From Beduinella massiliensis (GTDB lineage: Bacteria > Bacillota > Clostridia > Christensenellales > Aristaeellaceae): 64,000 nt of DNA. Numbering within the stretch: the stretch's first letter is position 1; the number at the start of each line of letters is the position of its first letter. A program made the position numbers and the translations under genes. This document shows, piece by piece, positions 1-64,000 of the stretch. Under the pieces are notes generated by a model that saw only the letters and a program-made list of their open reading frames with translations, was not told the DNA's origin and did no database searches. The stretch is taken from the NCBI RefSeq assembly GCF_900199405.1, contig NZ_LT963430.1, forward strand, positions 1,395,605 to 1,459,604, read 5' to 3'.

Positions 1-117
1 GCACCTTGAAAACTGCACAACCAGATGGAAAACATCTTGTGAAGAAAACAACCAGTTGCGAAACAATTTTGCAGTTGGTCTCAGGAAAGATTCTCAACAT
101 ACGAGAGTATGAAAGAC
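1..117 (+). other. 3' part of the 16S-23S internal transcribed spacer
   Basis: No tRNA is visible in this part of the spacer. It carries the 5' arm of the 23S processing stem and, just before the mature 23S, a small hairpin with a GAGA tetraloop (catac/gtatg, about 99-112). The 16S gene lies outside the window. Confidence 0.8.
3..24 (+). other. 5' arm of the 23S rRNA processing stem
   Basis: This 22-nt stretch is complementary to 3130-3151 with a single mismatch, so the two would pair across the whole 23S gene. Such stems are the usual substrate of RNase III or Mini-III in rRNA maturation. The pairing is seen directly; the enzyme is inferred. Confidence 0.8.
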
Positions 118-3019
<2,902 letters not shown>

Positions 3020-3170
3020 AAGAAGCGGCTGAAAAGAGCTGCGAGAGAAACTTAGAAGAGGCCAACGTAAAAGAGCGTACGAGAGTACGGAAAAGCGAGA
3101 TTGGTTGAAGAGCACGAGATGTTGGAAGGCTGGGTGTGCAGTTTTCAAGGTACGAAGACCTTGAGAGATT
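3020..3170 (+). other. 23S-5S spacer
   Basis: Transcribed spacer without a gene. It contains a GAGA-tetraloop hairpin (cgtac/gtacg, about 3076-3089) that echoes the one just upstream of 23S, and the 3' arm of the 23S processing stem. Confidence 0.8.
3130..3151 (+). other. 3' arm of the 23S rRNA processing stem
   Basis: Complementary to bases 3-24 with one mismatch over 22 nt. It closes the long-range helix that brackets 23S in the precursor. Confidence 0.8.
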
Positions 3171-3286
3171 TCCGGTGGCAATGGCGAAGGGGATCCACCT
3201 GTTCCCATACCGAACACAGAAGTTAAGCCCTTATGCGCCGATGGTACTTGGCTGGTGACGGCCCGGGAGAGTAGGTCGCTGCCGGA
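3171..3286 (+). rRNA. 5S ribosomal RNA, copy 1
   Basis: About 116 nt with the typical 5S core (cataccgaacacagaagtta) and complementary ends (tccggtgg...). By eye it is identical to the reverse-strand copy at 27317-27432, and the identity runs through the following spacer and tRNA. Confidence 0.97.
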
Positions 3287-3294
3287 TTCCATAT

Positions 3295-3369
<75 letters not shown>

Positions 3370-3370
3370 A

Positions 3371-3412
3371 AACAAACGTCGACATTGATTCAGTGTCGGC
3401 GTTTGTTTTTTT
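3371..3412 (+). terminator. Intrinsic terminator of the rRNA operon
   Basis: A 16-bp stem (aacaaacgt... pairing with ...gcgtttgtt, inner part cgacatt/agtgtcg) with loop gattc, followed directly by a T tract. It begins one base after the tRNA-Asn CCA. Confidence 0.92.
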
Positions 3413-3486
3413 AATAGGAAATTGCGCAAATAGCGGAGGTAAAAAGACAGTTTGAAAAGATGCACAGCAAAATGGCGGTACAAATT

Positions 3487-3516
3487 TTGCTTTTCGGTCT
3501 TTTGATATCATAGTAA
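3487..3516 (+). promoter_or_regulatory. Possible promoter of the first DUF5107 gene
   Basis: TTGCTT (3487-3492), 18-nt gap, TAGTAA (3511-3516). Both boxes are imperfect. The position fits a transcript for the gene starting at 3563, but this is the weakest promoter call in the window. Confidence 0.35.
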
Positions 3517-3529
3517 AATGAGCATAACA

Positions 3530-3547
3530 AACGCGAATCACCGCGTT
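3530..3547 (+). promoter_or_regulatory. Operator-like inverted repeat aacgcg-N6-cgcgtt
   Basis: Perfect 6+6 inverted repeat 16 nt before the chosen start codon and just downstream of the putative -10 box. The placement and symmetry suit a repressor site in the early leader. It could serve the neighbouring LacI-like regulator, but nothing in the sequence proves which protein binds. Confidence 0.4.
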
Positions 3548-3562
3548 ACATGGAGGAAGCTT

Positions 3563-6500
3563 ATGCTCAAAACCCAGGCAATCGTCGAGAAAATCTGGCT
3601 GTCTACCTATCCAGCGCCGCAAGCGGTGAGTCATCCGATATTTGCGGAAAGTCGTGTGCATCAACGTAGTAGCGGTAATCCCTATCCCAATCAGGTGGTG
3701 TGTGATGTAAATAGAGACACGCCCGAGATGAAGGAGTATACGGTCGTTCGTTTGGAGAATGACTATTTACGTCTGCTGCTTCTGCCGGAGATTGGCGGCC
3801 GCATCTTTGAAGCGTATGATAAAGTAAACGACTATTACTTCTTCTACCGTCAGCATGTCATCAAGCCAGCTTTGATCGGCCTGCTCGGTTCGTGGATTTC
3901 TGGGGGCGTGGAGTTCAACTGGCCTTGTCATCATCGGCCTTCTACGTTCATGCCGACGGACTATTCCATTGAGTATGATGAACGTGGCGCTGCAACCGTC
4001 TGGATGAGCGAGCACGAGCCCCTTGATCGCATGAAGGGCATGGTGGGCGTGCGTCTGGCGCCGGATGAAGCAGCGATTGATACGCTGATGCGTGTATACA
4101 ACCGTACGCCGGAACGGCATTCTTTCCTGTGGTGGGAGAATGCGGCGGTGCCTGTAAACAAGGAATACCGCATCTTTTTTCCGCATGATGTGCGCTATGT
4201 GCAGTTCCATTATCGCAAAAATGTAACGACGTATCCGCTGGCATCCGGTTTGTATAACGGTATCAGAATAGGAGATAACAGCGTGGATATCCGTCTGCAT
4301 CGCAATACGATTCAGCCTACTTCGTATTTCTGTGGTGAAACGAAGCGGGAGTTCTTCGGCGGCTACGATGCAGGCAAGCAGCGCGGCGTCGTTCATGTCG
4401 CAAATCGCCACTTGTCCATTGGAAAAAAGATGTTTACCTGGGCGTATAATCAACTTTCACATAGTTGGGAACATGCACTGACAGATACGGATGGCGAATA
4501 TGCAGAACTGATGGCGGGCAGCTATTCGTCCAATCAGCCGGACTTCGGCTGGCTTGAGCCATACGAAACAAAGACGTTCTCACAGCGCTGGTATCCCATA
4601 GGGGCGATGGGGGTGCCGGATGCTGCGCAGCAGGGAGCGGCTGTTCGGTTCGCTGAAAATGGCGTATGGTTGCAGACGACAAGGCCGCTTAAAAACGGTA
4701 TGCTGCTCTGCGGCGGTAAGACGCATAACGTCAGCGCTCAACCGTGTCAGCCTGTATTTGTTCCCTGCAATCCGGCGGCAGCGGTGATTTTGAAGACAGC
4801 GGAAGGCCAAGTGCTGCTTGCGGACAAACTGATGCCAGCGGATGATACGATCATACCCGATCCGTTGCCGTCTTTGCCTCCCCTAAATGAAGGCGGCAGC
4901 GCACAGGAGTTGTATATTCAAGGTTTGCACGTGGATCAATATCGAGATCCGGCAGTCAGGCCTGATGCGTATTATCGAGAGGCACTTTGTCGTGACCCCA
5001 AGCACATTCCGACTTTATTGGCAATGGCAGAATATGAATGGAAAAATGGCCGATACGAGATGGCGCTTGAGTACGCCCAACGCTGTCGAGCAGAAATGAC
5101 CGTTTGGAATTTTCATCCTGAAAGTGGACGGCTGGATTATACGCTTGGCCTGATTCTCGAAGGGCTGGGACGCGAGGACGATGCGTACGACGCTTATTAC
5201 CGTGCTTACTGGAACTTGGATGCGCGAAGCCGCGCGATGACGCGCATTGCTGCGCTGGATGGGCGCAGGCAGAATTACGAAAAAATGTTGGAACATGCAC
5301 GAGAGGCGTTGCGTACCGATAGTGATAACGCGCTTGCCCGCGCTGCGCTTGTTGTGGCGCTTCGCCATCAGGGTAAGGACGGGGAAGCTGCGGCTGCATT
5401 GGAGACATCGCTTGCGATGGATGCGCAGGACATGCTTGCCCTAACGCTCCAGTCTTATTATGAAGGCGACGTGCGCTTTATCAATGGCAGAAAGAGCGAT
5501 CCTTGCCAACTGGCGTTGGATGTTGCTTTTGATCTCCTCCAGCTTGGAGAAAAAGAGTACGCCGTTGCTTTGCTGGATGCGCTGAATGAACCTGTGGTTA
5601 TGACAGCCTATACGCGTGCTGCGATTCTTGGCTTGGATACAGATGGAGGAAAAGCGGCGATGCAGCAGGCGGAAACGCTGGACTTTGGTCATACATATCC
5701 TACACGAGCTGGGGAAGAAGCAGTTCTTCGTGCCGTGATCAAGCATGCGCCGCAAAGCGGCAAGGCGGCGTTTGGCCTGGGCTGCCTTTGCTATCATCAT
5801 AGAAACTATCAAGAAGCTTATGAACTGTGGAAATCGCTGTGTCAGCGTGAGCCTGAAAACAGGCAGGCGATGCGGTGCCTGGGCATGGTGTGCTATAGCC
5901 ATATGGAGAGGAAGCACGAGGGCTATGCGCTGCTGCGCCGCGCTTTAGCGCTCAATCCCAGCGACGCACATCTGACTTGGGAAACGGCCCATGTGATGAT
6001 TAAGCTTGCTTTACCGCCGCAGGAGGTCATCGATTTTCTGAATGCTTCTCCTGTATGCGATGCCCGTGATGATCTCGCTGTTGAACACGCTCGTGCGCTC
6101 AATCTGGCGGGCAAGTGGACAGAGGTTCTTGAACTAATGACGAAGCGCACGTTTATTCCCTGCGAGGGAGGCGAGCATAGCGTCGCTGAGCAGTACATGT
6201 TCGCATGCCATGCGCTCGGACGCGCAGCGCTGCACAATGGCAACGTCGAGAAGGCGCTTGCGCACTTCCGTGCCGCGCAGGTTTTGCCGGACAATCTCGG
6301 CGCGGGCATGTGGAATGAGGTATTGCTGGTTCCGCATCGCCTCTACGAGGGAATTTGTTTAAAGCAAATGGGGCACGAGGAAGAGGCATTTACCTGCTTG
6401 CGTTTCGTGTGCGATTATCCGCAGGATTCCTTTTCAGATATGCATCTGCCGGAACTGCCTTGCTACAAGGCGATGGCACATCGCCAACTGGGACAGGAAG

Positions 6501-6763
6501 CAGCTGCGATTGAATATGCTGCCAGGCATTATCAGAAGTGGGAAAAAGCCAGAAAGACCCGTGATCCGGGCTTCTTTAAAACGACGCCTTTCTTCATCTC
6601 GTTTCTTGAAGACGCACCGACGATGCGCACGTGGGCGTGCAATTACCATTGTGGCTTTGCGTTGAAAAACCTGCAGGGCAAGGAACAGGAGAGCAAGAGG
6701 CTGCTGGCAGGAAGCGATCCTGCGAATCTGTATGCCACGCTGATGGCGAAATTCGACCTGTAA
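3563..6763 (+). CDS. DUF5107 domain protein with C-terminal TPR repeats (copy 1)
   Basis: 1,066 residues from the ATG at 3563, chosen because GGAGGAAG lies just before it; an in-frame ATG at 3518 has no ribosome site. Residues about 40-360 match the DUF5107 family, a beta-sandwich resembling aldose-epimerase folds, with the signature VIKPALIGLLGSW-SGGVEFNWPCHHRP. From about residue 440 the protein is helical and TPR-like, with many A-x3-Y/G-x2-Y repeats. There is no signal peptide or membrane segment, so it should be cytoplasmic. A paralog of the same architecture follows at 8157. The family occurs in sugar loci, but to my knowledge no reaction is securely assigned to it. A role in recognising or modifying a sugar or oligosaccharide is inference. 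Confidence 0.88.
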   Translation: MLKTQAIVEKIWLSTYPAPQAVSHPIFAESRVHQRSSGNPYPNQVVCDVNRDTPEMKEYTVVRLENDYLRLLLLPEIGGRIFEAYDKVNDYYFFYRQHVIKPALIGLLGSWISGGVEFNWPCHHRPSTFMPTDYSIEYDERGAATVWMSEHEPLDRMKGMVGVRLAPDEAAIDTLMRVYNRTPERHSFLWWENAAVPVNKEYRIFFPHDVRYVQFHYRKNVTTYPLASGLYNGIRIGDNSVDIRLHRNTIQPTSYFCGETKREFFGGYDAGKQRGVVHVANRHLSIGKKMFTWAYNQLSHSWEHALTDTDGEYAELMAGSYSSNQPDFGWLEPYETKTFSQRWYPIGAMGVPDAAQQGAAVRFAENGVWLQTTRPLKNGMLLCGGKTHNVSAQPCQPVFVPCNPAAAVILKTAEGQVLLADKLMPADDTIIPDPLPSLPPLNEGGSAQELYIQGLHVDQYRDPAVRPDAYYREALCRDPKHIPTLLAMAEYEWKNGRYEMALEYAQRCRAEMTVWNFHPESGRLDYTLGLILEGLGREDDAYDAYYRAYWNLDARSRAMTRIAALDGRRQNYEKMLEHAREALRTDSDNALARAALVVALRHQGKDGEAAAALETSLAMDAQDMLALTLQSYYEGDVRFINGRKSDPCQLALDVAFDLLQLGEKEYAVALLDALNEPVVMTAYTRAAILGLDTDGGKAAMQQAETLDFGHTYPTRAGEEAVLRAVIKHAPQSGKAAFGLGCLCYHHRNYQEAYELWKSLCQREPENRQAMRCLGMVCYSHMERKHEGYALLRRALALNPSDAHLTWETAHVMIKLALPPQEVIDFLNASPVCDARDDLAVEHARALNLAGKWTEVLELMTKRTFIPCEGGEHSVAEQYMFACHALGRAALHNGNVEKALAHFRAAQVLPDNLGAGMWNEVLLVPHRLYEGICLKQMGHEEEAFTCLRFVCDYPQDSFSDMHLPELPCYKAMAHRQLGQEAAAIEYAARHYQKWEKARKTRDPGFFKTTPFFISFLEDAPTMRTWACNYHCGFALKNLQGKEQESKRLLAGSDPANLYATLMAKFDL

Positions 6764-6786
6764 CCCAGAATTTCTTCAATATTGAT

Positions 6787-6820
6787 AGGCAGCGCTGCAT
6801 GACGTTGTGCAGCGCTGCCT
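6787..6820 (+). terminator. Strong hairpin after the first DUF5107 gene
   Basis: Perfect 13-bp stem aggcagcgctgca/tgcagcgctgcct with an 8-nt loop, 23 nt after the stop codon. The T tract is poor (gcttt), so termination may be partial. It ends 3 nt before the -35 box of the next gene, so an operator role is also possible. Confidence 0.6.
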
Positions 6821-6823
6821 GCT

Positions 6824-6852
6824 TTGACAAACCCATAAGGAAATGATATACT
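6824..6852 (+). promoter_or_regulatory. Near-consensus promoter of the regulator gene
   Basis: TTGACA (6824-6829), 17-nt gap, TATACT (6847-6852). The expected transcript start near 6859 is downstream of the in-frame ATG at 6843, so that ATG cannot be used from this promoter. Confidence 0.85.
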
Positions 6853-6884
6853 GCTTGCAAAAATGGAGCGAAAAGAGTGGTGTT

Positions 6885-8018
6885 GTGGCAGCTGTCCGCT
6901 ATTATATGATGGTGGAACCCACCTTTGCCGGAACGCATTGGTGCAACCAGTGCATACAGGGGATTAGGAAGGAAGTCTCCCGCAATAAAGGAACGCTGGT
7001 AGAAGTGCCTGTGGGCGATCAAGCTGCGCTTGAGCGCGTGCTTACCCAAGCACGTCCGCTCTTGATTCTGGTGGGTTCTTTGGTGAATTGGATGACGGAA
7101 ACGGTGCAGCGTTTAAGCCATACAGGCATCCACTGCATCATGATGACGGCACCGCCGCCGGATGGAAGCATAAGCGTAAGCACCATCTCTATGGATTACA
7201 ACCAGGGTATCTGTGATCTGTTTCGTTATCTGACGCAGATGAATCGAGGACGAGTGGCCCTGTTTGGCATTCATCCCAATTCGATCAATGATTTAACCAA
7301 GCAACAGACCTATTGTGAATACGTGTTTCGCCACGGCGGAAATGCGGAAGGAATTTTCCATAATGATGGAGATCTGCGAGAAGCATGCGACCGTTTCTAT
7401 CGCAGAATACGAGAATTTGATGCGGTAATCTGCTCGAATGATATCATTGCGATCCAGTTACAGGACCATTTGAAAAGACACAATATTCGAATTCCGGAGG
7501 AAATGTACCTTGTCAGCATTGGCGAAACGCGGCTTTCTCAGCTTGTGCATCCGCGCATCACGACGGCATCTTTGAATTTTACGGATATCGGGCACAATGC
7601 CGTCCGTCTGTACAACATCCTGAGAAAGAATGAAACCATCACAGGGCTTCATGCAAAGGTACGCGGTACAATTGAAGCATGGGAATCGACCGGCAACGTA
7701 CCGTATGAGAAAGAACCCCCGCGCATGACGCTGCCGGCAATGCCAGGGCAGAGCGGCTTCTACACAGATGAAAATGTGCGTCGGATTTTCATGTTGGAGA
7801 ATTTGATTTCCCATTGCCTTCCGATTGATTTTGCTATTTTACGGGGGGTGATGGATGGAACGCCATACCACCGAATTGCCGAGGAATGCTATACTTCTGA
7901 GAATGCCATTAAGTATCGATTACGGCGCATGGTTGAACTTTCCCAGTGTGAGACGAAGGAAGAGATGATTCAGCTGGTTCAAGAACGGCTGAATATCGAT
8001 GATCTGCCGAAAGAGTAA
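6885..8018 (+). CDS. LacI-type ligand-sensor regulator with C-terminal LuxR-like HTH
   Basis: 377 residues if the GTG at 6885 is used. The ATG at 6843 overlaps the promoter -10 box and is unlikely; ATGs at 6906 and 6909 are alternatives, and no candidate has a strong ribosome site. Residues about 1-275 resemble the periplasmic-binding-like sensor of LacI/GalR repressors (CIQGIRKEV, a DAVICSNDIIAIQLQDHLKR-type segment, VSIGETRLSQLVHPRITT). No LacI-type HTH precedes it. Instead residues about 318-377 look like a GerE/LuxR HTH: VMDGTPYHRIAEECY followed by TSENAIKYRLRRMVEL. This order is the reverse of LacI. Lying between two DUF5107 genes, it probably controls them in response to a sugar (inference). 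Confidence 0.85.
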   Translation: MAAVRYYMMVEPTFAGTHWCNQCIQGIRKEVSRNKGTLVEVPVGDQAALERVLTQARPLLILVGSLVNWMTETVQRLSHTGIHCIMMTAPPPDGSISVSTISMDYNQGICDLFRYLTQMNRGRVALFGIHPNSINDLTKQQTYCEYVFRHGGNAEGIFHNDGDLREACDRFYRRIREFDAVICSNDIIAIQLQDHLKRHNIRIPEEMYLVSIGETRLSQLVHPRITTASLNFTDIGHNAVRLYNILRKNETITGLHAKVRGTIEAWESTGNVPYEKEPPRMTLPAMPGQSGFYTDENVRRIFMLENLISHCLPIDFAILRGVMDGTPYHRIAEECYTSENAIKYRLRRMVELSQCETKEEMIQLVQERLNIDDLPKE

Positions 8019-8089
8019 ACTCAAATCATAAAAGCTTTTGCGGTAAATGTCAACGATAATTTTCGGCGGAAAAGAGAAAGAACCTTGGC

Positions 8090-8118
8090 TTGAGACACAA
8101 GAAGCCCCCTGTTATACT
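8090..8118 (+). promoter_or_regulatory. Promoter of the second DUF5107 gene
   Basis: TTGAGA (8090-8095), 17-nt gap, TATACT (8113-8118). The -10 box lies inside the left arm of the 19-bp palindrome at 8105-8147, so transcription would start near 8125, in the loop of that palindrome. Confidence 0.75.
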
Positions 8119-8147
8119 GATTTTAATGAAATCAGTGTAACAGGGGG
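8105..8147 (+). promoter_or_regulatory. 19-bp palindrome spanning promoter and Shine-Dalgarno
   Basis: Arms 8105-8123 and 8129-8147 pair over 19 bp (18 Watson-Crick pairs and one G-U) around the loop taatg. The left arm contains the -10 box and the right arm ends in aggggg, the ribosome site of the GTG at 8157. As DNA it could be an operator. In a transcript arriving from upstream it would hide the ribosome site, whereas a transcript started at the local promoter would lack the left arm. It could also end the upstream regulator mRNA, but the following ttgttattt is a poor T tract. Confidence 0.7.
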
Positions 8148-8156
8148 TTGTTATTT

Positions 8157-11100
8157 GTGTCTGTTAAATTAACGCATGAACCGATGCATATCCCGACCTA
8201 TCAACCGCACGCGGCGAACACATTGCCGTTCTTCCTTGAAAAGAAAGCGTATCAAGGCGCTACGGGCCGTATTTATCCCGTTCCCTATACCGACCAACTA
8301 TCAAACGAGCGGGCGGACAAGGTTTACGACGCCTATACCATTGAAAATGAGCACGTGAAAGTCATTCTACTGCCCGAACTGGGGGGCAAAATTCATGGGG
8401 CTGTTAACAAGCATAATCACTATGAATTCATCTATCAGAACACAGTCATCAAGCCTGCGATGGTCGGTATTGCCGGCCCGTGGGTCAGCGGCGGCGTTGA
8501 GTTCAACTGGCCACAGCATCATCGGCCGACTACCTTTCTGCCGACAGAGGTAACAACACAAAAAAACCAAGATGGTTCCATCACAGTCTGGATGGGTGAG
8601 GCCGAGCCATTTCATCGCATGCGTGGCATGGTGGGCATTACGGTATATCCTGGATGCAGCTATGTGGAAGCCAAGGCTGTGGTGTACAACCGTACCGACA
8701 ATCCGCTGCCATTCATGTGGTGGAACAATCTGGCGGTGCGCGTCCATTCGCAGTATAAGGCGACCTTTCCGCCGGATGTCGCGTATGGCAATGACCACGA
8801 CCGCCGTGCAGTGGTGCCATTTCCGGTGATGAAGGGCGTATACAAAACTGCACGTCCCTTTGATTACGGTGAGGGTACCGATGCGACGTGGTTCAGCAAT
8901 ATCAAGCTCCCAACCTCCGTCATGATAATGCGTGGACAGAGCGCCATGAACTTCATCGGCGGCTACGATTTTGCAGCGGATGCCGGCACAGTCACGGTTT
9001 CCAACCACCACACCAGCGTTGGAAAGAAAATGTGGACGTGGGGCGACGGGGCTTTTGGCCGTGCGTGGTGCGCGAATCTCACCGATAACGGCGATCGGTA
9101 TATCGAATTGATGACCGGTGTATACACCGACAATCAACCGGACTTTACGTATATCATGCCAGGGGAGACAAAGGTATTCTCTCAGGTGTGGTTCCCGATT
9201 CACACCATTGGGGAAGTGAAAAATGCCTCTAAGGAAGGGGCACTGAGCCTGACGGTAAGGGAAGGAAACATCCAGCTCGGCGCGCTGACAACCCGTGAGC
9301 GCGGTGCGGCAAAGATCCGCCTGACCTGTAAAGGAGAGGTCATCCTCGAGAATGGGGTCGATATCTCTCCGGATAAAGCATATGTTGATAGACGCAGGAT
9401 GCCTGAAGGTGCAAAGGAAACTGACCTGTGTTTGACGATGCTGGACGCCTCCGGAAAGGAGCTGCTCAGCTATCATCCCATAGACATTTCCGGTAAGAAG
9501 CCGCCCGAAGCACGTCAGATACCGCCTGACCCCAAGGATGTAAAGAGCATTGAAGAACTGGTTCTGCATGGCGCACATCTGGAGCAGTATAAACATCATA
9601 CCTACGTACCAGAGGATTACTACCTTGAGGCGCTGCGCCGCGACCCGACCGACCTGCGCAGCAATCTTGCGATGGGCCGATCCTGGATAGAAAAGGGCAA
9701 TTACGTGAACGCCCGGGTCTGTCTAGAAGCAGCGAATGCGAAGGTCAAGATGCGCAACGACAATCCAGCGGATACCGAGGTTTTCTATCAACTGGCGCGT
9801 TTGGAACGCCTGGCGGGCAATATGGACCGTGCATATGACCTATTCTGGCAGGCAGCGTGGCAGTACGCGTGGCGTAGCCCAAGCTACTATGAGATTGCCT
9901 GCATTGATCTGATTCGTGGGGATCAGGAGCAGGCCATTGAACACCTAAATCTGTGCCTGGAAACCAATGCACGTCACTATGCCGCCCGGGCGCTTCTCGG
10001 CTACATCACCAAGGATGAGCAGGCGTTGCGCGCGATTCTCTCTCAGGCTCCGCAGGATGGCCTAAGCCGTTTCTGTCTGCATCTGCTGACGGGAGAAACC
10101 CTGAGCGACTTTATTCTCTCACGCAGCGAGGATATGACGGATATCGCCCTGGATCTGGCTCACGCTGGACTCAGGAAGGAGGCGGTTGCCGCGCTGAACG
10201 CTTGCACGAAACCCACACAGATGCTGTACTACCATCTGGCGAACCTCACAGGGGAAGAACCAAAGTATTGCGATCTGGACTATTGTTTTCCGAACCGTCT
10301 GGAAGATATCCCGGCGCTCCGCCGTTGGGAGTGGCAGGCGCAGTATTTGCTGGGATGCCTATATTATGACCGCATGAACTATGCTGCGGCAGTGGAGGCA
10401 TGGGAACGGGCGGTGCGGCTGAATCCGAAGCACGCATATTCCAAGCGCTGTTTGGCTCAGGCGTATTTCGATCACATGGAACAGCCGGATCATGCACTGC
10501 GGCTGCTCGAAGAAGCGCTCGCGCTTGCCCCGGACAACGCCAGAATTCTGTACGAGCTTTTACAGATGAAGAAGAACATGAAGGCCAGCGTCGAGGACAG
10601 AATTGATTTGCTTGAGGCGCATGGCGATCTGGCGCGCAGCCGTGACGACTGCTTCCTCGATGAGATTATCCTGTACACGCAGGCTGGTCAGTACATGAAG
10701 GCCCGTGAGTTGCTGCTCAGCAAGCGATTTAACATCTATGAAGGCGGCGAAGGCAAGCTGACCCGGCATCACGGATGGCTCTATACCCTGCTGGGAGACG
10801 AAGCAATGAAGGCTGGCGACCTTGAAAAAGCGCTTGAATGGCTCCAGGCCGGGCTGGTTTACCCGGCAAACTACGGCGAAGGCCGTCATTACAGCGCTCA
10901 GGAAGGGAACATCTACTATTATACCGGGCTGGTGTATGATGCGATGCACCATTCGGAAAAAGCGATAGAAGCATATCGGATGGCTGCTGCTCAACCGAGT
11001 CAGATCACCGAGATGAGCTTCTTTGCTGCCAAGGCGATGGAGAAGCTCGGCAAGGTGGACGAGGCAAAAGCTGAATTTACCAGAATGCTTGCGCAGGGGA

Positions 11101-11330
11101 AAGCAGGGCTTGCAAGCTGCCATCGTTTTGGATACTTCGGTGTGGGGATGGCAGCACCGCTGCCGAGTGAGCTGGATATCACACGTATGAACAAGATTGA
11201 CGCCTATGTGCTTTGCGTGTTGGGCAAGAAGGGGTTAAATCAGGAGGCTACGGCAGAGATGAATGCTCTGCTCGAACTGGATCCCTGCAACACAAAGATC
11301 GATTTTTTCCGAAAGTTGGGGTGGCTGTAA
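8157..11330 (+). CDS. DUF5107 domain protein with C-terminal TPR repeats (copy 2)
   Basis: 1,057 residues from GTG at 8157; aggggg ends 9 nt before it, and the in-frame TTG at 8148 lies too close to that site. It has the same plan as the protein at 3563: an N-terminal DUF5107 domain with VIKPAMVGIAGPW-SGGVEFNWPQHHRPTTF and MRGMVGITVYP, then from about residue 450 a TPR region with clear repeats such as LGCLYYDRMNYAAAVEAWERA and AYRMAAAQPS. No export signal is present. The two copies are clearly paralogous but diverged, so they may act on different substrates or form a hetero-complex (inference). The FAD oxidoreductase gene follows after 59 bases. Confidence 0.88.
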   Translation: MSVKLTHEPMHIPTYQPHAANTLPFFLEKKAYQGATGRIYPVPYTDQLSNERADKVYDAYTIENEHVKVILLPELGGKIHGAVNKHNHYEFIYQNTVIKPAMVGIAGPWVSGGVEFNWPQHHRPTTFLPTEVTTQKNQDGSITVWMGEAEPFHRMRGMVGITVYPGCSYVEAKAVVYNRTDNPLPFMWWNNLAVRVHSQYKATFPPDVAYGNDHDRRAVVPFPVMKGVYKTARPFDYGEGTDATWFSNIKLPTSVMIMRGQSAMNFIGGYDFAADAGTVTVSNHHTSVGKKMWTWGDGAFGRAWCANLTDNGDRYIELMTGVYTDNQPDFTYIMPGETKVFSQVWFPIHTIGEVKNASKEGALSLTVREGNIQLGALTTRERGAAKIRLTCKGEVILENGVDISPDKAYVDRRRMPEGAKETDLCLTMLDASGKELLSYHPIDISGKKPPEARQIPPDPKDVKSIEELVLHGAHLEQYKHHTYVPEDYYLEALRRDPTDLRSNLAMGRSWIEKGNYVNARVCLEAANAKVKMRNDNPADTEVFYQLARLERLAGNMDRAYDLFWQAAWQYAWRSPSYYEIACIDLIRGDQEQAIEHLNLCLETNARHYAARALLGYITKDEQALRAILSQAPQDGLSRFCLHLLTGETLSDFILSRSEDMTDIALDLAHAGLRKEAVAALNACTKPTQMLYYHLANLTGEEPKYCDLDYCFPNRLEDIPALRRWEWQAQYLLGCLYYDRMNYAAAVEAWERAVRLNPKHAYSKRCLAQAYFDHMEQPDHALRLLEEALALAPDNARILYELLQMKKNMKASVEDRIDLLEAHGDLARSRDDCFLDEIILYTQAGQYMKARELLLSKRFNIYEGGEGKLTRHHGWLYTLLGDEAMKAGDLEKALEWLQAGLVYPANYGEGRHYSAQEGNIYYYTGLVYDAMHHSEKAIEAYRMAAAQPSQITEMSFFAAKAMEKLGKVDEAKAEFTRMLAQGKAGLASCHRFGYFGVGMAAPLPSELDITRMNKIDAYVLCVLGKKGLNQEATAEMNALLELDPCNTKIDFFRKLGWL

Positions 11331-11351
11331 TCAGCCGATCGAAAAGAATTG

Positions 11352-11380
11352 CTCCAAGGGAGGAGCCTTCCCCCTTGGGG
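11352..11380 (+). promoter_or_regulatory. Hairpin between DUF5107 copy 2 and the FAD oxidoreductase gene
   Basis: Stem ctccaaggg/cccttgggg of 9 bp including one G-U pair, with an AGGAG in its loop and GGGG in its 3' arm. It may tune translation or mRNA stability across the gene junction. There is no T tract, so it is not a standard terminator. Confidence 0.35.
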
Positions 11381-11389
11381 CAAAGATGA

Positions 11390-12721
11390 ATGCCGGTTTG
11401 CTGCCGAGAAGCTGTTGAGCTGAAGCCAACCTGGACTGAAAGGAAGGGGAACGTTATAGAAACGATCAAGTGGAATGAAGAGATTGAACTCTTTGGAGAA
11501 TACGATGTACTGGTGGCGGGCGGCGGCGTGGCGGGGGTTGCTGCTGCATTGGCGGCAGCCCGCCACGAGAAACGGGTATTGTTGGTTGAAAAGCAATGCT
11601 GCCTAGGCGGTTTAGCGACTGGCGGTATCGTGAACTTTTGGGTACCGCTATGCAATGGGCGCGGGCGCATGATAATTCGCGGCATTGCCGAGGAGCTGCT
11701 GCGGCTCTCGATACGATACGGATTTGACACGCTGCCGTCGGAGTGGAAACACGGAGAGCCCGAAGGGCCCACAAAGGCCAGATGTGCAGGATGGTTTTCG
11801 GGCGGTATGTTTGCATTGCAGCTTTTGGAGCTTCTGCGAGATGCGGGGGTGACTATTCTGTACGACGCAACGGTCCTGGATGCCGTCATGGCGGGATCGG
11901 TTTGTCTAGGGGTGATTCTAAGAAGCGGCGCAGAAAAACGGTTTTATCGCGCCAAGATGATCGTGGATGCTACGGGGGACGCAGAGATTCTTTGCCGGGC
12001 AGGCGTGCCTACTGTGGAAGGCGCAAATTATCACACCTATTATGGGGAAGGTATTACGCTCCAGGGCTGTGAAAAGGCTCTGGCTACGCAGAATATTTAC
12101 TGGGCCTATACCCATCCTTATGGCGGAACGTCTGACCTGCATGGCGGGAATCATCCTGAGGAGCTTCCTCTTTATCAAGGAACGGATCCTGATACAGTAA
12201 ACCGCTATCTGCAAGACAATCAATTGGAAATGCTGGCAAAGGAAAAGTTGAAGCCACGGTTTTCGCGTAATATTCACATGTTGCCGACCATGCCGCAGCT
12301 GAGAACGGCACGCTGTATTGATGGAGACGAGACGTTCACCGCAGAAGGATGTTACCGGCATTGCGGCACATCGGTCGGTGTAATTTGCGACTTTGAATAC
12401 CGCGACCGCCTGTATGAAGTGCCGTACGGTTCTCTGGTGCGAACGGGTTTTGATAACCTGATTACCTGCGGCCGAAGCGCTTGCGCTTCTGGATGGGGAT
12501 GGGATGCGCTCCGCGTCATCCCGCCAGCGATTTTGACCGGACAGGCGGCGGGGACTGCCGCAGCGATGGCGGTTAAACATAGTGTTTCGCTTCCAAAGTT
12601 GTCCATTGAGGTATTGCAAGAGGCGCTTGAAAGAGCCGGGGTGGCGATACACTTTGAGGATGATTGGGTGCCTGAGCAGGATGCGGAGGAAGAGAGGGCG
12701 GTGCAGGCAGATCATATTTGA
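11390..12721 (+). CDS. FAD-dependent oxidoreductase (PF12831-like)
   Basis: 443 residues as drawn. Residues about 38-70 form a Rossmann dinucleotide-binding site (YDVLVAGGGVAGVAAALAAAR, ending in an acidic LLVEK strand), followed by the CCLGGLATGG motif of the FAD_oxidored family. The C-terminal part has the second FAD segment (GFDNLITCGRSACAS, then RVIPPAILTGQAAGTAAAMA). The start is uncertain. ATG 11390 has only GGGG upstream, while a much better ribosome site (aggaagggg, 11441-11449) sits before a non-standard ATA at 11456, from which the protein would begin right before the Rossmann fold. It belongs to the sugar island and may oxidise a sugar or a sugar-derived acid; the substrate is unknown. 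Confidence 0.85.
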   Translation: MPVCCREAVELKPTWTERKGNVIETIKWNEEIELFGEYDVLVAGGGVAGVAAALAAARHEKRVLLVEKQCCLGGLATGGIVNFWVPLCNGRGRMIIRGIAEELLRLSIRYGFDTLPSEWKHGEPEGPTKARCAGWFSGGMFALQLLELLRDAGVTILYDATVLDAVMAGSVCLGVILRSGAEKRFYRAKMIVDATGDAEILCRAGVPTVEGANYHTYYGEGITLQGCEKALATQNIYWAYTHPYGGTSDLHGGNHPEELPLYQGTDPDTVNRYLQDNQLEMLAKEKLKPRFSRNIHMLPTMPQLRTARCIDGDETFTAEGCYRHCGTSVGVICDFEYRDRLYEVPYGSLVRTGFDNLITCGRSACASGWGWDALRVIPPAILTGQAAGTAAAMAVKHSVSLPKLSIEVLQEALERAGVAIHFEDDWVPEQDAEEERAVQADHI

Positions 12722-12783
12722 ATAAAATGGGGTTCTATCCTCGGGGAACGCGGCTTTTGAGGTCAAGGACTGCTGCGGAAGTC

Positions 12784-13719
12784 TCACATACGCTGCAGGG
12801 ATATTGACGTTTTATACGTAAGCGTCTGCCCTGGACAAATGAAGCGGAAGCCCATTGCCTTGCGGTCAAACGGCGCATTCGGACAATTATTCAGCCATGT
12901 CTGCGGCTCCACACATAGGAAATCCTTGCTTCCTCCGTTGTAAACCATCCAAAACCGATAGGACTCGTCTGCCTGGTAAACGATCTGCATCTGCTTGGCG
13001 GCGTCCTTGAGAATCATCCGGCGCGAGCTGTCCATGTCATAATGGCGGCTGAGCGTATGGTTTGCGGGAACGACGGTGCCTTCCAGCAGTGCGCTGCGCA
13101 AAGGAAATTCGGACAGCACTTCACCTGTCGGCAGAAAGGTATCCATATTTCGCACATACTCCCGCTCGACGCCCAGACAAAGGCGCACGTCCTGCACGTC
13201 TCCCTCGGAAACAAAGGGGAGCCGGAAGGTGGTGTGAAACCCGAGCGCGACAGGCATATTGCTTGCGGAGCAATTGGTAATAGAGATACGCTGCTGGATT
13301 CCGTCCGGCGTCAGGCGGTAGAGGACGCGCATTTGAAACGCATGTGGAAACGTCATGTAGGGATGCGTTTCGTCGGCGTCAAAAAGGAATTCGGCTTCGG
13401 TGGGTGAGCTTCGGATACATGGGAGGGCGGTTTCGTGCAGCACACCATGGATAAAGTTTCCGATTTCCGGTTCATTCATGGGGAAGCGATATTCGCGCCT
13501 TTCAAACTCAAAGCATGCACCGGAGATACGGTTGGGGGGAAACAAAATGGGAATCCCCCATAGGTACGGATTGGTTTGAAAAAAGGTATCCAGCGTCCGC
13601 GGCGTACGCAGCACGTCCATACCCAGTTCAGGTTTTCTGAGCGCTACCAAATTGGCGCCGCGCTGCGCACAAATTTCGGCTTCGTAGCCAAAGCCGGTGA
13701 GCAGAAGGGTATCTTTCAA
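12784..13719 (-). CDS. Aldose 1-epimerase (galactose mutarotase) family protein
   Basis: 311 residues, starting at a TTG (complement of 13717-13719) with a perfect AGGAGG eight bases upstream. Family features include an N-terminal beta-rich part with GANLVALRKPE, GIPILFPPNRI, the NFIHGVLH motif carrying a conserved His, and VALGFHTTFRLPF with the second His. A catalytic Glu would lie near the C terminus (FLCVEPQTW). Members interconvert alpha and beta anomers of free or phosphorylated hexoses in the cytoplasm. It is the only minus-strand gene in the island and points away from the glycosidase gene at 14018. Confidence 0.88.
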   Translation of the reverse strand: MKDTLLLTGFGYEAEICAQRGANLVALRKPELGMDVLRTPRTLDTFFQTNPYLWGIPILFPPNRISGACFEFERREYRFPMNEPEIGNFIHGVLHETALPCIRSSPTEAEFLFDADETHPYMTFPHAFQMRVLYRLTPDGIQQRISITNCSASNMPVALGFHTTFRLPFVSEGDVQDVRLCLGVEREYVRNMDTFLPTGEVLSEFPLRSALLEGTVVPANHTLSRHYDMDSSRRMILKDAAKQMQIVYQADESYRFWMVYNGGSKDFLCVEPQTWLNNCPNAPFDRKAMGFRFICPGQTLTYKTSISLQRM

Positions 13720-13769
13720 TGTAAAAACCTCCTGACGAGCACTTCGTGGCTTATGTGCCTTTAGCTTTC

Positions 13770-13798
13770 ATTGTACACAGAACGTGAGGCTGTCTCAA
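13770..13798 (-). promoter_or_regulatory. Promoter of the epimerase-like gene
   Basis: Read on the minus strand: TTGAGA (complement of 13793-13798), 17-nt gap, TACAAT (complement of 13770-13775), 50 nt before the TTG start. The -35 box and gap equal those of the promoter at 8090. Confidence 0.7.
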
Positions 13799-13929
13799 TT
13801 CCCTACATCTTGTCTTTTTACCCCTATAATTGACAAGGCATGGCTGGGTTCGGCAAAAGTGCCCATGAAGCAATGCGCTGATTGCGAGAATCAGCACAAA
13901 AATACGGCCGATTTGACAATACTTGAACC

Positions 13930-13959
13930 TTGTTACCGAAAAGATGGCTTTGGTATAAT
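13930..13959 (+). promoter_or_regulatory. Promoter of the GH-A glycosidase gene
   Basis: TTGTTA (13930-13935), 18-nt gap, TATAAT (13954-13959). A small palindrome, tccgcc-gta-ggcgga (13979-13993), lies in the leader about 13 nt after the predicted start of transcription and could be an operator. Confidence 0.75.
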
Positions 13960-14017
13960 GAATCAAACACGTTAAGGTTCCGCCGTAGGCGGACTGCAGC
14001 AAGGGGGGAAACACACG

Positions 14018-15130
14018 ATGAACGATGTTTGGTCTAAAGAAAAGGCGTGGAAATGGTATGACGACAGAACGTGGATGCGCGGCTGTAATTTTATGGGAAG
14101 CGATTGCGCAAACCGCATCGACCAGTGGCAGGCGCTGGGCTTTGAGAAGCGCCTTGAAACCGCAGATCGAGAGCTGAAGCTTGCCGCAGAAACAGGATTC
14201 AACACCATACGTATCATTCCGGAGTTTATCGTTTGGGATCAGGATCACGATGGGTTCATGGAGCGCTTTGACCGTTATCTGGCCACAGCGTGGAAGTATG
14301 GAATCTCTTCGATGGTTGTCTTCGGCAATGACTGCATGCCGCCCAAGAACGAATTCTGGAAGCCGCTTCAGCTTGGCGAGCAGCACTACGACTGGGGCTA
14401 TCATGGTGGACGCAAGTTCTCCCAGCACCAACACTTCGGCGAGATGGGGTATCACATCATGGATGAGCCGGAAATCATGGCACGCCATGAGGTGTGGGTA
14501 CGAGAGATCATGGAAAAGTATAAAGATGATCCGCGCATTTGTGTGTGGGATCTGTACAACGAGGCTGGCAACAGCAATCGTGAGAGCGTCAGCCTGCCGA
14601 ACGTGAAGCGTTTCTTTGAGGTCGCGCGTGAGGTCAATCCGTCTCAGCCCATCACCTCTTGCCTGTGGAAGCATTTGGGTCACAAAGGACAGGAAAATTA
14701 CCTGACGGAAGTTGAACAGTATATCGCTGAAAACAGCGATATTATTACCTATCACTGTTACTCGGATTACAACGAAAATATTAAGCTGATCAGATACCTT
14801 CAACAGTTTGAGCGCCCGATTATCAACACGGAATGGCTGGCGCGTATGCTCCACAATACCGTGGAGGAAATGTTCCCGCTGTTCTATCTGATGAAGATTG
14901 GCTGCTTGAATTGGGGATTTGTTGCAGGACTGTATCAGACCTATGAACCGTGGAACGGTATGTGGCAGAGCTATGAAGCGGGAAAGGGCGAGCATATCGA
15001 TTTCAAGGTGTGGTTCCATGACCTCTACCGTCCGAACCTCAAGCCCTATGACCCGCATGAGATTGAGCTGATCCAGCAGTACTGCAAGCTGGCGGATGAA
15101 GACTTTGCCCGAGGGCAGATGAAAAAGTAA
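14018..15130 (+). CDS. Clan GH-A glycoside hydrolase (GH5-like TIM barrel)
   Basis: 370 residues starting at ATG 14018 behind aagggggg. The TIM-barrel signature is clear. The acid/base is E182 in the strand-4 motif WDLYNEAG, after VWVREIMEKYKDDPRI, and the nucleophile is E272 in PIINTEWLAR on strand 7. Aromatic residues (W298, W312, W316) sit in the right places for sugar stacking. There is no signal peptide, so it should act inside the cell on imported oligosaccharides. GH5 or a near relative is likely, but the exact family and linkage cannot be settled by reading. The YesMN-LplABC-like genes follow in the same direction. Confidence 0.88.
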   Translation: MNDVWSKEKAWKWYDDRTWMRGCNFMGSDCANRIDQWQALGFEKRLETADRELKLAAETGFNTIRIIPEFIVWDQDHDGFMERFDRYLATAWKYGISSMVVFGNDCMPPKNEFWKPLQLGEQHYDWGYHGGRKFSQHQHFGEMGYHIMDEPEIMARHEVWVREIMEKYKDDPRICVWDLYNEAGNSNRESVSLPNVKRFFEVAREVNPSQPITSCLWKHLGHKGQENYLTEVEQYIAENSDIITYHCYSDYNENIKLIRYLQQFERPIINTEWLARMLHNTVEEMFPLFYLMKIGCLNWGFVAGLYQTYEPWNGMWQSYEAGKGEHIDFKVWFHDLYRPNLKPYDPHEIELIQQYCKLADEDFARGQMKK

Positions 15131-15150
15131 AGCGTTGGCATGCGCAAGAG

Positions 15151-15191
15151 AAGCCACTGCGGCTCCGATTCTACGGAGACCGCAGCGGCTT
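15151..15191 (+). terminator. Imperfect hairpin after the glycosidase gene
   Basis: Arms aagccactgcgg...tccg and cgga...ccgcagcggctt pair with a small bulge, 20 nt after the stop. The T run is weak (cttatt), so partial termination or mRNA 3'-end protection is more likely than a full stop. Confidence 0.5.
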
Positions 15192-15251
15192 ATTGCGCTG
15201 ATATGTTTTCTGCAATCGCATGGACAGAGGGGCATAAAAGGGGGCGTAAAT

Positions 15252-17015
15252 GTGAAAAAAGGAAATAAGCATGAACACTCGTTGCTCACTGTTCTGCTGA
15301 TGGAGACGATTGCCGTGACGCTCTGTGTCTGTGTACTGGTATCCTGGGTGGCACGAGAATCATCGGCGAGCTTTGAAGCGTACATCATCAAAAGTCATGT
15401 ACAGGAGACGAGCGCATTTGCGGATGTGTTCTCGTCGGATATTACGAAACTGAATATACAGCTTTATGACGAGCTGTGCGATACAGCGCTCTCGCGCTTG
15501 TGGCTGTATCTGGACAGCGAACTCATCAAATACAACTATTTGCAGCAGGTGCACATCGTTCAGCGCCAAATTGAGACCATTGAGAAATCGACGTATTTTC
15601 TGGATGCGGTCAAGATCTACATGCCGGAGCATGAACGGGTGATTTCAAAGGAGAGCGTCATCTGGTACGAGCCGGCCTCCTGGCCGATTCCCGAAGAGCT
15701 GTATAATACGCGCGGTATCCGGTTGATCAGCCGCGGCGATATATTGGAAATCTGTGCTGTGCGTCGAGCGGTTCCACGTCAGACCGTGATGATTGCAGCC
15801 ACTGTGACCCAAAAAACGCTGGCACAGTATCTCAAAAAGTATATATCAGACGAAGACGTTCTGCTTGCGGTGATGTACGAAAACGGAGACGAAGCGGGTT
15901 TCTTCACTGCGTCCGCGACAATAGATGACGAACTTGCTCAGAGCGTACAGGCGGCTATGACGCAGGAGGCACAGGGAAGAACACAGGTTATCGTAGACGG
16001 GATACGATATCTGCTGATTTGGGAGCATATCGAGCCGATTCCCCTGCGGATATGCCGGCTGATGCCTATGGCGCAGATCGACGCTCAGCTTGACGCATAT
16101 AACCGTATGGTAGGGGTGATCTGCGTGTTGGTGGCCGTGCTGTTGGTGTTGCTAAATTGTTTTCTGTACGAAATGGTCAAAAGGCCGGTCAGGCGCATGA
16201 GCGAGGCGCTCAGAGGCGTGGGCGAAGGGGATCTGTCCGTACGCATTCAGCCGACGTGGAGTTCGGAGTTCGGACAGATTTTTTCCCAGTTCAATCAAAT
16301 GACGGAGCGCCTCGGGCAGCTGATCGATCAGGAGTATACCCTCAAGATGCTCACTGTCAAGGCAGAGCTCAAGCAGATGCGCTATCAAATCAGCCCACAT
16401 TTTCTTTACAATACGTATTTCAATATGCGTGCCATGCTCCATGATGAGGATTACGAGGCTGCGGAGGAGATGTGCGGGCTCATGGGGCGTTACCTTCGCT
16501 ATATCACCACGTCTGTGGAAGATGAAGCGACGCTCGAGGAAGAGCTGGGCCATGCGTTGGCCTACCTTCAAATTCAGAAGCTCCGTTTCGGCGAGCGGCT
16601 AGGCGTTCAGGTAGAGCCCTGCCCCAGGGCGGCGCGGGGCATTCATGTGCCACGCATAATCATTCAGCCTCTGATCGAAAATTCATTTGAGCACGGCGTC
16701 AAGGACAGGCGCGACCAGGGGATTATCGGCGTGCAGATTCAGCTTGAGGATGAACGATTGTCCGTCTTTGTGGACGATAATGGCCCCAATGCGTCGGATG
16801 AGATGATTTCGTCACTGACGGAGCGCCTTCGTCAGGACGACTTTGACCCATCGGTAGATTCAGTAGCGCTGATGAATATTCAAAAGAGGATTCGGCTTTC
16901 CTATATGCAGGGAAGCGGCGTGTTTGTGAGTCATTCGCCGCTGGGAGGCTTGCGAGTGGAAATTAGGATGCTGGGGGTGAAGGGCGATGCTTCGTATGCT
17001 GATTGTGGACGATGA
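15252..17015 (+). CDS. YesM-type sensor histidine kinase
   Basis: 587 residues from GTG at 15252 with agggggcg six bases upstream; the longer frame from 15135 lacks a ribosome site. Order of domains: membrane helix about 11-34, an extracytoplasmic sensor of about 250 residues, a second helix about 287-306, HAMP (RPVRRMSEALRGVGEGDLSVRI), the His_kinase domain typical of YesM/LytS types with phospho-acceptor H383 in QISPHFLYNT, and an ATPase domain with the N box IIQPLIENSFEHGV. Such kinases sense extracellular sugars or binding-protein complexes and pair with YesN-type regulators. The partner gene overlaps its 3' end by 29 nt, so the two are co-translated. Confidence 0.93.
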   Translation: MKKGNKHEHSLLTVLLMETIAVTLCVCVLVSWVARESSASFEAYIIKSHVQETSAFADVFSSDITKLNIQLYDELCDTALSRLWLYLDSELIKYNYLQQVHIVQRQIETIEKSTYFLDAVKIYMPEHERVISKESVIWYEPASWPIPEELYNTRGIRLISRGDILEICAVRRAVPRQTVMIAATVTQKTLAQYLKKYISDEDVLLAVMYENGDEAGFFTASATIDDELAQSVQAAMTQEAQGRTQVIVDGIRYLLIWEHIEPIPLRICRLMPMAQIDAQLDAYNRMVGVICVLVAVLLVLLNCFLYEMVKRPVRRMSEALRGVGEGDLSVRIQPTWSSEFGQIFSQFNQMTERLGQLIDQEYTLKMLTVKAELKQMRYQISPHFLYNTYFNMRAMLHDEDYEAAEEMCGLMGRYLRYITTSVEDEATLEEELGHALAYLQIQKLRFGERLGVQVEPCPRAARGIHVPRIIIQPLIENSFEHGVKDRRDQGIIGVQIQLEDERLSVFVDDNGPNASDEMISSLTERLRQDDFDPSVDSVALMNIQKRIRLSYMQGSGVFVSHSPLGGLRVEIRMLGVKGDASYADCGR

Positions 17016-18567
17016 GGAGCGAATTGTTCATTCGATGTATAACCTGATGGACGAGCACTTCGATTTTGAATTGCACCGATGCTATTCGGCCGTACAGGCG
17101 CTGCAAGAGGTCCGTGCTGCGCGGTATGATATCATCCTGTCCGATATCTCGATGCCGCAGATGAGCGGATTGGAGCTGCTGGAAGAAACACGCAAACTCT
17201 GGCCTAAGTGCTATTTTATTTTGCTCACCGGCTTCAGCAAGTTCGAGTATGCCTATCAGACGCTGCAATACGAGCGGGTAGATTATGTGCTCAAGCTGGA
17301 GAGCTATGAAAAAATTTGCGAGGTTGTGCAAAAGCAGAAGCGGCTGATTGAGCGGGAGAAGCAGGAGGAAGAGACCCTGGCCCGTTACGAACAAGATCTG
17401 AACCACCTGAATACATCCGCCCTGCGCCTTTTTCTCAAACGCATTATCGTGCAGGGTACGCCGCTGCCTGAGCAGGACGAGATGAATGCGCTGGGGTTGC
17501 CGCTGCAGCTGGACAGACCGATGGTGCCCGTGCTCGCGGCAATCAACGGAGGCGATCTTGTAAACAGGGATCGAATCGCCGAGGAGCTGGATGCTTATTT
17601 AAATGCACGGCTAGGGCCGCTCGGAATGCGCTGCCTGACATATGTTTCAATGAGCTGCAACATATTTGTCGTGCAGTTGAATAGACGGGAGAGCGTAGAG
17701 GGAAAGATGGTCTTCATCCATACGCTGCTTGAAAACTTGCCGTCTATGGTTGCACAGCAGCTCCAGGCGGAGCTTGCTCTGATCTGTCCGGAGCACTTTA
17801 TAGCATGGGAAAATGCACACGATCTGTATGAACGGGCTGTGATTGCATTGGAGAGTATCCGCAACGAGAGCGGTATGATGATTCTGGTGGAAGCGGAAAA
17901 TGACGCGAGACGGCCAGAGGCGGATTTTCCGGGGTTCGAAGAAACACAGCTGCTCTGGAATATGATCAAATGCGGCGATATGGCCGGCTTTGAGACGATG
18001 CTCCGCAAAGGTGCGGATAAACGGGCGCTGGGCGGTCCAATTCCGCCGGGCATTGTGTTGCTGCTGCGGGAGGCGGCGAGGCTCTATGCACCTGAGTTCA
18101 TCCAGGGAACGACGTATAAGCACATCGTATCTATCCGCTATCAAGCAGGCGAGTGGGTGCAGGACGTCTTGGACGCCATCGTGGAGATCAGCCACGCCCA
18201 TGAACAGTCGCGGGAATCACAGGGGGCGTGGCTGATTACACGCATCAATCAGTACATCGAGCAGCATTACATGGAAGACGTTACCCTCACCGGGCTTGCC
18301 GATGTAATGCATTACAGCCCGTCCTATCTTTCCAGAATGTATAAGCTCAAAACGGGCAGAAATTTGATTAGTGCGCTGTACAATGTGCGCATTAGCAAAG
18401 CGAAGGAGCTGTTGGCGCACTCCACGCTCAAAACCAATGAGATTGCGGAACGGTCGGGTTTCTGCTCCCTTAAATATTTCAATCGCGTGTTTAAGAAGGA
18501 AACGGGTATCTCCGCGGCACAATATCGCAACGAACAGATGATGCTGAAAAAAGCGATCGAAAATTAA
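16987..18567 (+). CDS. YesN-type response regulator (REC plus AraC HTH)
   Basis: 526 residues. N-terminal receiver with acidic D8/D9, phospho-acceptor D53 in IILSDISMP and a K in YVLKLES; a long middle region of unknown fold (about 130-410); and a C-terminal AraC/XylS double HTH (TLTGLADVMHYSPSYLSRMYK, then TNEIAERSGFCSLKYFNRVFKK). Phosphorylation by the kinase at 15252 should trigger activation of the adjacent binding-protein/permease genes (inference from family and order). It overlaps the kinase gene by 29 nt, and 140 nt separate it from the transporter gene, which has its own promoter. Confidence 0.93.
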   Translation: MLRMLIVDDEERIVHSMYNLMDEHFDFELHRCYSAVQALQEVRAARYDIILSDISMPQMSGLELLEETRKLWPKCYFILLTGFSKFEYAYQTLQYERVDYVLKLESYEKICEVVQKQKRLIEREKQEEETLARYEQDLNHLNTSALRLFLKRIIVQGTPLPEQDEMNALGLPLQLDRPMVPVLAAINGGDLVNRDRIAEELDAYLNARLGPLGMRCLTYVSMSCNIFVVQLNRRESVEGKMVFIHTLLENLPSMVAQQLQAELALICPEHFIAWENAHDLYERAVIALESIRNESGMMILVEAENDARRPEADFPGFEETQLLWNMIKCGDMAGFETMLRKGADKRALGGPIPPGIVLLLREAARLYAPEFIQGTTYKHIVSIRYQAGEWVQDVLDAIVEISHAHEQSRESQGAWLITRINQYIEQHYMEDVTLTGLADVMHYSPSYLSRMYKLKTGRNLISALYNVRISKAKELLAHSTLKTNEIAERSGFCSLKYFNRVFKKETGISAAQYRNEQMMLKKAIEN

Positions 18568-18603
18568 CGTAAATTTTTGACGCTCAATGACAAAAGCTGG
18601 ACC

Positions 18604-18633
18604 TTGTTGCGTGAAATTTGTGTAGTTTATAAT
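18604..18633 (+). promoter_or_regulatory. Promoter of the sugar ABC transporter genes
   Basis: TTGTTG (18604-18609), 18-nt gap, TATAAT (18628-18633). The leader contains an inverted repeat ccttgat/atcaagg (18645-18651 and 18664-18670) and a strong aaaggagg ribosome site at about 18694. The weak -35 box fits activation by the YesN-type regulator. Confidence 0.7.
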
Positions 18634-18707
18634 GATGTCAGCATCCTTGATTGAGAAAATAGCATCAAGGGAGAAAATCATTATGCAGAACTAAAGGAGG
18701 TACCCAA

Positions 18708-20411
18708 ATGAAAAAAGTAGTTACCCTGTTCCTGGCGCTTATGCTGCTACTGGCCGCTGTCCCGGGGCTTGCGGTAGACCAGCACGAACCGGAATTCTAC
18801 GAACAGCAGATTCAGCTGCTGACGGAGAACTTACAAAAGTGGTATGAAGAGAACTATGGAGAGGGCGCGTTGGTTGCTCCGTATGATGAGCCCGTTGAGG
18901 TCAATATCGTCAACTACTACAACACCACGCTTGAAACCAACATGGCGACATGGAACGAATGGTGGGGTGAGACGCTTGAGAAAAACCGCTACACGGAGGC
19001 GATTGAGCGCGCACTGAACATCAAGATCAACTACCTGTGGCTTAAGAACGATGCGGATAAGGGCTATATCAACCAGCTGCGTCTATCCACCGCTGCAGGC
19101 GAGATTCCGGATATGTTCATCGTTACGGAGCAGACCGACTTGATCCAACTGGCTGAAGCGGGCGTCATCATGCCGGTGGAGGATGTGATCGATCAGTACT
19201 TTACTACGAAGGATAAGGAGATCCAAAATTCCGACGGCGGCATGCTCTATGAGATGGCTACCTATGAAGGACAGGTGTACGGCGTTCCTTGCAACGTATC
19301 CGATACGGACACCTTCTCCTACATCTGGCTGCGCAAGGATTGGCTTGACGCGTTGAAACTTGAGGCGCCAAAGACGATGGAAGAGCTCAAGACGATTATG
19401 ACCGCGTTCAAAGAGGCTGATTTTAACGGCAAGAACGACAGCTTTGGCATGTTGATTGACAAGGATCTCTATTACAGCACGCGCGGCCTGTTCGCCGGCT
19501 TCGGCGCGTATCCGGAATTCTGGGTTCAGGATGACGCGACCGGCGAGATCGCCTGGGGCGGCACGCAGGAGAACATCAAAGCTGCTTTGACGTATCTGAA
19601 TGGTCTGTACAATGAAGGCCTGCTGGATCCAGAGTTTATCACCCAGACCAACGCCGATGCGCTCTCTCTGATGCTCAACAGCCAGACCGGCGTGATCTAT
19701 GCGGGTCATTGGATTGCGCATAATCTGCAGAATCTCCATGACGAGGATGACAACGCCGAATGGATTTGCGTGGATCTGCCGTCTTTGGATGGCTCCCCGG
19801 TTGAGCAATATCTGACGCCGGTCAAACGCGGCTGGATCGTTATCAACAAGGACTACGAGCACCCTGAGGTTGCGGCAAAAATCCGTGCCCTGTGTACCTT
19901 CGCCAGCCAAGGCGGCGTGGTGGACGGTACCTGGTGGTTCTCCAACGATCAGGCCCAGATTCTCGAACCGTTCCAGGCGAGCGTTTCCTCTTGGGATAAC
20001 TACGATACTTACCTGAACCTGCTGGAGTGTTTTGCTTCGGGCGATACCTCTGTGCTGAAGGGCAAAGCCGTTACCTACTGGGGCAACATGAGCAGCGATT
20101 CTTCCTGGGCGTGGCATCTCATGTTCGGCGATGGAGACTATACGCCGATGCGCGTACTCGGGCGTGCGATTGAAGAAGATCGCATTGAATATGACAAGTT
20201 CCTTGGCGCACAGAGCGAGTTTATGCAGGATCGGTGGAGCACCATCAAGGATGAGCAGTTGATTGCCTTCACAAAGATGATCATCGGCGACGTCGGCATT
20301 GACGAGGGCTTTGCCGCATGGCAGGCGACTTTTGCTGCGATGGGCGGCGACCGCATCACCGAAGAGGTCAATGATTGGTATCGGCTGTCTCAGGAAAAGA
20401 AAGCTGAGTAA
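18708..20411 (+). CDS. Extracellular sugar-binding protein, LplA/YtcQ type
   Basis: 567 residues from an ATG behind aaaggaggt. A Sec signal (KK followed by VVTLFLALMLLLAAVPGLA) is followed by a large solute-binding domain of the family-1 type (VNIVNYYNTTLETN, GEIPDMFIVTEQ, YGVPCNVSDTDTFSYIWLRKDWLDAL, NSQTGVIYAGHW). It should capture an oligosaccharide outside the cell and hand it to the two permeases that follow. Oddly, no lipobox cysteine is present near the signal end, although most Gram-positive binding proteins are lipoproteins. It may be released, or held by the permeases or wall. Confidence 0.92.
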   Translation: MKKVVTLFLALMLLLAAVPGLAVDQHEPEFYEQQIQLLTENLQKWYEENYGEGALVAPYDEPVEVNIVNYYNTTLETNMATWNEWWGETLEKNRYTEAIERALNIKINYLWLKNDADKGYINQLRLSTAAGEIPDMFIVTEQTDLIQLAEAGVIMPVEDVIDQYFTTKDKEIQNSDGGMLYEMATYEGQVYGVPCNVSDTDTFSYIWLRKDWLDALKLEAPKTMEELKTIMTAFKEADFNGKNDSFGMLIDKDLYYSTRGLFAGFGAYPEFWVQDDATGEIAWGGTQENIKAALTYLNGLYNEGLLDPEFITQTNADALSLMLNSQTGVIYAGHWIAHNLQNLHDEDDNAEWICVDLPSLDGSPVEQYLTPVKRGWIVINKDYEHPEVAAKIRALCTFASQGGVVDGTWWFSNDQAQILEPFQASVSSWDNYDTYLNLLECFASGDTSVLKGKAVTYWGNMSSDSSWAWHLMFGDGDYTPMRVLGRAIEEDRIEYDKFLGAQSEFMQDRWSTIKDEQLIAFTKMIIGDVGIDEGFAAWQATFAAMGGDRITEEVNDWYRLSQEKKAE

Positions 20412-20423
20412 ACGCAGGTTTGA

Positions 20424-20456
20424 CTTGTGCCGGCCGCAAAACGCGGCCGGTACAAG
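20424..20456 (+). promoter_or_regulatory. Intercistronic hairpin between binding protein and permease
   Basis: 14-bp stem cttgtgccggccgc/gcggccggtacaag (one G-U pair), loop aaaac. There is no T tract. Such hairpins behind binding-protein genes usually protect the upstream mRNA and thin out downstream transcription, giving more binding protein than permease (known pattern, inferred here). Confidence 0.7.
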
Positions 20457-20474
20457 CTTAAGGAGGGAATGAAC

Positions 20475-21407
20475 GTGTTTGCCAAAAAAGAGATGGCCAG
20501 GTACAAACACAGAAAATTCAGAATCAGCGAGATTCCGCTGCATCTGATGCTGATTCCGGGTATGATCTTCACTGTGCTGTTCCACTATGTTCCCCTGGCT
20601 GGCCTGGTGATCGCATTTCAGCGGTTTATTCCCGCCAAAGGTTTGTTCGGCGATCAAAAGTGGGTAGGTTTACAGAATTTTGAGTACATTTTCACCATGC
20701 CCAACTTCTATAATGTGCTGCGCAATACAGTGGTGATCGCCTTTGGAAAAATTGTATTGAATCTGCTGGTTCCGATCGTTGTAGCGCTCATGCTCAACGA
20801 GCTACAGCATCGAAAGATAAAGCGCTCAATCCAGACCATCATTTACTTCCCGCATTTTTTAAGCTGGATAATCTTCGGTTCTATTATCATGGATCTTCTT
20901 TCCCCGTCAAACGGCATTGTCAACCAGTTGCTGAACCTGCTGGGCTTTGATTCTATTTACTTCTTAGGAAATAATAAATACTTTCAGCAGACGATCGTCT
21001 TGACAGACGTATGGAAAAGTTTCGGATATGGAACGGTCGTCTACATGGCCACCATCACGGGCATCGATCCTACGCTGTATGAGGCTTCTGCCATTGATGG
21101 GGCAAACCGCTGGAAGCAGACCTGGCACATCACCCTGCCGGGTATGCGCATGATCATCGTGCTGATGATGGTGCTTAGCCTAGGCAACGTGCTCAATGCC
21201 GGCTTTGATCAGGTTTACAACATGTACAGCCCAGTCGTCTATGAGACGGGCGATATCATCGATACGATGGTGTATCGCCTTGGCTTGGAAAATGCCAAGT
21301 ATGGGCCGGCAGCGGCGGTAAGCATTTTCAAGTCGATCGTTTCGCTGTTGTTTATTTCAGTTTCGTACTTTGTCGCGTATAAGTTTTTTGACTACAGTCT
21401 GTTTTGA
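20475..21407 (+). CDS. Sugar ABC transporter permease, LplB type
   Basis: 310 residues from GTG at 20475, eight bases after AGGAGG; an ATG at 20469 is too close to that site, and the longer frame from 20427 would begin inside the hairpin. It has six membrane helices and the permease loop EASAIDGANRWKQTWHITLPGMR, the EAA motif that docks on the ATPase. It resembles LplB/YteP permeases for complex sugars. No ATPase is encoded nearby, so a shared MsmX-like ATPase is expected elsewhere (inference). Confidence 0.92.
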   Translation: MFAKKEMARYKHRKFRISEIPLHLMLIPGMIFTVLFHYVPLAGLVIAFQRFIPAKGLFGDQKWVGLQNFEYIFTMPNFYNVLRNTVVIAFGKIVLNLLVPIVVALMLNELQHRKIKRSIQTIIYFPHFLSWIIFGSIIMDLLSPSNGIVNQLLNLLGFDSIYFLGNNKYFQQTIVLTDVWKSFGYGTVVYMATITGIDPTLYEASAIDGANRWKQTWHITLPGMRMIIVLMMVLSLGNVLNAGFDQVYNMYSPVVYETGDIIDTMVYRLGLENAKYGPAAAVSIFKSIVSLLFISVSYFVAYKFFDYSLF

Positions 21408-21420
21408 GGGAGGGAGAAAA

Positions 21421-22344
21421 ATGAGCCAAGAACGCTGTGCGAATGCAATCCCTGCCCGTAATAAGATTCAGGAAAGCAATGGGCGCAGGCTATTTCGATC
21501 GGTGAACCTGGTTTTGCTGATTCTGTTGGCGCTTTTATGTCTGCTTCCATTTGTCAATGTTATCGCCGTCTCCTTCAGCAACAGTTTCTATGTGGACAGC
21601 AACCAGGTCATGTTCTGGCCGAAGGGATTTACAACCAACGCTTATCAGTATATCGTTACCCGCGGAAGCTTTTGGAATTCATTTGGAACATCGGTGCTGC
21701 GTGCAGCGCTTGGCACTGTGATCAATCTGACGCTGATTATCCTGACGGCTTACCCTCTCTCCAAGAGCAATGAAAGACTGCACTTCCGCGGCTTCTACAC
21801 ATGGTTCTTCTTCATTACAATGCTTGTCAGCGGCGGCATGATTCCAAATTATCTTTTAATTGCAAAATTAGGATTGAGAAACACCATCTGGTCACTCGTT
21901 CTGCCGGGCGCACTGCCGATATTTAATCTCGTATTGATGCTCAATTTTTTTCGGCAGGTACCCGCTGCGCTGGAAGAGGCGGCGTTGATTGACGGCGCAA
22001 GCCATCTGCGCACGCTGGTGCAGATCTATTTGCCGGTATCGATGCCGTCCATTGCAACCATCACGCTGTTTTGCATCGTCAGCCATTGGAATGCATGGTT
22101 CGACGGCATGATATATATTACAACGCCGACCAGAATTCCGCTGCAGACGTATTTGCGCAGCATACTCATCGACATGAATGTGGCTGATATGACGGCAGAC
22201 GATTACGAACTCTATGCGCTTTTGGCGAACCGTACAGTCAAGTGTGCACAGATTGTCGTTGCAACGCTCCCGATTCTATGCGTATATCCATTCCTTCAGC
22301 GCTACTTTGTCAGTGGCATAGTGCTGGGGAGCGTGAAAGGGTAA
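21421..22344 (+). CDS. Sugar ABC transporter permease, LplC/YtcP type
   Basis: 307 residues from ATG at 21421 behind gggaggga; the frame is open upstream to 21370, overlapping the previous gene, but has no ribosome site there. It has six predicted helices and an EAA loop (EEAALIDGASHLRTLVQIYLPVSMP), with the usual C-terminal ending GSVKG. It forms the membrane channel with the permease at 20475. The unit ends in a strong hairpin at 22381. Confidence 0.92.
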   Translation: MSQERCANAIPARNKIQESNGRRLFRSVNLVLLILLALLCLLPFVNVIAVSFSNSFYVDSNQVMFWPKGFTTNAYQYIVTRGSFWNSFGTSVLRAALGTVINLTLIILTAYPLSKSNERLHFRGFYTWFFFITMLVSGGMIPNYLLIAKLGLRNTIWSLVLPGALPIFNLVLMLNFFRQVPAALEEAALIDGASHLRTLVQIYLPVSMPSIATITLFCIVSHWNAWFDGMIYITTPTRIPLQTYLRSILIDMNVADMTADDYELYALLANRTVKCAQIVVATLPILCVYPFLQRYFVSGIVLGSVKG

Positions 22345-22380
22345 ACGGCTTTTTAATCGGTTCACTATTGCACATAAAGA

Positions 22381-22416
22381 AACCCCGTTGAGAAAGCCAA
22401 CTTTCTCAACGGGGTT
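22381..22416. terminator. Bidirectional terminator between permease and tRNA-Arg
   Basis: Perfect 16-bp stem aaccccgttgagaaag/ctttctcaacggggtt with loop ccaa. The T-rich side (tttcttta) lies on the minus strand, 4 nt after the tRNA-Arg 3' end, so it best serves the tRNA. It also ends the transporter unit from the other side, where the T tract is weaker. Confidence 0.85.
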
Positions 22417-22420
22417 CTTG

Positions 22421-22497
22421 TGGTGTACCTGACAGGAGTCGAACCTGCGGCCTTCAGAGTCGGAGTCTGACGCTCTATCCAGCTGAGCTACAGGTAC
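22421..22497 (-). tRNA. tRNA-Arg (CCG)
   Basis: 77 nt on the minus strand with CCA encoded. Acceptor stem gtacctg/caggtac, D arm gctcagctggatagagc, anticodon stem tcaga/tctga with loop ctccgac, giving anticodon CCG (reads CGG), T arm ...ggttcgactcc. It stands alone between the sugar island and the GT-C gene. Confidence 0.96.
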
Positions 22498-22513
22498 AGA
22501 TGAACGCCGATAT

Positions 22514-22542
22514 AGTATACCACGTTTAGGTGAATTTGGCTA
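22514..22542 (-). promoter_or_regulatory. Promoter of tRNA-Arg
   Basis: Minus strand: TAGCCA, 17-nt gap, TATACT (complement of 22514-22519), 16 nt before the tRNA. The -35 box is weak. Confidence 0.5.
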
Positions 22543-22580
22543 GCCCTATTTCATATTTCAGCATCAAAGCACGCGGAGGT

Positions 22581-22609
22581 TTCCCAAATGAGCTGAATTG
22601 TGATATACT
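22581..22609 (+). promoter_or_regulatory. Promoter of the GT-C-like membrane protein gene
   Basis: TTCCCA (22581-22586), 17-nt gap, TATACT (22604-22609). The predicted transcript start near 22616 supports the ATG at 22683 over the upstream in-frame ATG at 22530. Confidence 0.55.
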
Positions 22610-22682
22610 AAATACATTATTGCGCAAATTGTGGGTCTATGGATTCATTGGGCCTGCGCAGCCTGTGGGGAAGAGGTGCGAC

Positions 22683-24158
22683 ATGACCAAAAAGCTCTGG
22701 AGGGTGGGAATTGCGGCCCTTCTGTCTATTGCGTTTGGGCTCTTGTTTTTGACTTCAAACAGTCCGCTGTATCGGACCTATGGCGGAGACAGCGCCATTT
22801 TTGTGACGCTGGGGCGCGCGTTGCTCAGCGGGAAAGTGCCTTACGTCGATATCTTCGACCACAAGGGGCCGATGATATTCTTCATCAACGCATTTCCGCA
22901 GCTCTTTTCTCGCACGGTAACCGCTGTTTGGGCGCAGGAAGTGGTGCTGCTTTTTCTCTCGCTGCTGCTGATCGCCCGGATGACGGGCAAGATGGGGATA
23001 CGATTCGCGTTGCCCGCTCAGCTTGTTTATCTCGCTTTTTTCGGCCTGCTGATTGATGGCGGCAATTACACAGAAGAATACTGCAATTTCTTCACGCTGC
23101 TGGGCCTTTCTACCTGCGTGGACTACACATTTACAGAACGTGAGAGCGCTTCCTGGGTACATGGACTCGTGCTGGGAATATCCTTTTCGCTGTGCTTTAT
23201 GACGCGCATGAACAATGCGCTGGGCGTGGCGGCGCTAACCATCGTCTTTGCGCTCGCCCTCGGCTGGAAGGGGGATGGCAAGGGGCTTGCGCGCAATGCA
23301 CTGTCGTTTCTCGCGGGCTGCGTGCTCGTCTGTGGGCCCATTTTAGTTTATCTGGGGCTGCATGACGCGCTGGGGGCGTTCTATTACGCGGCGTTTGAGC
23401 ACAATCTGCTTTACGCGGGGGTGGAGGACTATAGCCGCAAGCGCATGCTGCTTTCCGATCCCTACGGAGATCATGCGATGATCTGCGCGGGCTTTTGTAC
23501 CTTGGGCGCGGTCTGCGCGGCTGTAACGGATCCCAAGAACCGGTCATTGCGCGTGCTTTGCATCGCAGTCGTCGGCTTTGCTGCCGCCTCTGCGGGCAGT
23601 GCCTTTATATCGCACAAGGGCTACTTGCATTATCTGCTGCCCGGCGCGCTTTCTGCCATGATGGGCGCGATGCTGCTGGAGCGCGCGTTTGAGAAGGGGC
23701 CGCGGCAGACGGGAAACCTCGCGGCGGCAGCGCTGTGCGCCTATGCGCTGTCGATTGGTCTGCCCGCGCAAAAGACTGCCGCTCGTGCGGCTGAGGAGGC
23801 GGAATGGACCAGCGAAGGCTTTGAGGAACAGAGCCTAGAGCTGGTATCGCACGTACCGGAGGATGAACGCGGCGATATTCTCGGTTACCGCGTGGAGCAC
23901 AAGTGGTACGTCGTCACGGATGTGGTGCCGGCCAGGCGCATTTTCTTCATGCAGGAAATTTTGGGGCAGGCGAATCCCGCCATTATGGATGAAGTCGTGG
24001 AGATGATGCGGACGGATCCACCCAAATGGCTGGTGATGTTTTATAACAGACCCTTTTCACCGCCATACGACGCGCGCGTGGTGGAAATCGTCGAAGCCCG
24101 GTATGAGCAGGTGGCCACGAACGACTATAACCAGCTTCTGCGACTGAAAGACGAATAA
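22683..24158 (+). CDS. Polytopic membrane protein, GT-C (GT39/ArnT-like) glycosyltransferase
   Basis: 491 residues from ATG at 22683 behind gggaagagg. About ten membrane helices are visible. The first periplasmic loop carries YGGDSAIFVTLGRALLSG followed by VPYVDIFDHKGPMIFF, the acidic-residue pattern of lipid-phosphate-sugar-dependent glycosyltransferases (PMT_2/ArnT class). The last 100 residues are soluble. It probably moves a sugar from a polyprenyl carrier to a surface acceptor; acceptor and donor are not identifiable. It stands alone, with no glycan cluster next to it. Confidence 0.75.
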   Translation: MTKKLWRVGIAALLSIAFGLLFLTSNSPLYRTYGGDSAIFVTLGRALLSGKVPYVDIFDHKGPMIFFINAFPQLFSRTVTAVWAQEVVLLFLSLLLIARMTGKMGIRFALPAQLVYLAFFGLLIDGGNYTEEYCNFFTLLGLSTCVDYTFTERESASWVHGLVLGISFSLCFMTRMNNALGVAALTIVFALALGWKGDGKGLARNALSFLAGCVLVCGPILVYLGLHDALGAFYYAAFEHNLLYAGVEDYSRKRMLLSDPYGDHAMICAGFCTLGAVCAAVTDPKNRSLRVLCIAVVGFAAASAGSAFISHKGYLHYLLPGALSAMMGAMLLERAFEKGPRQTGNLAAAALCAYALSIGLPAQKTAARAAEEAEWTSEGFEEQSLELVSHVPEDERGDILGYRVEHKWYVVTDVVPARRIFFMQEILGQANPAIMDEVVEMMRTDPPKWLVMFYNRPFSPPYDARVVEIVEARYEQVATNDYNQLLRLKDE

Positions 24159-24298
24159 TACATTTTCTGGTTCAGGTTAAAAGAGCCGGGCAGCAAAGCG
24201 CTTAGAGCTTGGAAGCGACAATCAAGCGTCGTGGCGGAGCGCATTTTCGCAGAAGAAATAGGATGGCTCTCGGCAATCCAGGAAGAAAAGGTGTATTT

Positions 24299-27091
24299 AT
24301 GAATAAACTGTCCGGATATACGCTGCGTGCATTCGCGGTCATGCTGCTTATGGCGGTGATGTTGGCTGCGATGCCCTGTGAGGCGGAGACAGAGGGAGCC
24401 GTCCTTCGCGTGGCGTTTCCGCACGTGGAAGGTTTCAGCGCCGTGGGGACGGACGGTCAGCCGTTTGGGCTGATCGTCGACTTCCTCAACGAGATCGCCA
24501 AATATACGGGCTGGAAATACGATTACGTCGAAACAGACGGCGAATCGATAATCGATCAGTTCCTTGCGGGCGAGTTCGACCTGATGGGCGGAACCTATTA
24601 CGCCGAAGGCTATGAAGTATACTTCGCGTATCCGGATTACAACTGCGGCTACAGCAAGGGGGTTCTGCTGGCACGCCAGGACGACGACAGCATCAAGAGC
24701 CACGAGATAAATTCTTTGAACGGCAAGACGATCGGCGTATACGACCGCGCAGTAGAGAACGTACGCCGCATGAAGGAATACCTGGCAATTAACGGCCTCG
24801 ACTGTCCTATCCGTTATTATACGATAGACGATCTGTCGGGGGAGGGGAATCTCTACCGCTTCCTGGAGAATGGCGACGTGGATTTACTGCTGGGGAGCGG
24901 CGTAGACGCAGGGGTCCAGTTAAATGTCGCCGCTACGTTTGATTCGCAGGCTCATTACATCGTGACGACGCCGGGGAATACCGAGATTCTGGATGGCCTC
25001 AACGCGGCGCTCGAAAGGATTTATGAAGCGGAGCCCAACTTTGCCAGGAGAATCTACGACAAAAATTTTCCGGACGTCAGCACGGGTCATATCCGTATGA
25101 ATGAGCGGGAGCGTGAGTACGTTTCGCAAAAGGGGAGCGTTTCGGTCGCCGTACCGCTGGAATGGCATCCGCTGTTCTGCCGCAACAGCAAGGACTCCCA
25201 TGAGGGAATCGTGCCTGACATGCTGAAAGAGGTCTCGGATTATTCGGGGCTGACCTTTACCTATGTTTATTGCGATAGCTATGCCGAGGCTCTGCATACT
25301 GTCGAGCAGGGTGAGGCGGACATCTTGGGCTTTTTTATCGGGACGGACGAGAATGCCTTGGAGAAGGGACTGGCTCGGACGGCGTCTTACGTGGATATGG
25401 ACTCCATTCTGGTGAGAAATAAAGAGTCCAGTTACCCGGCGAGCGGTCTCACTGGCGGCGTGCTGGAGGGGCGGGTTATGCCCGGCAGCATTGCGGCGGA
25501 AACGGTTCGGTATTATGCGGACGACGTAGCCGCCCTGTCGGACGTGAACCGGGGAAAGGCGGACTTCTATTACGGGATTTCATCGCGCCTGGAGCACACC
25601 ATTCAGGCGCAAAACTTCACGAACCTGGTGCATGTCAGCCTGGTGAATGACAGCCTTGGCATTAGCTTTGCGATGCCCAGCCCAGTGCAGCCGGAGCTCT
25701 TTTCAATCCTCAACAAGGCTGTAAACAACCTGTCGGAGGAGCAGAAGACAACCATCAGCAATCGAAACATCGTCTCGATCGGCAACCCGCAGATGAGCCT
25801 GACGAGCATCGTTTACGCAAACCCCGCACTGGTCATTTCCGTCGTGACGGCGTTTCTCGTGTTGATCCTTTTAGCGGTCCTGCTCATTTCGCGTTCGCGC
25901 CTTCGTAGCGCGCAGATGCGCGTAGAACTGGAAAAGGCGGAGGCGGACAGCCACGCAAAGAGCGACTTCCTTTCCAGAATGAGCCATGAAATCAGGACGC
26001 CTATGAACGCTATCGTCGGCCTGACGGACCTCACGGAGGCGATAGAGGGGCTGCCGCCGAAGGCACGGGAAAATCTGCAAAAGATCAAGTCGTCCTCGCA
26101 GTATATGCTGAACCTGATCAGCGACATTTTAGATATGAGCCGCATTGAAAACGGCAGGATGGAGATGAACGACGAACCTTTTTCGATGAGCGCGACGCTC
26201 GACAACATCCAAAGCATGATGACGGCAGAGGCGGAGCGCAAGCGCCTGCACTTTATTCTGAAGACGGAAATCCGAGATGACGCGCTGGTCGGAGACGCCC
26301 TTCGCCTGCGCCAGGTCATCCTCAATCTGCTTTCCAACGCCTTTAAATTTACACCGAACGGCGGCGAGGTGACGCTGCGCGTTCAAGAGGAGTCTTCTAC
26401 TGTTCAGACGGCTACGTATTCGTTCCTCGTGGCGGACAACGGGGTAGGCATCGCACCGGAGGATCAGAAGCGCATTTTTCAAAGCTTTGAGCAGGTAGGC
26501 GCCAATATCACCAAGAGCCAGGGAACCGGTTTGGGGCTGGCCATCAGCCGCAGTATCGTGAGCGCGATGGGCGGCGATCTTACGATCAGCAGCGAGCCGG
26601 GAAAGGGAAGCGTGTTTACCTTTACGTTAACGATGAGCAAGGGAAAGTCAGAAAATACGGAGGGAAATTACGGGGGCAATGGGCTGAATCAACTTTCCGG
26701 CGCGCACATTCTGATGGCGGAGGACAACGACCTTAATGCGGCGATTACCACGGAACTGCTGGAAATTCGAGGGGCCCAAATCACCCGCGCGGAGAACGGA
26801 CGGATCGCGTTGGAACTGTATAAGCAGCACGAGCCAGGGACGTTTCAGGCCATTTTAATGGACGTGCTGATGCCGGAAATGAACGGGCTGGAGGCGACGC
26901 GCGCCATCCGCGCCCTGTCCCGCGCAGACGCGCAATCCATCCCGATTATCGCGATGACGGCGAACGCCTTCAAAGAAGACGAAGAGCAGGCGATGGAGGC
27001 GGGCATGAACGCATTTGTCCCCAAACCCATCGACCTGGCGCGATTGGACCGCACGCTTGCCAGCCTCATTGGCGCTGGACATAGCGATTAA
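24299..27091 (+). CDS. EvgS-like hybrid sensor kinase with two SBP_bac_3 domains
   Basis: 930 residues from ATG at 24299; a TTG frame extends upstream to 24209 without support. Signal peptide 1-30, two family-3 solute-binding domains (about 35-260 and 278-495), membrane helix 509-531, HisKA with phospho-acceptor H563 in RMSHEIRTPMN, an ATPase domain (N box RQVILNLLSNAFKF, G boxes DNGVGIA and GTGLGLAIS) and a receiver with phospho-acceptor D855 in ILMDVLMPEMNG. There is no HPt domain and no DNA-binding partner gene beside it, so the output partner must be elsewhere. The periplasmic domains suggest sensing of an amino acid or similar small molecule. Confidence 0.93.
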   Translation: MNKLSGYTLRAFAVMLLMAVMLAAMPCEAETEGAVLRVAFPHVEGFSAVGTDGQPFGLIVDFLNEIAKYTGWKYDYVETDGESIIDQFLAGEFDLMGGTYYAEGYEVYFAYPDYNCGYSKGVLLARQDDDSIKSHEINSLNGKTIGVYDRAVENVRRMKEYLAINGLDCPIRYYTIDDLSGEGNLYRFLENGDVDLLLGSGVDAGVQLNVAATFDSQAHYIVTTPGNTEILDGLNAALERIYEAEPNFARRIYDKNFPDVSTGHIRMNEREREYVSQKGSVSVAVPLEWHPLFCRNSKDSHEGIVPDMLKEVSDYSGLTFTYVYCDSYAEALHTVEQGEADILGFFIGTDENALEKGLARTASYVDMDSILVRNKESSYPASGLTGGVLEGRVMPGSIAAETVRYYADDVAALSDVNRGKADFYYGISSRLEHTIQAQNFTNLVHVSLVNDSLGISFAMPSPVQPELFSILNKAVNNLSEEQKTTISNRNIVSIGNPQMSLTSIVYANPALVISVVTAFLVLILLAVLLISRSRLRSAQMRVELEKAEADSHAKSDFLSRMSHEIRTPMNAIVGLTDLTEAIEGLPPKARENLQKIKSSSQYMLNLISDILDMSRIENGRMEMNDEPFSMSATLDNIQSMMTAEAERKRLHFILKTEIRDDALVGDALRLRQVILNLLSNAFKFTPNGGEVTLRVQEESSTVQTATYSFLVADNGVGIAPEDQKRIFQSFEQVGANITKSQGTGLGLAISRSIVSAMGGDLTISSEPGKGSVFTFTLTMSKGKSENTEGNYGGNGLNQLSGAHILMAEDNDLNAAITTELLEIRGAQITRAENGRIALELYKQHEPGTFQAILMDVLMPEMNGLEATRAIRALSRADAQSIPIIAMTANAFKEDEEQAMEAGMNAFVPKPIDLARLDRTLASLIGAGHSD

Positions 27092-27120
27092 AGGGAGAAA
27101 GAGGCGGATCGCTTCAAGGA

Positions 27121-27157
27121 CGCGGATGCATCTTCAAAGAAGAGGCATCCGCGCTTT
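27121..27157 (+). terminator. Terminator of the hybrid kinase gene
   Basis: Stem cgcggatgc/gcatccgcg with a 14-nt loop followed by cttttgg, 29 nt after the stop codon. The T run is short. Confidence 0.7.
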
Positions 27158-27199
27158 TGGAATACATCCGTCCCCATGGCATGCAGTTTATAAGGGATA

Positions 27200-27228
27200 C
27201 AAAAAAGGGACGTACAAACGTACGTCCC
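27200..27228 (-). terminator. Terminator of the solitary 5S-tRNA-Asn unit
   Basis: Minus strand: 9-bp stem gggacgtac/gtacgtccc with a 4-nt loop followed by six T (complement of 27201-27206), 5 nt after the tRNA CCA. It differs from the terminator of copy 1 (3371-3412), so the repeat ends exactly at the tRNA. Confidence 0.9.
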
Positions 27229-27233
27229 TATCA

Positions 27234-27308
<75 letters not shown>

Positions 27309-27316
27309 ATATGGAA

Positions 27317-27432
27317 TCCGGCAGCGACCTACTCTCCCGGGCCGTCACCAGCCAAGTACCATCGGCGCATAAGGGCTTAACTTCTGTGTTCGGTATGGGA
27401 ACAGGTGGATCCCCTTCGCCATTGCCACCGGA
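27317..27432 (-). rRNA. 5S ribosomal RNA, copy 2 (solitary)
   Basis: Reverse-strand copy identical by eye to 3171-3286. No 16S or 23S lies upstream; instead a strong promoter sits 27 nt before it. It forms a free-standing 5S-tRNA-Asn unit between the hybrid kinase and the nucleotidyltransferase gene. Confidence 0.97.
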
Positions 27433-27458
27433 AAATGTTGTTCTTTCGAACGGATATT

Positions 27459-27487
27459 ATGATACACCCGACGCGCGGCGCTGTCAA
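27459..27487 (-). promoter_or_regulatory. Promoter of the solitary 5S-tRNA-Asn unit
   Basis: Minus strand: consensus TTGACA (complement of 27482-27487), 17-nt gap, TATCAT (complement of 27459-27464). Transcription would start about 20 nt before 5S. Confidence 0.88.
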
Positions 27488-27498
27488 GCACATTTTGT

Positions 27499-27542
27499 AA
27501 AAAAGCTCCCCTTCCCGCAGCGTAGGATGGCGGGAAGGGGAG
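27499..27542 (-). terminator. Terminator of the nucleotidyltransferase gene
   Basis: Minus strand: perfect 13-bp stem ctccccttcccgc/gcgggaaggggag followed by cttttttac. It lies 4 nt after the stop codon and just upstream of the 5S promoter. Confidence 0.93.
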
Positions 27543-27546
27543 AAAA

Positions 27547-28467
27547 TTATGCGCTCCAGAGCGGATTCGGGTAAACGCCGGAAGCGGTGAGGTCGCGCAG
27601 GGCATTCACGACGACAGGCTTATCCTCCTGATACGTGACGCCGTACCAACGGTCGGCAGAATGCAGCACCTTGACCGTGGCCTTGCCTGCCTGCAAAAGC
27701 GAATCCACGACAAAGGGAAGGAAGTACTCGCCCTTGAGCGGGTTCGTGTGCGCGGTTTCACGCAGGAAAGCGGGGAAACCGCGCTCGAGCTCCTGCACGA
27801 AGCTGGGCGTAAAGCCCCACATGTTCATGGAAACAGGGCTGGCGGCCGGAATACGGTGGTAGATTTCGCCATCCTCCGTGTAGAGCGCGCCTTCGAGGGT
27901 CTTGATGATGTGCGTACGCTCGTGAATCGTCTTGAGGTTGCCGTCCGCATCCGCCGTGCAGACGCCGCGGGAGACGTACCCATTGTCGGTCAGGGTGTTT
28001 TCCACCGGGTAGCCGACCATCGCGTAGCGATACTGCGCGTCGTCCCTGGCGCTTTTCAGGTAGTCGTAGATCGTCTTGAAGGCGGACACGCCGTAGTAAT
28101 CGTCCGCGTTGATGGCCGCGAAGGGAGCGTCGATGTATTCTTTGCAGCAGAGCACCGCGTGCCCGGTTCCCCAAGGCTTGGTGCGGCCCTGAGGAACGGA
28201 AAAGCCCTCGGGCAATACGTCGATCTGCTGAAAGGCATAGGAAACCTCCATCTCCCTTGCGATGCGGTTGCCGATGATCTGCTTGAAGTCCTCCTCGATT
28301 TCGCGTTTGATGAGAAAGACGACGCGCTTAAAGCCCGCGCGTTTGGCGTCAAAGAGAGAGTAGTCGATAATCAATTCGCCGCCGGGGCCAACAGGGTCCA
28401 TCTGTTTCAGCCCGCCGTAGCGGCTGCCCATACCGGCCGCCATGATGACGAGGATCGGTTCGTTCAA
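27547..28467 (-). CDS. Sugar-1-phosphate nucleotidyltransferase family protein
   Basis: 306 residues from the TTG at 28467, eight bases behind GGAGG; a TTG at 28473 is too close to that site. The N terminus carries the nucleotide-binding signature VIMAAGMGSRYGGLKQ, and AAINADDYYG is the metal-binding acidic motif of NTP_transferase enzymes. These join a sugar-1-phosphate to an NTP. The gene diverges from the GH112 phosphorylase at 28649, whose product is galactose-1-phosphate, so a role in turning that product into UDP-sugar is attractive but unproven. It lacks the full length and C-terminal part of RmlA or GlmU. Confidence 0.85.
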   Translation of the reverse strand: MNEPILVIMAAGMGSRYGGLKQMDPVGPGGELIIDYSLFDAKRAGFKRVVFLIKREIEEDFKQIIGNRIAREMEVSYAFQQIDVLPEGFSVPQGRTKPWGTGHAVLCCKEYIDAPFAAINADDYYGVSAFKTIYDYLKSARDDAQYRYAMVGYPVENTLTDNGYVSRGVCTADADGNLKTIHERTHIIKTLEGALYTEDGEIYHRIPAASPVSMNMWGFTPSFVQELERGFPAFLRETAHTNPLKGEYFLPFVVDSLLQAGKATVKVLHSADRWYGVTYQEDKPVVVNALRDLTASGVYPNPLWSA

Positions 28468-28648
28468 GGTCAAGGCCTCCTCACATAACTAGAGTATGAA
28501 ATCATTATATCAAAGAACCGCGGCGATTGCGAGTCCCAAGCGGGATGAAAATGGCGCGGGCGAGAAAGAATTGGCAGAAGGATGGAAAAACAGCGGCCAA
28601 TACGCTATACTTACAGGTAGAAAATTGGGAATACAGGAGGCGAAGCGC

Positions 28649-30808
28649 ATGGAAAAGCAAAAGGGACGCGTGACGATTCCGACGGATGTGGACGTAGTGG
28701 AGGACACCCTGCGCCTGATGGACGTGTGGGGCGCGGATGCAATCCGCGACTGCGATGGGACCGAATTTCCGGCCGCGCTTAGAAACACCGGCGCCAAGGT
28801 ATACGCGACGTATTATACCACGCGCAAAGACAACGCCTGGGCCAAGGCCAATCCGGACGAAGTTCAGCAGATGTACGTGGTGACCCGGCCGCGCTGCGCG
28901 ACGGAGGGGAAGCTTCGCATTCGCTTGATGGAGGGCATCTGCGAGGAACTCCTCAAGGTCAACGACCAGGACGACATTCGCCGCTGGTGGGAGGTCGTGG
29001 ACAGGACGACGGGTGAGCCGCTCAGCGCAGAGGCGTGGCGCTACGACGCCGGAACAGGCGAGGTAGAAATCGTGAATCCCGCGCCGTACCACAGCTACAC
29101 GGTGAGTTTCCTTTGCTACATCATCTGGGACCCGGTGCACATGTACAACGCGGTGGTCAACGATTGGAAGGACGTGGAGCACCAGATGACGTTCGACGTG
29201 CGCCAGCCCAAGACGCACGCCTACAGCCTTGAACGCCTGCGCAGGTTTTGCGAGGACAACCCGCACGTGAACGTCATTCGCTTTACGACGTTTTTCCATC
29301 AGTTCACGCTTTTGTTCGACGAGCTGCACCGGGAAAAGTATGTGGACTGGTACGGATATTCCGCGAGCGTCAGCCCTTACATCCTCAAGCGCTTTGAAGA
29401 GGAGGCGGGGTATCCCTTCAGACCGGAGTACATCGTCGACCAGGGGTATTTCAACAATGCCTACCGGGTGCCCTCCAGGGAATACAGGGATTTCATGCGT
29501 TTTCAGATGAAGGAGGTCGCAGCGCTGGCAAAGGAAATGGTGGATGTCTGCCACGCCTGCGGCAAGGAAGCGATGATGTTTCTGGGCGATCACTGGATCG
29601 GGACGGAACCCTTCGGTCCTTACTTCGAATCCATCGGACTGGACGCGGTCGTCGGCAGCGTGGGCAACGGCGCGACGCTTCGCCTGATCTCGGACATCCG
29701 CGGGGTAAAGTATACCGAAGGGCGTCTGCTGCCGTACTTCTTCCCAGACACATTCCACGAGGGCGGTGATCCGGTGCGCGAGGCCAAGGTCAACTGGGTG
29801 ACCGCGCGCCGGGCAATTCTGCGCAGCCCGATCGACCGCATCGGCTACGGCGGATACCTCAAGCTCGCGCTGCAATTTCCGGACTTCGTGCGCTACGTCG
29901 GCGACGTCTGCGACGAGTTCCGCAAGCTGTACGAGAACGCGAAGGGGACGACGGCTTACTGCGTGCGCACGGTGGCGGTGCTCAACTGCTGGGGACGCCT
30001 GCGCAGCTGGGGCAACCACATGGTGCACCACGGTCTGTACTACAAGCAGAACTACTCCTACTTCGGCGTCATCGAGGCGCTGAGCGGCCATCCCTTCGAC
30101 GTGCGCTTTATCAGCTTTGACGATCTGCGCGAGGATCCTCAGGCGCTTTCGGGCGTGGACGTGGTCATCAACGTGGGCGATGCGGATACGGCGCAGGGCG
30201 GCGGGGACAACTGGAAGGATCCGGCTGTGGTGGAGGCGGTGCGCCGTTTCGTTTACCAGGGCGGGGGCTTCATCGGCGTTGGCCAGCCGACGGCCTGCGT
30301 GCATCAGGGGCGCGTCTTCCAGCTCGCGGACGTGCTGGGCGCGGAGCTGGAGAACGGCTACACGCTGGGCTACGACAAGTACAACTGGGCGGAGCAGGAG
30401 CATTTCATTACCGAGGACTGCGCGGGCGAGATCGACTTTGGCGAAGGGCAGAAGAACGTATATGCGCTTGACGGCGCGCAGGTGTTGCGCGTGAAGGACA
30501 AGGGCGTTCAGCTCTGCGCGAACGAATGCGGCGCCGGGCGCGGCGTGTACGTCAGCGGCCTGCCCTATAGCTTTGAAAACAGCCGGCTGCTGCTGCGTGC
30601 GGTGCTCTGGGCTTCGCATGCGGAGGAGGCCATGCGCCGGTGGGCCAGCAGCAACTACAACGTGGACGTGCACGCTTACGTGAAGAACGGCAAGTACTGC
30701 GTGGTCAACAACACCTACGAGCCGCAGCAGACGACGATTTACCGCGGAGACGGTGAAAGCTTTGAACTGGCCCTCGCGGCCAACGAAATCCGCTGGTTCG
30801 AAATTTGA
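28649..30808 (+). CDS. GH112 beta-1,3-galactosyl-N-acetylhexosamine phosphorylase
   Basis: 719 residues from ATG at 28649 behind aggagg; an upstream frame from 28496 has no ribosome site. The length and the N-terminal block KGRVTIPTDVDVVEDTLRL followed by WGADAIRDCDGTEFP match GH112, as do DWYGYSASVSPYILKRFEEEAGYPFRPE, FLGDHWIGTEPFGPYF and VGSVGNGATLRLISD. These cytoplasmic enzymes split lacto-N-biose or galacto-N-biose with phosphate to galactose-1-phosphate and N-acetylhexosamine, as in mucin or milk-glycan use. The rest of the usual pathway (N-acetylhexosamine kinase, GalT, GalE) is not nearby. Whether GNB, LNB or galactosyl-rhamnose is the substrate cannot be told. Confidence 0.93.
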   Translation: MEKQKGRVTIPTDVDVVEDTLRLMDVWGADAIRDCDGTEFPAALRNTGAKVYATYYTTRKDNAWAKANPDEVQQMYVVTRPRCATEGKLRIRLMEGICEELLKVNDQDDIRRWWEVVDRTTGEPLSAEAWRYDAGTGEVEIVNPAPYHSYTVSFLCYIIWDPVHMYNAVVNDWKDVEHQMTFDVRQPKTHAYSLERLRRFCEDNPHVNVIRFTTFFHQFTLLFDELHREKYVDWYGYSASVSPYILKRFEEEAGYPFRPEYIVDQGYFNNAYRVPSREYRDFMRFQMKEVAALAKEMVDVCHACGKEAMMFLGDHWIGTEPFGPYFESIGLDAVVGSVGNGATLRLISDIRGVKYTEGRLLPYFFPDTFHEGGDPVREAKVNWVTARRAILRSPIDRIGYGGYLKLALQFPDFVRYVGDVCDEFRKLYENAKGTTAYCVRTVAVLNCWGRLRSWGNHMVHHGLYYKQNYSYFGVIEALSGHPFDVRFISFDDLREDPQALSGVDVVINVGDADTAQGGGDNWKDPAVVEAVRRFVYQGGGFIGVGQPTACVHQGRVFQLADVLGAELENGYTLGYDKYNWAEQEHFITEDCAGEIDFGEGQKNVYALDGAQVLRVKDKGVQLCANECGAGRGVYVSGLPYSFENSRLLLRAVLWASHAEEAMRRWASSNYNVDVHAYVKNGKYCVVNNTYEPQQTTIYRGDGESFELALAANEIRWFEI

Positions 30809-30818
30809 TCTAAGTCAG

Positions 30819-30857
30819 ACCGGCCTTTCCGTTTCCGCGGAAAGGCCGGTTCGGTTT
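30819..30857 (+). terminator. Terminator of the GH112 gene
   Basis: Perfect 13-bp stem accggcctttccg/cggaaaggccggt, 6-nt loop, then tcggttt, 11 nt after the stop. Confidence 0.85.
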
Positions 30858-30898
30858 AAGGGCGAGGCTTGTTGGTTTTCTTTTGGACGTCGATCGTG

Positions 30899-30904
30899 TA
30901 TAAT
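30899..30904 (+). promoter_or_regulatory. -10 box before the aminopeptidase gene
   Basis: TATAAT in tgtataatgg, with no clear -35 box at the usual distance. It overlaps the in-frame ATG at 30903, which argues that translation starts downstream at GTG 30939. Confidence 0.5.
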
Positions 30905-30938
30905 GGGGAAAACCAAAGAAGCAGGGGAGGGGTTTGCT

Positions 30939-32729
30939 GTGATTCGGGAAAGAATCGAGGCGCTGCGCGCGCGGATGCGCGAAGCAGGACTTTTTGCCTA
31001 CGTCGTGCCGACGGCGGATTACCACGAAAGCGAGTACGTCGGCGAGCACTTTAAGGTGCGTGCCTACCTTTCGGGGTTCACGGGTTCTGCTGGAACGCTT
31101 GCCGTCACCCAGGAGGAAGCATGCCTGTGGACGGACGGGCGCTATTTTATCCAGGCCGCCGCACAGCTGGAGGGTTCAGGCATACGGCTGATGCGCATGG
31201 GGCAGGAGGGCGTCCCGTCGCTGGAGGCATATCTCGTGCAGGCGATTCCCAGGGACAGCCGTCTGGGGTTCGACGGGCGCGTGGTCAGCGCGGCCATGGG
31301 AGATGAGCTGCGCAGGCGCCTCGCGCCGGGCGGCGTCGGGGTAGAGGACGCGGGCGACCTTGCGGACGCGCTCTGGCCGGACCGTCCGGCAATTCCAACG
31401 GAAAAGGCTTTTTTGCTGGACGTGTGGTACGCGGGTGTCCCGGCGGACGCCAAGCTCGCCTGGCTGCGCGGCGAGATGAAGCGCCTGGGCAGCACGGTGC
31501 ACATCCTGACGACGCTTGCGGATATCGCCTGGCTCTTCAATGTGCGCGGCAACGACATCCCCTTTAACCCGTTCGTGCTCTCTTATGCGGTGATCGAGGA
31601 ACAGGCAGCGTATCTGTTCGTAGACGCGGTGAAGGTCGAGGGCGACGTGCGCCGCGAGCTGGAGGGCATCGGCGTGACGATCCTGCCCTACGACAGCGTG
31701 TATGAATTTGTCCGCCGCTACGGCGAGGGGACGAACGTACTGCTGTGCAAGAGCAAGGTAAACTTCGCGATTACGAGCCGGCTGAGCGAACGCGTGCGGG
31801 TAATCGACGCGATGAATCCGACGCTGTACAAGAAGGCAATCAAGAATGAAACGGAGATCGAGAATCTGCGCCGTTCGCATGTGAAGGACGGCGTGGCGTT
31901 CACGAAGTTCATGTATTGGCTCAAGCAGAACGTCGGCAAGATGCCGATGAGCGAGCGAAGCGCCGCGGAATACCTGGAGGAGCGCCGCCGGGAGCAGGAA
32001 GGCTACATCGAACCGAGCTTTGCGACGATCAGCGCCTACCGGGAGCACGCGGCGATGATGCACTACAGCGCGACCGAGGCGAGCGATGCGCAGCTCCTGC
32101 CGGAGGGCATGCTGCTCGTCGATTCCGGCGGACAGTACTTCGAGGGCACGACGGACATTACGCGCACCATGGCCCTGGGGCCGATCACGGAGGAGGAGAA
32201 GAAGCACTTTTGCGCCGTGCTGCGCGCCGTGCTTCGCCTGCAAAGCGCGCGCTTCCTCCACGGATGCAACGGCCAAAATCTCGACATCCTCGCGCGCGGC
32301 ATCCTGTGGGATCTCGACATCGACTATCAGTGCGGCACGGGGCACGGCGTCGGCTACCTGTCCGGCGTGCATGAAGCGCCCAACGGCATCCGCTGGAAGC
32401 GCGTACAGGAACGCTACGACAGCGGCGTGCTCGAGGCGGGCATGGTGACGACCGACGAGCCCGGCGTCTACCTGGAGGGACGCTACGGCATCCGCACGGA
32501 GAACGAGCTCGTCTGCCGGCAGGGCGTAAAGAACGAGTACGGGCAGTTCTTGTACTTCGAGACGATCACCGCAGCGCCCATCGATCTGGACGCGGTAGAT
32601 ACAAAGTATTTGCAGCCGGAGGATGTGGAGCGCCTGAACGCCTACCACGCATGGGTGTACGAGACGCTTTCTCCCTTCATGACGGCGTCCGAAGACGCAT
32701 GGCTGCGCCGCTACACGCGCGCGATTTGA
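30939..32729 (+). CDS. Xaa-Pro aminopeptidase, M24B family
   Basis: 596 residues from GTG at 30939 behind aggggagggg. It has two creatinase-like N-terminal domains followed by the pita-bread catalytic domain. All five metal ligands are in place: the two Asp of LLVDSGGQYFEGTTDITRT, the His of GTGHGVG, the Glu of TTDEPGVYL and the Glu of RTENEL. The three-domain, roughly 600-residue form resembles the eukaryote-type aminopeptidase P. It removes N-terminal residues before proline in the cytoplasm. The cysteine synthase gene follows after 16 nt, so they may share a transcript. Confidence 0.93.
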   Translation: MIRERIEALRARMREAGLFAYVVPTADYHESEYVGEHFKVRAYLSGFTGSAGTLAVTQEEACLWTDGRYFIQAAAQLEGSGIRLMRMGQEGVPSLEAYLVQAIPRDSRLGFDGRVVSAAMGDELRRRLAPGGVGVEDAGDLADALWPDRPAIPTEKAFLLDVWYAGVPADAKLAWLRGEMKRLGSTVHILTTLADIAWLFNVRGNDIPFNPFVLSYAVIEEQAAYLFVDAVKVEGDVRRELEGIGVTILPYDSVYEFVRRYGEGTNVLLCKSKVNFAITSRLSERVRVIDAMNPTLYKKAIKNETEIENLRRSHVKDGVAFTKFMYWLKQNVGKMPMSERSAAEYLEERRREQEGYIEPSFATISAYREHAAMMHYSATEASDAQLLPEGMLLVDSGGQYFEGTTDITRTMALGPITEEEKKHFCAVLRAVLRLQSARFLHGCNGQNLDILARGILWDLDIDYQCGTGHGVGYLSGVHEAPNGIRWKRVQERYDSGVLEAGMVTTDEPGVYLEGRYGIRTENELVCRQGVKNEYGQFLYFETITAAPIDLDAVDTKYLQPEDVERLNAYHAWVYETLSPFMTASEDAWLRRYTRAI

Positions 32730-32745
32730 CGAAGGAGGAGAGCGC

Positions 32746-33711
32746 ATGGCGGTCTACGAACGCATTATCGACCTGATCGGGCATACGCCCCTCTTGCGCC
32801 TTCACGGGCTGGAAGCAGCGCGCGGCCTTCAGGCTGCGCTGTATGGGAAGCTGGAATGCATGAATCCGGCGGGAAGCGCCAAGGATCGCGCGGCGCTCTT
32901 CATGATTGCGGATGCTGAAGCACGGGGGCTGCTTCGTGCTGGCGGCGTGATCGTGGAGCCCACGAGCGGCAACACGGGCATTGGGCTCGCTTTTTGCGCG
33001 CTGCAGCGCGGCTACCGCGTGATTTTGACGATGCCGGAAACCATGAGCGTGGAGCGGCGGAAATTGCTTTCAGCTTATGGAGCCGAGCTGATATTGACGC
33101 CGGGCAGCCTCGGCATGCAGGGGGCGATCGAGCGGGCGCATGAGATCGCGGCATCGCTCCCGGGTGCGTTCGTAGCGGGGCAGTTTGAAAATCCCGCCAA
33201 CCCACGCGCGCACTACGAAACCACCGGACCGGAAATTTACGAAGACCTGTCCGGGCGGGTCGACGCGTTTGTCGCCTGCGTAGGAACGGGCGGCACGATC
33301 TCCGGCGTGGGGCGCTATCTCAAGGAGAAGGGGACGCATGCGCATATTGCGGCGGTGGAGCCTGCGGGATCGCCCGTACTTTCGGGCGGCTGCGCGGGCG
33401 CGCACGGCATTCAGGGCATCGGCGCAGGCTTTGTGCCGAAGGCGCTTTGCAAAAGCGTGCTCGACGAGGTGATTCGGGTGGCGGACGAGGAGGCCTTTGC
33501 GTTCGCGCGCCTCGCGGTGAGGACGGATGGCGTGCTCTGCGGCATCTCCTCCGGCGCGGCGCTTGCGGCGGCGGCAAAGCTGGCCGCGCGCGGCGAATTT
33601 AAGGGAAGAAACGTCGCTGTGCTGCTCCCGGACGGCGGGGAAAAGTACCTGTCCACGCCCGGCTTTGTGCGGGAGGGCACAAATGCGCTTCCTTTGTCAG
33701 GAAAGAATTGA
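32746..33711 (+). CDS. cysK: Cysteine synthase (O-acetylserine sulfhydrylase)
   Basis: 321 residues from ATG at 32746 behind aaggagga. This is a fold-type II PLP enzyme: K46 in MNPAGSAKDRAA binds PLP, with the phosphate-binding loop GTGGTISGVG, the substrate loop TSGNTGIG and a C-terminal Ser region (LCGISSGAAL). It makes cysteine from O-acetylserine and sulfide. No serine acetyltransferase gene is adjacent. Cystathionine beta-synthase-like activity is possible in this family, but the length and motifs fit CysK. Confidence 0.92.
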   Translation: MAVYERIIDLIGHTPLLRLHGLEAARGLQAALYGKLECMNPAGSAKDRAALFMIADAEARGLLRAGGVIVEPTSGNTGIGLAFCALQRGYRVILTMPETMSVERRKLLSAYGAELILTPGSLGMQGAIERAHEIAASLPGAFVAGQFENPANPRAHYETTGPEIYEDLSGRVDAFVACVGTGGTISGVGRYLKEKGTHAHIAAVEPAGSPVLSGGCAGAHGIQGIGAGFVPKALCKSVLDEVIRVADEEAFAFARLAVRTDGVLCGISSGAALAAAAKLAARGEFKGRNVAVLLPDGGEKYLSTPGFVREGTNALPLSGKN

Positions 33712-33736
33712 TTTTTGTGCGGATTCCCTGTATAAT
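33708..33736 (+). promoter_or_regulatory. Promoter of the darA-holB-ricT unit
   Basis: TTGATT (33708-33713), 17-nt gap, TATAAT (33731-33736). Its -35 box overlaps the end of cysK. Confidence 0.85.
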
Positions 33737-33787
33737 ATAGATAGGGAACGTGAAGTCCCTACAGACTCTGAACAGGAGGGCTGCTAT

Positions 33788-34117
33788 ATGAAATTAATTA
33801 TTGCGATCGTCCAGGATGAGGACGCTTCCCGTCTCGTCAGTGCGCTTATGAACGACGGTTACGGTGTGACCAAGCTGGCGACGACCGGCGGCTTCCTGCG
33901 CGCGGGCAATACGACCCTGCTCGTCGGCGTGGATGACGACCGTTTCCAGGGCGCGATGGCCATTATCGAAAAGATCTGCAAGAGCCGCAAGCAGATCGCG
34001 ACGTCCCCGTCCCCCGTGGCGGGCACGGCCAGCGTGTACGTACCCTACCCCATCGAGGTCATGGTCGGCGGCGCGACCGTGTTCGTGCTGGAGGTTGAGC
34101 AGTTCGTCAAGCTGTAA
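33788..34117 (+). CDS. darA: Cyclic-di-AMP receptor DarA/PstA
   Basis: 109 residues from ATG at 33788 behind aggaggg. The small PII-like protein (former DUF970) has the hallmark TTGGFLRAGNTTLLVGVDDDR loop and the C-terminal VGGATVFVLEVEQF strand. Family members bind c-di-AMP as trimers; their downstream target is not well defined. Its place before holB and ricT is the conserved Firmicutes order, although the usual tmk is missing upstream and cysK stands there instead. Confidence 0.93.
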   Translation: MKLIIAIVQDEDASRLVSALMNDGYGVTKLATTGGFLRAGNTTLLVGVDDDRFQGAMAIIEKICKSRKQIATSPSPVAGTASVYVPYPIEVMVGGATVFVLEVEQFVKL

Positions 34118-34141
34118 GGCGGACGAGGGCTGCTGCTTGTC

Positions 34142-35110
34142 ATGAAGGAAGCAACATTGCGAGATTTTTACGGGCAGTCTGCCCTGATCGAACGTCTCGA
34201 AGGGGACTTTCGGTCGGGGCAGTTTGTTCATGCCTATCTGTTCGTCGGGCCGCGGGGCGTGGGCAAGCGCTCTGTCGCGCGGCTTCTTGCGCGCACGGCG
34301 CTTTGTACGGGGGCGGACAAGCCCTGCGGCATCTGCGGCCCCTGCGTGCGTTTTTTGACGGACAACCACCCCGACGTAAAGACGCTTCGCCCTGAAAAAT
34401 CGCTGGGCGTGGACGAGGTGCGCGAGCTTATCGCGTCGGTGCAGCTGCGCGCGTTTGAGGGCGGCGCCAAAATCGCCCTGATCGAACGGGCGGACCGCAT
34501 GACAGCGCAGGCGCAAAACTGCCTGCTCAAGACATTGGAGGAGCCGCCGGGCGGGACGATCTTCTTTCTGATGACGGATACGCCCAGCGCGCTGCTGCCC
34601 ACCATCGTCTCTCGCTGCCGCACGGTGCACTTCCACCCCTTGACGCAGGCGGAGGAGGAGGCACGGCTGCTGGAGCTCGGCATCGCGTCCGAGCGGGCAG
34701 CGCTGCTTTCTCAGCTGTCCGAGGGAAGTGTGGGCGAGGCGCTGTCGATCGAGGCGGACGACAGCTATTTGCAGCTCCGCTCCCGCGTGATGCAGGCGGT
34801 CTTCGACCTGCGCGGTCCGCAGGACGTGCTGCTCATGAGCGCGCGCTTTAAGGATGACAAGGAAAATGCCGAACGCATTTTGGACATATTGGAAAGGCTG
34901 TTGCGCGATGCGATGCGCGCTCAGGCGGGCGGTATGCGCCTTGCAGAGGCGTCGGCGGGCTACGCCGCGTTCGCGGAGCGCGCGGACCTTTCCGTGACGC
35001 TAAGGCTTCTTTCGCAGGTAGCGCTCGCGCGCAGGATGCGCGCGAGTAACGTGCCGTTTGCGACGGTGTGGGAACATATCTTGCTGGAGGCTTCAAAGGA
35101 GTTATTATAG
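34142..35110 (+). CDS. holB: DNA polymerase III delta' subunit
   Basis: 322 residues. Walker A GPRGVGKRS, a four-Cys zinc site (C, then CGICGPC), a degenerate Walker B region (IALIERADRM), sensor-1 segment LLKTLEEPPGGT and the SRC motif in PTIVSRCRTVHF. It is part of the clamp loader that puts the beta ring on DNA. The ribosome site is weak, and the gene starts 24 nt after darA. Its stop codon abuts the ATG of the next gene, showing translational coupling. Confidence 0.93.
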   Translation: MKEATLRDFYGQSALIERLEGDFRSGQFVHAYLFVGPRGVGKRSVARLLARTALCTGADKPCGICGPCVRFLTDNHPDVKTLRPEKSLGVDEVRELIASVQLRAFEGGAKIALIERADRMTAQAQNCLLKTLEEPPGGTIFFLMTDTPSALLPTIVSRCRTVHFHPLTQAEEEARLLELGIASERAALLSQLSEGSVGEALSIEADDSYLQLRSRVMQAVFDLRGPQDVLLMSARFKDDKENAERILDILERLLRDAMRAQAGGMRLAEASAGYAAFAERADLSVTLRLLSQVALARRMRASNVPFATVWEHILLEASKELL

Positions 35111-36433
35111 ATGGCAACGGTAATCGGCGTCCGCTTCAAGCGGGCGGGTAAGGTTTATTTTTTTGATCCCGGCCCTTACGAGATCGTGGCGGGCGGGAAC
35201 GTCGTGGTCGAGACGGCGCGCGGCGTGGAGTTCGGCGAGGTGGTGACACCGCCCAGGGACGTTCCGGACGAGCAGATCGTGCAGCCGCTCAAACAGGTGG
35301 TGCGCGTTGCGACGGAACAGGACGTGCGCACCGCGCGGCGAAACGAGGAGAACGAAAAAAGCGCCTTCGTGATCTGCCAGGAAAAGATCGCGGTGCACAA
35401 GCTGGAAATGAAGCTCGTCGACGTGGAGTACACGTTTGACAACTCCAAAATCATCTTTTACTTCACGGCCAACGGCCGGGTGGACTTCCGCGCGCTCGTC
35501 AAGGATCTGGCCTCCGTGTTCAAGACGCGCATCGAGCTGCGGCAAATCGGCGTGCGCGACGAGGCGAAGATGCTGGGCGGCCTGGGGCCGTGCGGACGGC
35601 AGATCTGCTGCCGCGCGTTTTTGGGTGACTTTCAGCCTGTTTCGATCAAAATGGCCAAAGAACAGAGCCTGTCGCTCAATCCGACAAAGATTTCGGGGCT
35701 TTGCGGCCGTCTGATGTGCTGCCTCAAGTACGAGCAGGAGACCTATGAGCAGAGCCGTAAGCGCATGCCGCGCGTGGGCAAGGAGATCATCACGCCCGAC
35801 GGGCCGGGCACGGTGCAGGACATCAACGTGCTGGGCGAAGTGGTGCGTGTGCGCATCGCGCAGGGAGACGCTTACGAGGTACGCGAATACCCATTTGACG
35901 ATTGCTCGCGCCCGCCGCAGGGGGAAGCGCCCAAGCCCAGGCCTGAAAAGGTGGAAGGAGCCGTGGAACGCCCGGAGGATAAGCGCCCGCGGCCCGCGCG
36001 CGAACGCGCGGAGCGGAGCGAACGGCCGCCGCAGGACGCGCGCGGCAAGGGGCGCAGGGAGCGCAGCGGCGTCGAGACGGAGCGCCGCGCAGACAGACCG
36101 GAGCGGCCGGATCGCGGGATGGACACGGGCAAGCGCCACGGCGAAGAACCGGCGCGGCGCCCGGCGCCAATAAAAGAAGCGCCCACGGCTCAGGAAAAAA
36201 CCGAGGCGGAAAAAGAACCCGTGAAGCCGGACATGCCGGCGCAAGAGCCTGAAAACGCGGTGGAGGCCGCTGCCGTTCCCGGTGCGGAGGCAGGGGCCTT
36301 GGAGGCGCAGGAAGACGCGGCAAGGGAAAGCGGCGAAGCGTTCTTTGCAGAAGAAGAGATCGAACTGCACGAAGCGGAGGAGCTGATCGATCTGCCGCTG
36401 GAAGATGAAGGCGACGAGCTGCAAAGCGATTGA
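35111..36433 (+). CDS. ricT: PSP1 domain protein RicT (YaaT)
   Basis: 440 residues; the ATG follows the holB stop without a gap. Residues 1-265 form the PSP1 domain, including paired cysteine motifs GPCGRQICC and GLCGRLMCCLKYEQ that in B. subtilis help hold Fe-S clusters in the RicA-RicF-RicT complex acting on RNase Y and sporulation or competence phosphorelays. The remaining roughly 170 residues are a charged Arg/Glu/Pro-rich tail, ending in an acidic stretch, not found in ordinary members of about 275 residues. The tail is likely disordered; its role is unknown. Confidence 0.92.
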   Translation: MATVIGVRFKRAGKVYFFDPGPYEIVAGGNVVVETARGVEFGEVVTPPRDVPDEQIVQPLKQVVRVATEQDVRTARRNEENEKSAFVICQEKIAVHKLEMKLVDVEYTFDNSKIIFYFTANGRVDFRALVKDLASVFKTRIELRQIGVRDEAKMLGGLGPCGRQICCRAFLGDFQPVSIKMAKEQSLSLNPTKISGLCGRLMCCLKYEQETYEQSRKRMPRVGKEIITPDGPGTVQDINVLGEVVRVRIAQGDAYEVREYPFDDCSRPPQGEAPKPRPEKVEGAVERPEDKRPRPARERAERSERPPQDARGKGRRERSGVETERRADRPERPDRGMDTGKRHGEEPARRPAPIKEAPTAQEKTEAEKEPVKPDMPAQEPENAVEAAAVPGAEAGALEAQEDAARESGEAFFAEEEIELHEAEELIDLPLEDEGDELQSD

Positions 36434-36449
36434 CAAGCCACAAAAAAGG

Positions 36450-36478
36450 TTGCATTTAGAGCGCCTGCGTGATAGAAT
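36450..36478 (+). promoter_or_regulatory. Promoter of the ferredoxin gene
   Basis: TTGCAT (36450-36455), 17-nt gap, TAGAAT (36473-36478). Confidence 0.75.
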
Positions 36479-36520
36479 ACAAACGGTATCCTTCTACTGA
36501 TGATCGGGAGGTGAAATACG

Positions 36521-36691
36521 ATGGCTTATAAAATTTCCGACGCATGCATCAGCTGCGGCGCCTGTGCCGCGGAGTGCCCGGTGAGCGCAATCAGCGAGGG
36601 TGAAGGCAAGTACGTGATCGATGCGGATACCTGTATCGAGTGTGGCGCTTGCGCAGGCGTTTGCCCGGTTTCTGCCCCTACGCAGGACTGA
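36521..36691 (+). CDS. 2[4Fe-4S] ferredoxin, clostridial type
   Basis: 56 residues from ATG at 36521 behind gggaggtga. Two CxxCxxCxxxCP clusters are complete: CISCGACAAECPV near the N terminus and CIECGACAGVCPV near the C terminus, separated by the usual acidic linker. This is the classic small electron carrier of anaerobic Clostridia, serving enzymes such as pyruvate:ferredoxin oxidoreductase. It is a single-gene unit with its own promoter and terminator. Confidence 0.96.
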   Translation: MAYKISDACISCGACAAECPVSAISEGEGKYVIDADTCIECGACAGVCPVSAPTQD

Positions 36692-36699
36692 TCCAGCAT

Positions 36700-36735
36700 A
36701 AAATAGGCGTGCCGATTCGGCGCGCTTATTTTTTT
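36700..36735 (+). terminator. Terminator of the ferredoxin gene
   Basis: Stem aataggcgtgccga/tcggcgcgcttatt (two G-U pairs) followed by seven T. Confidence 0.9.
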
Positions 36736-36785
36736 GCGGCTGATTAAAGGAAGCTGCGCTGCGCAGGATGAAGGCGGATTGACAT

Positions 36786-36814
36786 TTGACAGCCTGCCTG
36801 ACGGATGGTATGAT
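36786..36814 (+). promoter_or_regulatory. Strong promoter of the LacI regulator gene
   Basis: Consensus TTGACA (36786-36791), 17-nt gap, TATGAT (36809-36814). The predicted transcript start near 36821 supports GTG 36851 as the start codon. Confidence 0.88.
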
Positions 36815-36823
36815 ACTCGTATC
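36812..36823 (+). promoter_or_regulatory. Operator-like palindrome gatac-tc-gtatc
   Basis: Perfect 5+5 inverted repeat covering the end of the -10 box and the transcript start. The position is typical for self-repression by the LacI protein encoded next (inference). Confidence 0.45.
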
Positions 36824-36850
36824 GATTTTTCGCAAAGGCGGAGGGAAACC

Positions 36851-37921
36851 GTGAGCAGTCAGGAAAAACCTACGATGAAGACCATCGCGGACAAGCTGGG
36901 CATCTCGATCGGCACGGTCGACCGCGCGCTGAAGAACCGCGGACGCATCAACGAAAATACGCGCCAGCAGGTTTTGGAAATGGCGGATAAGCTGGGATAC
37001 CGGCCAAACGTCCTGGCCAGCACGCTTTCGCGCAGCCAGAAGGTGCACGTGATCGCCCTGTATCCGGCGAAAAACGAGGTTTTCTTTAACGAGATTTCCA
37101 CGGGTATGAGCGCCGCCCTGCGGGAACTGTCGAATTATGGGGTGACGCTGGAGCGAATGCACACCATCCGTCACAGCCTGCTCAGCCAGAAGCAGATTTT
37201 GACGCAGCTTGCGGAACGGATGGAGAGCTGGGATGCGCTGATCCTCGCGGCCGCACATCCGACGGCGCTGAACGAACAGATCAACGCCTTTGTGGAAGCG
37301 GGGAAGACGGTCATCACGATCAATTCCGACGCGGTCGCGAGCAAGCGCCTTTTTTTCGTAGGGCAGGATCAGTTCAGTTCCGGGCGCGTCGCCGCCAACA
37401 TCATGGGCGAGTTCCTGCATGGCGAGGGCAAGGTGGCGCTCTTCACCGGCTTCCGCGACGTGTGGGGGCATGAGGAGCGGCTGAACGGATTTATCCGCGT
37501 GACGCGCGAGCGCTATCCCGGCCTGCTGCTCGTGGGGCCCTATGAGTATCAGGACGAGGAGTTTACGATGCGCGATCTGTTGGGCGAGGTGTTCAGCGCG
37601 CATCCTGACCTCGCGGGCATTTATGGGACGACGTCCGTGGCGCTTTCGGCGGCGGCCGGCTACCTGGTGGAGCACGGCCTTCAGGAGCGCGTGCGTCTCG
37701 TGGGCTTCGATACGGACGATGAAATCGCCCAGTTTATTCGCGAGGGCGTTATCGACGCGAGCATCCTGCAAGACCCTTTTTCGCAGGGATATTATTCCCT
37801 CAAGCTGCTTGCGCGCCATCTGATGCAGGCGTGGGAGCCTTCGCAGTCGAGCTACTTTACGCGCATGGAGATTTTGCTGCGCGAAAACGCGCACGGGAAC
37901 GAACAGCCGAACTTTTTTTGA
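36851..37921 (+). CDS. LacI-family transcriptional repressor
   Basis: 356 residues from GTG at 36851 behind ggaggga. N-terminal LacI HTH (MKTIADKLGISIGTVDRALKNRGRINENTRQQVLEMADKLGYRPN), hinge helix, then a sugar-binding type sensor domain (RLFFVGQDQFSSGRVAANIMGEFL, GIYGTTSVALSAAAGYL, RLVGFDTDDE). The VDRALK helix and sensor sequence recall the subgroup controlling inositol or ribose-type sugars. No sugar operon is adjacent, so its targets are elsewhere. Confidence 0.92.
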   Translation: MSSQEKPTMKTIADKLGISIGTVDRALKNRGRINENTRQQVLEMADKLGYRPNVLASTLSRSQKVHVIALYPAKNEVFFNEISTGMSAALRELSNYGVTLERMHTIRHSLLSQKQILTQLAERMESWDALILAAAHPTALNEQINAFVEAGKTVITINSDAVASKRLFFVGQDQFSSGRVAANIMGEFLHGEGKVALFTGFRDVWGHEERLNGFIRVTRERYPGLLLVGPYEYQDEEFTMRDLLGEVFSAHPDLAGIYGTTSVALSAAAGYLVEHGLQERVRLVGFDTDDEIAQFIREGVIDASILQDPFSQGYYSLKLLARHLMQAWEPSQSSYFTRMEILLRENAHGNEQPNFF

Positions 37922-37993
37922 AGAATATTGCGGAGCGCGCCGTTGAATGGGTAAAGGCAGCGCGTCAAGCTGCTGGCGGAAGGAGGAAGCGTC

Positions 37994-39334
37994 ATGGCGA
38001 AAAGGCGAAAGAGAAGGCGGCATGTCTCCTTCGGCACGTTTTTGATGATCGCGTTGACCGCCGGAACGCTGTGCCTCGCGGGCGTGATCATCGTACGGCT
38101 CGCGGGCGACGACCTGCGCGTCCAGACGGCCCAGATTTTCAGCGAGATCACCGGTTCGATTCGGATGCCGGGTACGCCGGAGCGACCGGCCGACGAGCCG
38201 CCCCAACCGCCTGACGCAACGCGGGCGGCGGATACGACCCCGACGCCCGAGCCGGCCAGGACCCCGAGCCCGCAGCCGACGAGCCGCACGGTCACCATCA
38301 GCGCGCTGGGCTCGCTTTACGCACCCAAGAACATACGCCAGAGCGGGTACGACCAGGAAAGCGAGACGTACGATTTTTCGGACGTGTTTTCGCGGATTAA
38401 GCCTTACATTTCACAGGCGGATCTGACGCTTGCCACGGTGGAGACGTACTTCGCGGGCAAGGAAGCGGGCTATGGCAATTACAACGCACCGGACGAGCTG
38501 TTGAGCGCCATTCGGGACGGCGGGGTGGATCTGCTCTCCCTCGCCACCGAATACGCCTTTGAAAAGGGGCCGGAAGGGCTTTACCAGACGCTTTCTCTGA
38601 TTGAGAGCCGCGGCATGATCGCCGTCGGCGCGTATTTGAACGAGGAAGAGGGTGGAAGCGCCCAGATTTTCCAGATCAACGACGTACAGATCGCTGTGCT
38701 GGCTTACACGTACGGGCTCAGCGAGAACTCTACGAAGAAGACGCGCGCCTCCGAGCGCTATGCTGTGCCGGTGATCGACCAGAGCAGGATGGTTCGAGAC
38801 ATCGCGAATGCGCGCAAGGAAGGCGCGGACATCGTCATCGTCATGCCGCATTGGGGCACCAAGAACAAGGAGAGCGTCGCTTCGTCCACGCGGAGCCTTG
38901 CACGGGCATTGGCGGAGGCGGGGGCGGATCTCATCGTCGGCGCGCATCCCAACGTCGTGCAAAGGGTGGAAAAGATGACCGTTACGCGCTCGGACGGCGC
39001 GCGGCACGACGCCTATGTGGCCTATTCGCTGGGCAGTTTCCTGACGGATTCGCGCGACGCGAAAAACACGGCGGGGGTGATCCTGCAAATGCAGATCGTC
39101 TACGACCCCGCGACGCGCACCGCAAGCTTTGAGGATGTGGGCTACATGCCCACGTACATCCAGCGCGTCCGCGCGGGGGACGCTTACACTTACCGTATCG
39201 TGGCATGCGGGGATGAAAGCTACGTGTCAGAACAGGACGCTTCAGCACAAAAGGCGATCGAGGGCGCGCGGGAGAGCATTGCGGAGGCCGTCGCCAATGA
39301 AGAAATCAAAAACCTGGCGCAGCAGAGCGAATGA
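37994..39334 (+). CDS. CapA-family (PGA_cap) metallophosphatase-like protein
   Basis: 446 residues from ATG at 37994 behind ggaagga. An N-terminal membrane anchor (FGTFLMIALTAGTLCLAGVIIV) and a Pro/Thr-rich linker precede an extracellular PGA_cap domain (about 95-390), with LATVETYF, GGVDLLSLATEYAFE, IVIVMPHWGT, GADLIVGAHPNVVQRVE and AYSLGSFLTDS. These are the metal-ligand and signature blocks of CapA/YwtB, a calcineurin-like fold tied to poly-gamma-glutamate or capsule formation. No capB/capC genes accompany it, so a PGA role is doubtful; many such stand-alone genes exist. Confidence 0.88.
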   Translation: MAKRRKRRRHVSFGTFLMIALTAGTLCLAGVIIVRLAGDDLRVQTAQIFSEITGSIRMPGTPERPADEPPQPPDATRAADTTPTPEPARTPSPQPTSRTVTISALGSLYAPKNIRQSGYDQESETYDFSDVFSRIKPYISQADLTLATVETYFAGKEAGYGNYNAPDELLSAIRDGGVDLLSLATEYAFEKGPEGLYQTLSLIESRGMIAVGAYLNEEEGGSAQIFQINDVQIAVLAYTYGLSENSTKKTRASERYAVPVIDQSRMVRDIANARKEGADIVIVMPHWGTKNKESVASSTRSLARALAEAGADLIVGAHPNVVQRVEKMTVTRSDGARHDAYVAYSLGSFLTDSRDAKNTAGVILQMQIVYDPATRTASFEDVGYMPTYIQRVRAGDAYTYRIVACGDESYVSEQDASAQKAIEGARESIAEAVANEEIKNLAQQSE

Positions 39335-39364
39335 CCGCGCCGGGAAAGATGAGGGAGATGCCAT

Positions 39365-39787
39365 ATGTCCGCGGATATCATTCTGAAGCGGGCGAAGAAG
39401 ATGGGAAAGGCGGGCGTGCGCCGCGCGGGGATGCTGCTTTGTTATGCGGCATGTCTGTGCGCGCTGCTCGCCTTTACCCGTCTGCCGGCGCTGAACGAAA
39501 CCCGGCATGAGACGGAAAGTGCCGCGCCCGTATACTTGCCGACGGTTGCCCCGAGTCCTGCGCCGCGGGAAACACAGCGTGCCCGCCTCGACCTGAACCT
39601 CGCGGACGCCTGGATGCTGACTGCGATTCCCGGCGTAGGCGAGCAGACGGCCCAGCGCATCGTCGCCTACAGGACGGAACACGGCGGATTTTGCAGCGTC
39701 GAGGAGCTAGTGAACGTGGAGGGAATCGGTCAGAAGAAGGCGGAGTCCATCTGGCCTTACGTCTGCATAGGAGAAGAAATGCGATGA
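39365..39787 (+). CDS. Membrane-anchored helix-hairpin-helix protein, ComEA-like
   Basis: 140 residues. A short basic N terminus and a membrane helix (AGMLLCYAACLCALLAF) are followed by a linker and a double HhH domain at about 75-135 (LNLADAWMLTAIPGVGEQTAQRIVAYR, then VEELVNVEGIGQKKAESIWPYV). ComEA-type proteins bind DNA at the cell surface for uptake, and the short form lacks the SLBB domain. The stop overlaps the next start (ATGA). No comEC is seen nearby, so a competence role is only inferred. Confidence 0.87.
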   Translation: MSADIILKRAKKMGKAGVRRAGMLLCYAACLCALLAFTRLPALNETRHETESAAPVYLPTVAPSPAPRETQRARLDLNLADAWMLTAIPGVGEQTAQRIVAYRTEHGGFCSVEELVNVEGIGQKKAESIWPYVCIGEEMR

Positions 39788-40839
39788 AAAACAGAACGCT
39801 TGAGCAGTACGGCATCCGCATTGGGGAAATGGAGCGCGGCGCGCGAAACCAGATTACCGACGTGCCGGGCGTGCGCGTGGGGCACGCGACGATCGACGAG
39901 GCGAACAGCAGGACGGGCGTCACGGTGGTGATGCCCTGCGAGGACAACCCCTTTGCGCAGAAGCTGACGGCGGCGAGCTTTGTGCTCAACGGCTTTGGCA
40001 AGACCGCCGGGCTCATGCAGATCGACGAACTGGGCACGCTGGAGACGCCCATCGCCCTGACCAATACGCTCAACGTCGGCCTCGTGCACGACGCGATGGT
40101 TTCCTATATGATAGAGCGCTGCGCGATGGACGGGCTTCACCTGACCTCCGTGAACCCTCTGGTCTGTGAGTGCAACGATTCGACGCTGAGCGACATTCAG
40201 CGCCGGGCTGTAAGCGAGGGACACGTCCGCCGGGCGATCGCACAGGCAGCGGAGGACTTCGAGGAGGGTGACGTCGGCGCGGGCAAGGGAACCGTCTGCC
40301 ATGGACTTAAGGGAGGCATCGGCAGCGCCTCGCGCATCGTGCCGGTGGACGGCAGGCGTTATACGCTGGGCGTTCTCGTGCAGTCCAACTACGGCAGGCT
40401 TGCGGACCTTACGATCTGCGGACGCCGCTTCGGGGCAGAAATCGCTTCTGAAGCGGCGAGAGCGGAATGCGACCGGGGGTCGATCATCATGATCCTTGGG
40501 ACGGACCTGCCTGTTTGTCATCGCCAGCTTCAAAGAATCATCAAGCGCATGAGCGTGGGCCTGGCTCGGCTTGGTTCGTATATCGGCCACGGCAGCGGCG
40601 AGGTAATGGTCGGCTTTACGACGCAAAACCGCATGCCTATGGCGGGGGCAGCGGTTCTGGAGCACAGGGTTCTGCGGGAAGATTGCCTGGGTTCGGCGTT
40701 TCGCGCGGCGGCAGAGGCCTGCGAGGAGGCCGTGCTCAGCTCCATGCTTTGCGCGCAGCGGGTCGTGGGGTGGGATGGAGCGGTGAAGGAGTCCCTCGCG
40801 CCCTATCTGGACGCGCTTTGGCGCAGTCCGGGCGTCTAA
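39784..40839 (+). CDS. P1 family (S58, DmpA-like) aminopeptidase
   Basis: 351 residues from ATG at 39784, overlapping the previous stop by 4 nt. Hallmarks: NQITDVPGVRVGHATID at the N terminus, GDVGAGKGTVCHGLKGGIGSASR with the conserved Gly-Ser region of the self-processing site, and LVQSNYGRLADLTI. These enzymes cut themselves into two chains and release N-terminal or beta-amino residues from peptides. Substrate is unknown. Confidence 0.9.
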   Translation: MKNRTLEQYGIRIGEMERGARNQITDVPGVRVGHATIDEANSRTGVTVVMPCEDNPFAQKLTAASFVLNGFGKTAGLMQIDELGTLETPIALTNTLNVGLVHDAMVSYMIERCAMDGLHLTSVNPLVCECNDSTLSDIQRRAVSEGHVRRAIAQAAEDFEEGDVGAGKGTVCHGLKGGIGSASRIVPVDGRRYTLGVLVQSNYGRLADLTICGRRFGAEIASEAARAECDRGSIIMILGTDLPVCHRQLQRIIKRMSVGLARLGSYIGHGSGEVMVGFTTQNRMPMAGAAVLEHRVLREDCLGSAFRAAAEACEEAVLSSMLCAQRVVGWDGAVKESLAPYLDALWRSPGV

Positions 40840-40966
40840 AGGGGAAACGGGTGGGGGAGAATCCCAATGAACGCGCGCACCGAAAACCGCATAGCCTGTT
40901 AGTGCCGGGATGTCAGCGGCAAAAACTGCGCCGCCGGATGACGGCGTAAAGCAAGGGGGAGGCGCC
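40840..40966. other. Intergenic region
   Basis: I see no gene, convincing promoter or terminator here, only a small GC-rich inverted repeat (cgccg...cggcg near 40930). Confidence 0.6.
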
Positions 40967-41185
40967 ATGCGGTTTATCGAGCAGCCGGAAGAGGAACATA
41001 GGCCGTCGCAGACGGTCGGGGCGGCAGCGCTGCACGCAGCTCTGCGCGTGTGGCCGCGCGAGGAAGGTACGGGTTATGCGCTTTCGCCGTCCGCAGAAAA
41101 GGCCGATTATGCGCGCCGTATGGCGGGGCGAAGCATCACGATGCAGCGGGCGGCGCTCCACGGCGTGCTACATAAGACGCGATAA
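40967..41185 (+). CDS. Small hypothetical protein
   Basis: 72 residues beginning MRFIEQPEEEHRPS, placed by a very good ribosome site (agggggagg) four bases before the ATG. No domain, signal or membrane segment is recognised. The C-terminal part is basic, the N-terminal part acidic. The frame opens upstream to 40910 without support. Confidence 0.5.
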   Translation: MRFIEQPEEEHRPSQTVGAAALHAALRVWPREEGTGYALSPSAEKADYARRMAGRSITMQRAALHGVLHKTR

Positions 41186-41217
41186 AAAAAGCGCCCGGAG
41201 CGAATGCCCCGGGTGCC
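41184..41217 (-). terminator. Minus-strand terminator, probably for the CAP-domain gene
   Basis: Minus strand: gcacccgg...ccgggcgc stem with one mismatch followed by seven T. It lies about 125 nt after the CAP-domain stop; the bases between hold no gene. Confidence 0.75.
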
Positions 41218-41341
41218 TGTGCGTTATGGCTGCTGCTGCGCCGCTTCTCCTCCTGTTTGCAGGAAACTGCCGGCTTGGCCTCACGCGGAGAAGCGCTGGG
41301 CGATGGCCATAAGCTTTTTTAGGCCAGCCTTTGCCGGTGGG

Positions 41342-42094
41342 TCAGCGGACGAACAGCTGCGTCATATAGACGTACCCGTTCTTGTCGGTGGCGATGCCGA
41401 TGCCGACCTTCGTCCAGGAGGTGCCCATCATGTTGCGACGATGGCCTTCGCTGCTCATGAGCGCGGCATGCGACTTGACGACCGAAGCGTGATGCGCGAT
41501 GTTTTCGCCCACGGCGCTGAATGCATAGCCGTAATTTTTCAGCATCTCGGAGGCGCTGCCGAGCGTCGGCGAGGTATGCGCAAAATATCCATTGGACAGC
41601 ATATCCTGTGATTTCATGCGGGCAAGATAACAGAGCGTCGGATCGAGGGTCAGCGTGGAAAGTCCGTTTTTGTTTCTGTCCTCGGTCAGATAATTAAATG
41701 CTTCTTGCTCTTGCGTTGAAGGCGAACCTATAGTATAATGACCGTCAGTTACGGAAGGTGTTGCCAGTGCAGTCGGCGTTGCGGTGACGGCGGCGGTTGC
41801 CGTAGGACGCGGCGCCAAGGTGACGGCGGTGGTCGCCGTGGGGCGCGGCGTCAAAGTGACGGCGGTGGTCGCGGTCGGACGCGGCGTCGCCGGCGGAATC
41901 TGCGTGGGCTTCACGGTATAATGGGGTTCTGCAGTCGGCTGGGGCGTCGTAACCGCCTCGGGCGGAATGGCCGTTGCGAACCAAAGGGGGTCATAGCCGC
42001 CGTGCCTACGGGAAGCATGGTCTCCAAGGGCGGAGGCCGGAACGGCGAGCAACGCGCCAAGCAGCGCGCACGATACGATTTTGCTGGGTTTCAT
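41342..42094 (-). CDS. Secreted CAP (SCP/PR-1) domain protein, YkwD-like
   Basis: 250 residues from ATG at 42094 behind aaggaggta. Signal peptide (KPSKIVSCALLGALLAVPASA), then a Pro/Thr-rich linker with three 12-residue repeats, then a CAP domain from about residue 125: the conserved QEQEAFNYLTEDRNKNGL, YFAHTSP with its His, VGENIAH with its Glu, and GHRRNMM with the second His. Bacterial CAP proteins are extracellular and common in spore-forming and gut Firmicutes; the activity is not established. The linker is encoded by 36-bp direct repeats. Confidence 0.92.
   Translation of the reverse strand: MKPSKIVSCALLGALLAVPASALGDHASRRHGGYDPLWFATAIPPEAVTTPQPTAEPHYTVKPTQIPPATPRPTATTAVTLTPRPTATTAVTLAPRPTATAAVTATPTALATPSVTDGHYTIGSPSTQEQEAFNYLTEDRNKNGLSTLTLDPTLCYLARMKSQDMLSNGYFAHTSPTLGSASEMLKNYGYAFSAVGENIAHHASVVKSHAALMSSEGHRRNMMGTSWTKVGIGIATDKNGYVYMTQLFVR
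41781..41888 (-). repeat. Three tandem 36-bp repeats in the CAP-protein linker
   Basis: Units 41781-41816, 41817-41852 and 41853-41888 share gtgacggcggyggt...cgcggcg. The second and third are nearly identical, the first more diverged. They encode TPRPTATTAVTL-type repeats and keep the frame, so the linker could change length by slippage. Confidence 0.85.
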
Positions 42095-42178
42095 GAGGGT
42101 ACCTCCTTCTGCATTCCAGCGCTCATGACGGCGCTGTAATAAAACTGTAATACATTTGAAACAAGAATTCAAACTAAA

Positions 42179-42208
42179 TGGAAGCGCGCTTCCAAGGAAA
42201 TGATTTCC
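42179..42208. promoter_or_regulatory. Two adjacent palindromes between divergent genes
   Basis: TGGAAGCGCGCTTCCA (42179-42194) is a perfect 16-bp palindrome, and GGAAATgATTTCC (42196-42208) a perfect 6+6 one beside it. They lie in the 149-bp divergent region between the CAP gene and the zinc-ribbon gene and look like regulator binding sites. The binding protein is unknown. Confidence 0.5.
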
Positions 42209-42243
42209 CATGGAAGACGGCGACACCACAGGGAGGATTTGCA

Positions 42244-42660
42244 ATGGGATTTATCAAGTGCCCGCGATGCGAACTGAATTACATTCAGGAGGGGGAGCAG
42301 TATTGCTCCGTGTGCAAGCGGGAAATGAAGGGCGAACTGAAGGATGACCCGTACGAGCTGTGCTCCGTATGCAACGAGAACCCGGCGCTGCCGGGCAAGG
42401 ACATGTGCCTCTTCTGCCTGAAGGAGATGGGCAAGGTGTCCGACGAGACGCCCGACGCGGAGGAAGGCGAAGAGGTCGCCGCAGGCGCCGAGCTGGAGCT
42501 CGAGGACGTGAGCATGATGGACGAGATCACGCCAGACATCGCGACGGACATCCCGGATCGCGAGCTGGGCGAGATCGACCGCGAACTCTCCCTGGAGGAG
42601 ACGGCGGAGGAAGAAGAAGAGAGCGCGCGCCGTGAGGAAGACGAAGAAGAACCGGTGTAA
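42244..42660 (+). CDS. Zinc-ribbon protein with acidic tail
   Basis: 138 residues from ATG at 42244 behind cagggagga; an in-frame ATG at 42178 would lie within the palindromes. Residues 1-65 contain four CxxC knuckles (CPRC, CSVC, CSVC, CLFC), enough for two zinc sites. The rest is strongly acidic (runs of Glu). No known enzyme domain is seen. It may bind nucleic acid or a basic protein; function unknown. Confidence 0.8.
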   Translation: MGFIKCPRCELNYIQEGEQYCSVCKREMKGELKDDPYELCSVCNENPALPGKDMCLFCLKEMGKVSDETPDAEEGEEVAAGAELELEDVSMMDEITPDIATDIPDRELGEIDRELSLEETAEEEEESARREEDEEEPV

Positions 42661-42686
42661 GGCTTAAAAGGAGGGCGTGGGGAGGC

Positions 42687-43382
42687 ATGAAAATTTTCGC
42701 AATCGCCGACCTGCACCTTCCTGGCGGGGACTCCAAGCCGATGGACGTCTTCGGCTCCCAGTGGGAGAACCACTTCGAGCGCATTTGCGAGGACTGGCAC
42801 GCGCGCGTGCAGGCGGAGGACGTGGTATTGATCCCGGGGGATACCTCCTGGGCGATGCAGCTGGACGCGGCGTTGCCCGATCTTTTACAGATTGGCGCTC
42901 TGCCGGGGCGGAAGATTCTTCTGCGCGGCAACCACGACTTCTGGTGGAGCTCGCTGTCGCGCTTGCGTGCGGCGCTTCCAGAACAATTTTATGCCCTGCA
43001 AAACGATGCGATGTTGCTGTCGGGTGTGCTCTTTGCCGGCACGCGGGGCTGGGTATGCCCCGGCGGACCAGGGGAGACCGCGCAGGATCGAAAAATCTAC
43101 GAGCGCGAAGTGCAGCGGTTAAGCCTATCGCTGAAGGACGCCAGAAGGTTGTCGAAGGAAGCGCCGATTGTGGCGATGCTCCACTTTCCTCCCTTTTTGG
43201 AGCCTGGGGCGCCGACGGCGTTAACGCGACTGTTGAGCGAATACGGCGTGCGCTACGCGGTATACGGGCACCTGCATGGGGCGAGCACTGCCCGGGCCTT
43301 TTGCGGAATGCTCGAAAATGTGCGCTATCAACTGGTTTCCTGCGATGCGCTTGACTTTACACTGCACGAAATTGCATACTAG
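42687..43382 (+). CDS. Calcineurin-like metallophosphoesterase
   Basis: 231 residues from ATG at 42687. All metal-binding motifs of the fold are present: DLHLPGG (Asp and His), PGDTSW, RGNHDFWW, MLHFPPF and the C-terminal YGHLHG. It is a cytoplasmic, single-domain enzyme of the YkuE/YvnB-like group. Phosphodiester or phosphomonoester substrates are possible and cannot be chosen from sequence. It follows the zinc-ribbon gene after 26 nt. Confidence 0.9.
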   Translation: MKIFAIADLHLPGGDSKPMDVFGSQWENHFERICEDWHARVQAEDVVLIPGDTSWAMQLDAALPDLLQIGALPGRKILLRGNHDFWWSSLSRLRAALPEQFYALQNDAMLLSGVLFAGTRGWVCPGGPGETAQDRKIYEREVQRLSLSLKDARRLSKEAPIVAMLHFPPFLEPGAPTALTRLLSEYGVRYAVYGHLHGASTARAFCGMLENVRYQLVSCDALDFTLHEIAY

Positions 43383-43391
43383 ATGAGAAAT

Positions 43392-43415
43392 GGGCCGCGT
43401 GAGCGGCTCTTTTTT
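43392..43415 (+). terminator. Terminator of the phosphoesterase gene
   Basis: Short stem gggccgc/gcggctc closed by a GTGA loop and followed by ctttttt, 10 nt after the stop. Confidence 0.85.
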
Positions 43416-43544
43416 GATAAAAAATATGTTATGATATATAAATAATAATTACGCAACATATACCTCAGGTATGTTCATAAAAATGACGCAAATACTACAT
43501 GTAGGGCGTAGAGCCTGTCAAGTTGTAAAATATGACAAATGACG

Positions 43545-43573
43545 CAAAAACCGTTGTGCAGCAACGGTTTTTT
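43545..43573 (+). terminator. Hairpin-T tract element 1
   Basis: Stem aaaaaccgttg/caacggttttt around a tgcag loop, with A and T runs on both sides, so it could work in either direction. Confidence 0.75.
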
Positions 43574-43585
43574 ACAAATAGAGAA

Positions 43586-43633
43586 CGCTTTGTCGCATCC
43601 TGACGAAGAGGGGAGATGCGGCAAGGCGTTTTT
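43586..43633 (+). terminator. Hairpin-T tract element 2
   Basis: 14-bp stem cgctttgtcgcatc/gatgcggcaaggcg (two G-U pairs), 15-nt loop, then five T. It ends 66 nt before the mraZ promoter. Confidence 0.8.
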
Positions 43634-43698
43634 CGTAATTGTGAAGAAAGTATTACGGCGCCGCACAGTATCGTCATACTCTTTTTTTCTCAAAATAC

Positions 43699-43727
43699 TT
43701 GAAAAGTGGTGGAGAGTGGTGTATAAA
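43699..43727 (+). promoter_or_regulatory. mraZ promoter with embedded MraZ boxes
   Basis: TTGAAA (43699-43704), 17-nt gap, TATAAA (43722-43727). The gap carries AAAGTGG (43703-43709) and AGAGTGG (43713-43719), two repeats with a 10-nt period as known for MraZ binding sites, so MraZ should control its own cluster. Confidence 0.8.
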
Positions 43728-43779
43728 AGAGAATAGTTCCACAAAGTAGAGGGCAAGGGGCCGGGAAGGAGGATGCGTG

Positions 43780-44226
43780 ATGGCGATGGCGGACTTTGCG
43801 GGTTCCTTCGAGCACAGCCTGGACAGCAAAGGGCGCGTCATCATCCCGGTATCCTTCCGTGAACAGCTCGGTGAAAACTTTACCATTGCCCTCAACAGCG
43901 AAAATACGGCGCTCGCGCTGTATCCGCAGACGAAGTGGGAAGAGATCAAGGCGCGTCTGTCACAGGTGCGCAGCACGGATGTCAAGGGCATGATGTACGT
44001 CAGGTACATAATGGGCAACGCCTTTACCGGCAATATCATGGACGCGCAGGGACGCATCCTGCTGCCGCAGAAGCTGCGCAGCAAGGTTGGCCTTACGCGT
44101 GAACTCGTATTTGTCGGTATGAACGAACACGTCGAAATCTGGGATGCGGCGCGTTATCAGGCGCAGGAGGCGGAGGCGGAGCTCGACTTCGCGGACCTGC
44201 TGGCCCATATGGAGGAGAAGTACTGA
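43780..44226 (+). CDS. mraZ: Transcriptional regulator MraZ
   Basis: 148 residues from ATG at 43780, six bases after aaggagg; a GTG at 43777 is too close. Two SpoVT/AbrB-like halves are present, each with the DxxGR signature (SLDSKGRVIIP and IMDAQGRILLP). MraZ binds repeats in the dcw promoter as a ring-shaped oligomer. Its usual partner rsmH should come next but is missing here. Confidence 0.95.
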   Translation: MAMADFAGSFEHSLDSKGRVIIPVSFREQLGENFTIALNSENTALALYPQTKWEEIKARLSQVRSTDVKGMMYVRYIMGNAFTGNIMDAQGRILLPQKLRSKVGLTRELVFVGMNEHVEIWDAARYQAQEAEAELDFADLLAHMEEKY

Positions 44227-44301
44227 GGCGGGAAGGAAAGTAACGGTTGATCGCAGCGCCTGGCGCTGCGGTTCTCGATCGGGGGAAAGGGGAATACACT
44301 G

Positions 44302-44841
44302 ATGGCAGAGCAAGTGGGGCGCGTGCGCCGGAATGCGTACGCGTATGCGATGCCCGTCGTGGACGGCAGCAGCGCGCTTGCGCCGGAGCGTACCCCGGAA
44401 GAAACGCCTCATGAAAGCAGGCGGGAGATTCACACACCGCAAAAACACGGCGATAAGGACAGACGGCGCCAGCAGATTCCGCTGTCGGCCGTTTTGATCG
44501 TCGCGATGGCGGGCGTGCTCTGCGCGGTATGCTTCATGTCCCTTTCGCAGATGGCCCATGCATCCAAGCTGCAAAAGGACATCGTCGCCATGCAAAAGAG
44601 CATCGAGCAGGAAAAGGAAAACAACATGCTGCTGCGCCAGCAGCTCACCGAGGCGACGGACGGCGAAATGATCCGAAATTACGCCGTCAACAAGCTGGGC
44701 ATGGTGAAGCCCTCGAGCAAGCAAGTTTTCGAGATCAGCATTACGCAGAAAATACAAGTGAATAATCCATCAAGCACACAAGAGGACGCTAAAAAGGATA
44801 GGATCGATTGGCTCGGCGTGCTCTTGGGACTGCTGAAGTAG
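44302..44841 (+). CDS. ftsL: Cell-division protein FtsL-like
   Basis: 179 residues with the FtsL layout: a basic cytoplasmic N terminus of about 58 residues, one membrane helix (LSAVLIVAMAGVLCAVCFMSL), then a short coiled coil (LQKDIVAMQKSIEQEKENNMLLRQQL) and EMIRNYAVNKLGMVKP, the family's C-terminal block. It forms the FtsLBQ-type complex that activates the FtsW-PBP pair. The N and C extensions make it longer than usual (about 120). Sequence conservation is low, so identity rests on layout and position. Confidence 0.88.
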   Translation: MAEQVGRVRRNAYAYAMPVVDGSSALAPERTPEETPHESRREIHTPQKHGDKDRRRQQIPLSAVLIVAMAGVLCAVCFMSLSQMAHASKLQKDIVAMQKSIEQEKENNMLLRQQLTEATDGEMIRNYAVNKLGMVKPSSKQVFEISITQKIQVNNPSSTQEDAKKDRIDWLGVLLGLLK

Positions 44842-44867
44842 CAGCCCCTGCGGAGGGGGAATGCGGC

Positions 44868-46988
44868 TTGTTATCGCCGGGGATGACTGTACGAAAGCGT
44901 CTGATCTGGTTGCTGGTCGGGTTCTGCCTCCTTTTTCTTGCGCTGTGCGGCAGGCTCTTTCAGCTTCAGGTCGTGCGGGCGGCGGAATTGACGCAGCGGG
45001 GCGTAAACCAGTGGACGCGCAGCGGCATCGTGTCCGCAAAGCGCGGGGACATCACGGATCGAAACGGAAAGCTGCTGGTTCAGAGCACGACGGCCTACAT
45101 CGTGTGCGCGAACCCGCGGCAGGTTACAAACCCTGAGGGCATGGCGCGCGTGCTGAACGAAGTGCTGGGCTTGGATGAGGAAACCGTTGTGAAGAAGGTT
45201 TCGGACAAGACAAAGTCTTCCGTCATCCTCAAGCGGCAGGTGTCGCGCGAGGACGTCAACACGCTGCGCGACTTCAAGGAGCGCGAGGAATATCAGCGTT
45301 CCGGGGCGCTCAAGGGGCTAACCTTTGACGAGGATACGAAAAGATGGTATCCTATGGGAGCGTACCTTTCGCAGACGCTGGGCATTACCAACGTGGACAG
45401 CGTAGGCCAGTCGGGCCTGGAGCAATACTATGAGGACTATCTGGCCGGTCAGCCCGGCAAGATTGTTTCCGAAGTGGACGCCAAGGCGCGGACGCTGGCG
45501 GACGGCGAACAGCAGTACATCCCGGCAGTCGCCGGGAACACGCTTCGGCTGACGATCGATAAGGAAATTCAAAGCTTTGTTGAAAAGGCGCTTCGGCAGT
45601 GCATCGAGGTGAACGAGGCGGTCCGGGTGCAGGCAATCGTGATGGACGTAAACACCGGCGAGGTGCTGGCCATGGCGATGAAGCCGGATTACGACCCGAA
45701 CGATCCGCCGCGAAACGACGCCCAGACGCTGCAAAGCCTGATGCGCATCAGCACGATCAGCGACGTATACGAGCCGGGATCGACGTTCAAGATGCTGACC
45801 GCATCCGCCGCGCTGGACAGCGGTGTGACCAACCCGGACGATTCCTTTTACTGCTCGGGACGCATCAAGGTGGACGGCGACACCATCCGCTGCTGGGGCA
45901 ATCCCCACGGGGCGGAGACGATGAAGAAGGCCATCCAGAATTCCTGTAATCCGGTGTTCGTGGAATTGGCGCTGCGGCTGGGTACGGACCGGCTGTATCG
46001 CTACCTGCGCGCGTTCGGGCTGGGAACACCCACCGGCATCGACCTGCCGGGCGAAGGAAGCGGCATTCTGATCGGCGCGCCGTACGTCAAGAACGTGGAC
46101 CTCGCGCGCATCGGCTTTGGCCAGAGCGTGGCGGTGACACCGCTTCAGATGATCACCGCGGCCTGCGCGGTGGTCAACGGCGGGCGGCTGATGCGTCCTT
46201 ATATCGTCAAGGAAGTGCTGGACGAGGACGGAAACGTCGTGGAGCGCACGCAGCCGCACGTCGTTTCCACGCCGATTACCGCGGAGACCTCCGCGACCAT
46301 GCGCGAACTGCTCGAAAGCGTGGTGGCGGAGGGCGGCGGCAAGAACGCGCAGGTGGAGGGCTACCGCATCGGCGGCAAGACCGGCACGGCGCAGGTGTAC
46401 AAGGAAGGCAAGATCGTGCGCGACGTGCACATCGGTTCCTTCGTCGGCTTTGCGCCCGCGGACGATCCGAAGTTCGCGGTGATCGTGATCGTAAACGAGG
46501 CTTCCGTGTACGTCGATTACGGCGGTACGACGGCGGCGCCGTTTGCGGCGCAGATCATGCAGGAGACGCTGGAGTACATGGGAATCCTGCCGTACGACAC
46601 CAAACAGCGCGAACCGGTGAAGGTGCCGGAGACGCGCGGAATGACGGTCAAAGAGGCGAAGGCGCTGCTTAAGGATGCGGGTCTGGATGCGCTGGTGGAC
46701 GGCGATGCGGAGACGGTGATCTCGCAGATGCCTCTGCCGGGCGCGACGATGAACGAAGGCTCCATCGTGATGCTCTACGTGACGGAGGGCACGCCGATGG
46801 ACGCGCAGGACCTCGTGCTGGTGCCGGACGTGCTCGGAAAGCCCATCGTGGAGGCGAGCCGCCTGCTGCGGGCGCGCGAACTGGAAATGCTGATAGAGGG
46901 AAGCGGTCTGGCGAAGAGCCAGAAGCCCGCGTCCGGTACCTATGTGGAGCCGGGGACGCAGGTGACCGTCACCTTTGAAATACCGTAA
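44868..46988 (+). CDS. ftsI: Division transpeptidase (class B PBP) with two PASTA domains
   Basis: 706 residues from the TTG at 44868, eight bases after GGAGGGGG; an ATG at 44883 with a poorer site is the alternative. Membrane anchor (RLIWLLVGFCLLFLALCGRLFQLQVV), PBP dimer domain (SAKRGDITDRNGKLL), then the transpeptidase with S305 of STFK, the SCN motif in QNSCNPVF and K504 of KTGTAQ. Two PASTA domains follow (VPETRGMTVKEAKALLKDAG and VPDVLGKPIVEASRLLRARE). It cross-links septal wall with FtsW. A SpoVD-like sporulation role cannot be ruled out, but position and two PASTA domains suit the main division enzyme. Confidence 0.93.
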   Translation: MLSPGMTVRKRLIWLLVGFCLLFLALCGRLFQLQVVRAAELTQRGVNQWTRSGIVSAKRGDITDRNGKLLVQSTTAYIVCANPRQVTNPEGMARVLNEVLGLDEETVVKKVSDKTKSSVILKRQVSREDVNTLRDFKEREEYQRSGALKGLTFDEDTKRWYPMGAYLSQTLGITNVDSVGQSGLEQYYEDYLAGQPGKIVSEVDAKARTLADGEQQYIPAVAGNTLRLTIDKEIQSFVEKALRQCIEVNEAVRVQAIVMDVNTGEVLAMAMKPDYDPNDPPRNDAQTLQSLMRISTISDVYEPGSTFKMLTASAALDSGVTNPDDSFYCSGRIKVDGDTIRCWGNPHGAETMKKAIQNSCNPVFVELALRLGTDRLYRYLRAFGLGTPTGIDLPGEGSGILIGAPYVKNVDLARIGFGQSVAVTPLQMITAACAVVNGGRLMRPYIVKEVLDEDGNVVERTQPHVVSTPITAETSATMRELLESVVAEGGGKNAQVEGYRIGGKTGTAQVYKEGKIVRDVHIGSFVGFAPADDPKFAVIVIVNEASVYVDYGGTTAAPFAAQIMQETLEYMGILPYDTKQREPVKVPETRGMTVKEAKALLKDAGLDALVDGDAETVISQMPLPGATMNEGSIVMLYVTEGTPMDAQDLVLVPDVLGKPIVEASRLLRARELEMLIEGSGLAKSQKPASGTYVEPGTQVTVTFEIP

Positions 46989-47025
46989 AAACCGCCGCAG
47001 GCAGCGGCAGGCCGGAGGAATGACG

Positions 47026-48483
47026 ATGTACCTGAAGGATTTGCTCCTAGACGTACCCGAGGTACTGGACGTGCGCGGGGATGACGGCATCGAAATCAAG
47101 GCGCTGAGCGCGGATTCGCGCAAACAGCTGGAGCAGGGGATGTTCTTCTGCTTCAGCGGCGCGAACTTCGATGCGCACGATTTTGCGGGCCAGGCGGTTG
47201 AAAACGGCAGCGTGGCCCTGGTCGTGGAGCGCTACTTGCCGGACGTTCAGGCGGTACAGGTGCGCGTGAGCGATGGGCGCGCGGCGATGGCACGCATCGC
47301 CAGCGCCTTTCACGGGCACCCTGATAAGCGCATGCGCATGGTAGGCGTCACGGGCACCAAGGGAAAGACGACCACGACCTACCTGCTCAAGTCCATCTGC
47401 GAGGCGGCGGGCATGAAGTGCGGATTGATCGGCACGACGGGCAACATGATCGGCGCGCGCATGCTGGAAAGCAGGCTGACCACCCCGGACCCCATCGAAT
47501 TGTACGATACCCTGCACACCATGGCCGACGAAGGGGTGCAGGTGGTCTGCATGGAGGTTTCGGCGCACGCGCTGGCCCTGCACAAGCTCGTAGGCATGAC
47601 GTTTGAGGCGGCGGCCTACACGAACCTGTCGCTGGATCACTTGGACTTCTTCGGCACGATGGAGCACTACAGGGACGCGAAGCGGATGCTGTTTGCGGAC
47701 GGGCTGTGCCGGAACGCTGCGTTCAACGCGGATGAGGAGACGACCCCGGTCGTAATGGGGGGACTTGCGCTGCCCTGCATGACGTTCGGCATCAGCGAAA
47801 ACGCGGATCTGTACGCAAGGGACATCGAGATCACCGAAAACGGCGTTTCCTTCATGCTGAACCTGCGCGGGCTGCACAGCGCGGAGATCCACCTGAAGAT
47901 GACGGGCATGTTCAACGTGTACAACGCCCTGGCAGCGACCGCGCTTGCGATGATCTTGGGCATCGACCTGGAGACGATCAAGCGCGGGCTGGAGGCGGTT
48001 CGCAGCGCGCCGGGCCGCATCGAGATGCTGGAGACGAACACGCCTTACCGCATGATTCTGGACTACTCGCACTCGCCGGACGCGCTGGACAACATCCTGC
48101 GCACGGTGCGCACGTTCACGCGGGGACGCCTGATCGCCCTGTTCGGCTGCGGCGGTGACCGAGACCGCCAGAAGCGTCCGGTCATGGGCCGCATCAGCGG
48201 CCAGCTGGCCGACCTTTCGGTGCTGACCAGCGACAACCCGCGCCGTGAGGATCCGATGCAGATTCTGGACGCGATCGAGGATGGCATTCGCGAGACGAAC
48301 GGGGAGTACGTCGTCATCGAAAACCGCCGCGAGGCCATCCGCTACGCGATGAGCGTGGCGCGGGAGGGAGACGTCATCGTGCTGTGCGGCAAGGGGCACG
48401 AGACGTATCAGGACATCGGCGGCGTCAAGCACCCGTTCGACGAGAAGATCGTCGTCGCGGAGCTGCTAACGGAGATGGAATAA
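47026..48483 (+). CDS. murE: UDP-MurNAc-L-Ala-D-Glu ligase (DAP-adding)
   Basis: 485 residues from ATG at 47026, seven bases after GGAGG; an ATG at 47020 is too close. P-loop GVTGTKGKTTTT (residues 108-117), central ligase motifs (MEVSAHAL, YSHSPDAL) and the diagnostic DNPR at 403-406 in TSDNPRRED, which marks meso-DAP rather than lysine specificity. It adds the third residue of the stem peptide. The DAP pathway genes at 57-61 kb supply the substrate. The upstream PBP gene ends 37 nt before. Confidence 0.96.
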   Translation: MYLKDLLLDVPEVLDVRGDDGIEIKALSADSRKQLEQGMFFCFSGANFDAHDFAGQAVENGSVALVVERYLPDVQAVQVRVSDGRAAMARIASAFHGHPDKRMRMVGVTGTKGKTTTTYLLKSICEAAGMKCGLIGTTGNMIGARMLESRLTTPDPIELYDTLHTMADEGVQVVCMEVSAHALALHKLVGMTFEAAAYTNLSLDHLDFFGTMEHYRDAKRMLFADGLCRNAAFNADEETTPVVMGGLALPCMTFGISENADLYARDIEITENGVSFMLNLRGLHSAEIHLKMTGMFNVYNALAATALAMILGIDLETIKRGLEAVRSAPGRIEMLETNTPYRMILDYSHSPDALDNILRTVRTFTRGRLIALFGCGGDRDRQKRPVMGRISGQLADLSVLTSDNPRREDPMQILDAIEDGIRETNGEYVVIENRREAIRYAMSVAREGDVIVLCGKGHETYQDIGGVKHPFDEKIVVAELLTEME

Positions 48484-48503
48484 ACGTTTAGGAGGAATCG
48501 GGC

Positions 48504-49505
48504 ATGCAAAGGATGATCTGGGCGGTGCTCGCGGCCTTCCTGCTGTCGCTTGCGGTGGGGCCGGTTCTGCTGCCTGCGCTGAAAAAGCTGAAATTTGGAC
48601 AAAACGTCTACGAGCTCGCCCCGGAAAGCCATCAGAAAAAGCAGGGTGTGCCGACGATGGGCGGTCTGATGATCGCGCTGGTCACGATCGTGGTGGCGCT
48701 CCTTATGCACGTGGGCAGCTTCGACGTGAAGACCGATATGATGATCGCCGTGCTGCTGCTTTCGCTCGGCAACCTTTGTATCGGCTTTGCGGACGACATG
48801 ACGAAGATTCGCCGGGGCAAGAACGGCGGCCTTACGCCCGCGCAGAAGATGATCTGCCAGACGCTCCTTGCCGTGGCCTTTTCGGTGTACTGCTACTACC
48901 ACCCGCTGGTGGGATCGCGGCTCATCGTCCCCTTCTTTGGAATCGAATGGGATCTGGGGCTCTTTTACATCCCGGTGGCGGTCTTCGTCATCGTCGGAAC
49001 GACCAATAGCGCGAACCTGCTCGACGGCCTTGACGGTCTGCTGGGTTCCGTAGCGCTCGTGGACATGGCGACGCTGGGCCTGCTTTCGCTCTTCGCGGCG
49101 GCAGCCGTGTCCGGGCTGGATGCGACGAACCTGACCAACCTCGCGGTGCTCTGCTGCGCGCTGGCGGGTGCGTGCATGGGGTTTCTGCGCTTTAATATCT
49201 ACCCCGCGCGCCTCTTCATGGGCGATACCGGCTCCATGTTCATCGGCGGTGCGGTCGTCGGCGCGGCGCTGCTGCTGCGGCTCCCGCTGCTGCTCGTCAT
49301 CATCGCTTTCTGCATGCTGATCTCCAGCCTGTCCGATATCATCCAGATCACCTATTTCAAGCTGACCCACGGCAAGCGCATCTTCAAAATGGCGCCGATC
49401 CATCATCACTTTGAATTGTGCGGCATTCCGGAAACGAAGATCGTGACGATGTACACCATCGTGACGGTGGTGCTTTGCCTGATCGGCATTCTCAGCGTCG
49501 CGTAA
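48504..49505 (+). CDS. mraY: Phospho-MurNAc-pentapeptide transferase
   Basis: 333 residues from ATG at 48504 behind aggaggaa. About ten membrane helices. Conserved cytoplasmic blocks: HQKKQGVPTMGG, FADDMTK with the Asp pair, NLLDGLDGLLG, FMGDTGSMFIG and APIHHHFE. It makes lipid I. murF, which often sits between murE and mraY, is absent. Confidence 0.96.
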   Translation: MQRMIWAVLAAFLLSLAVGPVLLPALKKLKFGQNVYELAPESHQKKQGVPTMGGLMIALVTIVVALLMHVGSFDVKTDMMIAVLLLSLGNLCIGFADDMTKIRRGKNGGLTPAQKMICQTLLAVAFSVYCYYHPLVGSRLIVPFFGIEWDLGLFYIPVAVFVIVGTTNSANLLDGLDGLLGSVALVDMATLGLLSLFAAAAVSGLDATNLTNLAVLCCALAGACMGFLRFNIYPARLFMGDTGSMFIGGAVVGAALLLRLPLLLVIIAFCMLISSLSDIIQITYFKLTHGKRIFKMAPIHHHFELCGIPETKIVTMYTIVTVVLCLIGILSVA

Positions 49506-49532
49506 GGCGGACGCTGCCAAGACCATTGCAGC

Positions 49533-49554
49533 GCGGGCATTGCCCGCCTTTTTT
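49533..49554 (+). terminator. Terminator-like element between mraY and murD
   Basis: gcgggc-att-gcccgc stem followed by ctttttt, immediately before the AGGAGG of murD. The stem is short but GC-only with a good T tract, so at least partial termination within the cluster is likely. Confidence 0.75.
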
Positions 49555-49568
49555 AGGAGGTGCTGTGT

Positions 49569-50933
49569 TTGGAATTTAAGGATCGGCGGGTGCTGGTCGT
49601 GGGCCTCGCGCGAAGCGGCGTCGCCGCGGCGGCGCTGCTGTGCAGGCTAGGCGCGAAGGTCACGGCGAACGATTCCAAGACGCAGGCGGAATTGGGCGGC
49701 GCGTTGGACGCGCTTTCCGGTCTTTCGATCGACCTGCGCCTGGGCGAGGCGGCGGAGGGGCTGCTCGCTGGGCAGGACGTGCTGGTCATCAGCCCCGGCA
49801 TTCCGTATGCGGCGCCCTTCGTGCAGCGTGCGCTTTCGCTCGGCATCGAGGTCATCGGCGAGGTAGAGCTGGCCGCCCGCGTGAGCAGGAGCCCGCTGAT
49901 CGCTATTACGGGCACAAACGGCAAGACGACGACGACGACGCTGACCGGTGAGATCTTCAAAAATGCCGGACGCCGAACCTTCGTGGTCGGGAACATCGGC
50001 GATCCTTTCGCCGCCATCGCGGACGAGGCAGGGCCGGAGGATCGCGTAGTCTGCGAGATTTCCTCGTTTCAGTGCGAAAGCATGAGGGACTATCATCCGC
50101 ATATCGGGGCGGTGCTTAACATCACGGAGGACCACCTGAACCGTCACGGAGACATGCGGACGTACGTGTCGATGAAGCGCCGCATCTTTCAAAATCAGAC
50201 GGAGCAGGATTTCGCGGTCTTCAACCAGGATGACGCGACGTGCCGCGAGATGTCAAAGGGGCTTAGGGCGCGCACAGCCTTCTTCTCGCGCAGCGGAGAG
50301 GTTCCGTTTGGCGCGTACGCAAAAGAGGGCGCGGTTTATCTGAGGCTGGGCGAAGCGCCGCAGCGCGTGTGCGGCATAGATGAAATCCGCATCCCGGGGC
50401 CGCACAACCTGGAAAACGCGCTGGCTGCGGCGCTGATGACAGGCCTGATGGGCGTGGATGCGGAGACGATCGCAAACACGCTCCGCACGTTCAAGGGCGT
50501 GGAGCACCGCATCGAGTTCGTCCGCGAGTTCGAGGGCGTGCGCTACATCGACGACACGAAGGGAACGAACGTGGACGCTACGCAGAAGGCGGTGCTCGCC
50601 ATGCGCGCGCCGACCCTCCTGATCGCGGGCGGAAGCGATAAGAACGTGGACTTCATTCCTCTGGCTAAGACGATTCTTGAAAGCGGCGTAATCGAAAAGG
50701 TCGTGCTCATCGGGCAGACGGCGGAGAAGATTGCGGCGGCTCTGGACGCGGTAGGCTACAAAAGCTACGTGCACGAAGGCTACTCGATGGAAAGAGCGGT
50801 CGCCCGCTGCCGCAGCGAAGCGAAAAAGGGATTCAACGTGCTGCTCTCTCCAGCGTGCGCAAGCTTTGACATGTTCAAGAACTGCGAACAGCGGGGGGAC
50901 GTCTTCAAAAGGCTGGTCATGGAGCTCGAATGA
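49569..50933 (+). CDS. murD: UDP-MurNAc-L-Ala:D-Glu ligase
   Basis: 454 residues from the TTG at 49569, eight bases after AGGAGG. N-terminal Rossmann-like nucleotide fold (RVLVVGLARSGVAAA), P-loop ITGTNGKTTTTTL, VVCEISSFQ, NITEDHLNRHG and the C-terminal YIDDTKGTN and SPACASFDMFKN blocks, all standard for MurD. It adds D-Glu to UDP-MurNAc-L-Ala. The terminator-like hairpin upstream makes its expression separable from murE-mraY. Confidence 0.95.
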   Translation: MEFKDRRVLVVGLARSGVAAAALLCRLGAKVTANDSKTQAELGGALDALSGLSIDLRLGEAAEGLLAGQDVLVISPGIPYAAPFVQRALSLGIEVIGEVELAARVSRSPLIAITGTNGKTTTTTLTGEIFKNAGRRTFVVGNIGDPFAAIADEAGPEDRVVCEISSFQCESMRDYHPHIGAVLNITEDHLNRHGDMRTYVSMKRRIFQNQTEQDFAVFNQDDATCREMSKGLRARTAFFSRSGEVPFGAYAKEGAVYLRLGEAPQRVCGIDEIRIPGPHNLENALAAALMTGLMGVDAETIANTLRTFKGVEHRIEFVREFEGVRYIDDTKGTNVDATQKAVLAMRAPTLLIAGGSDKNVDFIPLAKTILESGVIEKVVLIGQTAEKIAAALDAVGYKSYVHEGYSMERAVARCRSEAKKGFNVLLSPACASFDMFKNCEQRGDVFKRLVMELE

Positions 50934-50966
50934 CCGCCCCCGCTGCAAAAGAAGTGGGGGATAGCA

Positions 50967-52097
50967 TTGATCTCTTTGGCGAAAAAAGTCTCTGGTCCGC
51001 GCAGGAGCGTGGACGTATCCGTGGTCGTCTGCATGGTGCTGCTGCTCCTGTTCGGGCTGGTCGTGCTGTTCAGCGCGACGTATTACAGCGCGCAGGACAG
51101 CGGAGACGCGCTGGCGGCCGTCAAAAAGCAGCTGATCGGCATCGGTCTGGGCGCGGCGGCCTGCTTTCTTCTTTCGAGGATCGATTATCACATCTTCGCC
51201 CGGCCGCAGATCATCCTGACGATGCTGGTGGCGAGCGCGGTGCTGCTCGTGCTGGTGCTCGTGCCGGGCATCGGCGTGTACGTAAACGGTTCGCGCCGCT
51301 GGCTGAATCTCGGGGGGTTGAGCTTTCAGCCCTCCGAATTTGCGAAGTTTACGATGGTCGCCTTTATGGCCAGCGCACTCACCAAGCGAGGGGATAAGGT
51401 TCAAAACCTCGTCACAGGCATCGCGCCCCTGCTCGTCGTACCGGGCATCATGTTCCTGCTCATCCTCGAGCAGCCCAACCTGTCCACCGGCGGCAGCATC
51501 CTCATCGTGGCGGTGCTGATGCTGCTTATCGCCGGGGCGAGGTGGCGTCATCTCGCACTGCTGGGCGCAGGCGGCGCCTGCGTCGGCGCGGCCTATGCCT
51601 GGAGCGCGGAATACCGCCGCGAGCGCCTGCTCTCCTTTCGCGACCCGTTCGCGAAGATGAGCGACGAGGGATACCAGCTGTCGCAGTCGCTCATCGCCTT
51701 CGGCTCGGGCGGCCTGTTTGGACAGGGGCTCGGCGCAGGCAGGCAGAAGTTCGCCTACCTGCCCTACCCGGAATCGGACTTCATCTTCGCCATCGTCGGC
51801 GAGGACTTCGGGCTCGTCGGCTGCGCGGCGGTGATCGCGCTGTTCGCGGCCTTCGTGTTCGCGGGCGTCCGCGTGGCGCTCACCTGCCCCGACCGCTTCG
51901 GCTGCCTGCTGGCGGCGGGCGTCACGACGATGATCGGCATGCAGGCGTTTATCAACATCGGCGTGGTCATCGGCATCTTGCCGACGACGGGCCTGCCGCT
52001 TCCCTTCTTCAGCGCGGGCGGCACTTCGATCAGCATCATCATGGCAGCCGTTGGCGTGCTGCTGTCTGTGTCGCGCAGCTGTGAGCGCCCCTACTGA
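50967..52097 (+). CDS. ftsW: SEDS peptidoglycan polymerase FtsW
   Basis: 376 residues from a TTG at 50967 behind gtggggg. Ten membrane helices and SEDS signatures: SRRWLNLGGLSFQPSEFAK, ILEQPNLSTGGSILI, GYQLSQSLIAFGSGGLFGQGLG, and ESDFIFAIVGEDFGLVG containing the catalytic-region Asp. It polymerises septal glycan with the PBP at 44868. murG, the usual next gene, is missing. Confidence 0.95.
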   Translation: MISLAKKVSGPRRSVDVSVVVCMVLLLLFGLVVLFSATYYSAQDSGDALAAVKKQLIGIGLGAAACFLLSRIDYHIFARPQIILTMLVASAVLLVLVLVPGIGVYVNGSRRWLNLGGLSFQPSEFAKFTMVAFMASALTKRGDKVQNLVTGIAPLLVVPGIMFLLILEQPNLSTGGSILIVAVLMLLIAGARWRHLALLGAGGACVGAAYAWSAEYRRERLLSFRDPFAKMSDEGYQLSQSLIAFGSGGLFGQGLGAGRQKFAYLPYPESDFIFAIVGEDFGLVGCAAVIALFAAFVFAGVRVALTCPDRFGCLLAAGVTTMIGMQAFINIGVVIGILPTTGLPLPFFSAGGTSISIIMAAVGVLLSVSRSCERPY

Positions 52098-52162
52098 CGC
52101 GCTTTCACACCCCGGCCTCAGTCGCATAGAGTATTAGCGACGAAGGTCTTGGAGGTGTGCGG

Positions 52163-53428
52163 ATGGAAAAGTTTCGGGTAGAGGGCGGGATACGGCTTAC
52201 AGGCAGGACGCGCGTACACTGCGCGAAGAACGCGGTGCTTCCGATCTTGGCGGGGGCTATTCTGGCGGACGATCCGGTGACGCTGCTGGACTGCCCCGAC
52301 ATCGCGGACGTGAACAACATGGTGCGCATCTTACATACGCTGGGCTGCACGGTCCGCGGCGAGGGCTCGGAGACGCTGGTGGACGCCGCGACGATTCAAA
52401 GCGACGCGATGCCGGAGGGATTATCCAAGCGCCTGCGTTCGTCTGTATTCATGATGGGCGCGTTGCTGGGGCGGATGCGCCGCGCGGTGATCCCCTATCC
52501 GGGCGGATGCGAGATCGGCCAGCGGCCGATCGACCTGCACCTTGCCGGGCTTTCGGCATTGGGCGTGCGCATCCGCGAGGAAGGCGGGCTGGTGCTCTGC
52601 GACGGCGAGCACATGCGCGGGGGAGAGGTGCACCTGGACTACCCGAGCGTGGGCGCGACGGAAAACGTGATGATGGCGGCGGCGCGCATTCCCGGGCGCA
52701 CGGTGATCCACAACGCCGCCCGCGAGCCGGAAATTGCGGACCTGCAGCGCTTCCTTAACGCCTGCGGCGCGCGCATCGAGGGCGCGGGAAGCCCCACCAT
52801 CTTGATCGACGGCGTCAGCCGCATGCACGGCACGATCTACCGTCCGATGCCGGACCGCATCGAGGCGGGGACCCTGCTTGCCGCCGCGGCCATCACGGGC
52901 GGCGAGATCGAACTGATGGGCGCGCCCGTGCAGGAGCTGGGCGCGGTCACGGCGAAACTGCGGGACATGGGCTGCCGTGTGGATTCACAGCCGGGCCGCA
53001 TGAGGCTTTCGGCGCCCGTGCGCCTGAGCGCGCCGGGGCAGCTCCTCACGCAGCCGTATCCGGGTTTTCCGACCGACATGCAGGCACAAATGCTGGCGCT
53101 CTCCTGCGTGGCGCGCGGAACCTCCATCATCACGGAGACGGTGTTTGAAAACAGGTTTACGCACGTGGGCGACCTTAGACGCATGGGCGCGGACATCGTG
53201 GTAAAGGACCGCACGGCGGTCGTCCGCGGCGTCGGCACGCTGCACGGCGCGACGGTGGCGGCGCGCGACCTGCGCGGCGGCGCGGCGCTGATGATCGCCG
53301 GGCTCTGCGCGCAGGGAGAGACAGTCGTGGAAAACGCGGAGATCATCGACCGCGGGTACGAGCGGCTGGAAGAGACGCTTACGGACTTGGGCGCCGACGT
53401 TCGGCGCGAGCGGCAGACGGACGAATGA
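52163..53428 (+). CDS. murA: UDP-GlcNAc 1-carboxyvinyltransferase
   Basis: 421 residues from ATG at 52163, seven bases after GGAGG. KNAVLPI near the N terminus holds the Lys-Asn pair; C116 in PGGCEIGQRPIDLH is the PEP-binding cysteine that fosfomycin attacks; FPTDMQAQ and ENRFTHVGDLRRMGAD follow. It starts muramic acid synthesis. Having murA in the spot usually held by murG/murC is a recognised Firmicutes variation. Confidence 0.96.
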   Translation: MEKFRVEGGIRLTGRTRVHCAKNAVLPILAGAILADDPVTLLDCPDIADVNNMVRILHTLGCTVRGEGSETLVDAATIQSDAMPEGLSKRLRSSVFMMGALLGRMRRAVIPYPGGCEIGQRPIDLHLAGLSALGVRIREEGGLVLCDGEHMRGGEVHLDYPSVGATENVMMAAARIPGRTVIHNAAREPEIADLQRFLNACGARIEGAGSPTILIDGVSRMHGTIYRPMPDRIEAGTLLAAAAITGGEIELMGAPVQELGAVTAKLRDMGCRVDSQPGRMRLSAPVRLSAPGQLLTQPYPGFPTDMQAQMLALSCVARGTSIITETVFENRFTHVGDLRRMGADIVVKDRTAVVRGVGTLHGATVAARDLRGGAALMIAGLCAQGETVVENAEIIDRGYERLEETLTDLGADVRRERQTDE

Positions 53429-53443
53429 AAGCGGGAGGTCAAC

Positions 53444-54370
53444 ATGGCTGGCAGGTACGACGACGACATTCAAATGCAGGAAGAGGCGAGCGCCCGTCAC
53501 CCCGGAAGGACGGCGGCGCTCGTACTCTTCGTGCTCCTCCTGATCGGCTTCTTCGTGACGCAAAGCACGATCTTCGTGCTGCACAGCGTACAGGTGGACG
53601 GGGGAGGCGGCCGCTTCACGGCCCAGCAGATCGCGGACATCGCGGGCCTGCGGATGGGGCAGCCGATCTTTTCGCTCAATGAGGAAAAGATCAAAAAGAA
53701 CGTCGAGAGCAACCGATACCTGCGCTTTGAGGGCATGGATATCCTCTATCCCGACAGCCTGGTGCTGCGCGTGGAGGAACGCCAGGCCTGCGCGACGGTG
53801 ACGTACCTGGGGGTCATGTTCGTGCTGGATGACGAGGGGCGCGTATTGGAGCAGTACGGCAGCGAGAGCAAGACGGTGGACGTTCCCGTCGTCACGGGGC
53901 TCAAGGTCAAGAGCCTCACGATCGGGGAGACGCTGCAGACCGAGATGTCGGGGCAGATGGAGGAAGTGCGCACGGTGCTGGCCGCGCTGTCTGAAAGCGA
54001 GATGGCGGACCGCGCGGTCGAATTGAACGTGTCGGATTCGGACAACCTGTACCTGATGACTTTGGAGGGGCTGAAGATCGAACTGGGCGACGCCTCGAAG
54101 ATGGACCTGAAGCTGTCGATCGCGCAGGAGGTGCTGCGCAAAATGACCGACACGGCGTTCCTGGAGCAGGTGCGCTTAAAGCAGGAACAGGTCGATGCGG
54201 ATGCCGCGGAAAAGCGCAAGCGCGCGGTGCAGGCCGGAACCATGACGCCTGAGGAAGCGGAGGCGCAGGCCAAGGAAACCGCAAAAGAGCCGCGGCTCAC
54301 CTTTGAGCTGGCGGGCGCCAAGCTCGACGTGTCCTCCGCGGAGGTGGCGGATTTCGTGCCCGCTCAGTAA
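53444..54370 (+). CDS. ftsQ: Cell-division protein FtsQ/DivIB
   Basis: 308 residues from ATG at 53444 behind gggaggt. Short cytoplasmic N terminus, one membrane helix (AALVLFVLLLIGFFVTQSTIF), then a POTRA domain (VLHSVQVDGGGGRFTAQQIADIAGL, PIFSLNEEKIKKNVESN, DSLVLRVEERQACATV) and a beta domain (FVLDDEGRVLEQ, PVVTGLKVKSL). It links division proteins outside the membrane. A Lys/Glu/Ala-rich insertion at about 240-290 is unusual. Confidence 0.92.
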   Translation: MAGRYDDDIQMQEEASARHPGRTAALVLFVLLLIGFFVTQSTIFVLHSVQVDGGGGRFTAQQIADIAGLRMGQPIFSLNEEKIKKNVESNRYLRFEGMDILYPDSLVLRVEERQACATVTYLGVMFVLDDEGRVLEQYGSESKTVDVPVVTGLKVKSLTIGETLQTEMSGQMEEVRTVLAALSESEMADRAVELNVSDSDNLYLMTLEGLKIELGDASKMDLKLSIAQEVLRKMTDTAFLEQVRLKQEQVDADAAEKRKRAVQAGTMTPEEAEAQAKETAKEPRLTFELAGAKLDVSSAEVADFVPAQ

Positions 54371-54480
54371 AAATGCATGAAAACAGACCGTCGGTTCACC
54401 TTTTAAGCATCTTTTTATCCACGAAACGGCGGTCTGATCTAAAAAAATGAACGAAAACAGACTGTTTTTAGCAATGGTTC
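54371..54480. promoter_or_regulatory. ftsQ-ftsA spacer with repeats and a palindrome
   Basis: Contains an inverted pair cagaccg/cggtctg (about 54385 and 54430), a direct repeat of the type aaaatg-N4-gaaaacagac, and the 15-bp palindrome AAAACAG-A-CTGTTTT at 54454-54468, 12 nt before the ftsA -35 box. This looks like a regulatory region rather than a terminator because the palindrome loop is one base. Confidence 0.5.
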
Positions 54481-54509
54481 TTGCATATGTCGCGTAAAAA
54501 GGTTAAAAT
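54481..54509 (+). promoter_or_regulatory. Promoter of ftsA-ftsZ
   Basis: TTGCAT (54481-54486), 17-nt gap, TAAAAT (54504-54509). It gives ftsAZ an expression route separate from the upstream dcw genes. Confidence 0.75.
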
Positions 54510-54585
54510 ATAGTATCTTACATTATATACGTCAGAAGTTACCATTCGGCGCGCAGGCTGCGCGCAACGGGGAGTAGAAACGAAG

Positions 54586-55770
54586 ATGAAAAAGACAGCG
54601 GCTGTGGTCGACTTCGGAACGTCGAAAATCGTGACCCTGGTGGCGGAAAGCGGCAGCTATCACCGCTGCGACATCATTGGCGCGGGGACGGTTTCCTACG
54701 ACGGCTTTATGGACGGCGAGTGGAACGCGCCGGGACTTGTCAGCCAGGCGATCCACGATTCGGTCGCGGAAGCCGAAGCGCAGTCCCACCGGCGGATCAA
54801 GGAAGTCTACGTCGGCGTACCGGGTGAGTTTTCCCGCGTATACGTCATCGAGACGCAGGTGCAGCTTCAGGGCGCCGACCCTCGCGTGACCCCTGCGGAC
54901 GTGGAGCGGGTGTTCATTCAGGCGACGGAGGAAGTGCAGCCCCTGCGCGGCGCGATTATCCACCGCTCGCCGGCATGGTTCATGGTCGACGAGGGCAAAA
55001 AAACGATGGAACCGGTCGACATGAAGGGCAGCACGCTTCGGGCGATGGTTTCCTTTATCGTCGCGGACCAGTTCTTCCTGAACGATGTTTCCAACCGCAT
55101 GGCGCAGATGGGCCTCACGGTCAAGGGGTTCTATTCGACCCCGATGGGCGAGGCGCTGCTCTTCCTGACGCCGGAGGATCGCGACCGCACCGCGGTGCTG
55201 GTGGACGTCGGATACCTTTCTACGGAGGTCATGGCCGTCGAAGGCGACGCGCTGATCTTCCACAAGGTGCTGCCGGTCGGCGGCGCGCACATCACGCTGG
55301 ACCTGGTGACGGGGCTGGAAGCGCCGATGGCGCAGTGCGAGCAGATCAAGCGCAGCTATGTGTTCAATATAAATGCGGACGAAAAACAGGAAGCGATCGC
55401 CGAAAACGGCCAGAGCGAGACGTTCAGCCACGAACAGGTGGCGCGCGTGCTCGAGCCGCGGGTGGACGAGATCGCGGAAATGATTCAGGAATGCATCGAC
55501 CACAGCGGCGTACGCTTGGGCAGCTGGTCGAACATCTACCTCACGGGAGGCGGCATCGCGCCGATGAACGGCGGGCGCGTGTACCTATCCAACCAACTGG
55601 GACGAGCCGTGCGCCAACCGGCGGCCAAGACGGCCAAGCTGAACAGCCCGATCTATTCCAGCGCCCTGGGCCTGGTGGATTTGGTCTTCGAGACCATTGA
55701 AACCAGCGAGGAAGAGGGCTCTGTCGTTGGGAAAATATCTTCTTTCTTCCAGAACCTGCTGGGGAAATAA
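54586..55770 (+). CDS. ftsA: Cell-division ATPase FtsA
   Basis: 394 residues from ATG at 54586. Actin-like ATPase: phosphate-1 block AVVDFGTSKIVTLVAE, SHRRIKEVYVGVPG, phosphate-2 TAVLVDVGYLSTEVMAVEGD, adenosine motif IYLTGGGIAPMNG, and a C-terminal amphipathic end (GKISSFFQNLLGK) that fits the membrane-targeting helix. It tethers FtsZ to the membrane. It lacks the longer tail of B. subtilis FtsA. Confidence 0.94.
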   Translation: MKKTAAVVDFGTSKIVTLVAESGSYHRCDIIGAGTVSYDGFMDGEWNAPGLVSQAIHDSVAEAEAQSHRRIKEVYVGVPGEFSRVYVIETQVQLQGADPRVTPADVERVFIQATEEVQPLRGAIIHRSPAWFMVDEGKKTMEPVDMKGSTLRAMVSFIVADQFFLNDVSNRMAQMGLTVKGFYSTPMGEALLFLTPEDRDRTAVLVDVGYLSTEVMAVEGDALIFHKVLPVGGAHITLDLVTGLEAPMAQCEQIKRSYVFNINADEKQEAIAENGQSETFSHEQVARVLEPRVDEIAEMIQECIDHSGVRLGSWSNIYLTGGGIAPMNGGRVYLSNQLGRAVRQPAAKTAKLNSPIYSSALGLVDLVFETIETSEEEGSVVGKISSFFQNLLGK

Positions 55771-55803
55771 AGGATTTCTTTTGAATTAAAAGGGGGATGA
55801 CTT

Positions 55804-57156
55804 GTGCTCGAGTTTGAAGTCGAACAGAACTCCTATGCGTCCATCAAAGTAGTCGGATGCGGCGGCGGCGGCAACAACGCCGTCAACCGCATGGTGGATT
55901 CGGGGCTGCGGGGCGTGGAGTTCGTGTCCATCAATACGGACAAGCAGGCGCTGAATCTATCGCAGGCGCAGCATAAAATCCAGATCGGCGAAAAGCTGAC
56001 GAAGGGCCTGGGCGCGGGTGCCGTGCCGGACATCGGCCGGCGCGCGGCGGAGGAAAGCCGCGAGGAGATCGCCCAGGCGCTCAAGGGCTCCGACCTCGTG
56101 TTCGTCACGGCGGGCATGGGCGGCGGAACCGGCACGGGCGCCGCGCCTATCGTGGCCGAGGTCGCGCGCGAGCTGGGATGCTTGACGATCGCCGTCGTCA
56201 CCAAGCCCTTCCTGTTCGAGGGAAAGCAGCGCATGAAGAACGCGGAGACGGGCATCAGCGAGCTCAAGCAGCGCGTGGATACCCTCGTGGTCATCCCCAA
56301 CGACCGGCTGCTGCAGGTCGTCAGCAAGGGCACCACGATGTTGGAAGCCTTCCGCATCGCGGACGACGTGCTTCGTCAGGGCATTCAGGGCATTTCCGAC
56401 CTGATTGCCGTTCCTGCGCTCATCAACCTGGACTTTGCGGACGTAAAGACCGTCATGGAGTCCGGCGGCATGGCGCACATGGGCATCGGCGTGGGCAAGG
56501 GCGAAAACCGCATGGTCGAGGCGGCGAAGAACGCCATCCAATCCCCGATGCTGGAAACCTCGATCGACGGCGCGCGCGCAGTGCTGATGAACATCACCGG
56601 CGGCCCGGACATCAGCATCATCGATATCAACGAGGCGGCGCAGCTGGTCATGCAGGCGGCGGACAGCGAGGCCAACATCATCTTCGGCGCGGGCATCGAC
56701 GAGACGCTGGAGGACGAGGTGCGCATCACGGTCATCGCTACCGGCTTTGAAAAGACGCCCTTCCCGCCCAAGGAGCCGGTCAAGCGCCAGCGTCAGGCCT
56801 ATGCGCCCTCGCAGGCGCCCTACGTGCCGGTGACGCAGACGAGCTACAGCGCGCCGGAAGAGCCGCGCGCGTATTCGCGTTACGACGCGAGCTATACGCC
56901 GGCCGAGGGCGGTTACGCGCCCCGCGCGGAGGGTGCTTACGCCCCGCGCCAGGACGACGGCGAGCCGGAGATTCCCTCCTTCGTCAACAGCGGCATGAAC
57001 CGCGGGCCCGCGCCGCAGCGCGTATCCCCCTTCCAGGGCATGCCCGTGCAGCAGAACCCGGTGCGCGAACAGCCGCCGGAGGAAGCGCCGCAGGAGACGA
57101 GCCGCTCCTATCTGTCCGATGTGCCAGCGTACCTGCGCCGTCAGCCGAAAAAATAA
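55804..57156 (+). CDS. ftsZ: Tubulin-like cell-division GTPase FtsZ
   Basis: 450 residues from GTG at 55804 behind aaggggga. GTPase core to about residue 320 with [13 protein letters not shown], the tubulin signature [15 protein letters not shown] and FADVKTVM. A long Pro/Tyr/Ala-rich disordered linker follows, with imperfect [14 protein letters not shown] repeats, and then the conserved C-terminal peptide DVPAYLRR that binds FtsA and other partners. It forms the division ring. Confidence 0.96.
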
Positions 57157-57172
57157 GCTTCGATTCAGCTTG

Positions 57173-57202
57173 TCCGTCCGGTCGATTGACCGGACGGATT
57201 TT
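57173..57202 (+). terminator. Terminator of ftsZ
   Basis: Perfect 11-bp stem tccgtccggtc/gaccggacgga, loop gatt, then tttt. The 3' arm and T tract overlap the -35 box and spacer of the next promoter. Confidence 0.88.
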
Positions 57203-57214
57203 CCATGTTATAAT
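57186..57214 (+). promoter_or_regulatory. Promoter of the aminotransferase-dap genes
   Basis: TTGACC (57186-57191), 17-nt gap, TATAAT (57209-57214). It starts inside the loop and 3' arm of the ftsZ terminator. Confidence 0.88.
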
Positions 57215-57252
57215 CCGGTTATTCTTGATGGAGAGGCAGGAGGCGATGCGCG

Positions 57253-58383
57253 ATGGAAATGAACCGCGCCGTCATGGCGATGCAGCCCAGCGGCATCCGG
57301 CGCATCACGGCGGAGGCACGGCGAATACCGGGATGTATTTCCCTGACGCTGGGCGAGCCGGACTTTGACACGCCGGAGCCCATCCGCGCGCGTACGAAGC
57401 GGGCGCTCGACGAAAACTATACCCATTACCCGCCCAACGCGGGCTATGCGGCGCTGCGAAAACAGATCGCGGCCTATGAAAACGGCCGCCATGGTACAGA
57501 CTATACGGAGGACGAGGTCATCGTGACGGCGGGCTCCACCGAGGCAATCGCCTGCGCGCTGATCGCCATCCTGAACCCGGGCGACGAGGTGATCGTGCCC
57601 GTGCCTGCCTTCGGGCTTTACGAGCAGCTGATCGCGATCGCAGGCAGCGTATACGTTCCTCTGCACACGGAGGAGGACGGATTTCAGATTACGGAAAAGC
57701 GCCTGAACGCCTGCCTGACGGAAAGGACCAAGGCGATCATCGTCACCACGCCCAACAACCCCACCGGCTGCGTGCTGGAAGAGCCGTCGCTATCGCTGCT
57801 CTCCCGCGCAGCGAAGGCGCGCGGCTTGTTCGTGCTGCTGGACGGCGTATACGACCGCCTGATCTACCGGGAGAGCATCCCCCATCTGATGGACGATACC
57901 AGCCTGAAGGACCGCCTGATCGCCCTGCAGAGCTTTTCCAAGCCCTTCGCCATGACGGGCTGGCGCGTGGGCTACAGCCTGGCGGACGCGCCCGTGACGG
58001 CGCAGATGCTCAAGGTACACGCGTCGCTCGTGGTGGGCGTGTCGGCATTCTCGCAGCGGGGCTGCGAGGGCATCTTCGGCACGGACATCGAGCCCATGCG
58101 GGCGCGCTACAGGGAACGGCGCGATTACGTGCTTTCCAGGCTTGCGGCGATGGGCCTGGAGACGGTGCGGCCGGACGGCGCGTTTTACGTGTTTCCCTCC
58201 ATCGCGCGCTTTCAAATGCCGTCGGAGGAGTTTGCGCTTCGCCTGATGCGCGAGGCGAAGGTCGCCGTGGTGCCGGGGAGCTGTTTTGGCGTGGAGGGCT
58301 TTGTGCGCATCACGTATTGTTACAGCGACGGGGAGCTTCAGGAGGGGATGGACCGACTGGAGCGCTTTGTCAGGACGCTATAG
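57253..58383 (+). CDS. patA: Class I/II PLP aminotransferase, likely N-acetyl-LL-DAP transaminase (PatA-like)
   Basis: 376 residues from ATG at 57253, nine bases after AGGAGG. Fold-type I: TLGEPDFDTPEPI, NPNNPTG-type segment TTPNNPTGCVL, and the PLP lysine K230 in SFSKPFAMTGWRVGY, with the C-terminal Arg in FVRITYCYS. It heads the dapA-dapB-dapH genes. Because dapH implies the acetylase route to DAP, which needs an N-acetyl-LL-DAP aminotransferase, that function is the best guess; aspartate or aromatic transamination remains possible. Confidence 0.82.
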   Translation: MEMNRAVMAMQPSGIRRITAEARRIPGCISLTLGEPDFDTPEPIRARTKRALDENYTHYPPNAGYAALRKQIAAYENGRHGTDYTEDEVIVTAGSTEAIACALIAILNPGDEVIVPVPAFGLYEQLIAIAGSVYVPLHTEEDGFQITEKRLNACLTERTKAIIVTTPNNPTGCVLEEPSLSLLSRAAKARGLFVLLDGVYDRLIYRESIPHLMDDTSLKDRLIALQSFSKPFAMTGWRVGYSLADAPVTAQMLKVHASLVVGVSAFSQRGCEGIFGTDIEPMRARYRERRDYVLSRLAAMGLETVRPDGAFYVFPSIARFQMPSEEFALRLMREAKVAVVPGSCFGVEGFVRITYCYSDGELQEGMDRLERFVRTL

Positions 58384-58440
58384 GGCTTTAGATCAGGAAA
58401 ATTTCTGCGAAAAACGCTGGACGACAAGGAGGAACAGACG

Positions 58441-59313
58441 ATGAAATTGAGAGGCAGCTACGTCGCGCTGGTAACGCCGTTTCATCAGGACGGAAGCGTC
58501 AACTTTGAAAAGCTGAAGGAACTGTGCGAGTGGCACATCCAAAGCGGGACGGACGGCATCGTGGCGCTGGGCACCACGGGCGAATCGAGCACCATGACGC
58601 ACGAGGAGGACGACGCGGTCGCCCAGTGCGTGCTGGATACGGTGGCCGGGCGCATCCCCGTCATCGTGGGCAGCGGCTCAAACGCCACGGAGACGGCCGT
58701 CATGAAGAGCAGGCGCTACGCGGCGATGGGCGCGGACGGCGTGTTGGTGATTACCCCGTATTACAACAAGGCCAACGACGAGGGCATGATTCGCCATTTC
58801 GAGGCGGTCGCCGGCGCCGTCGACGTGCCGGTAATCCTTTACAACGTGCCGGGACGCACGGGATGCAGCCTTTCCGTACCGGTGGTGGAGCGCCTCTCGC
58901 GTCACCCGCGCATCGCGGGCATCAAGGAGGCGAGCGGAAGCATCTCCTACGTGGCCAAGATCGCGCGCTTCGTGTCCGAGGACTTCAGCCTCGTGTCCGG
59001 CAACGACGACATGATCGTGCCGGTGCTCTCCCTGGGTGGAACGGGCGTCATCTCGGTCTTCGCCAACATCTGCCCGCGCCAGACGCACGACATGGTGGCG
59101 GCCTATCTCGCGGGCGATACGGGCCGCGCGCGCGCGATGCAGCTCGAATACCTGGATCTCATCAACAAGCTGTTCATCGAGGTGAACCCCATCCCTGTCA
59201 AGGAAGCGATGAACATGCTGGGGATGGACGTCGGCGGGTTCCGCCTGCCGCTGTGTGAGATGGAAAAGGCGCACCGCGAGGTGCTGGCAGACGCGCTGCG
59301 GGTGCTCGAATGA
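58441..59313 (+). CDS. dapA: 4-Hydroxy-tetrahydrodipicolinate synthase
   Basis: 290 residues from ATG at 58441 behind aaggagga. TIM barrel with GTTGESSTMTHEE, the Tyr of LYNVPGRTG and the Schiff-base lysine K162 in AGIKEASGS. It condenses pyruvate with aspartate semialdehyde, the committed step to DAP and lysine. The end overlaps the dapB start by 4 nt (ATGA). Confidence 0.96.
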   Translation: MKLRGSYVALVTPFHQDGSVNFEKLKELCEWHIQSGTDGIVALGTTGESSTMTHEEDDAVAQCVLDTVAGRIPVIVGSGSNATETAVMKSRRYAAMGADGVLVITPYYNKANDEGMIRHFEAVAGAVDVPVILYNVPGRTGCSLSVPVVERLSRHPRIAGIKEASGSISYVAKIARFVSEDFSLVSGNDDMIVPVLSLGGTGVISVFANICPRQTHDMVAAYLAGDTGRARAMQLEYLDLINKLFIEVNPIPVKEAMNMLGMDVGGFRLPLCEMEKAHREVLADALRVLE

Positions 59314-60029
59314 ACGTCGCGCTGATCGGCTATGGAAAAATGGGACGCATGGTGGAGGACGTCTGCCGCGCGCAGACGGATATCAGGATCGCGGGCATCG
59401 TGGACGAGGGGCATTTGCCTTCTCTCTCACGCGTGGCCTCACCGGACGTTGCCATCGACTTTTCACATCCGGACAACCTGCTGGCGCTGCTTGCGGCTGC
59501 GCTGGAGATGCAGGTGCCGCTGGTGCTGGGCACCACGGGGCTTTCTGCGGCGCAGGAGGAGTCCATCCGCGAGGCGTCGCGGCAAATCCCGATCGTGCGC
59601 ACGCAGAACTTCTCCGTGGGCGTGACGGTGATGCGCCGCATCGCCGCGGAGATGGCGGCGGCGCTCGGCGAAGAATTTGACATCGAGATCACGGAAACGC
59701 ACCACCGCCAGAAGGTGGACGCCCCCAGCGGCACGGCGAAGATGCTGCTGAGGGCGGTGGATCCTCAGGGCGGGCACGCGCCGCGCTACGGCCGCGAGGG
59801 CATGGTAGGCGCGCGCGGCCGCGAGATCGGCGTGCACAGCCTGCGGGGCGGCACGGTCGCGGGCGAACACAGCGTGCGCTTTTTTGGGGAGCAGGAGGAG
59901 TTGGAGCTTCGCCACCGGGCGGACAGCCGGCGCATCTTCGCGGCGGGCGCGGTAAAGGCGGCGCGCTTTGTGCGCCAGCAGCCCGCGGGGCTTTACGACA
60001 TGGACGACGTATTGTTTGGAGGTCGCTAA
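59310..60029 (+). CDS. dapB: 4-Hydroxy-tetrahydrodipicolinate reductase
   Basis: 239 residues. NAD(P)-binding start VALIGYGKMGRMV, LGTTGLS, and the catalytic block ETHHRQKVDAPSGTA with the His-His and Lys of DapB. It reduces the dapA product to tetrahydrodipicolinate. It is coupled to its neighbours: ATGA overlap upstream, and its stop is followed at once by the dapH ATG. Confidence 0.96.
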   Translation: MNVALIGYGKMGRMVEDVCRAQTDIRIAGIVDEGHLPSLSRVASPDVAIDFSHPDNLLALLAAALEMQVPLVLGTTGLSAAQEESIREASRQIPIVRTQNFSVGVTVMRRIAAEMAAALGEEFDIEITETHHRQKVDAPSGTAKMLLRAVDPQGGHAPRYGREGMVGARGREIGVHSLRGGTVAGEHSVRFFGEQEELELRHRADSRRIFAAGAVKAARFVRQQPAGLYDMDDVLFGGR

Positions 60030-60722
60030 ATGGACGCATACGAGATCATTCGCATCATCAAGGAATCGAAAAAGCAGACGCCGGTGAGGGCGTTTGTGAA
60101 GGCGAAGCAGCCGCTTTGCTTCGAGGGCTGCAAGGTGTTCGGCGCGGGCGACCAGATCGTCTTTGGCGATTGGAAGGACGTGGAGCCGGTGCTCACGGCG
60201 CATGCCGGGGAGATCGAAGAGCTGGTCGTCGAAAGCGACCGGCGCAACAGCGCGATTCCGATGGTGGACATGAAGAAGTTCAACGCCCGCATCGAGCCGG
60301 GCGCAATCATCCGCGACCAGGTGGAAATCGGCGATAACGCGGTGATCATGATGGGGGCGATCGTCAACATCGGCGCGGTCATCGGCGAGGGAACGATGAT
60401 CGACATGGGCGCGGTGCTCGGCGGGCGCGCGATCGTCGGCAGGCGCTGCCACATCGGCGCGGGCACGGTGCTGGCAGGCGTCGTGGAGCCGCCGAGCGCG
60501 CAGCCGGTGGTGATCGAGGACGACGTAGTCATCGGCGCGAACGCGGTGGTGATCGAGGGCGTGCGCGTCGGCGCGGGCGCGGTCGTCGCGGCGGGCGCGG
60601 TCGTCGTGTCGGACGTGGAGCCGGGCGTGGTCGTCGCGGGCGTGCCCGCGCGCGTCATCAAGCGCAAGGATGGGCGTACGGCATCGAAGACCGAGCTCAT
60701 CGACGCGCTGCGTGAACTGTAA
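60030..60722 (+). CDS. dapH: Tetrahydrodipicolinate N-acetyltransferase
   Basis: 230 residues. An N-terminal DapH-specific helical domain ([19 protein letters not shown]), then a left-handed beta helix of hexapeptide repeats ([31 protein letters not shown]...). It acetylates tetrahydrodipicolinate, committing the cell to the acetylase branch. The matching deacetylase gene (dapL/ykuR type) is not in the window. Confidence 0.94.
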
Positions 60723-60735
60723 ACGAGAAAATTGG

Positions 60736-60763
60736 AGCGCCGCCGGGAAACCGGCGGCGCTCT
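60736..60763 (+). terminator. GNRA-capped hairpin after dapH
   Basis: Perfect 12-bp stem gagcgccgccgg/ccggcggcgctc closed by the tetraloop gaaa. T tract is weak (ttg), so read-through to the next gene is possible. Confidence 0.65.
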
Positions 60764-60781
60764 TGAGCCTTGGAGGAGCAA

Positions 60782-61597
60782 ATGAAGCGATCAAACTTAC
60801 GTCCCATCTGGTCGATGTTCACGGTCTTCCTGTCGCTGTTCATCCTGAACTTCGCGGTGAGCATACCTTTAGGGGTAACGCAGCGCATGTGGCTGCTTTT
60901 GGAGCTCTGGTCGCTCCTCCTCTCCGGTGCATTGCTTACAAGGTACGGAATGCCCGATAGGAAGAAGCGCGTGCTTTCGGCGAGTCTTGCGCTGCTCGCC
61001 TGCCTGGGACACGCACTCGTTTACAAGGCTCCCCTGTCCGCAATCTGGAGTTTCCTGCTGACCCTGACGGCCGCGCTGGCGGTTTTTTCGACCTTTTCTC
61101 ACTTCGCTGGGCAGAAAATTCCCCTTCTGCGCGTCGGAAAAGGGAGCGAGTGTGCGCTGAGCGTCGGCGTTGGGGTGGCGGTCGGCGCGCTGCTGGGGGC
61201 GGTGAACCTCTTTCTGGGGGGCGGTCGGTCTGCGCAGGGCTTCCACCCCGTCGTTCCTGCCCTGCTCGTCGCACTGAACCCCGCCATTATGGAAGAAGTC
61301 GCCCTGCGAACCGTATTTTTCGCATTTTGTCTTCACCTGATGCAGGGACAATGTGCAACGAAAAGTCAACGTTTCACAGGTCTGTTTATGATGGTCATGC
61401 CGCACGTGCTCATTCACACGCCGGAAGCCTTTATGCAGGGAGGAATGATCGGCGGGCTCGTTTCAACCTTGATCTATGTCGTGCTTTTTGGGCTTCCATT
61501 TGCGCTTTTGCAGCGCAGGCGCGACCTCGCGTCCGCCATGATTGCGCACGGAACGGTGGATCTGATCCGCTTTTGCCTGCTCGGGCTGCCGCTGTAG
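60782..61597 (+). CDS. CPBP-family intramembrane metalloprotease
   Basis: 271 residues from ATG at 60782 behind ttggaggag. Six to eight membrane helices. CAAX-protease/bacteriocin-processing motifs are present: EEVALRTVFF (the EExxxR site) and, in the next helix, MMVMPHVLIH with metal-binding histidines. Possible roles include processing of peptides or membrane proteins; the substrate is unknown, and no bacteriocin gene is nearby. It converges on ldh with a 19-nt gap. Confidence 0.85.
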   Translation: MKRSNLRPIWSMFTVFLSLFILNFAVSIPLGVTQRMWLLLELWSLLLSGALLTRYGMPDRKKRVLSASLALLACLGHALVYKAPLSAIWSFLLTLTAALAVFSTFSHFAGQKIPLLRVGKGSECALSVGVGVAVGALLGAVNLFLGGGRSAQGFHPVVPALLVALNPAIMEEVALRTVFFAFCLHLMQGQCATKSQRFTGLFMMVMPHVLIHTPEAFMQGGMIGGLVSTLIYVVLFGLPFALLQRRRDLASAMIAHGTVDLIRFCLLGLPL

Positions 61598-61616
61598 AGA
61601 CGTGACGCGCGTTTCC

Positions 61617-62567
61617 TTAAAACGATATTTCTTTCCAGCACTCGTCCAATACCTGGCACGACCGGCGGAAGCGCTCTTCCTCCTCCGGGGTGATCGGCAG
61701 GGCGAGCGTTTCGCGCACGCCCGCGCGTCCCACGACGGAAGGGATGCCCGCGAAGACGTCCCGCACGCCGTAGGAGCCGCGCAGCATCGTCGAGACCGTG
61801 AGTACGCTGTTTTCGTCGCCCAACAGCGCCTTGGTGATGCGTGCCATGGCCATGCCGATGCCGTAATAGGTAGCCTTTTTGGCTTTTATGATCTCCTGAG
61901 CCGCATCGCGTACCTGGACGGCGATCCCCTCCATATCCTCGTACTTGTAACGCCCGCCGGATTCGGCACAGACGGTGGAGACGGGCTTGGTCGCCAGCAT
62001 CGCCTGCGACCAGGGGACGAACTCGCTGTCGCCGTGCTCGCCCATCACGTAGGCGTGCACGTTGCGGGGATCGACCGAGAAATATTGTCCCAGCAGGTAG
62101 CGCAATCGAGCGGTATCCAGCGCCGTGCCCGTGCCGATCACGCGGCCGGGCGCAAAGCCCGAAAGCGCGAGCGTCAGGCGGGTCATGACGTCCACGGGGT
62201 TCGTCGCCACCAGGAAGAGCCCGGAAAAACCTGAACGGAGTACGGGCTCCACGATGGAACCGAAGACCGCCGCATTCCGCGAAAGCAGCGCCGGGCGCGA
62301 TTCGCCGGGCTTTTGCGCGACGCCGGCGGAGATGACCACGACGTCCGCGTCCGCGCAGTCCTCATAATGCCCGGCGGCGATGCGCATGTGGGATGGAGAA
62401 AAGGCGAGTCCATGGTTGAGGTCCATCGCTTCGCCTTTGGCGCGCGCCTCGTCGATGTCGATGAGCAGCAGCTCGTCGCAGGCGCTCTGGTTGAGAAGCG
62501 CGTAGGCGTAACTCATGCCGACCATGCCGGTGCCGATGAGCACGACCTTGCGGGATTGTGGATTCAT
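61617..62567 (-). CDS. ldh: L-lactate dehydrogenase
   Basis: 316 residues from ATG at 62567 behind gaggga. NAD site VVLIGTGMVGMSYAYALL with the acidic DIDEARAKGEAMDL, GVAQKPGESR (Arg of the mobile loop), VATNPVDVMT, and the catalytic YVMGEHGDSEFV. It reduces pyruvate to L-lactate in fermentation. Q at the substrate-specificity loop (GVAQKPGE) favours LDH over malate dehydrogenase. Confidence 0.95.
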   Translation of the reverse strand: MNPQSRKVVLIGTGMVGMSYAYALLNQSACDELLLIDIDEARAKGEAMDLNHGLAFSPSHMRIAAGHYEDCADADVVVISAGVAQKPGESRPALLSRNAAVFGSIVEPVLRSGFSGLFLVATNPVDVMTRLTLALSGFAPGRVIGTGTALDTARLRYLLGQYFSVDPRNVHAYVMGEHGDSEFVPWSQAMLATKPVSTVCAESGGRYKYEDMEGIAVQVRDAAQEIIKAKKATYYGIGMAMARITKALLGDENSVLTVSTMLRGSYGVRDVFAGIPSVVGRAGVRETLALPITPEEEERFRRSCQVLDECWKEISF

Positions 62568-62663
62568 GGCGTTCCCTCCGCTATTTAAAGTGCTCCCTTA
62601 GTATGCGCAAGAAAATAAAATGCATGATCGTTTATTGGACAAACAGTGCTCGGAGGATGCAGG

Positions 62664-63404
62664 ATGCGAAATATACTTGGCGCGGCCGCCCTTGCGCTTG
62701 CGCTGGCATGGACTGGCGCGGCAGCCGCGGAACAGACGATAGCGATCGGGGCGCAGCAGAGCGGCGCACCGATCGGGGTGGAGAGCCTCGTCGCGTACGA
62801 CGTGGCGCTCACGGGTTTCCCCGACTATGAACACGACGTGGACGTGGTATTCATGGAGGACGGAAAGGAGCTTGAGCCGCCGCAGGACGTCTCGATGGCG
62901 GGCATCGACGGTGCGCCGACGGACAAGACGCTGACGCTGCGCGTAGGGCCCAACGCCAAGGCGGGAGAATATGCCTTCGCGCTGCGCGTAAACGGCGTGC
63001 TGTCCGCTCCGGAGGGACGGCTTGCCGTAGGTGAGGCCATCGCGGAGGAGGCGCTTTGGGCGAGAGACGAAGCCGCGGATGTAGAGGCGGAGGTGCGCTA
63101 TGCGTTCGGGGGGCGCTTCCGGACGGGAGACAAATTGACGCTGGAAGCGTTGACGAACAAAGACGGATCGCTTGCGCTCACGCTTTCGGTGCTAAACGAA
63201 GAGGGCGTACCTTCCGCCCTGCTGGATCGGCTGAGCGTTCAGGTCACGCTGCCGGAGGGCTGGGAGACCGCGACCGCGGCGCTCCTGCTGCCGGATGGGC
63301 AGCAAAAAAGCCTGCACACGGCAGGCGGGGAAGGACGTATTTCATTTGCGCTTCAGGAAAACGGGACGGTTCGGCTGCGGCGTCAGCAGGGACGCGACAA
63401 CTGA
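62664..63404 (+). CDS. Secreted protein of unknown function
   Basis: 246 residues from ATG at 62664 behind GGAGG. A signal peptide (RNILGAAALALALAWTGAAAA) is followed by a beta-rich region without cysteines or known motifs. Segments such as TLRVGPNAKAGEYAFALRVNG suggest Ig-like or bacterial surface domains. Its end overlaps the 3' end of the XRE gene on the other strand by 22 nt. Function unknown. Confidence 0.78.
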   Translation: MRNILGAAALALALAWTGAAAAEQTIAIGAQQSGAPIGVESLVAYDVALTGFPDYEHDVDVVFMEDGKELEPPQDVSMAGIDGAPTDKTLTLRVGPNAKAGEYAFALRVNGVLSAPEGRLAVGEAIAEEALWARDEAADVEAEVRYAFGGRFRTGDKLTLEALTNKDGSLALTLSVLNEEGVPSALLDRLSVQVTLPEGWETATAALLLPDGQQKSLHTAGGEGRISFALQENGTVRLRRQQGRDN

Positions 63405-63697
63405 AGAATGATCTCCGCGACGGCGCGCCTCTTTTTCGGCGTGAGGCGCGAAAAGGCGAGGATGGCCTCCATGTCTGCGCGCGTCAGCGCATCGCCGGAC
63501 GGTTCGGTCAAGCGGGACGTCTGGCACGAGAGCGCCCCGCACAGGCGGCTCAGCAGGGATTCGCTGATCTCGCTGTCCTGACTTTCCAGGTGCTCGATGT
63601 CCGCCTTGTGCAGCCCCAAATAAAAGGCGAGCTCCTTTTGCGTGATGCCCAGCGCGTGACGTCGCTTGCACAGGGCGCTGGCGCAGAGCACTGGCAT
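63383..63697 (-). CDS. Small XRE-family DNA-binding protein
   Basis: 104 residues from ATG at 63697, with aaggagg lying in the end of the upstream methyltransferase gene. Residues about 8-60 form a Cro/C1 HTH (RHALGITQKELAFYLGLHKADIEHLE), and the rest is helical (RADMEAILAFSRLTPKKRRAVAEIILQL). Likely a local regulator; there is no adjacent phage or toxin gene. It ends convergently into the secreted-protein gene. Confidence 0.82.
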   Translation of the reverse strand: MPVLCASALCKRRHALGITQKELAFYLGLHKADIEHLESQDSEISESLLSRLCGALSCQTSRLTEPSGDALTRADMEAILAFSRLTPKKRRAVAEIILQLSRPC

Positions 63698-63701
63698 GCG
63701 C

Positions 63702-64000
63702 TTATCCCTCCTTTTTTCGGGCAAAAAAGGTCATGAACTCACATTCTAGGCGGCCGTTGTAAAAACGCCGCTTTTTGTCCGCCCTGCGGCCGTAGCATCG
63801 CTCAAATCCCGGATGCGAGGTGATACAGGCGAGGTGGAAGCCTGGATAGCGGCGGCTGAGCAGGCCCAGATCGCGGTACAGCGCCTCGCAGGCCTTTCGG
63901 TCGGAAAGGCGCTCGCCGTATGGCGGGTTGAGCAGGAATGTGCCCCGCGGCGCGTCAGGCTGAATGTCCCGCATGTCGCAAACCTCGAGCGGCACGCGTC
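63702..64000 (-). CDS. rlmL: RlmL-like rRNA methyltransferase, C-terminal part only
   Basis: Only the last 99 codons or so are inside the window; the gene continues beyond base 64000. The catalytic NPPYGERL motif of N2-guanine/N6-adenine methyltransferases is present, followed by YRDLGLLSRRYPGFHLACITSHPGFE and the basic KKRRFYNGRLECEF tail typical of the THUMP-type 23S rRNA m2G methyltransferase. The start codon and THUMP domain are not visible. Confidence 0.85.
   Translation of the reverse strand, partial: RVPLEVCDMRDIQPDAPRGTFLLNPPYGERLSDRKACEALYRDLGLLSRRYPGFHLACITSHPGFERCYGRRADKKRRFYNGRLECEFMTFFARKKEG

Follow-up and report, generated by a model that had tools for sequence, protein, structure and literature searches.

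Two DUF5107-TPR proteins flanking a sugar-sensor regulator in Beduinella massiliensis: candidate cytoplasmic carbohydrate-active enzymes with a predicted mutarotase fold

The DNA analysed here (the window, 64,000 nucleotides of Beduinella massiliensis contig NZ_LT963430.1) encodes two long proteins, A and B, on either side of a single regulator gene (Table 1). Both were assigned to PF17128 (DUF5107) with 158 and 154 bits respectively, well above the Pfam gathering score of 24.4 bits that defines membership, and in both the domain is followed by TPRs, which bears out the original prediction of two DUF5107-TPR paralogs of about 1,060 residues around one regulator. No other PF17128 genes were found in the genome. 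A and B are 32% identical across some 1,000 residues (2e-144) and share the SGGVEFNWPxHHRP core that had been pointed out earlier, most positions of which are invariant in an alignment of 69 rows. Each has the long, YphG-type form, i.e. DUF5107 and then about 600 TPR residues with family-specific invariants, and both fall among the long forms in the tree. The start of A was placed at ATG 3563, just downstream of GGAGG, in an ORF that opens at 3518; for B we preferred GTG 8157, preceded by AGGGGG, over TTG 8148 where the ORF opens. Export signals were found in neither protein, as had been claimed, hydropathy over 15-residue stretches of the first 60 residues peaking at 0.65 (A) and 0.37 (B) versus 2.99 for the nearby solute-binding protein, and hydropathy revealed no transmembrane stretch in either.

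Table 1. Features of the A/B locus, with positions in the window
Feature	Position	Strand	Evidence or remark
DUF5107-TPR protein A, predicted mutarotase-fold domain and TPR half, 1066 aa	3563..6763	+	PF17128 3.5e-46; RBS GGAGG; A-type clade, support 100
Sigma70-like promoter TTGACA-17-TATACT, putative, for regulator	6824..6852	+	11/12, by consensus match; overlaps upstream ATG 6843
Regulator, Peripla_BP_3 sugar-sensor domain and apparent C-terminal HTH	6906..8018	+	ORF opens 6843; relatives suggest start 6906
Promoter-like TTGAGA-17-TATACT upstream of B	8090..8118	+	By consensus match
43-nt inverted repeat, -10 box to RBS of B	8105..8147	+	RNA fold -45.6 kcal/mol, z -8.7
DUF5107-TPR protein B, 1057 aa	8157..11330	+	PF17128 4.5e-45; AF2 model pLDDT 93.1, pTM 0.91
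FAD-dependent oxidoreductase	11390..12721	+	PF12831; relative in same cluster in L029
Aldose 1-epimerase family protein	12784..13719	-	PF01263 4.4e-28
Clan GH-A TIM-barrel glycosidase-like protein, no signal peptide	14018..15130	+	PF02836 5.4e-6
Sensor histidine kinase (HAMP, His_kinase)	15135..17015	+	
Response regulator with AraC HTH	16987..18567	+	
ABC sugar solute-binding protein	18708..20411	+	SBP_bac_8 1.8e-15
ABC permease	20427..21407	+	BPD_transp_1 1.5e-11
ABC permease	21370..22344	+	BPD_transp_1 9.7e-7

There is one regulator only between A and B. Its sensor domain matches PF13377 (1e-13), while an N-terminal LacI HTH is absent, so that the combination of N-terminal HTH and sensor expected of the LacI family does not hold. 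The HTH-like segment is C-terminal: Pfam gives it a weak HTH_30 match below the cut-off (0.0044), and a YLSxNxxKYRxKRM segment, HTH-like in appearance, is conserved there throughout the regulator family. All 11 members of this family in the clusters compared adjoin a DUF5107 gene in those loci; further homologs in genome G022 stand beside other genes. Family members in Clostridia adjoin A-type as well as B-type DUF5107 genes. The near-perfect 43-nt palindrome upstream of B is present as a single copy in the genome and, judged from its sequence, is a putative operator or else an RNA hairpin that would hide the RBS. An operator shared by the family was rejected, the palindrome being absent upstream of A and of the DUF5107 genes of relatives; two partial matches in the genome look like chance -10 boxes, and no other meaningful genomic site was found.

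The A/B cluster is a sugar-utilisation locus, and parts of it recur in other genomes. The GH-A protein has counterparts of 54-70% identity in loci L029, L108 and L110. In L108 (genome G019) a B-type gene accompanies counterparts of the GH-A protein, the solute-binding protein and the permeases that are 68-76% identical; in L110 (G022) an A-type gene accompanies GH-A protein and permease counterparts of 54-72% identity, and L029 unites B with the FAD oxidoreductase, the GH-A protein, the permeases and the solute-binding protein. A hybrid histidine kinase with SBP_bac_3 sensor and receiver domain is encoded at 24209-27091. A 201-nt 5S rRNA-tRNA-Asn stretch is found twice, at 3169-3369 and 27234-27434, 100% identical and in inverted orientation; the two copies bracket 24 kb containing the sugar locus, and the right copy lacks an adjoining 23S. 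Outside this inverted repeat lies a lacto-N-biose phosphorylase-type gene, another galactoside enzyme (28496-30808, PF09508 4e-215).

DUF5107 relatives are encoded in at least 592 stretches of the genome collection, in Bacillota, Bacteroidota, Acidobacteriota, Verrucomicrobiota, Actinomycetota, Chloroflexota, Fusobacteriota and Enterobacteriaceae, and include members from gut genera and from E. coli K-12. In the papers searched, DUF5107/PF17128, YphG, the yph operon and PDB entry 5CD6 have no function or reaction, DUF5107 being mentioned once, as unknown, and no enzymatic role of the A/B architecture was found there. The family is known by name, and A and B are members with a reaction still to be assigned. 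Of the undescribed cytoplasmic glycan system proposed originally, the cytoplasmic location, the relation to glycans and the missing reaction therefore stand, whereas its peculiarity to this locus does not: the family is large, spans many phyla, has members in E. coli and Klebsiella and includes a relative of solved structure.

According to the AF2 model, B consists of a supersandwich (1-350), a small beta-sandwich (356-440) and a TPR superhelix (465-1053). Foldseek searches with a model of the N-terminal half (pLDDT 88.6) returned 5CD6 as best match (TM 0.82), followed mainly by galactose or hexose mutarotases at TM up to 0.69, E. coli YphB among them, so by model this half adopts the galactose-mutarotase fold. 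PF01263 matched neither A nor B at an E-value of 0.01. The conserved acidic, Trp and His residues thought to resemble a site were confirmed as a set of 13 polar or aromatic candidate pocket residues that do not vary among 69 long and 7 short relatives, namely (B numbering) N64, E115, N117, H122, N178, W188, W189, K291, W295, W304, Y315, E317 and Q327. The two universally conserved glutamates, E115 and E317, would be compatible with a glycoside hydrolase. Mutarotases have two His and one Glu as their conserved catalytic residues (PMC5902678). An HHalign alignment of a deeper profile pair (prob 23%, E 0.0009; profiles from small alignments gave nothing usable) weakly places E317 on the mutarotase catalytic Glu, and in this alignment one mutarotase His region falls on WW188-189; mutarotase chemistry is therefore probably not simply retained.

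Invariant residues continue into the TPR half, with H474, R764, E800, R829, E862 and E865 conserved throughout the 69-row alignment. Furthermore, the invariant loop 324-329 (DNQPDF) has a pLDDT below 50 when modelled without the TPR half, and its block averages 84 when the TPR half is present, a suggestive comparison since the two models used unlike alignments (69 versus 49 rows). Because of the invariant charged residues, the loop that is confident only in the presence of the TPRs and the many different partner genes described below, the TPR half probably completes the sugar site rather than acting as the multi-protein scaffold first envisaged, which is the less likely option. We know of no described family in which TPRs are used in catalysis.

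One of the systems closest to A and B is that of E. coli YphG (b2549), like them a full-length DUF5107-TPR protein. Its yphBCDEFG/yphH locus likewise has a sugar ABC transporter, the aldose epimerase-like YphB and a sugar-type regulator, but differs in its ROK regulator, the type of ABC transporter, the YphC dehydrogenase, the single DUF5107 gene and the lack of a GH-A protein. YphG and the Klebsiella relative form a long branch of their own in the tree, and PMC10305011 describes YphFED as no more than a putative sugar transporter. BDI_1685 of Parabacteroides distasonis (5CD6), the structural match to the N-terminal half of B, has the DUF5107 domain in a chain of 580 residues whose helical half is short. 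The same 13 invariant residues are kept by short-form relatives, which measure about 670 residues, and the locus of a near relative of 5CD6 is of SusC/SusD type and also encodes a DUF4091 protein. Galactose mutarotase/aldose 1-epimerase (PF01263) has the supersandwich fold and probably the catalytic Glu in common with A and B; it differs from them in sequence, as the lacking PF01263 match indicates, in the Trp-Trp with which its His region weakly aligns, and in the large TPR half that they have added.

The genomic context was explored in 79 loci, the closest relatives of one query rather than a random sample, by comparing genes within 4 kb of DUF5107 with those more than 6 kb away in the same loci. 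Near versus far counts were 31 versus 1 for AraC regulators, 24 versus 0 for sugar porters, 18 versus 0 for GH2, 5 versus 0 for GH35 and 8 versus 1 for epimerase-type genes, and Pfam tallies agree with them; near sequence amounts to 547 kb and far sequence to 311 kb, therefore the contrast exceeds the difference in length. The GH2 neighbours are close to PDB 8U01, a member of subfamily GH2_20, for which beta-galactosidase activity has been reported (PMC12243196). These BT4151-like enzymes and GH35 have another fold, belong to other families and are not homologous to DUF5107; since their genes often adjoin DUF5107, they probably act in the same pathways. The galactoside theme that this suggests derives from the neighbours of relatives and not from the A/B locus itself. 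The sugar porters next to DUF5107 resemble XylE. Monosaccharides are the usual cargo of XylE-like porters and of ABC systems of the CUT2 type, therefore an enzyme acting on monosaccharides would fit as well as a glycosidase.

In our view A and B, as members of the DUF5107 (YphG) family, are carbohydrate-active enzymes that work in the cytoplasm and most likely cleave a glycosidic bond, a reading to which we give an even chance. They are best read as carrying a mutarotase-derived site closed by the TPRs, with glycoside cleavage as first guess, epimerisation as second and sensing as third. In the proposed mechanism a small or oligomeric sugar would enter through the ABC transporter and bind in the N-terminal mutarotase-fold domain, at a site made of the 13 residues N64 to Q327. 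The TPR superhelix would fold back over this site and add residues, e.g. H474, R764, E800, R829-D831 and E862-E865, after which Glu/His acid-base chemistry may take place at the anomeric carbon of the imported sugar. The glycosidic bond would most likely be cut by A and B alongside the GH-A-type glycosidase, the linked aldose epimerase would equilibrate the released sugar, and the LacI-type sensor regulator between the two genes would switch them in response to that sugar. As anciently diverged paralogs, A and B presumably differ in specificity. More tentatively, DUF5107-TPR may represent a new glycoside hydrolase family, or another glycoside-cleaving one, in which the mutarotase-fold domain and the TPR superhelix together build the active site. 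Minimal loci are informative here. In Klebsiella a regulator, DUF5107, a sugar porter and an aldose epimerase leave DUF5107 as the sole glycosidase candidate; the E. coli locus has the ABC transporter, YphC and YphB, and that of Cetobacterium ABC genes, AraC and DUF5107, both without another glycosidase. Against this reading, many DUF5107 loci already encode ordinary glycosidases. DUF5107 sits in sugar-uptake loci across many phyla without a reaction in the literature searched, and the residue list together with the minimal E. coli yph and Klebsiella loci makes the question of its function directly testable.

These minimal loci also bear on a rather doubtful alternative, in which A and B would act as epimerases or mutarotases on an unusual sugar, for instance an oligosaccharide or keto-sugar, having kept the ancestral chemistry in a pocket that is widened or closed off by the TPR half. 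The mostly mutarotase Foldseek matches after 5CD6, the weak alignment of E317 with the mutarotase Glu and the conserved H122 at hand all agree with it, but the Trp-Trp aligned with the His region does not, and loci often contain an aldose epimerase of their own (Klebsiella, E. coli, the A/B locus and the 8 of 79 loci counted above). A separate epimerase in minimal loci argues against DUF5107 as a plain 1-epimerase.

Partner genes bear likewise on an unlikely role of A and B as sugar sensors or scaffolds in the cytoplasm, with sugar bound by the mutarotase fold and partner proteins, such as the regulator, transporter or glycosidases, by the TPR half. Protein binding is common among TPR superhelices, and the regulator gene adjoins both A and B. 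Across the loci compared, however, DUF5107 has no constant partner gene; transporters (MFS, CUT1, CUT2), regulators (AraC, ROK, LacI-like) and glycosidases all vary by locus, and the invariant residues, charged TPR positions included, outline a candidate small-molecule site.

The gene trio is not confined to Beduinella. The order A, regulator, B is repeated in Candidatus Gallimonas caecicola (L032) and in Clostridia RGIG2037 (L042), where an aldose epimerase gene follows, and the variant order regulator, B, A occurs in L036. A recent local duplication yielding redundant proteins in an accidental trio, which common family, adjacency and similar length might suggest, is highly improbable given these recurrences and is contradicted by the tree (a quick method with SH-aLRT support only), in which A-type and B-type genes form separate, well-supported clades, each with relatives in other genomes. 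Conservation of the trio, suggested originally as a check, is nevertheless partial, A-type and B-type genes also occurring singly. About a dozen further genomes of the bacterial family carry A-type orthologs of about 50% identity; most of these genomes lack B, and ABC permease genes often lie opposite the ortholog. Strict co-occurrence of A and B is thereby ruled out. The pair with its regulator is a recurrent variant within a known family, not the rule. In L184 and L189 an A-type gene and a short DUF5107 gene (about 670 aa) share one ABC-transporter locus.
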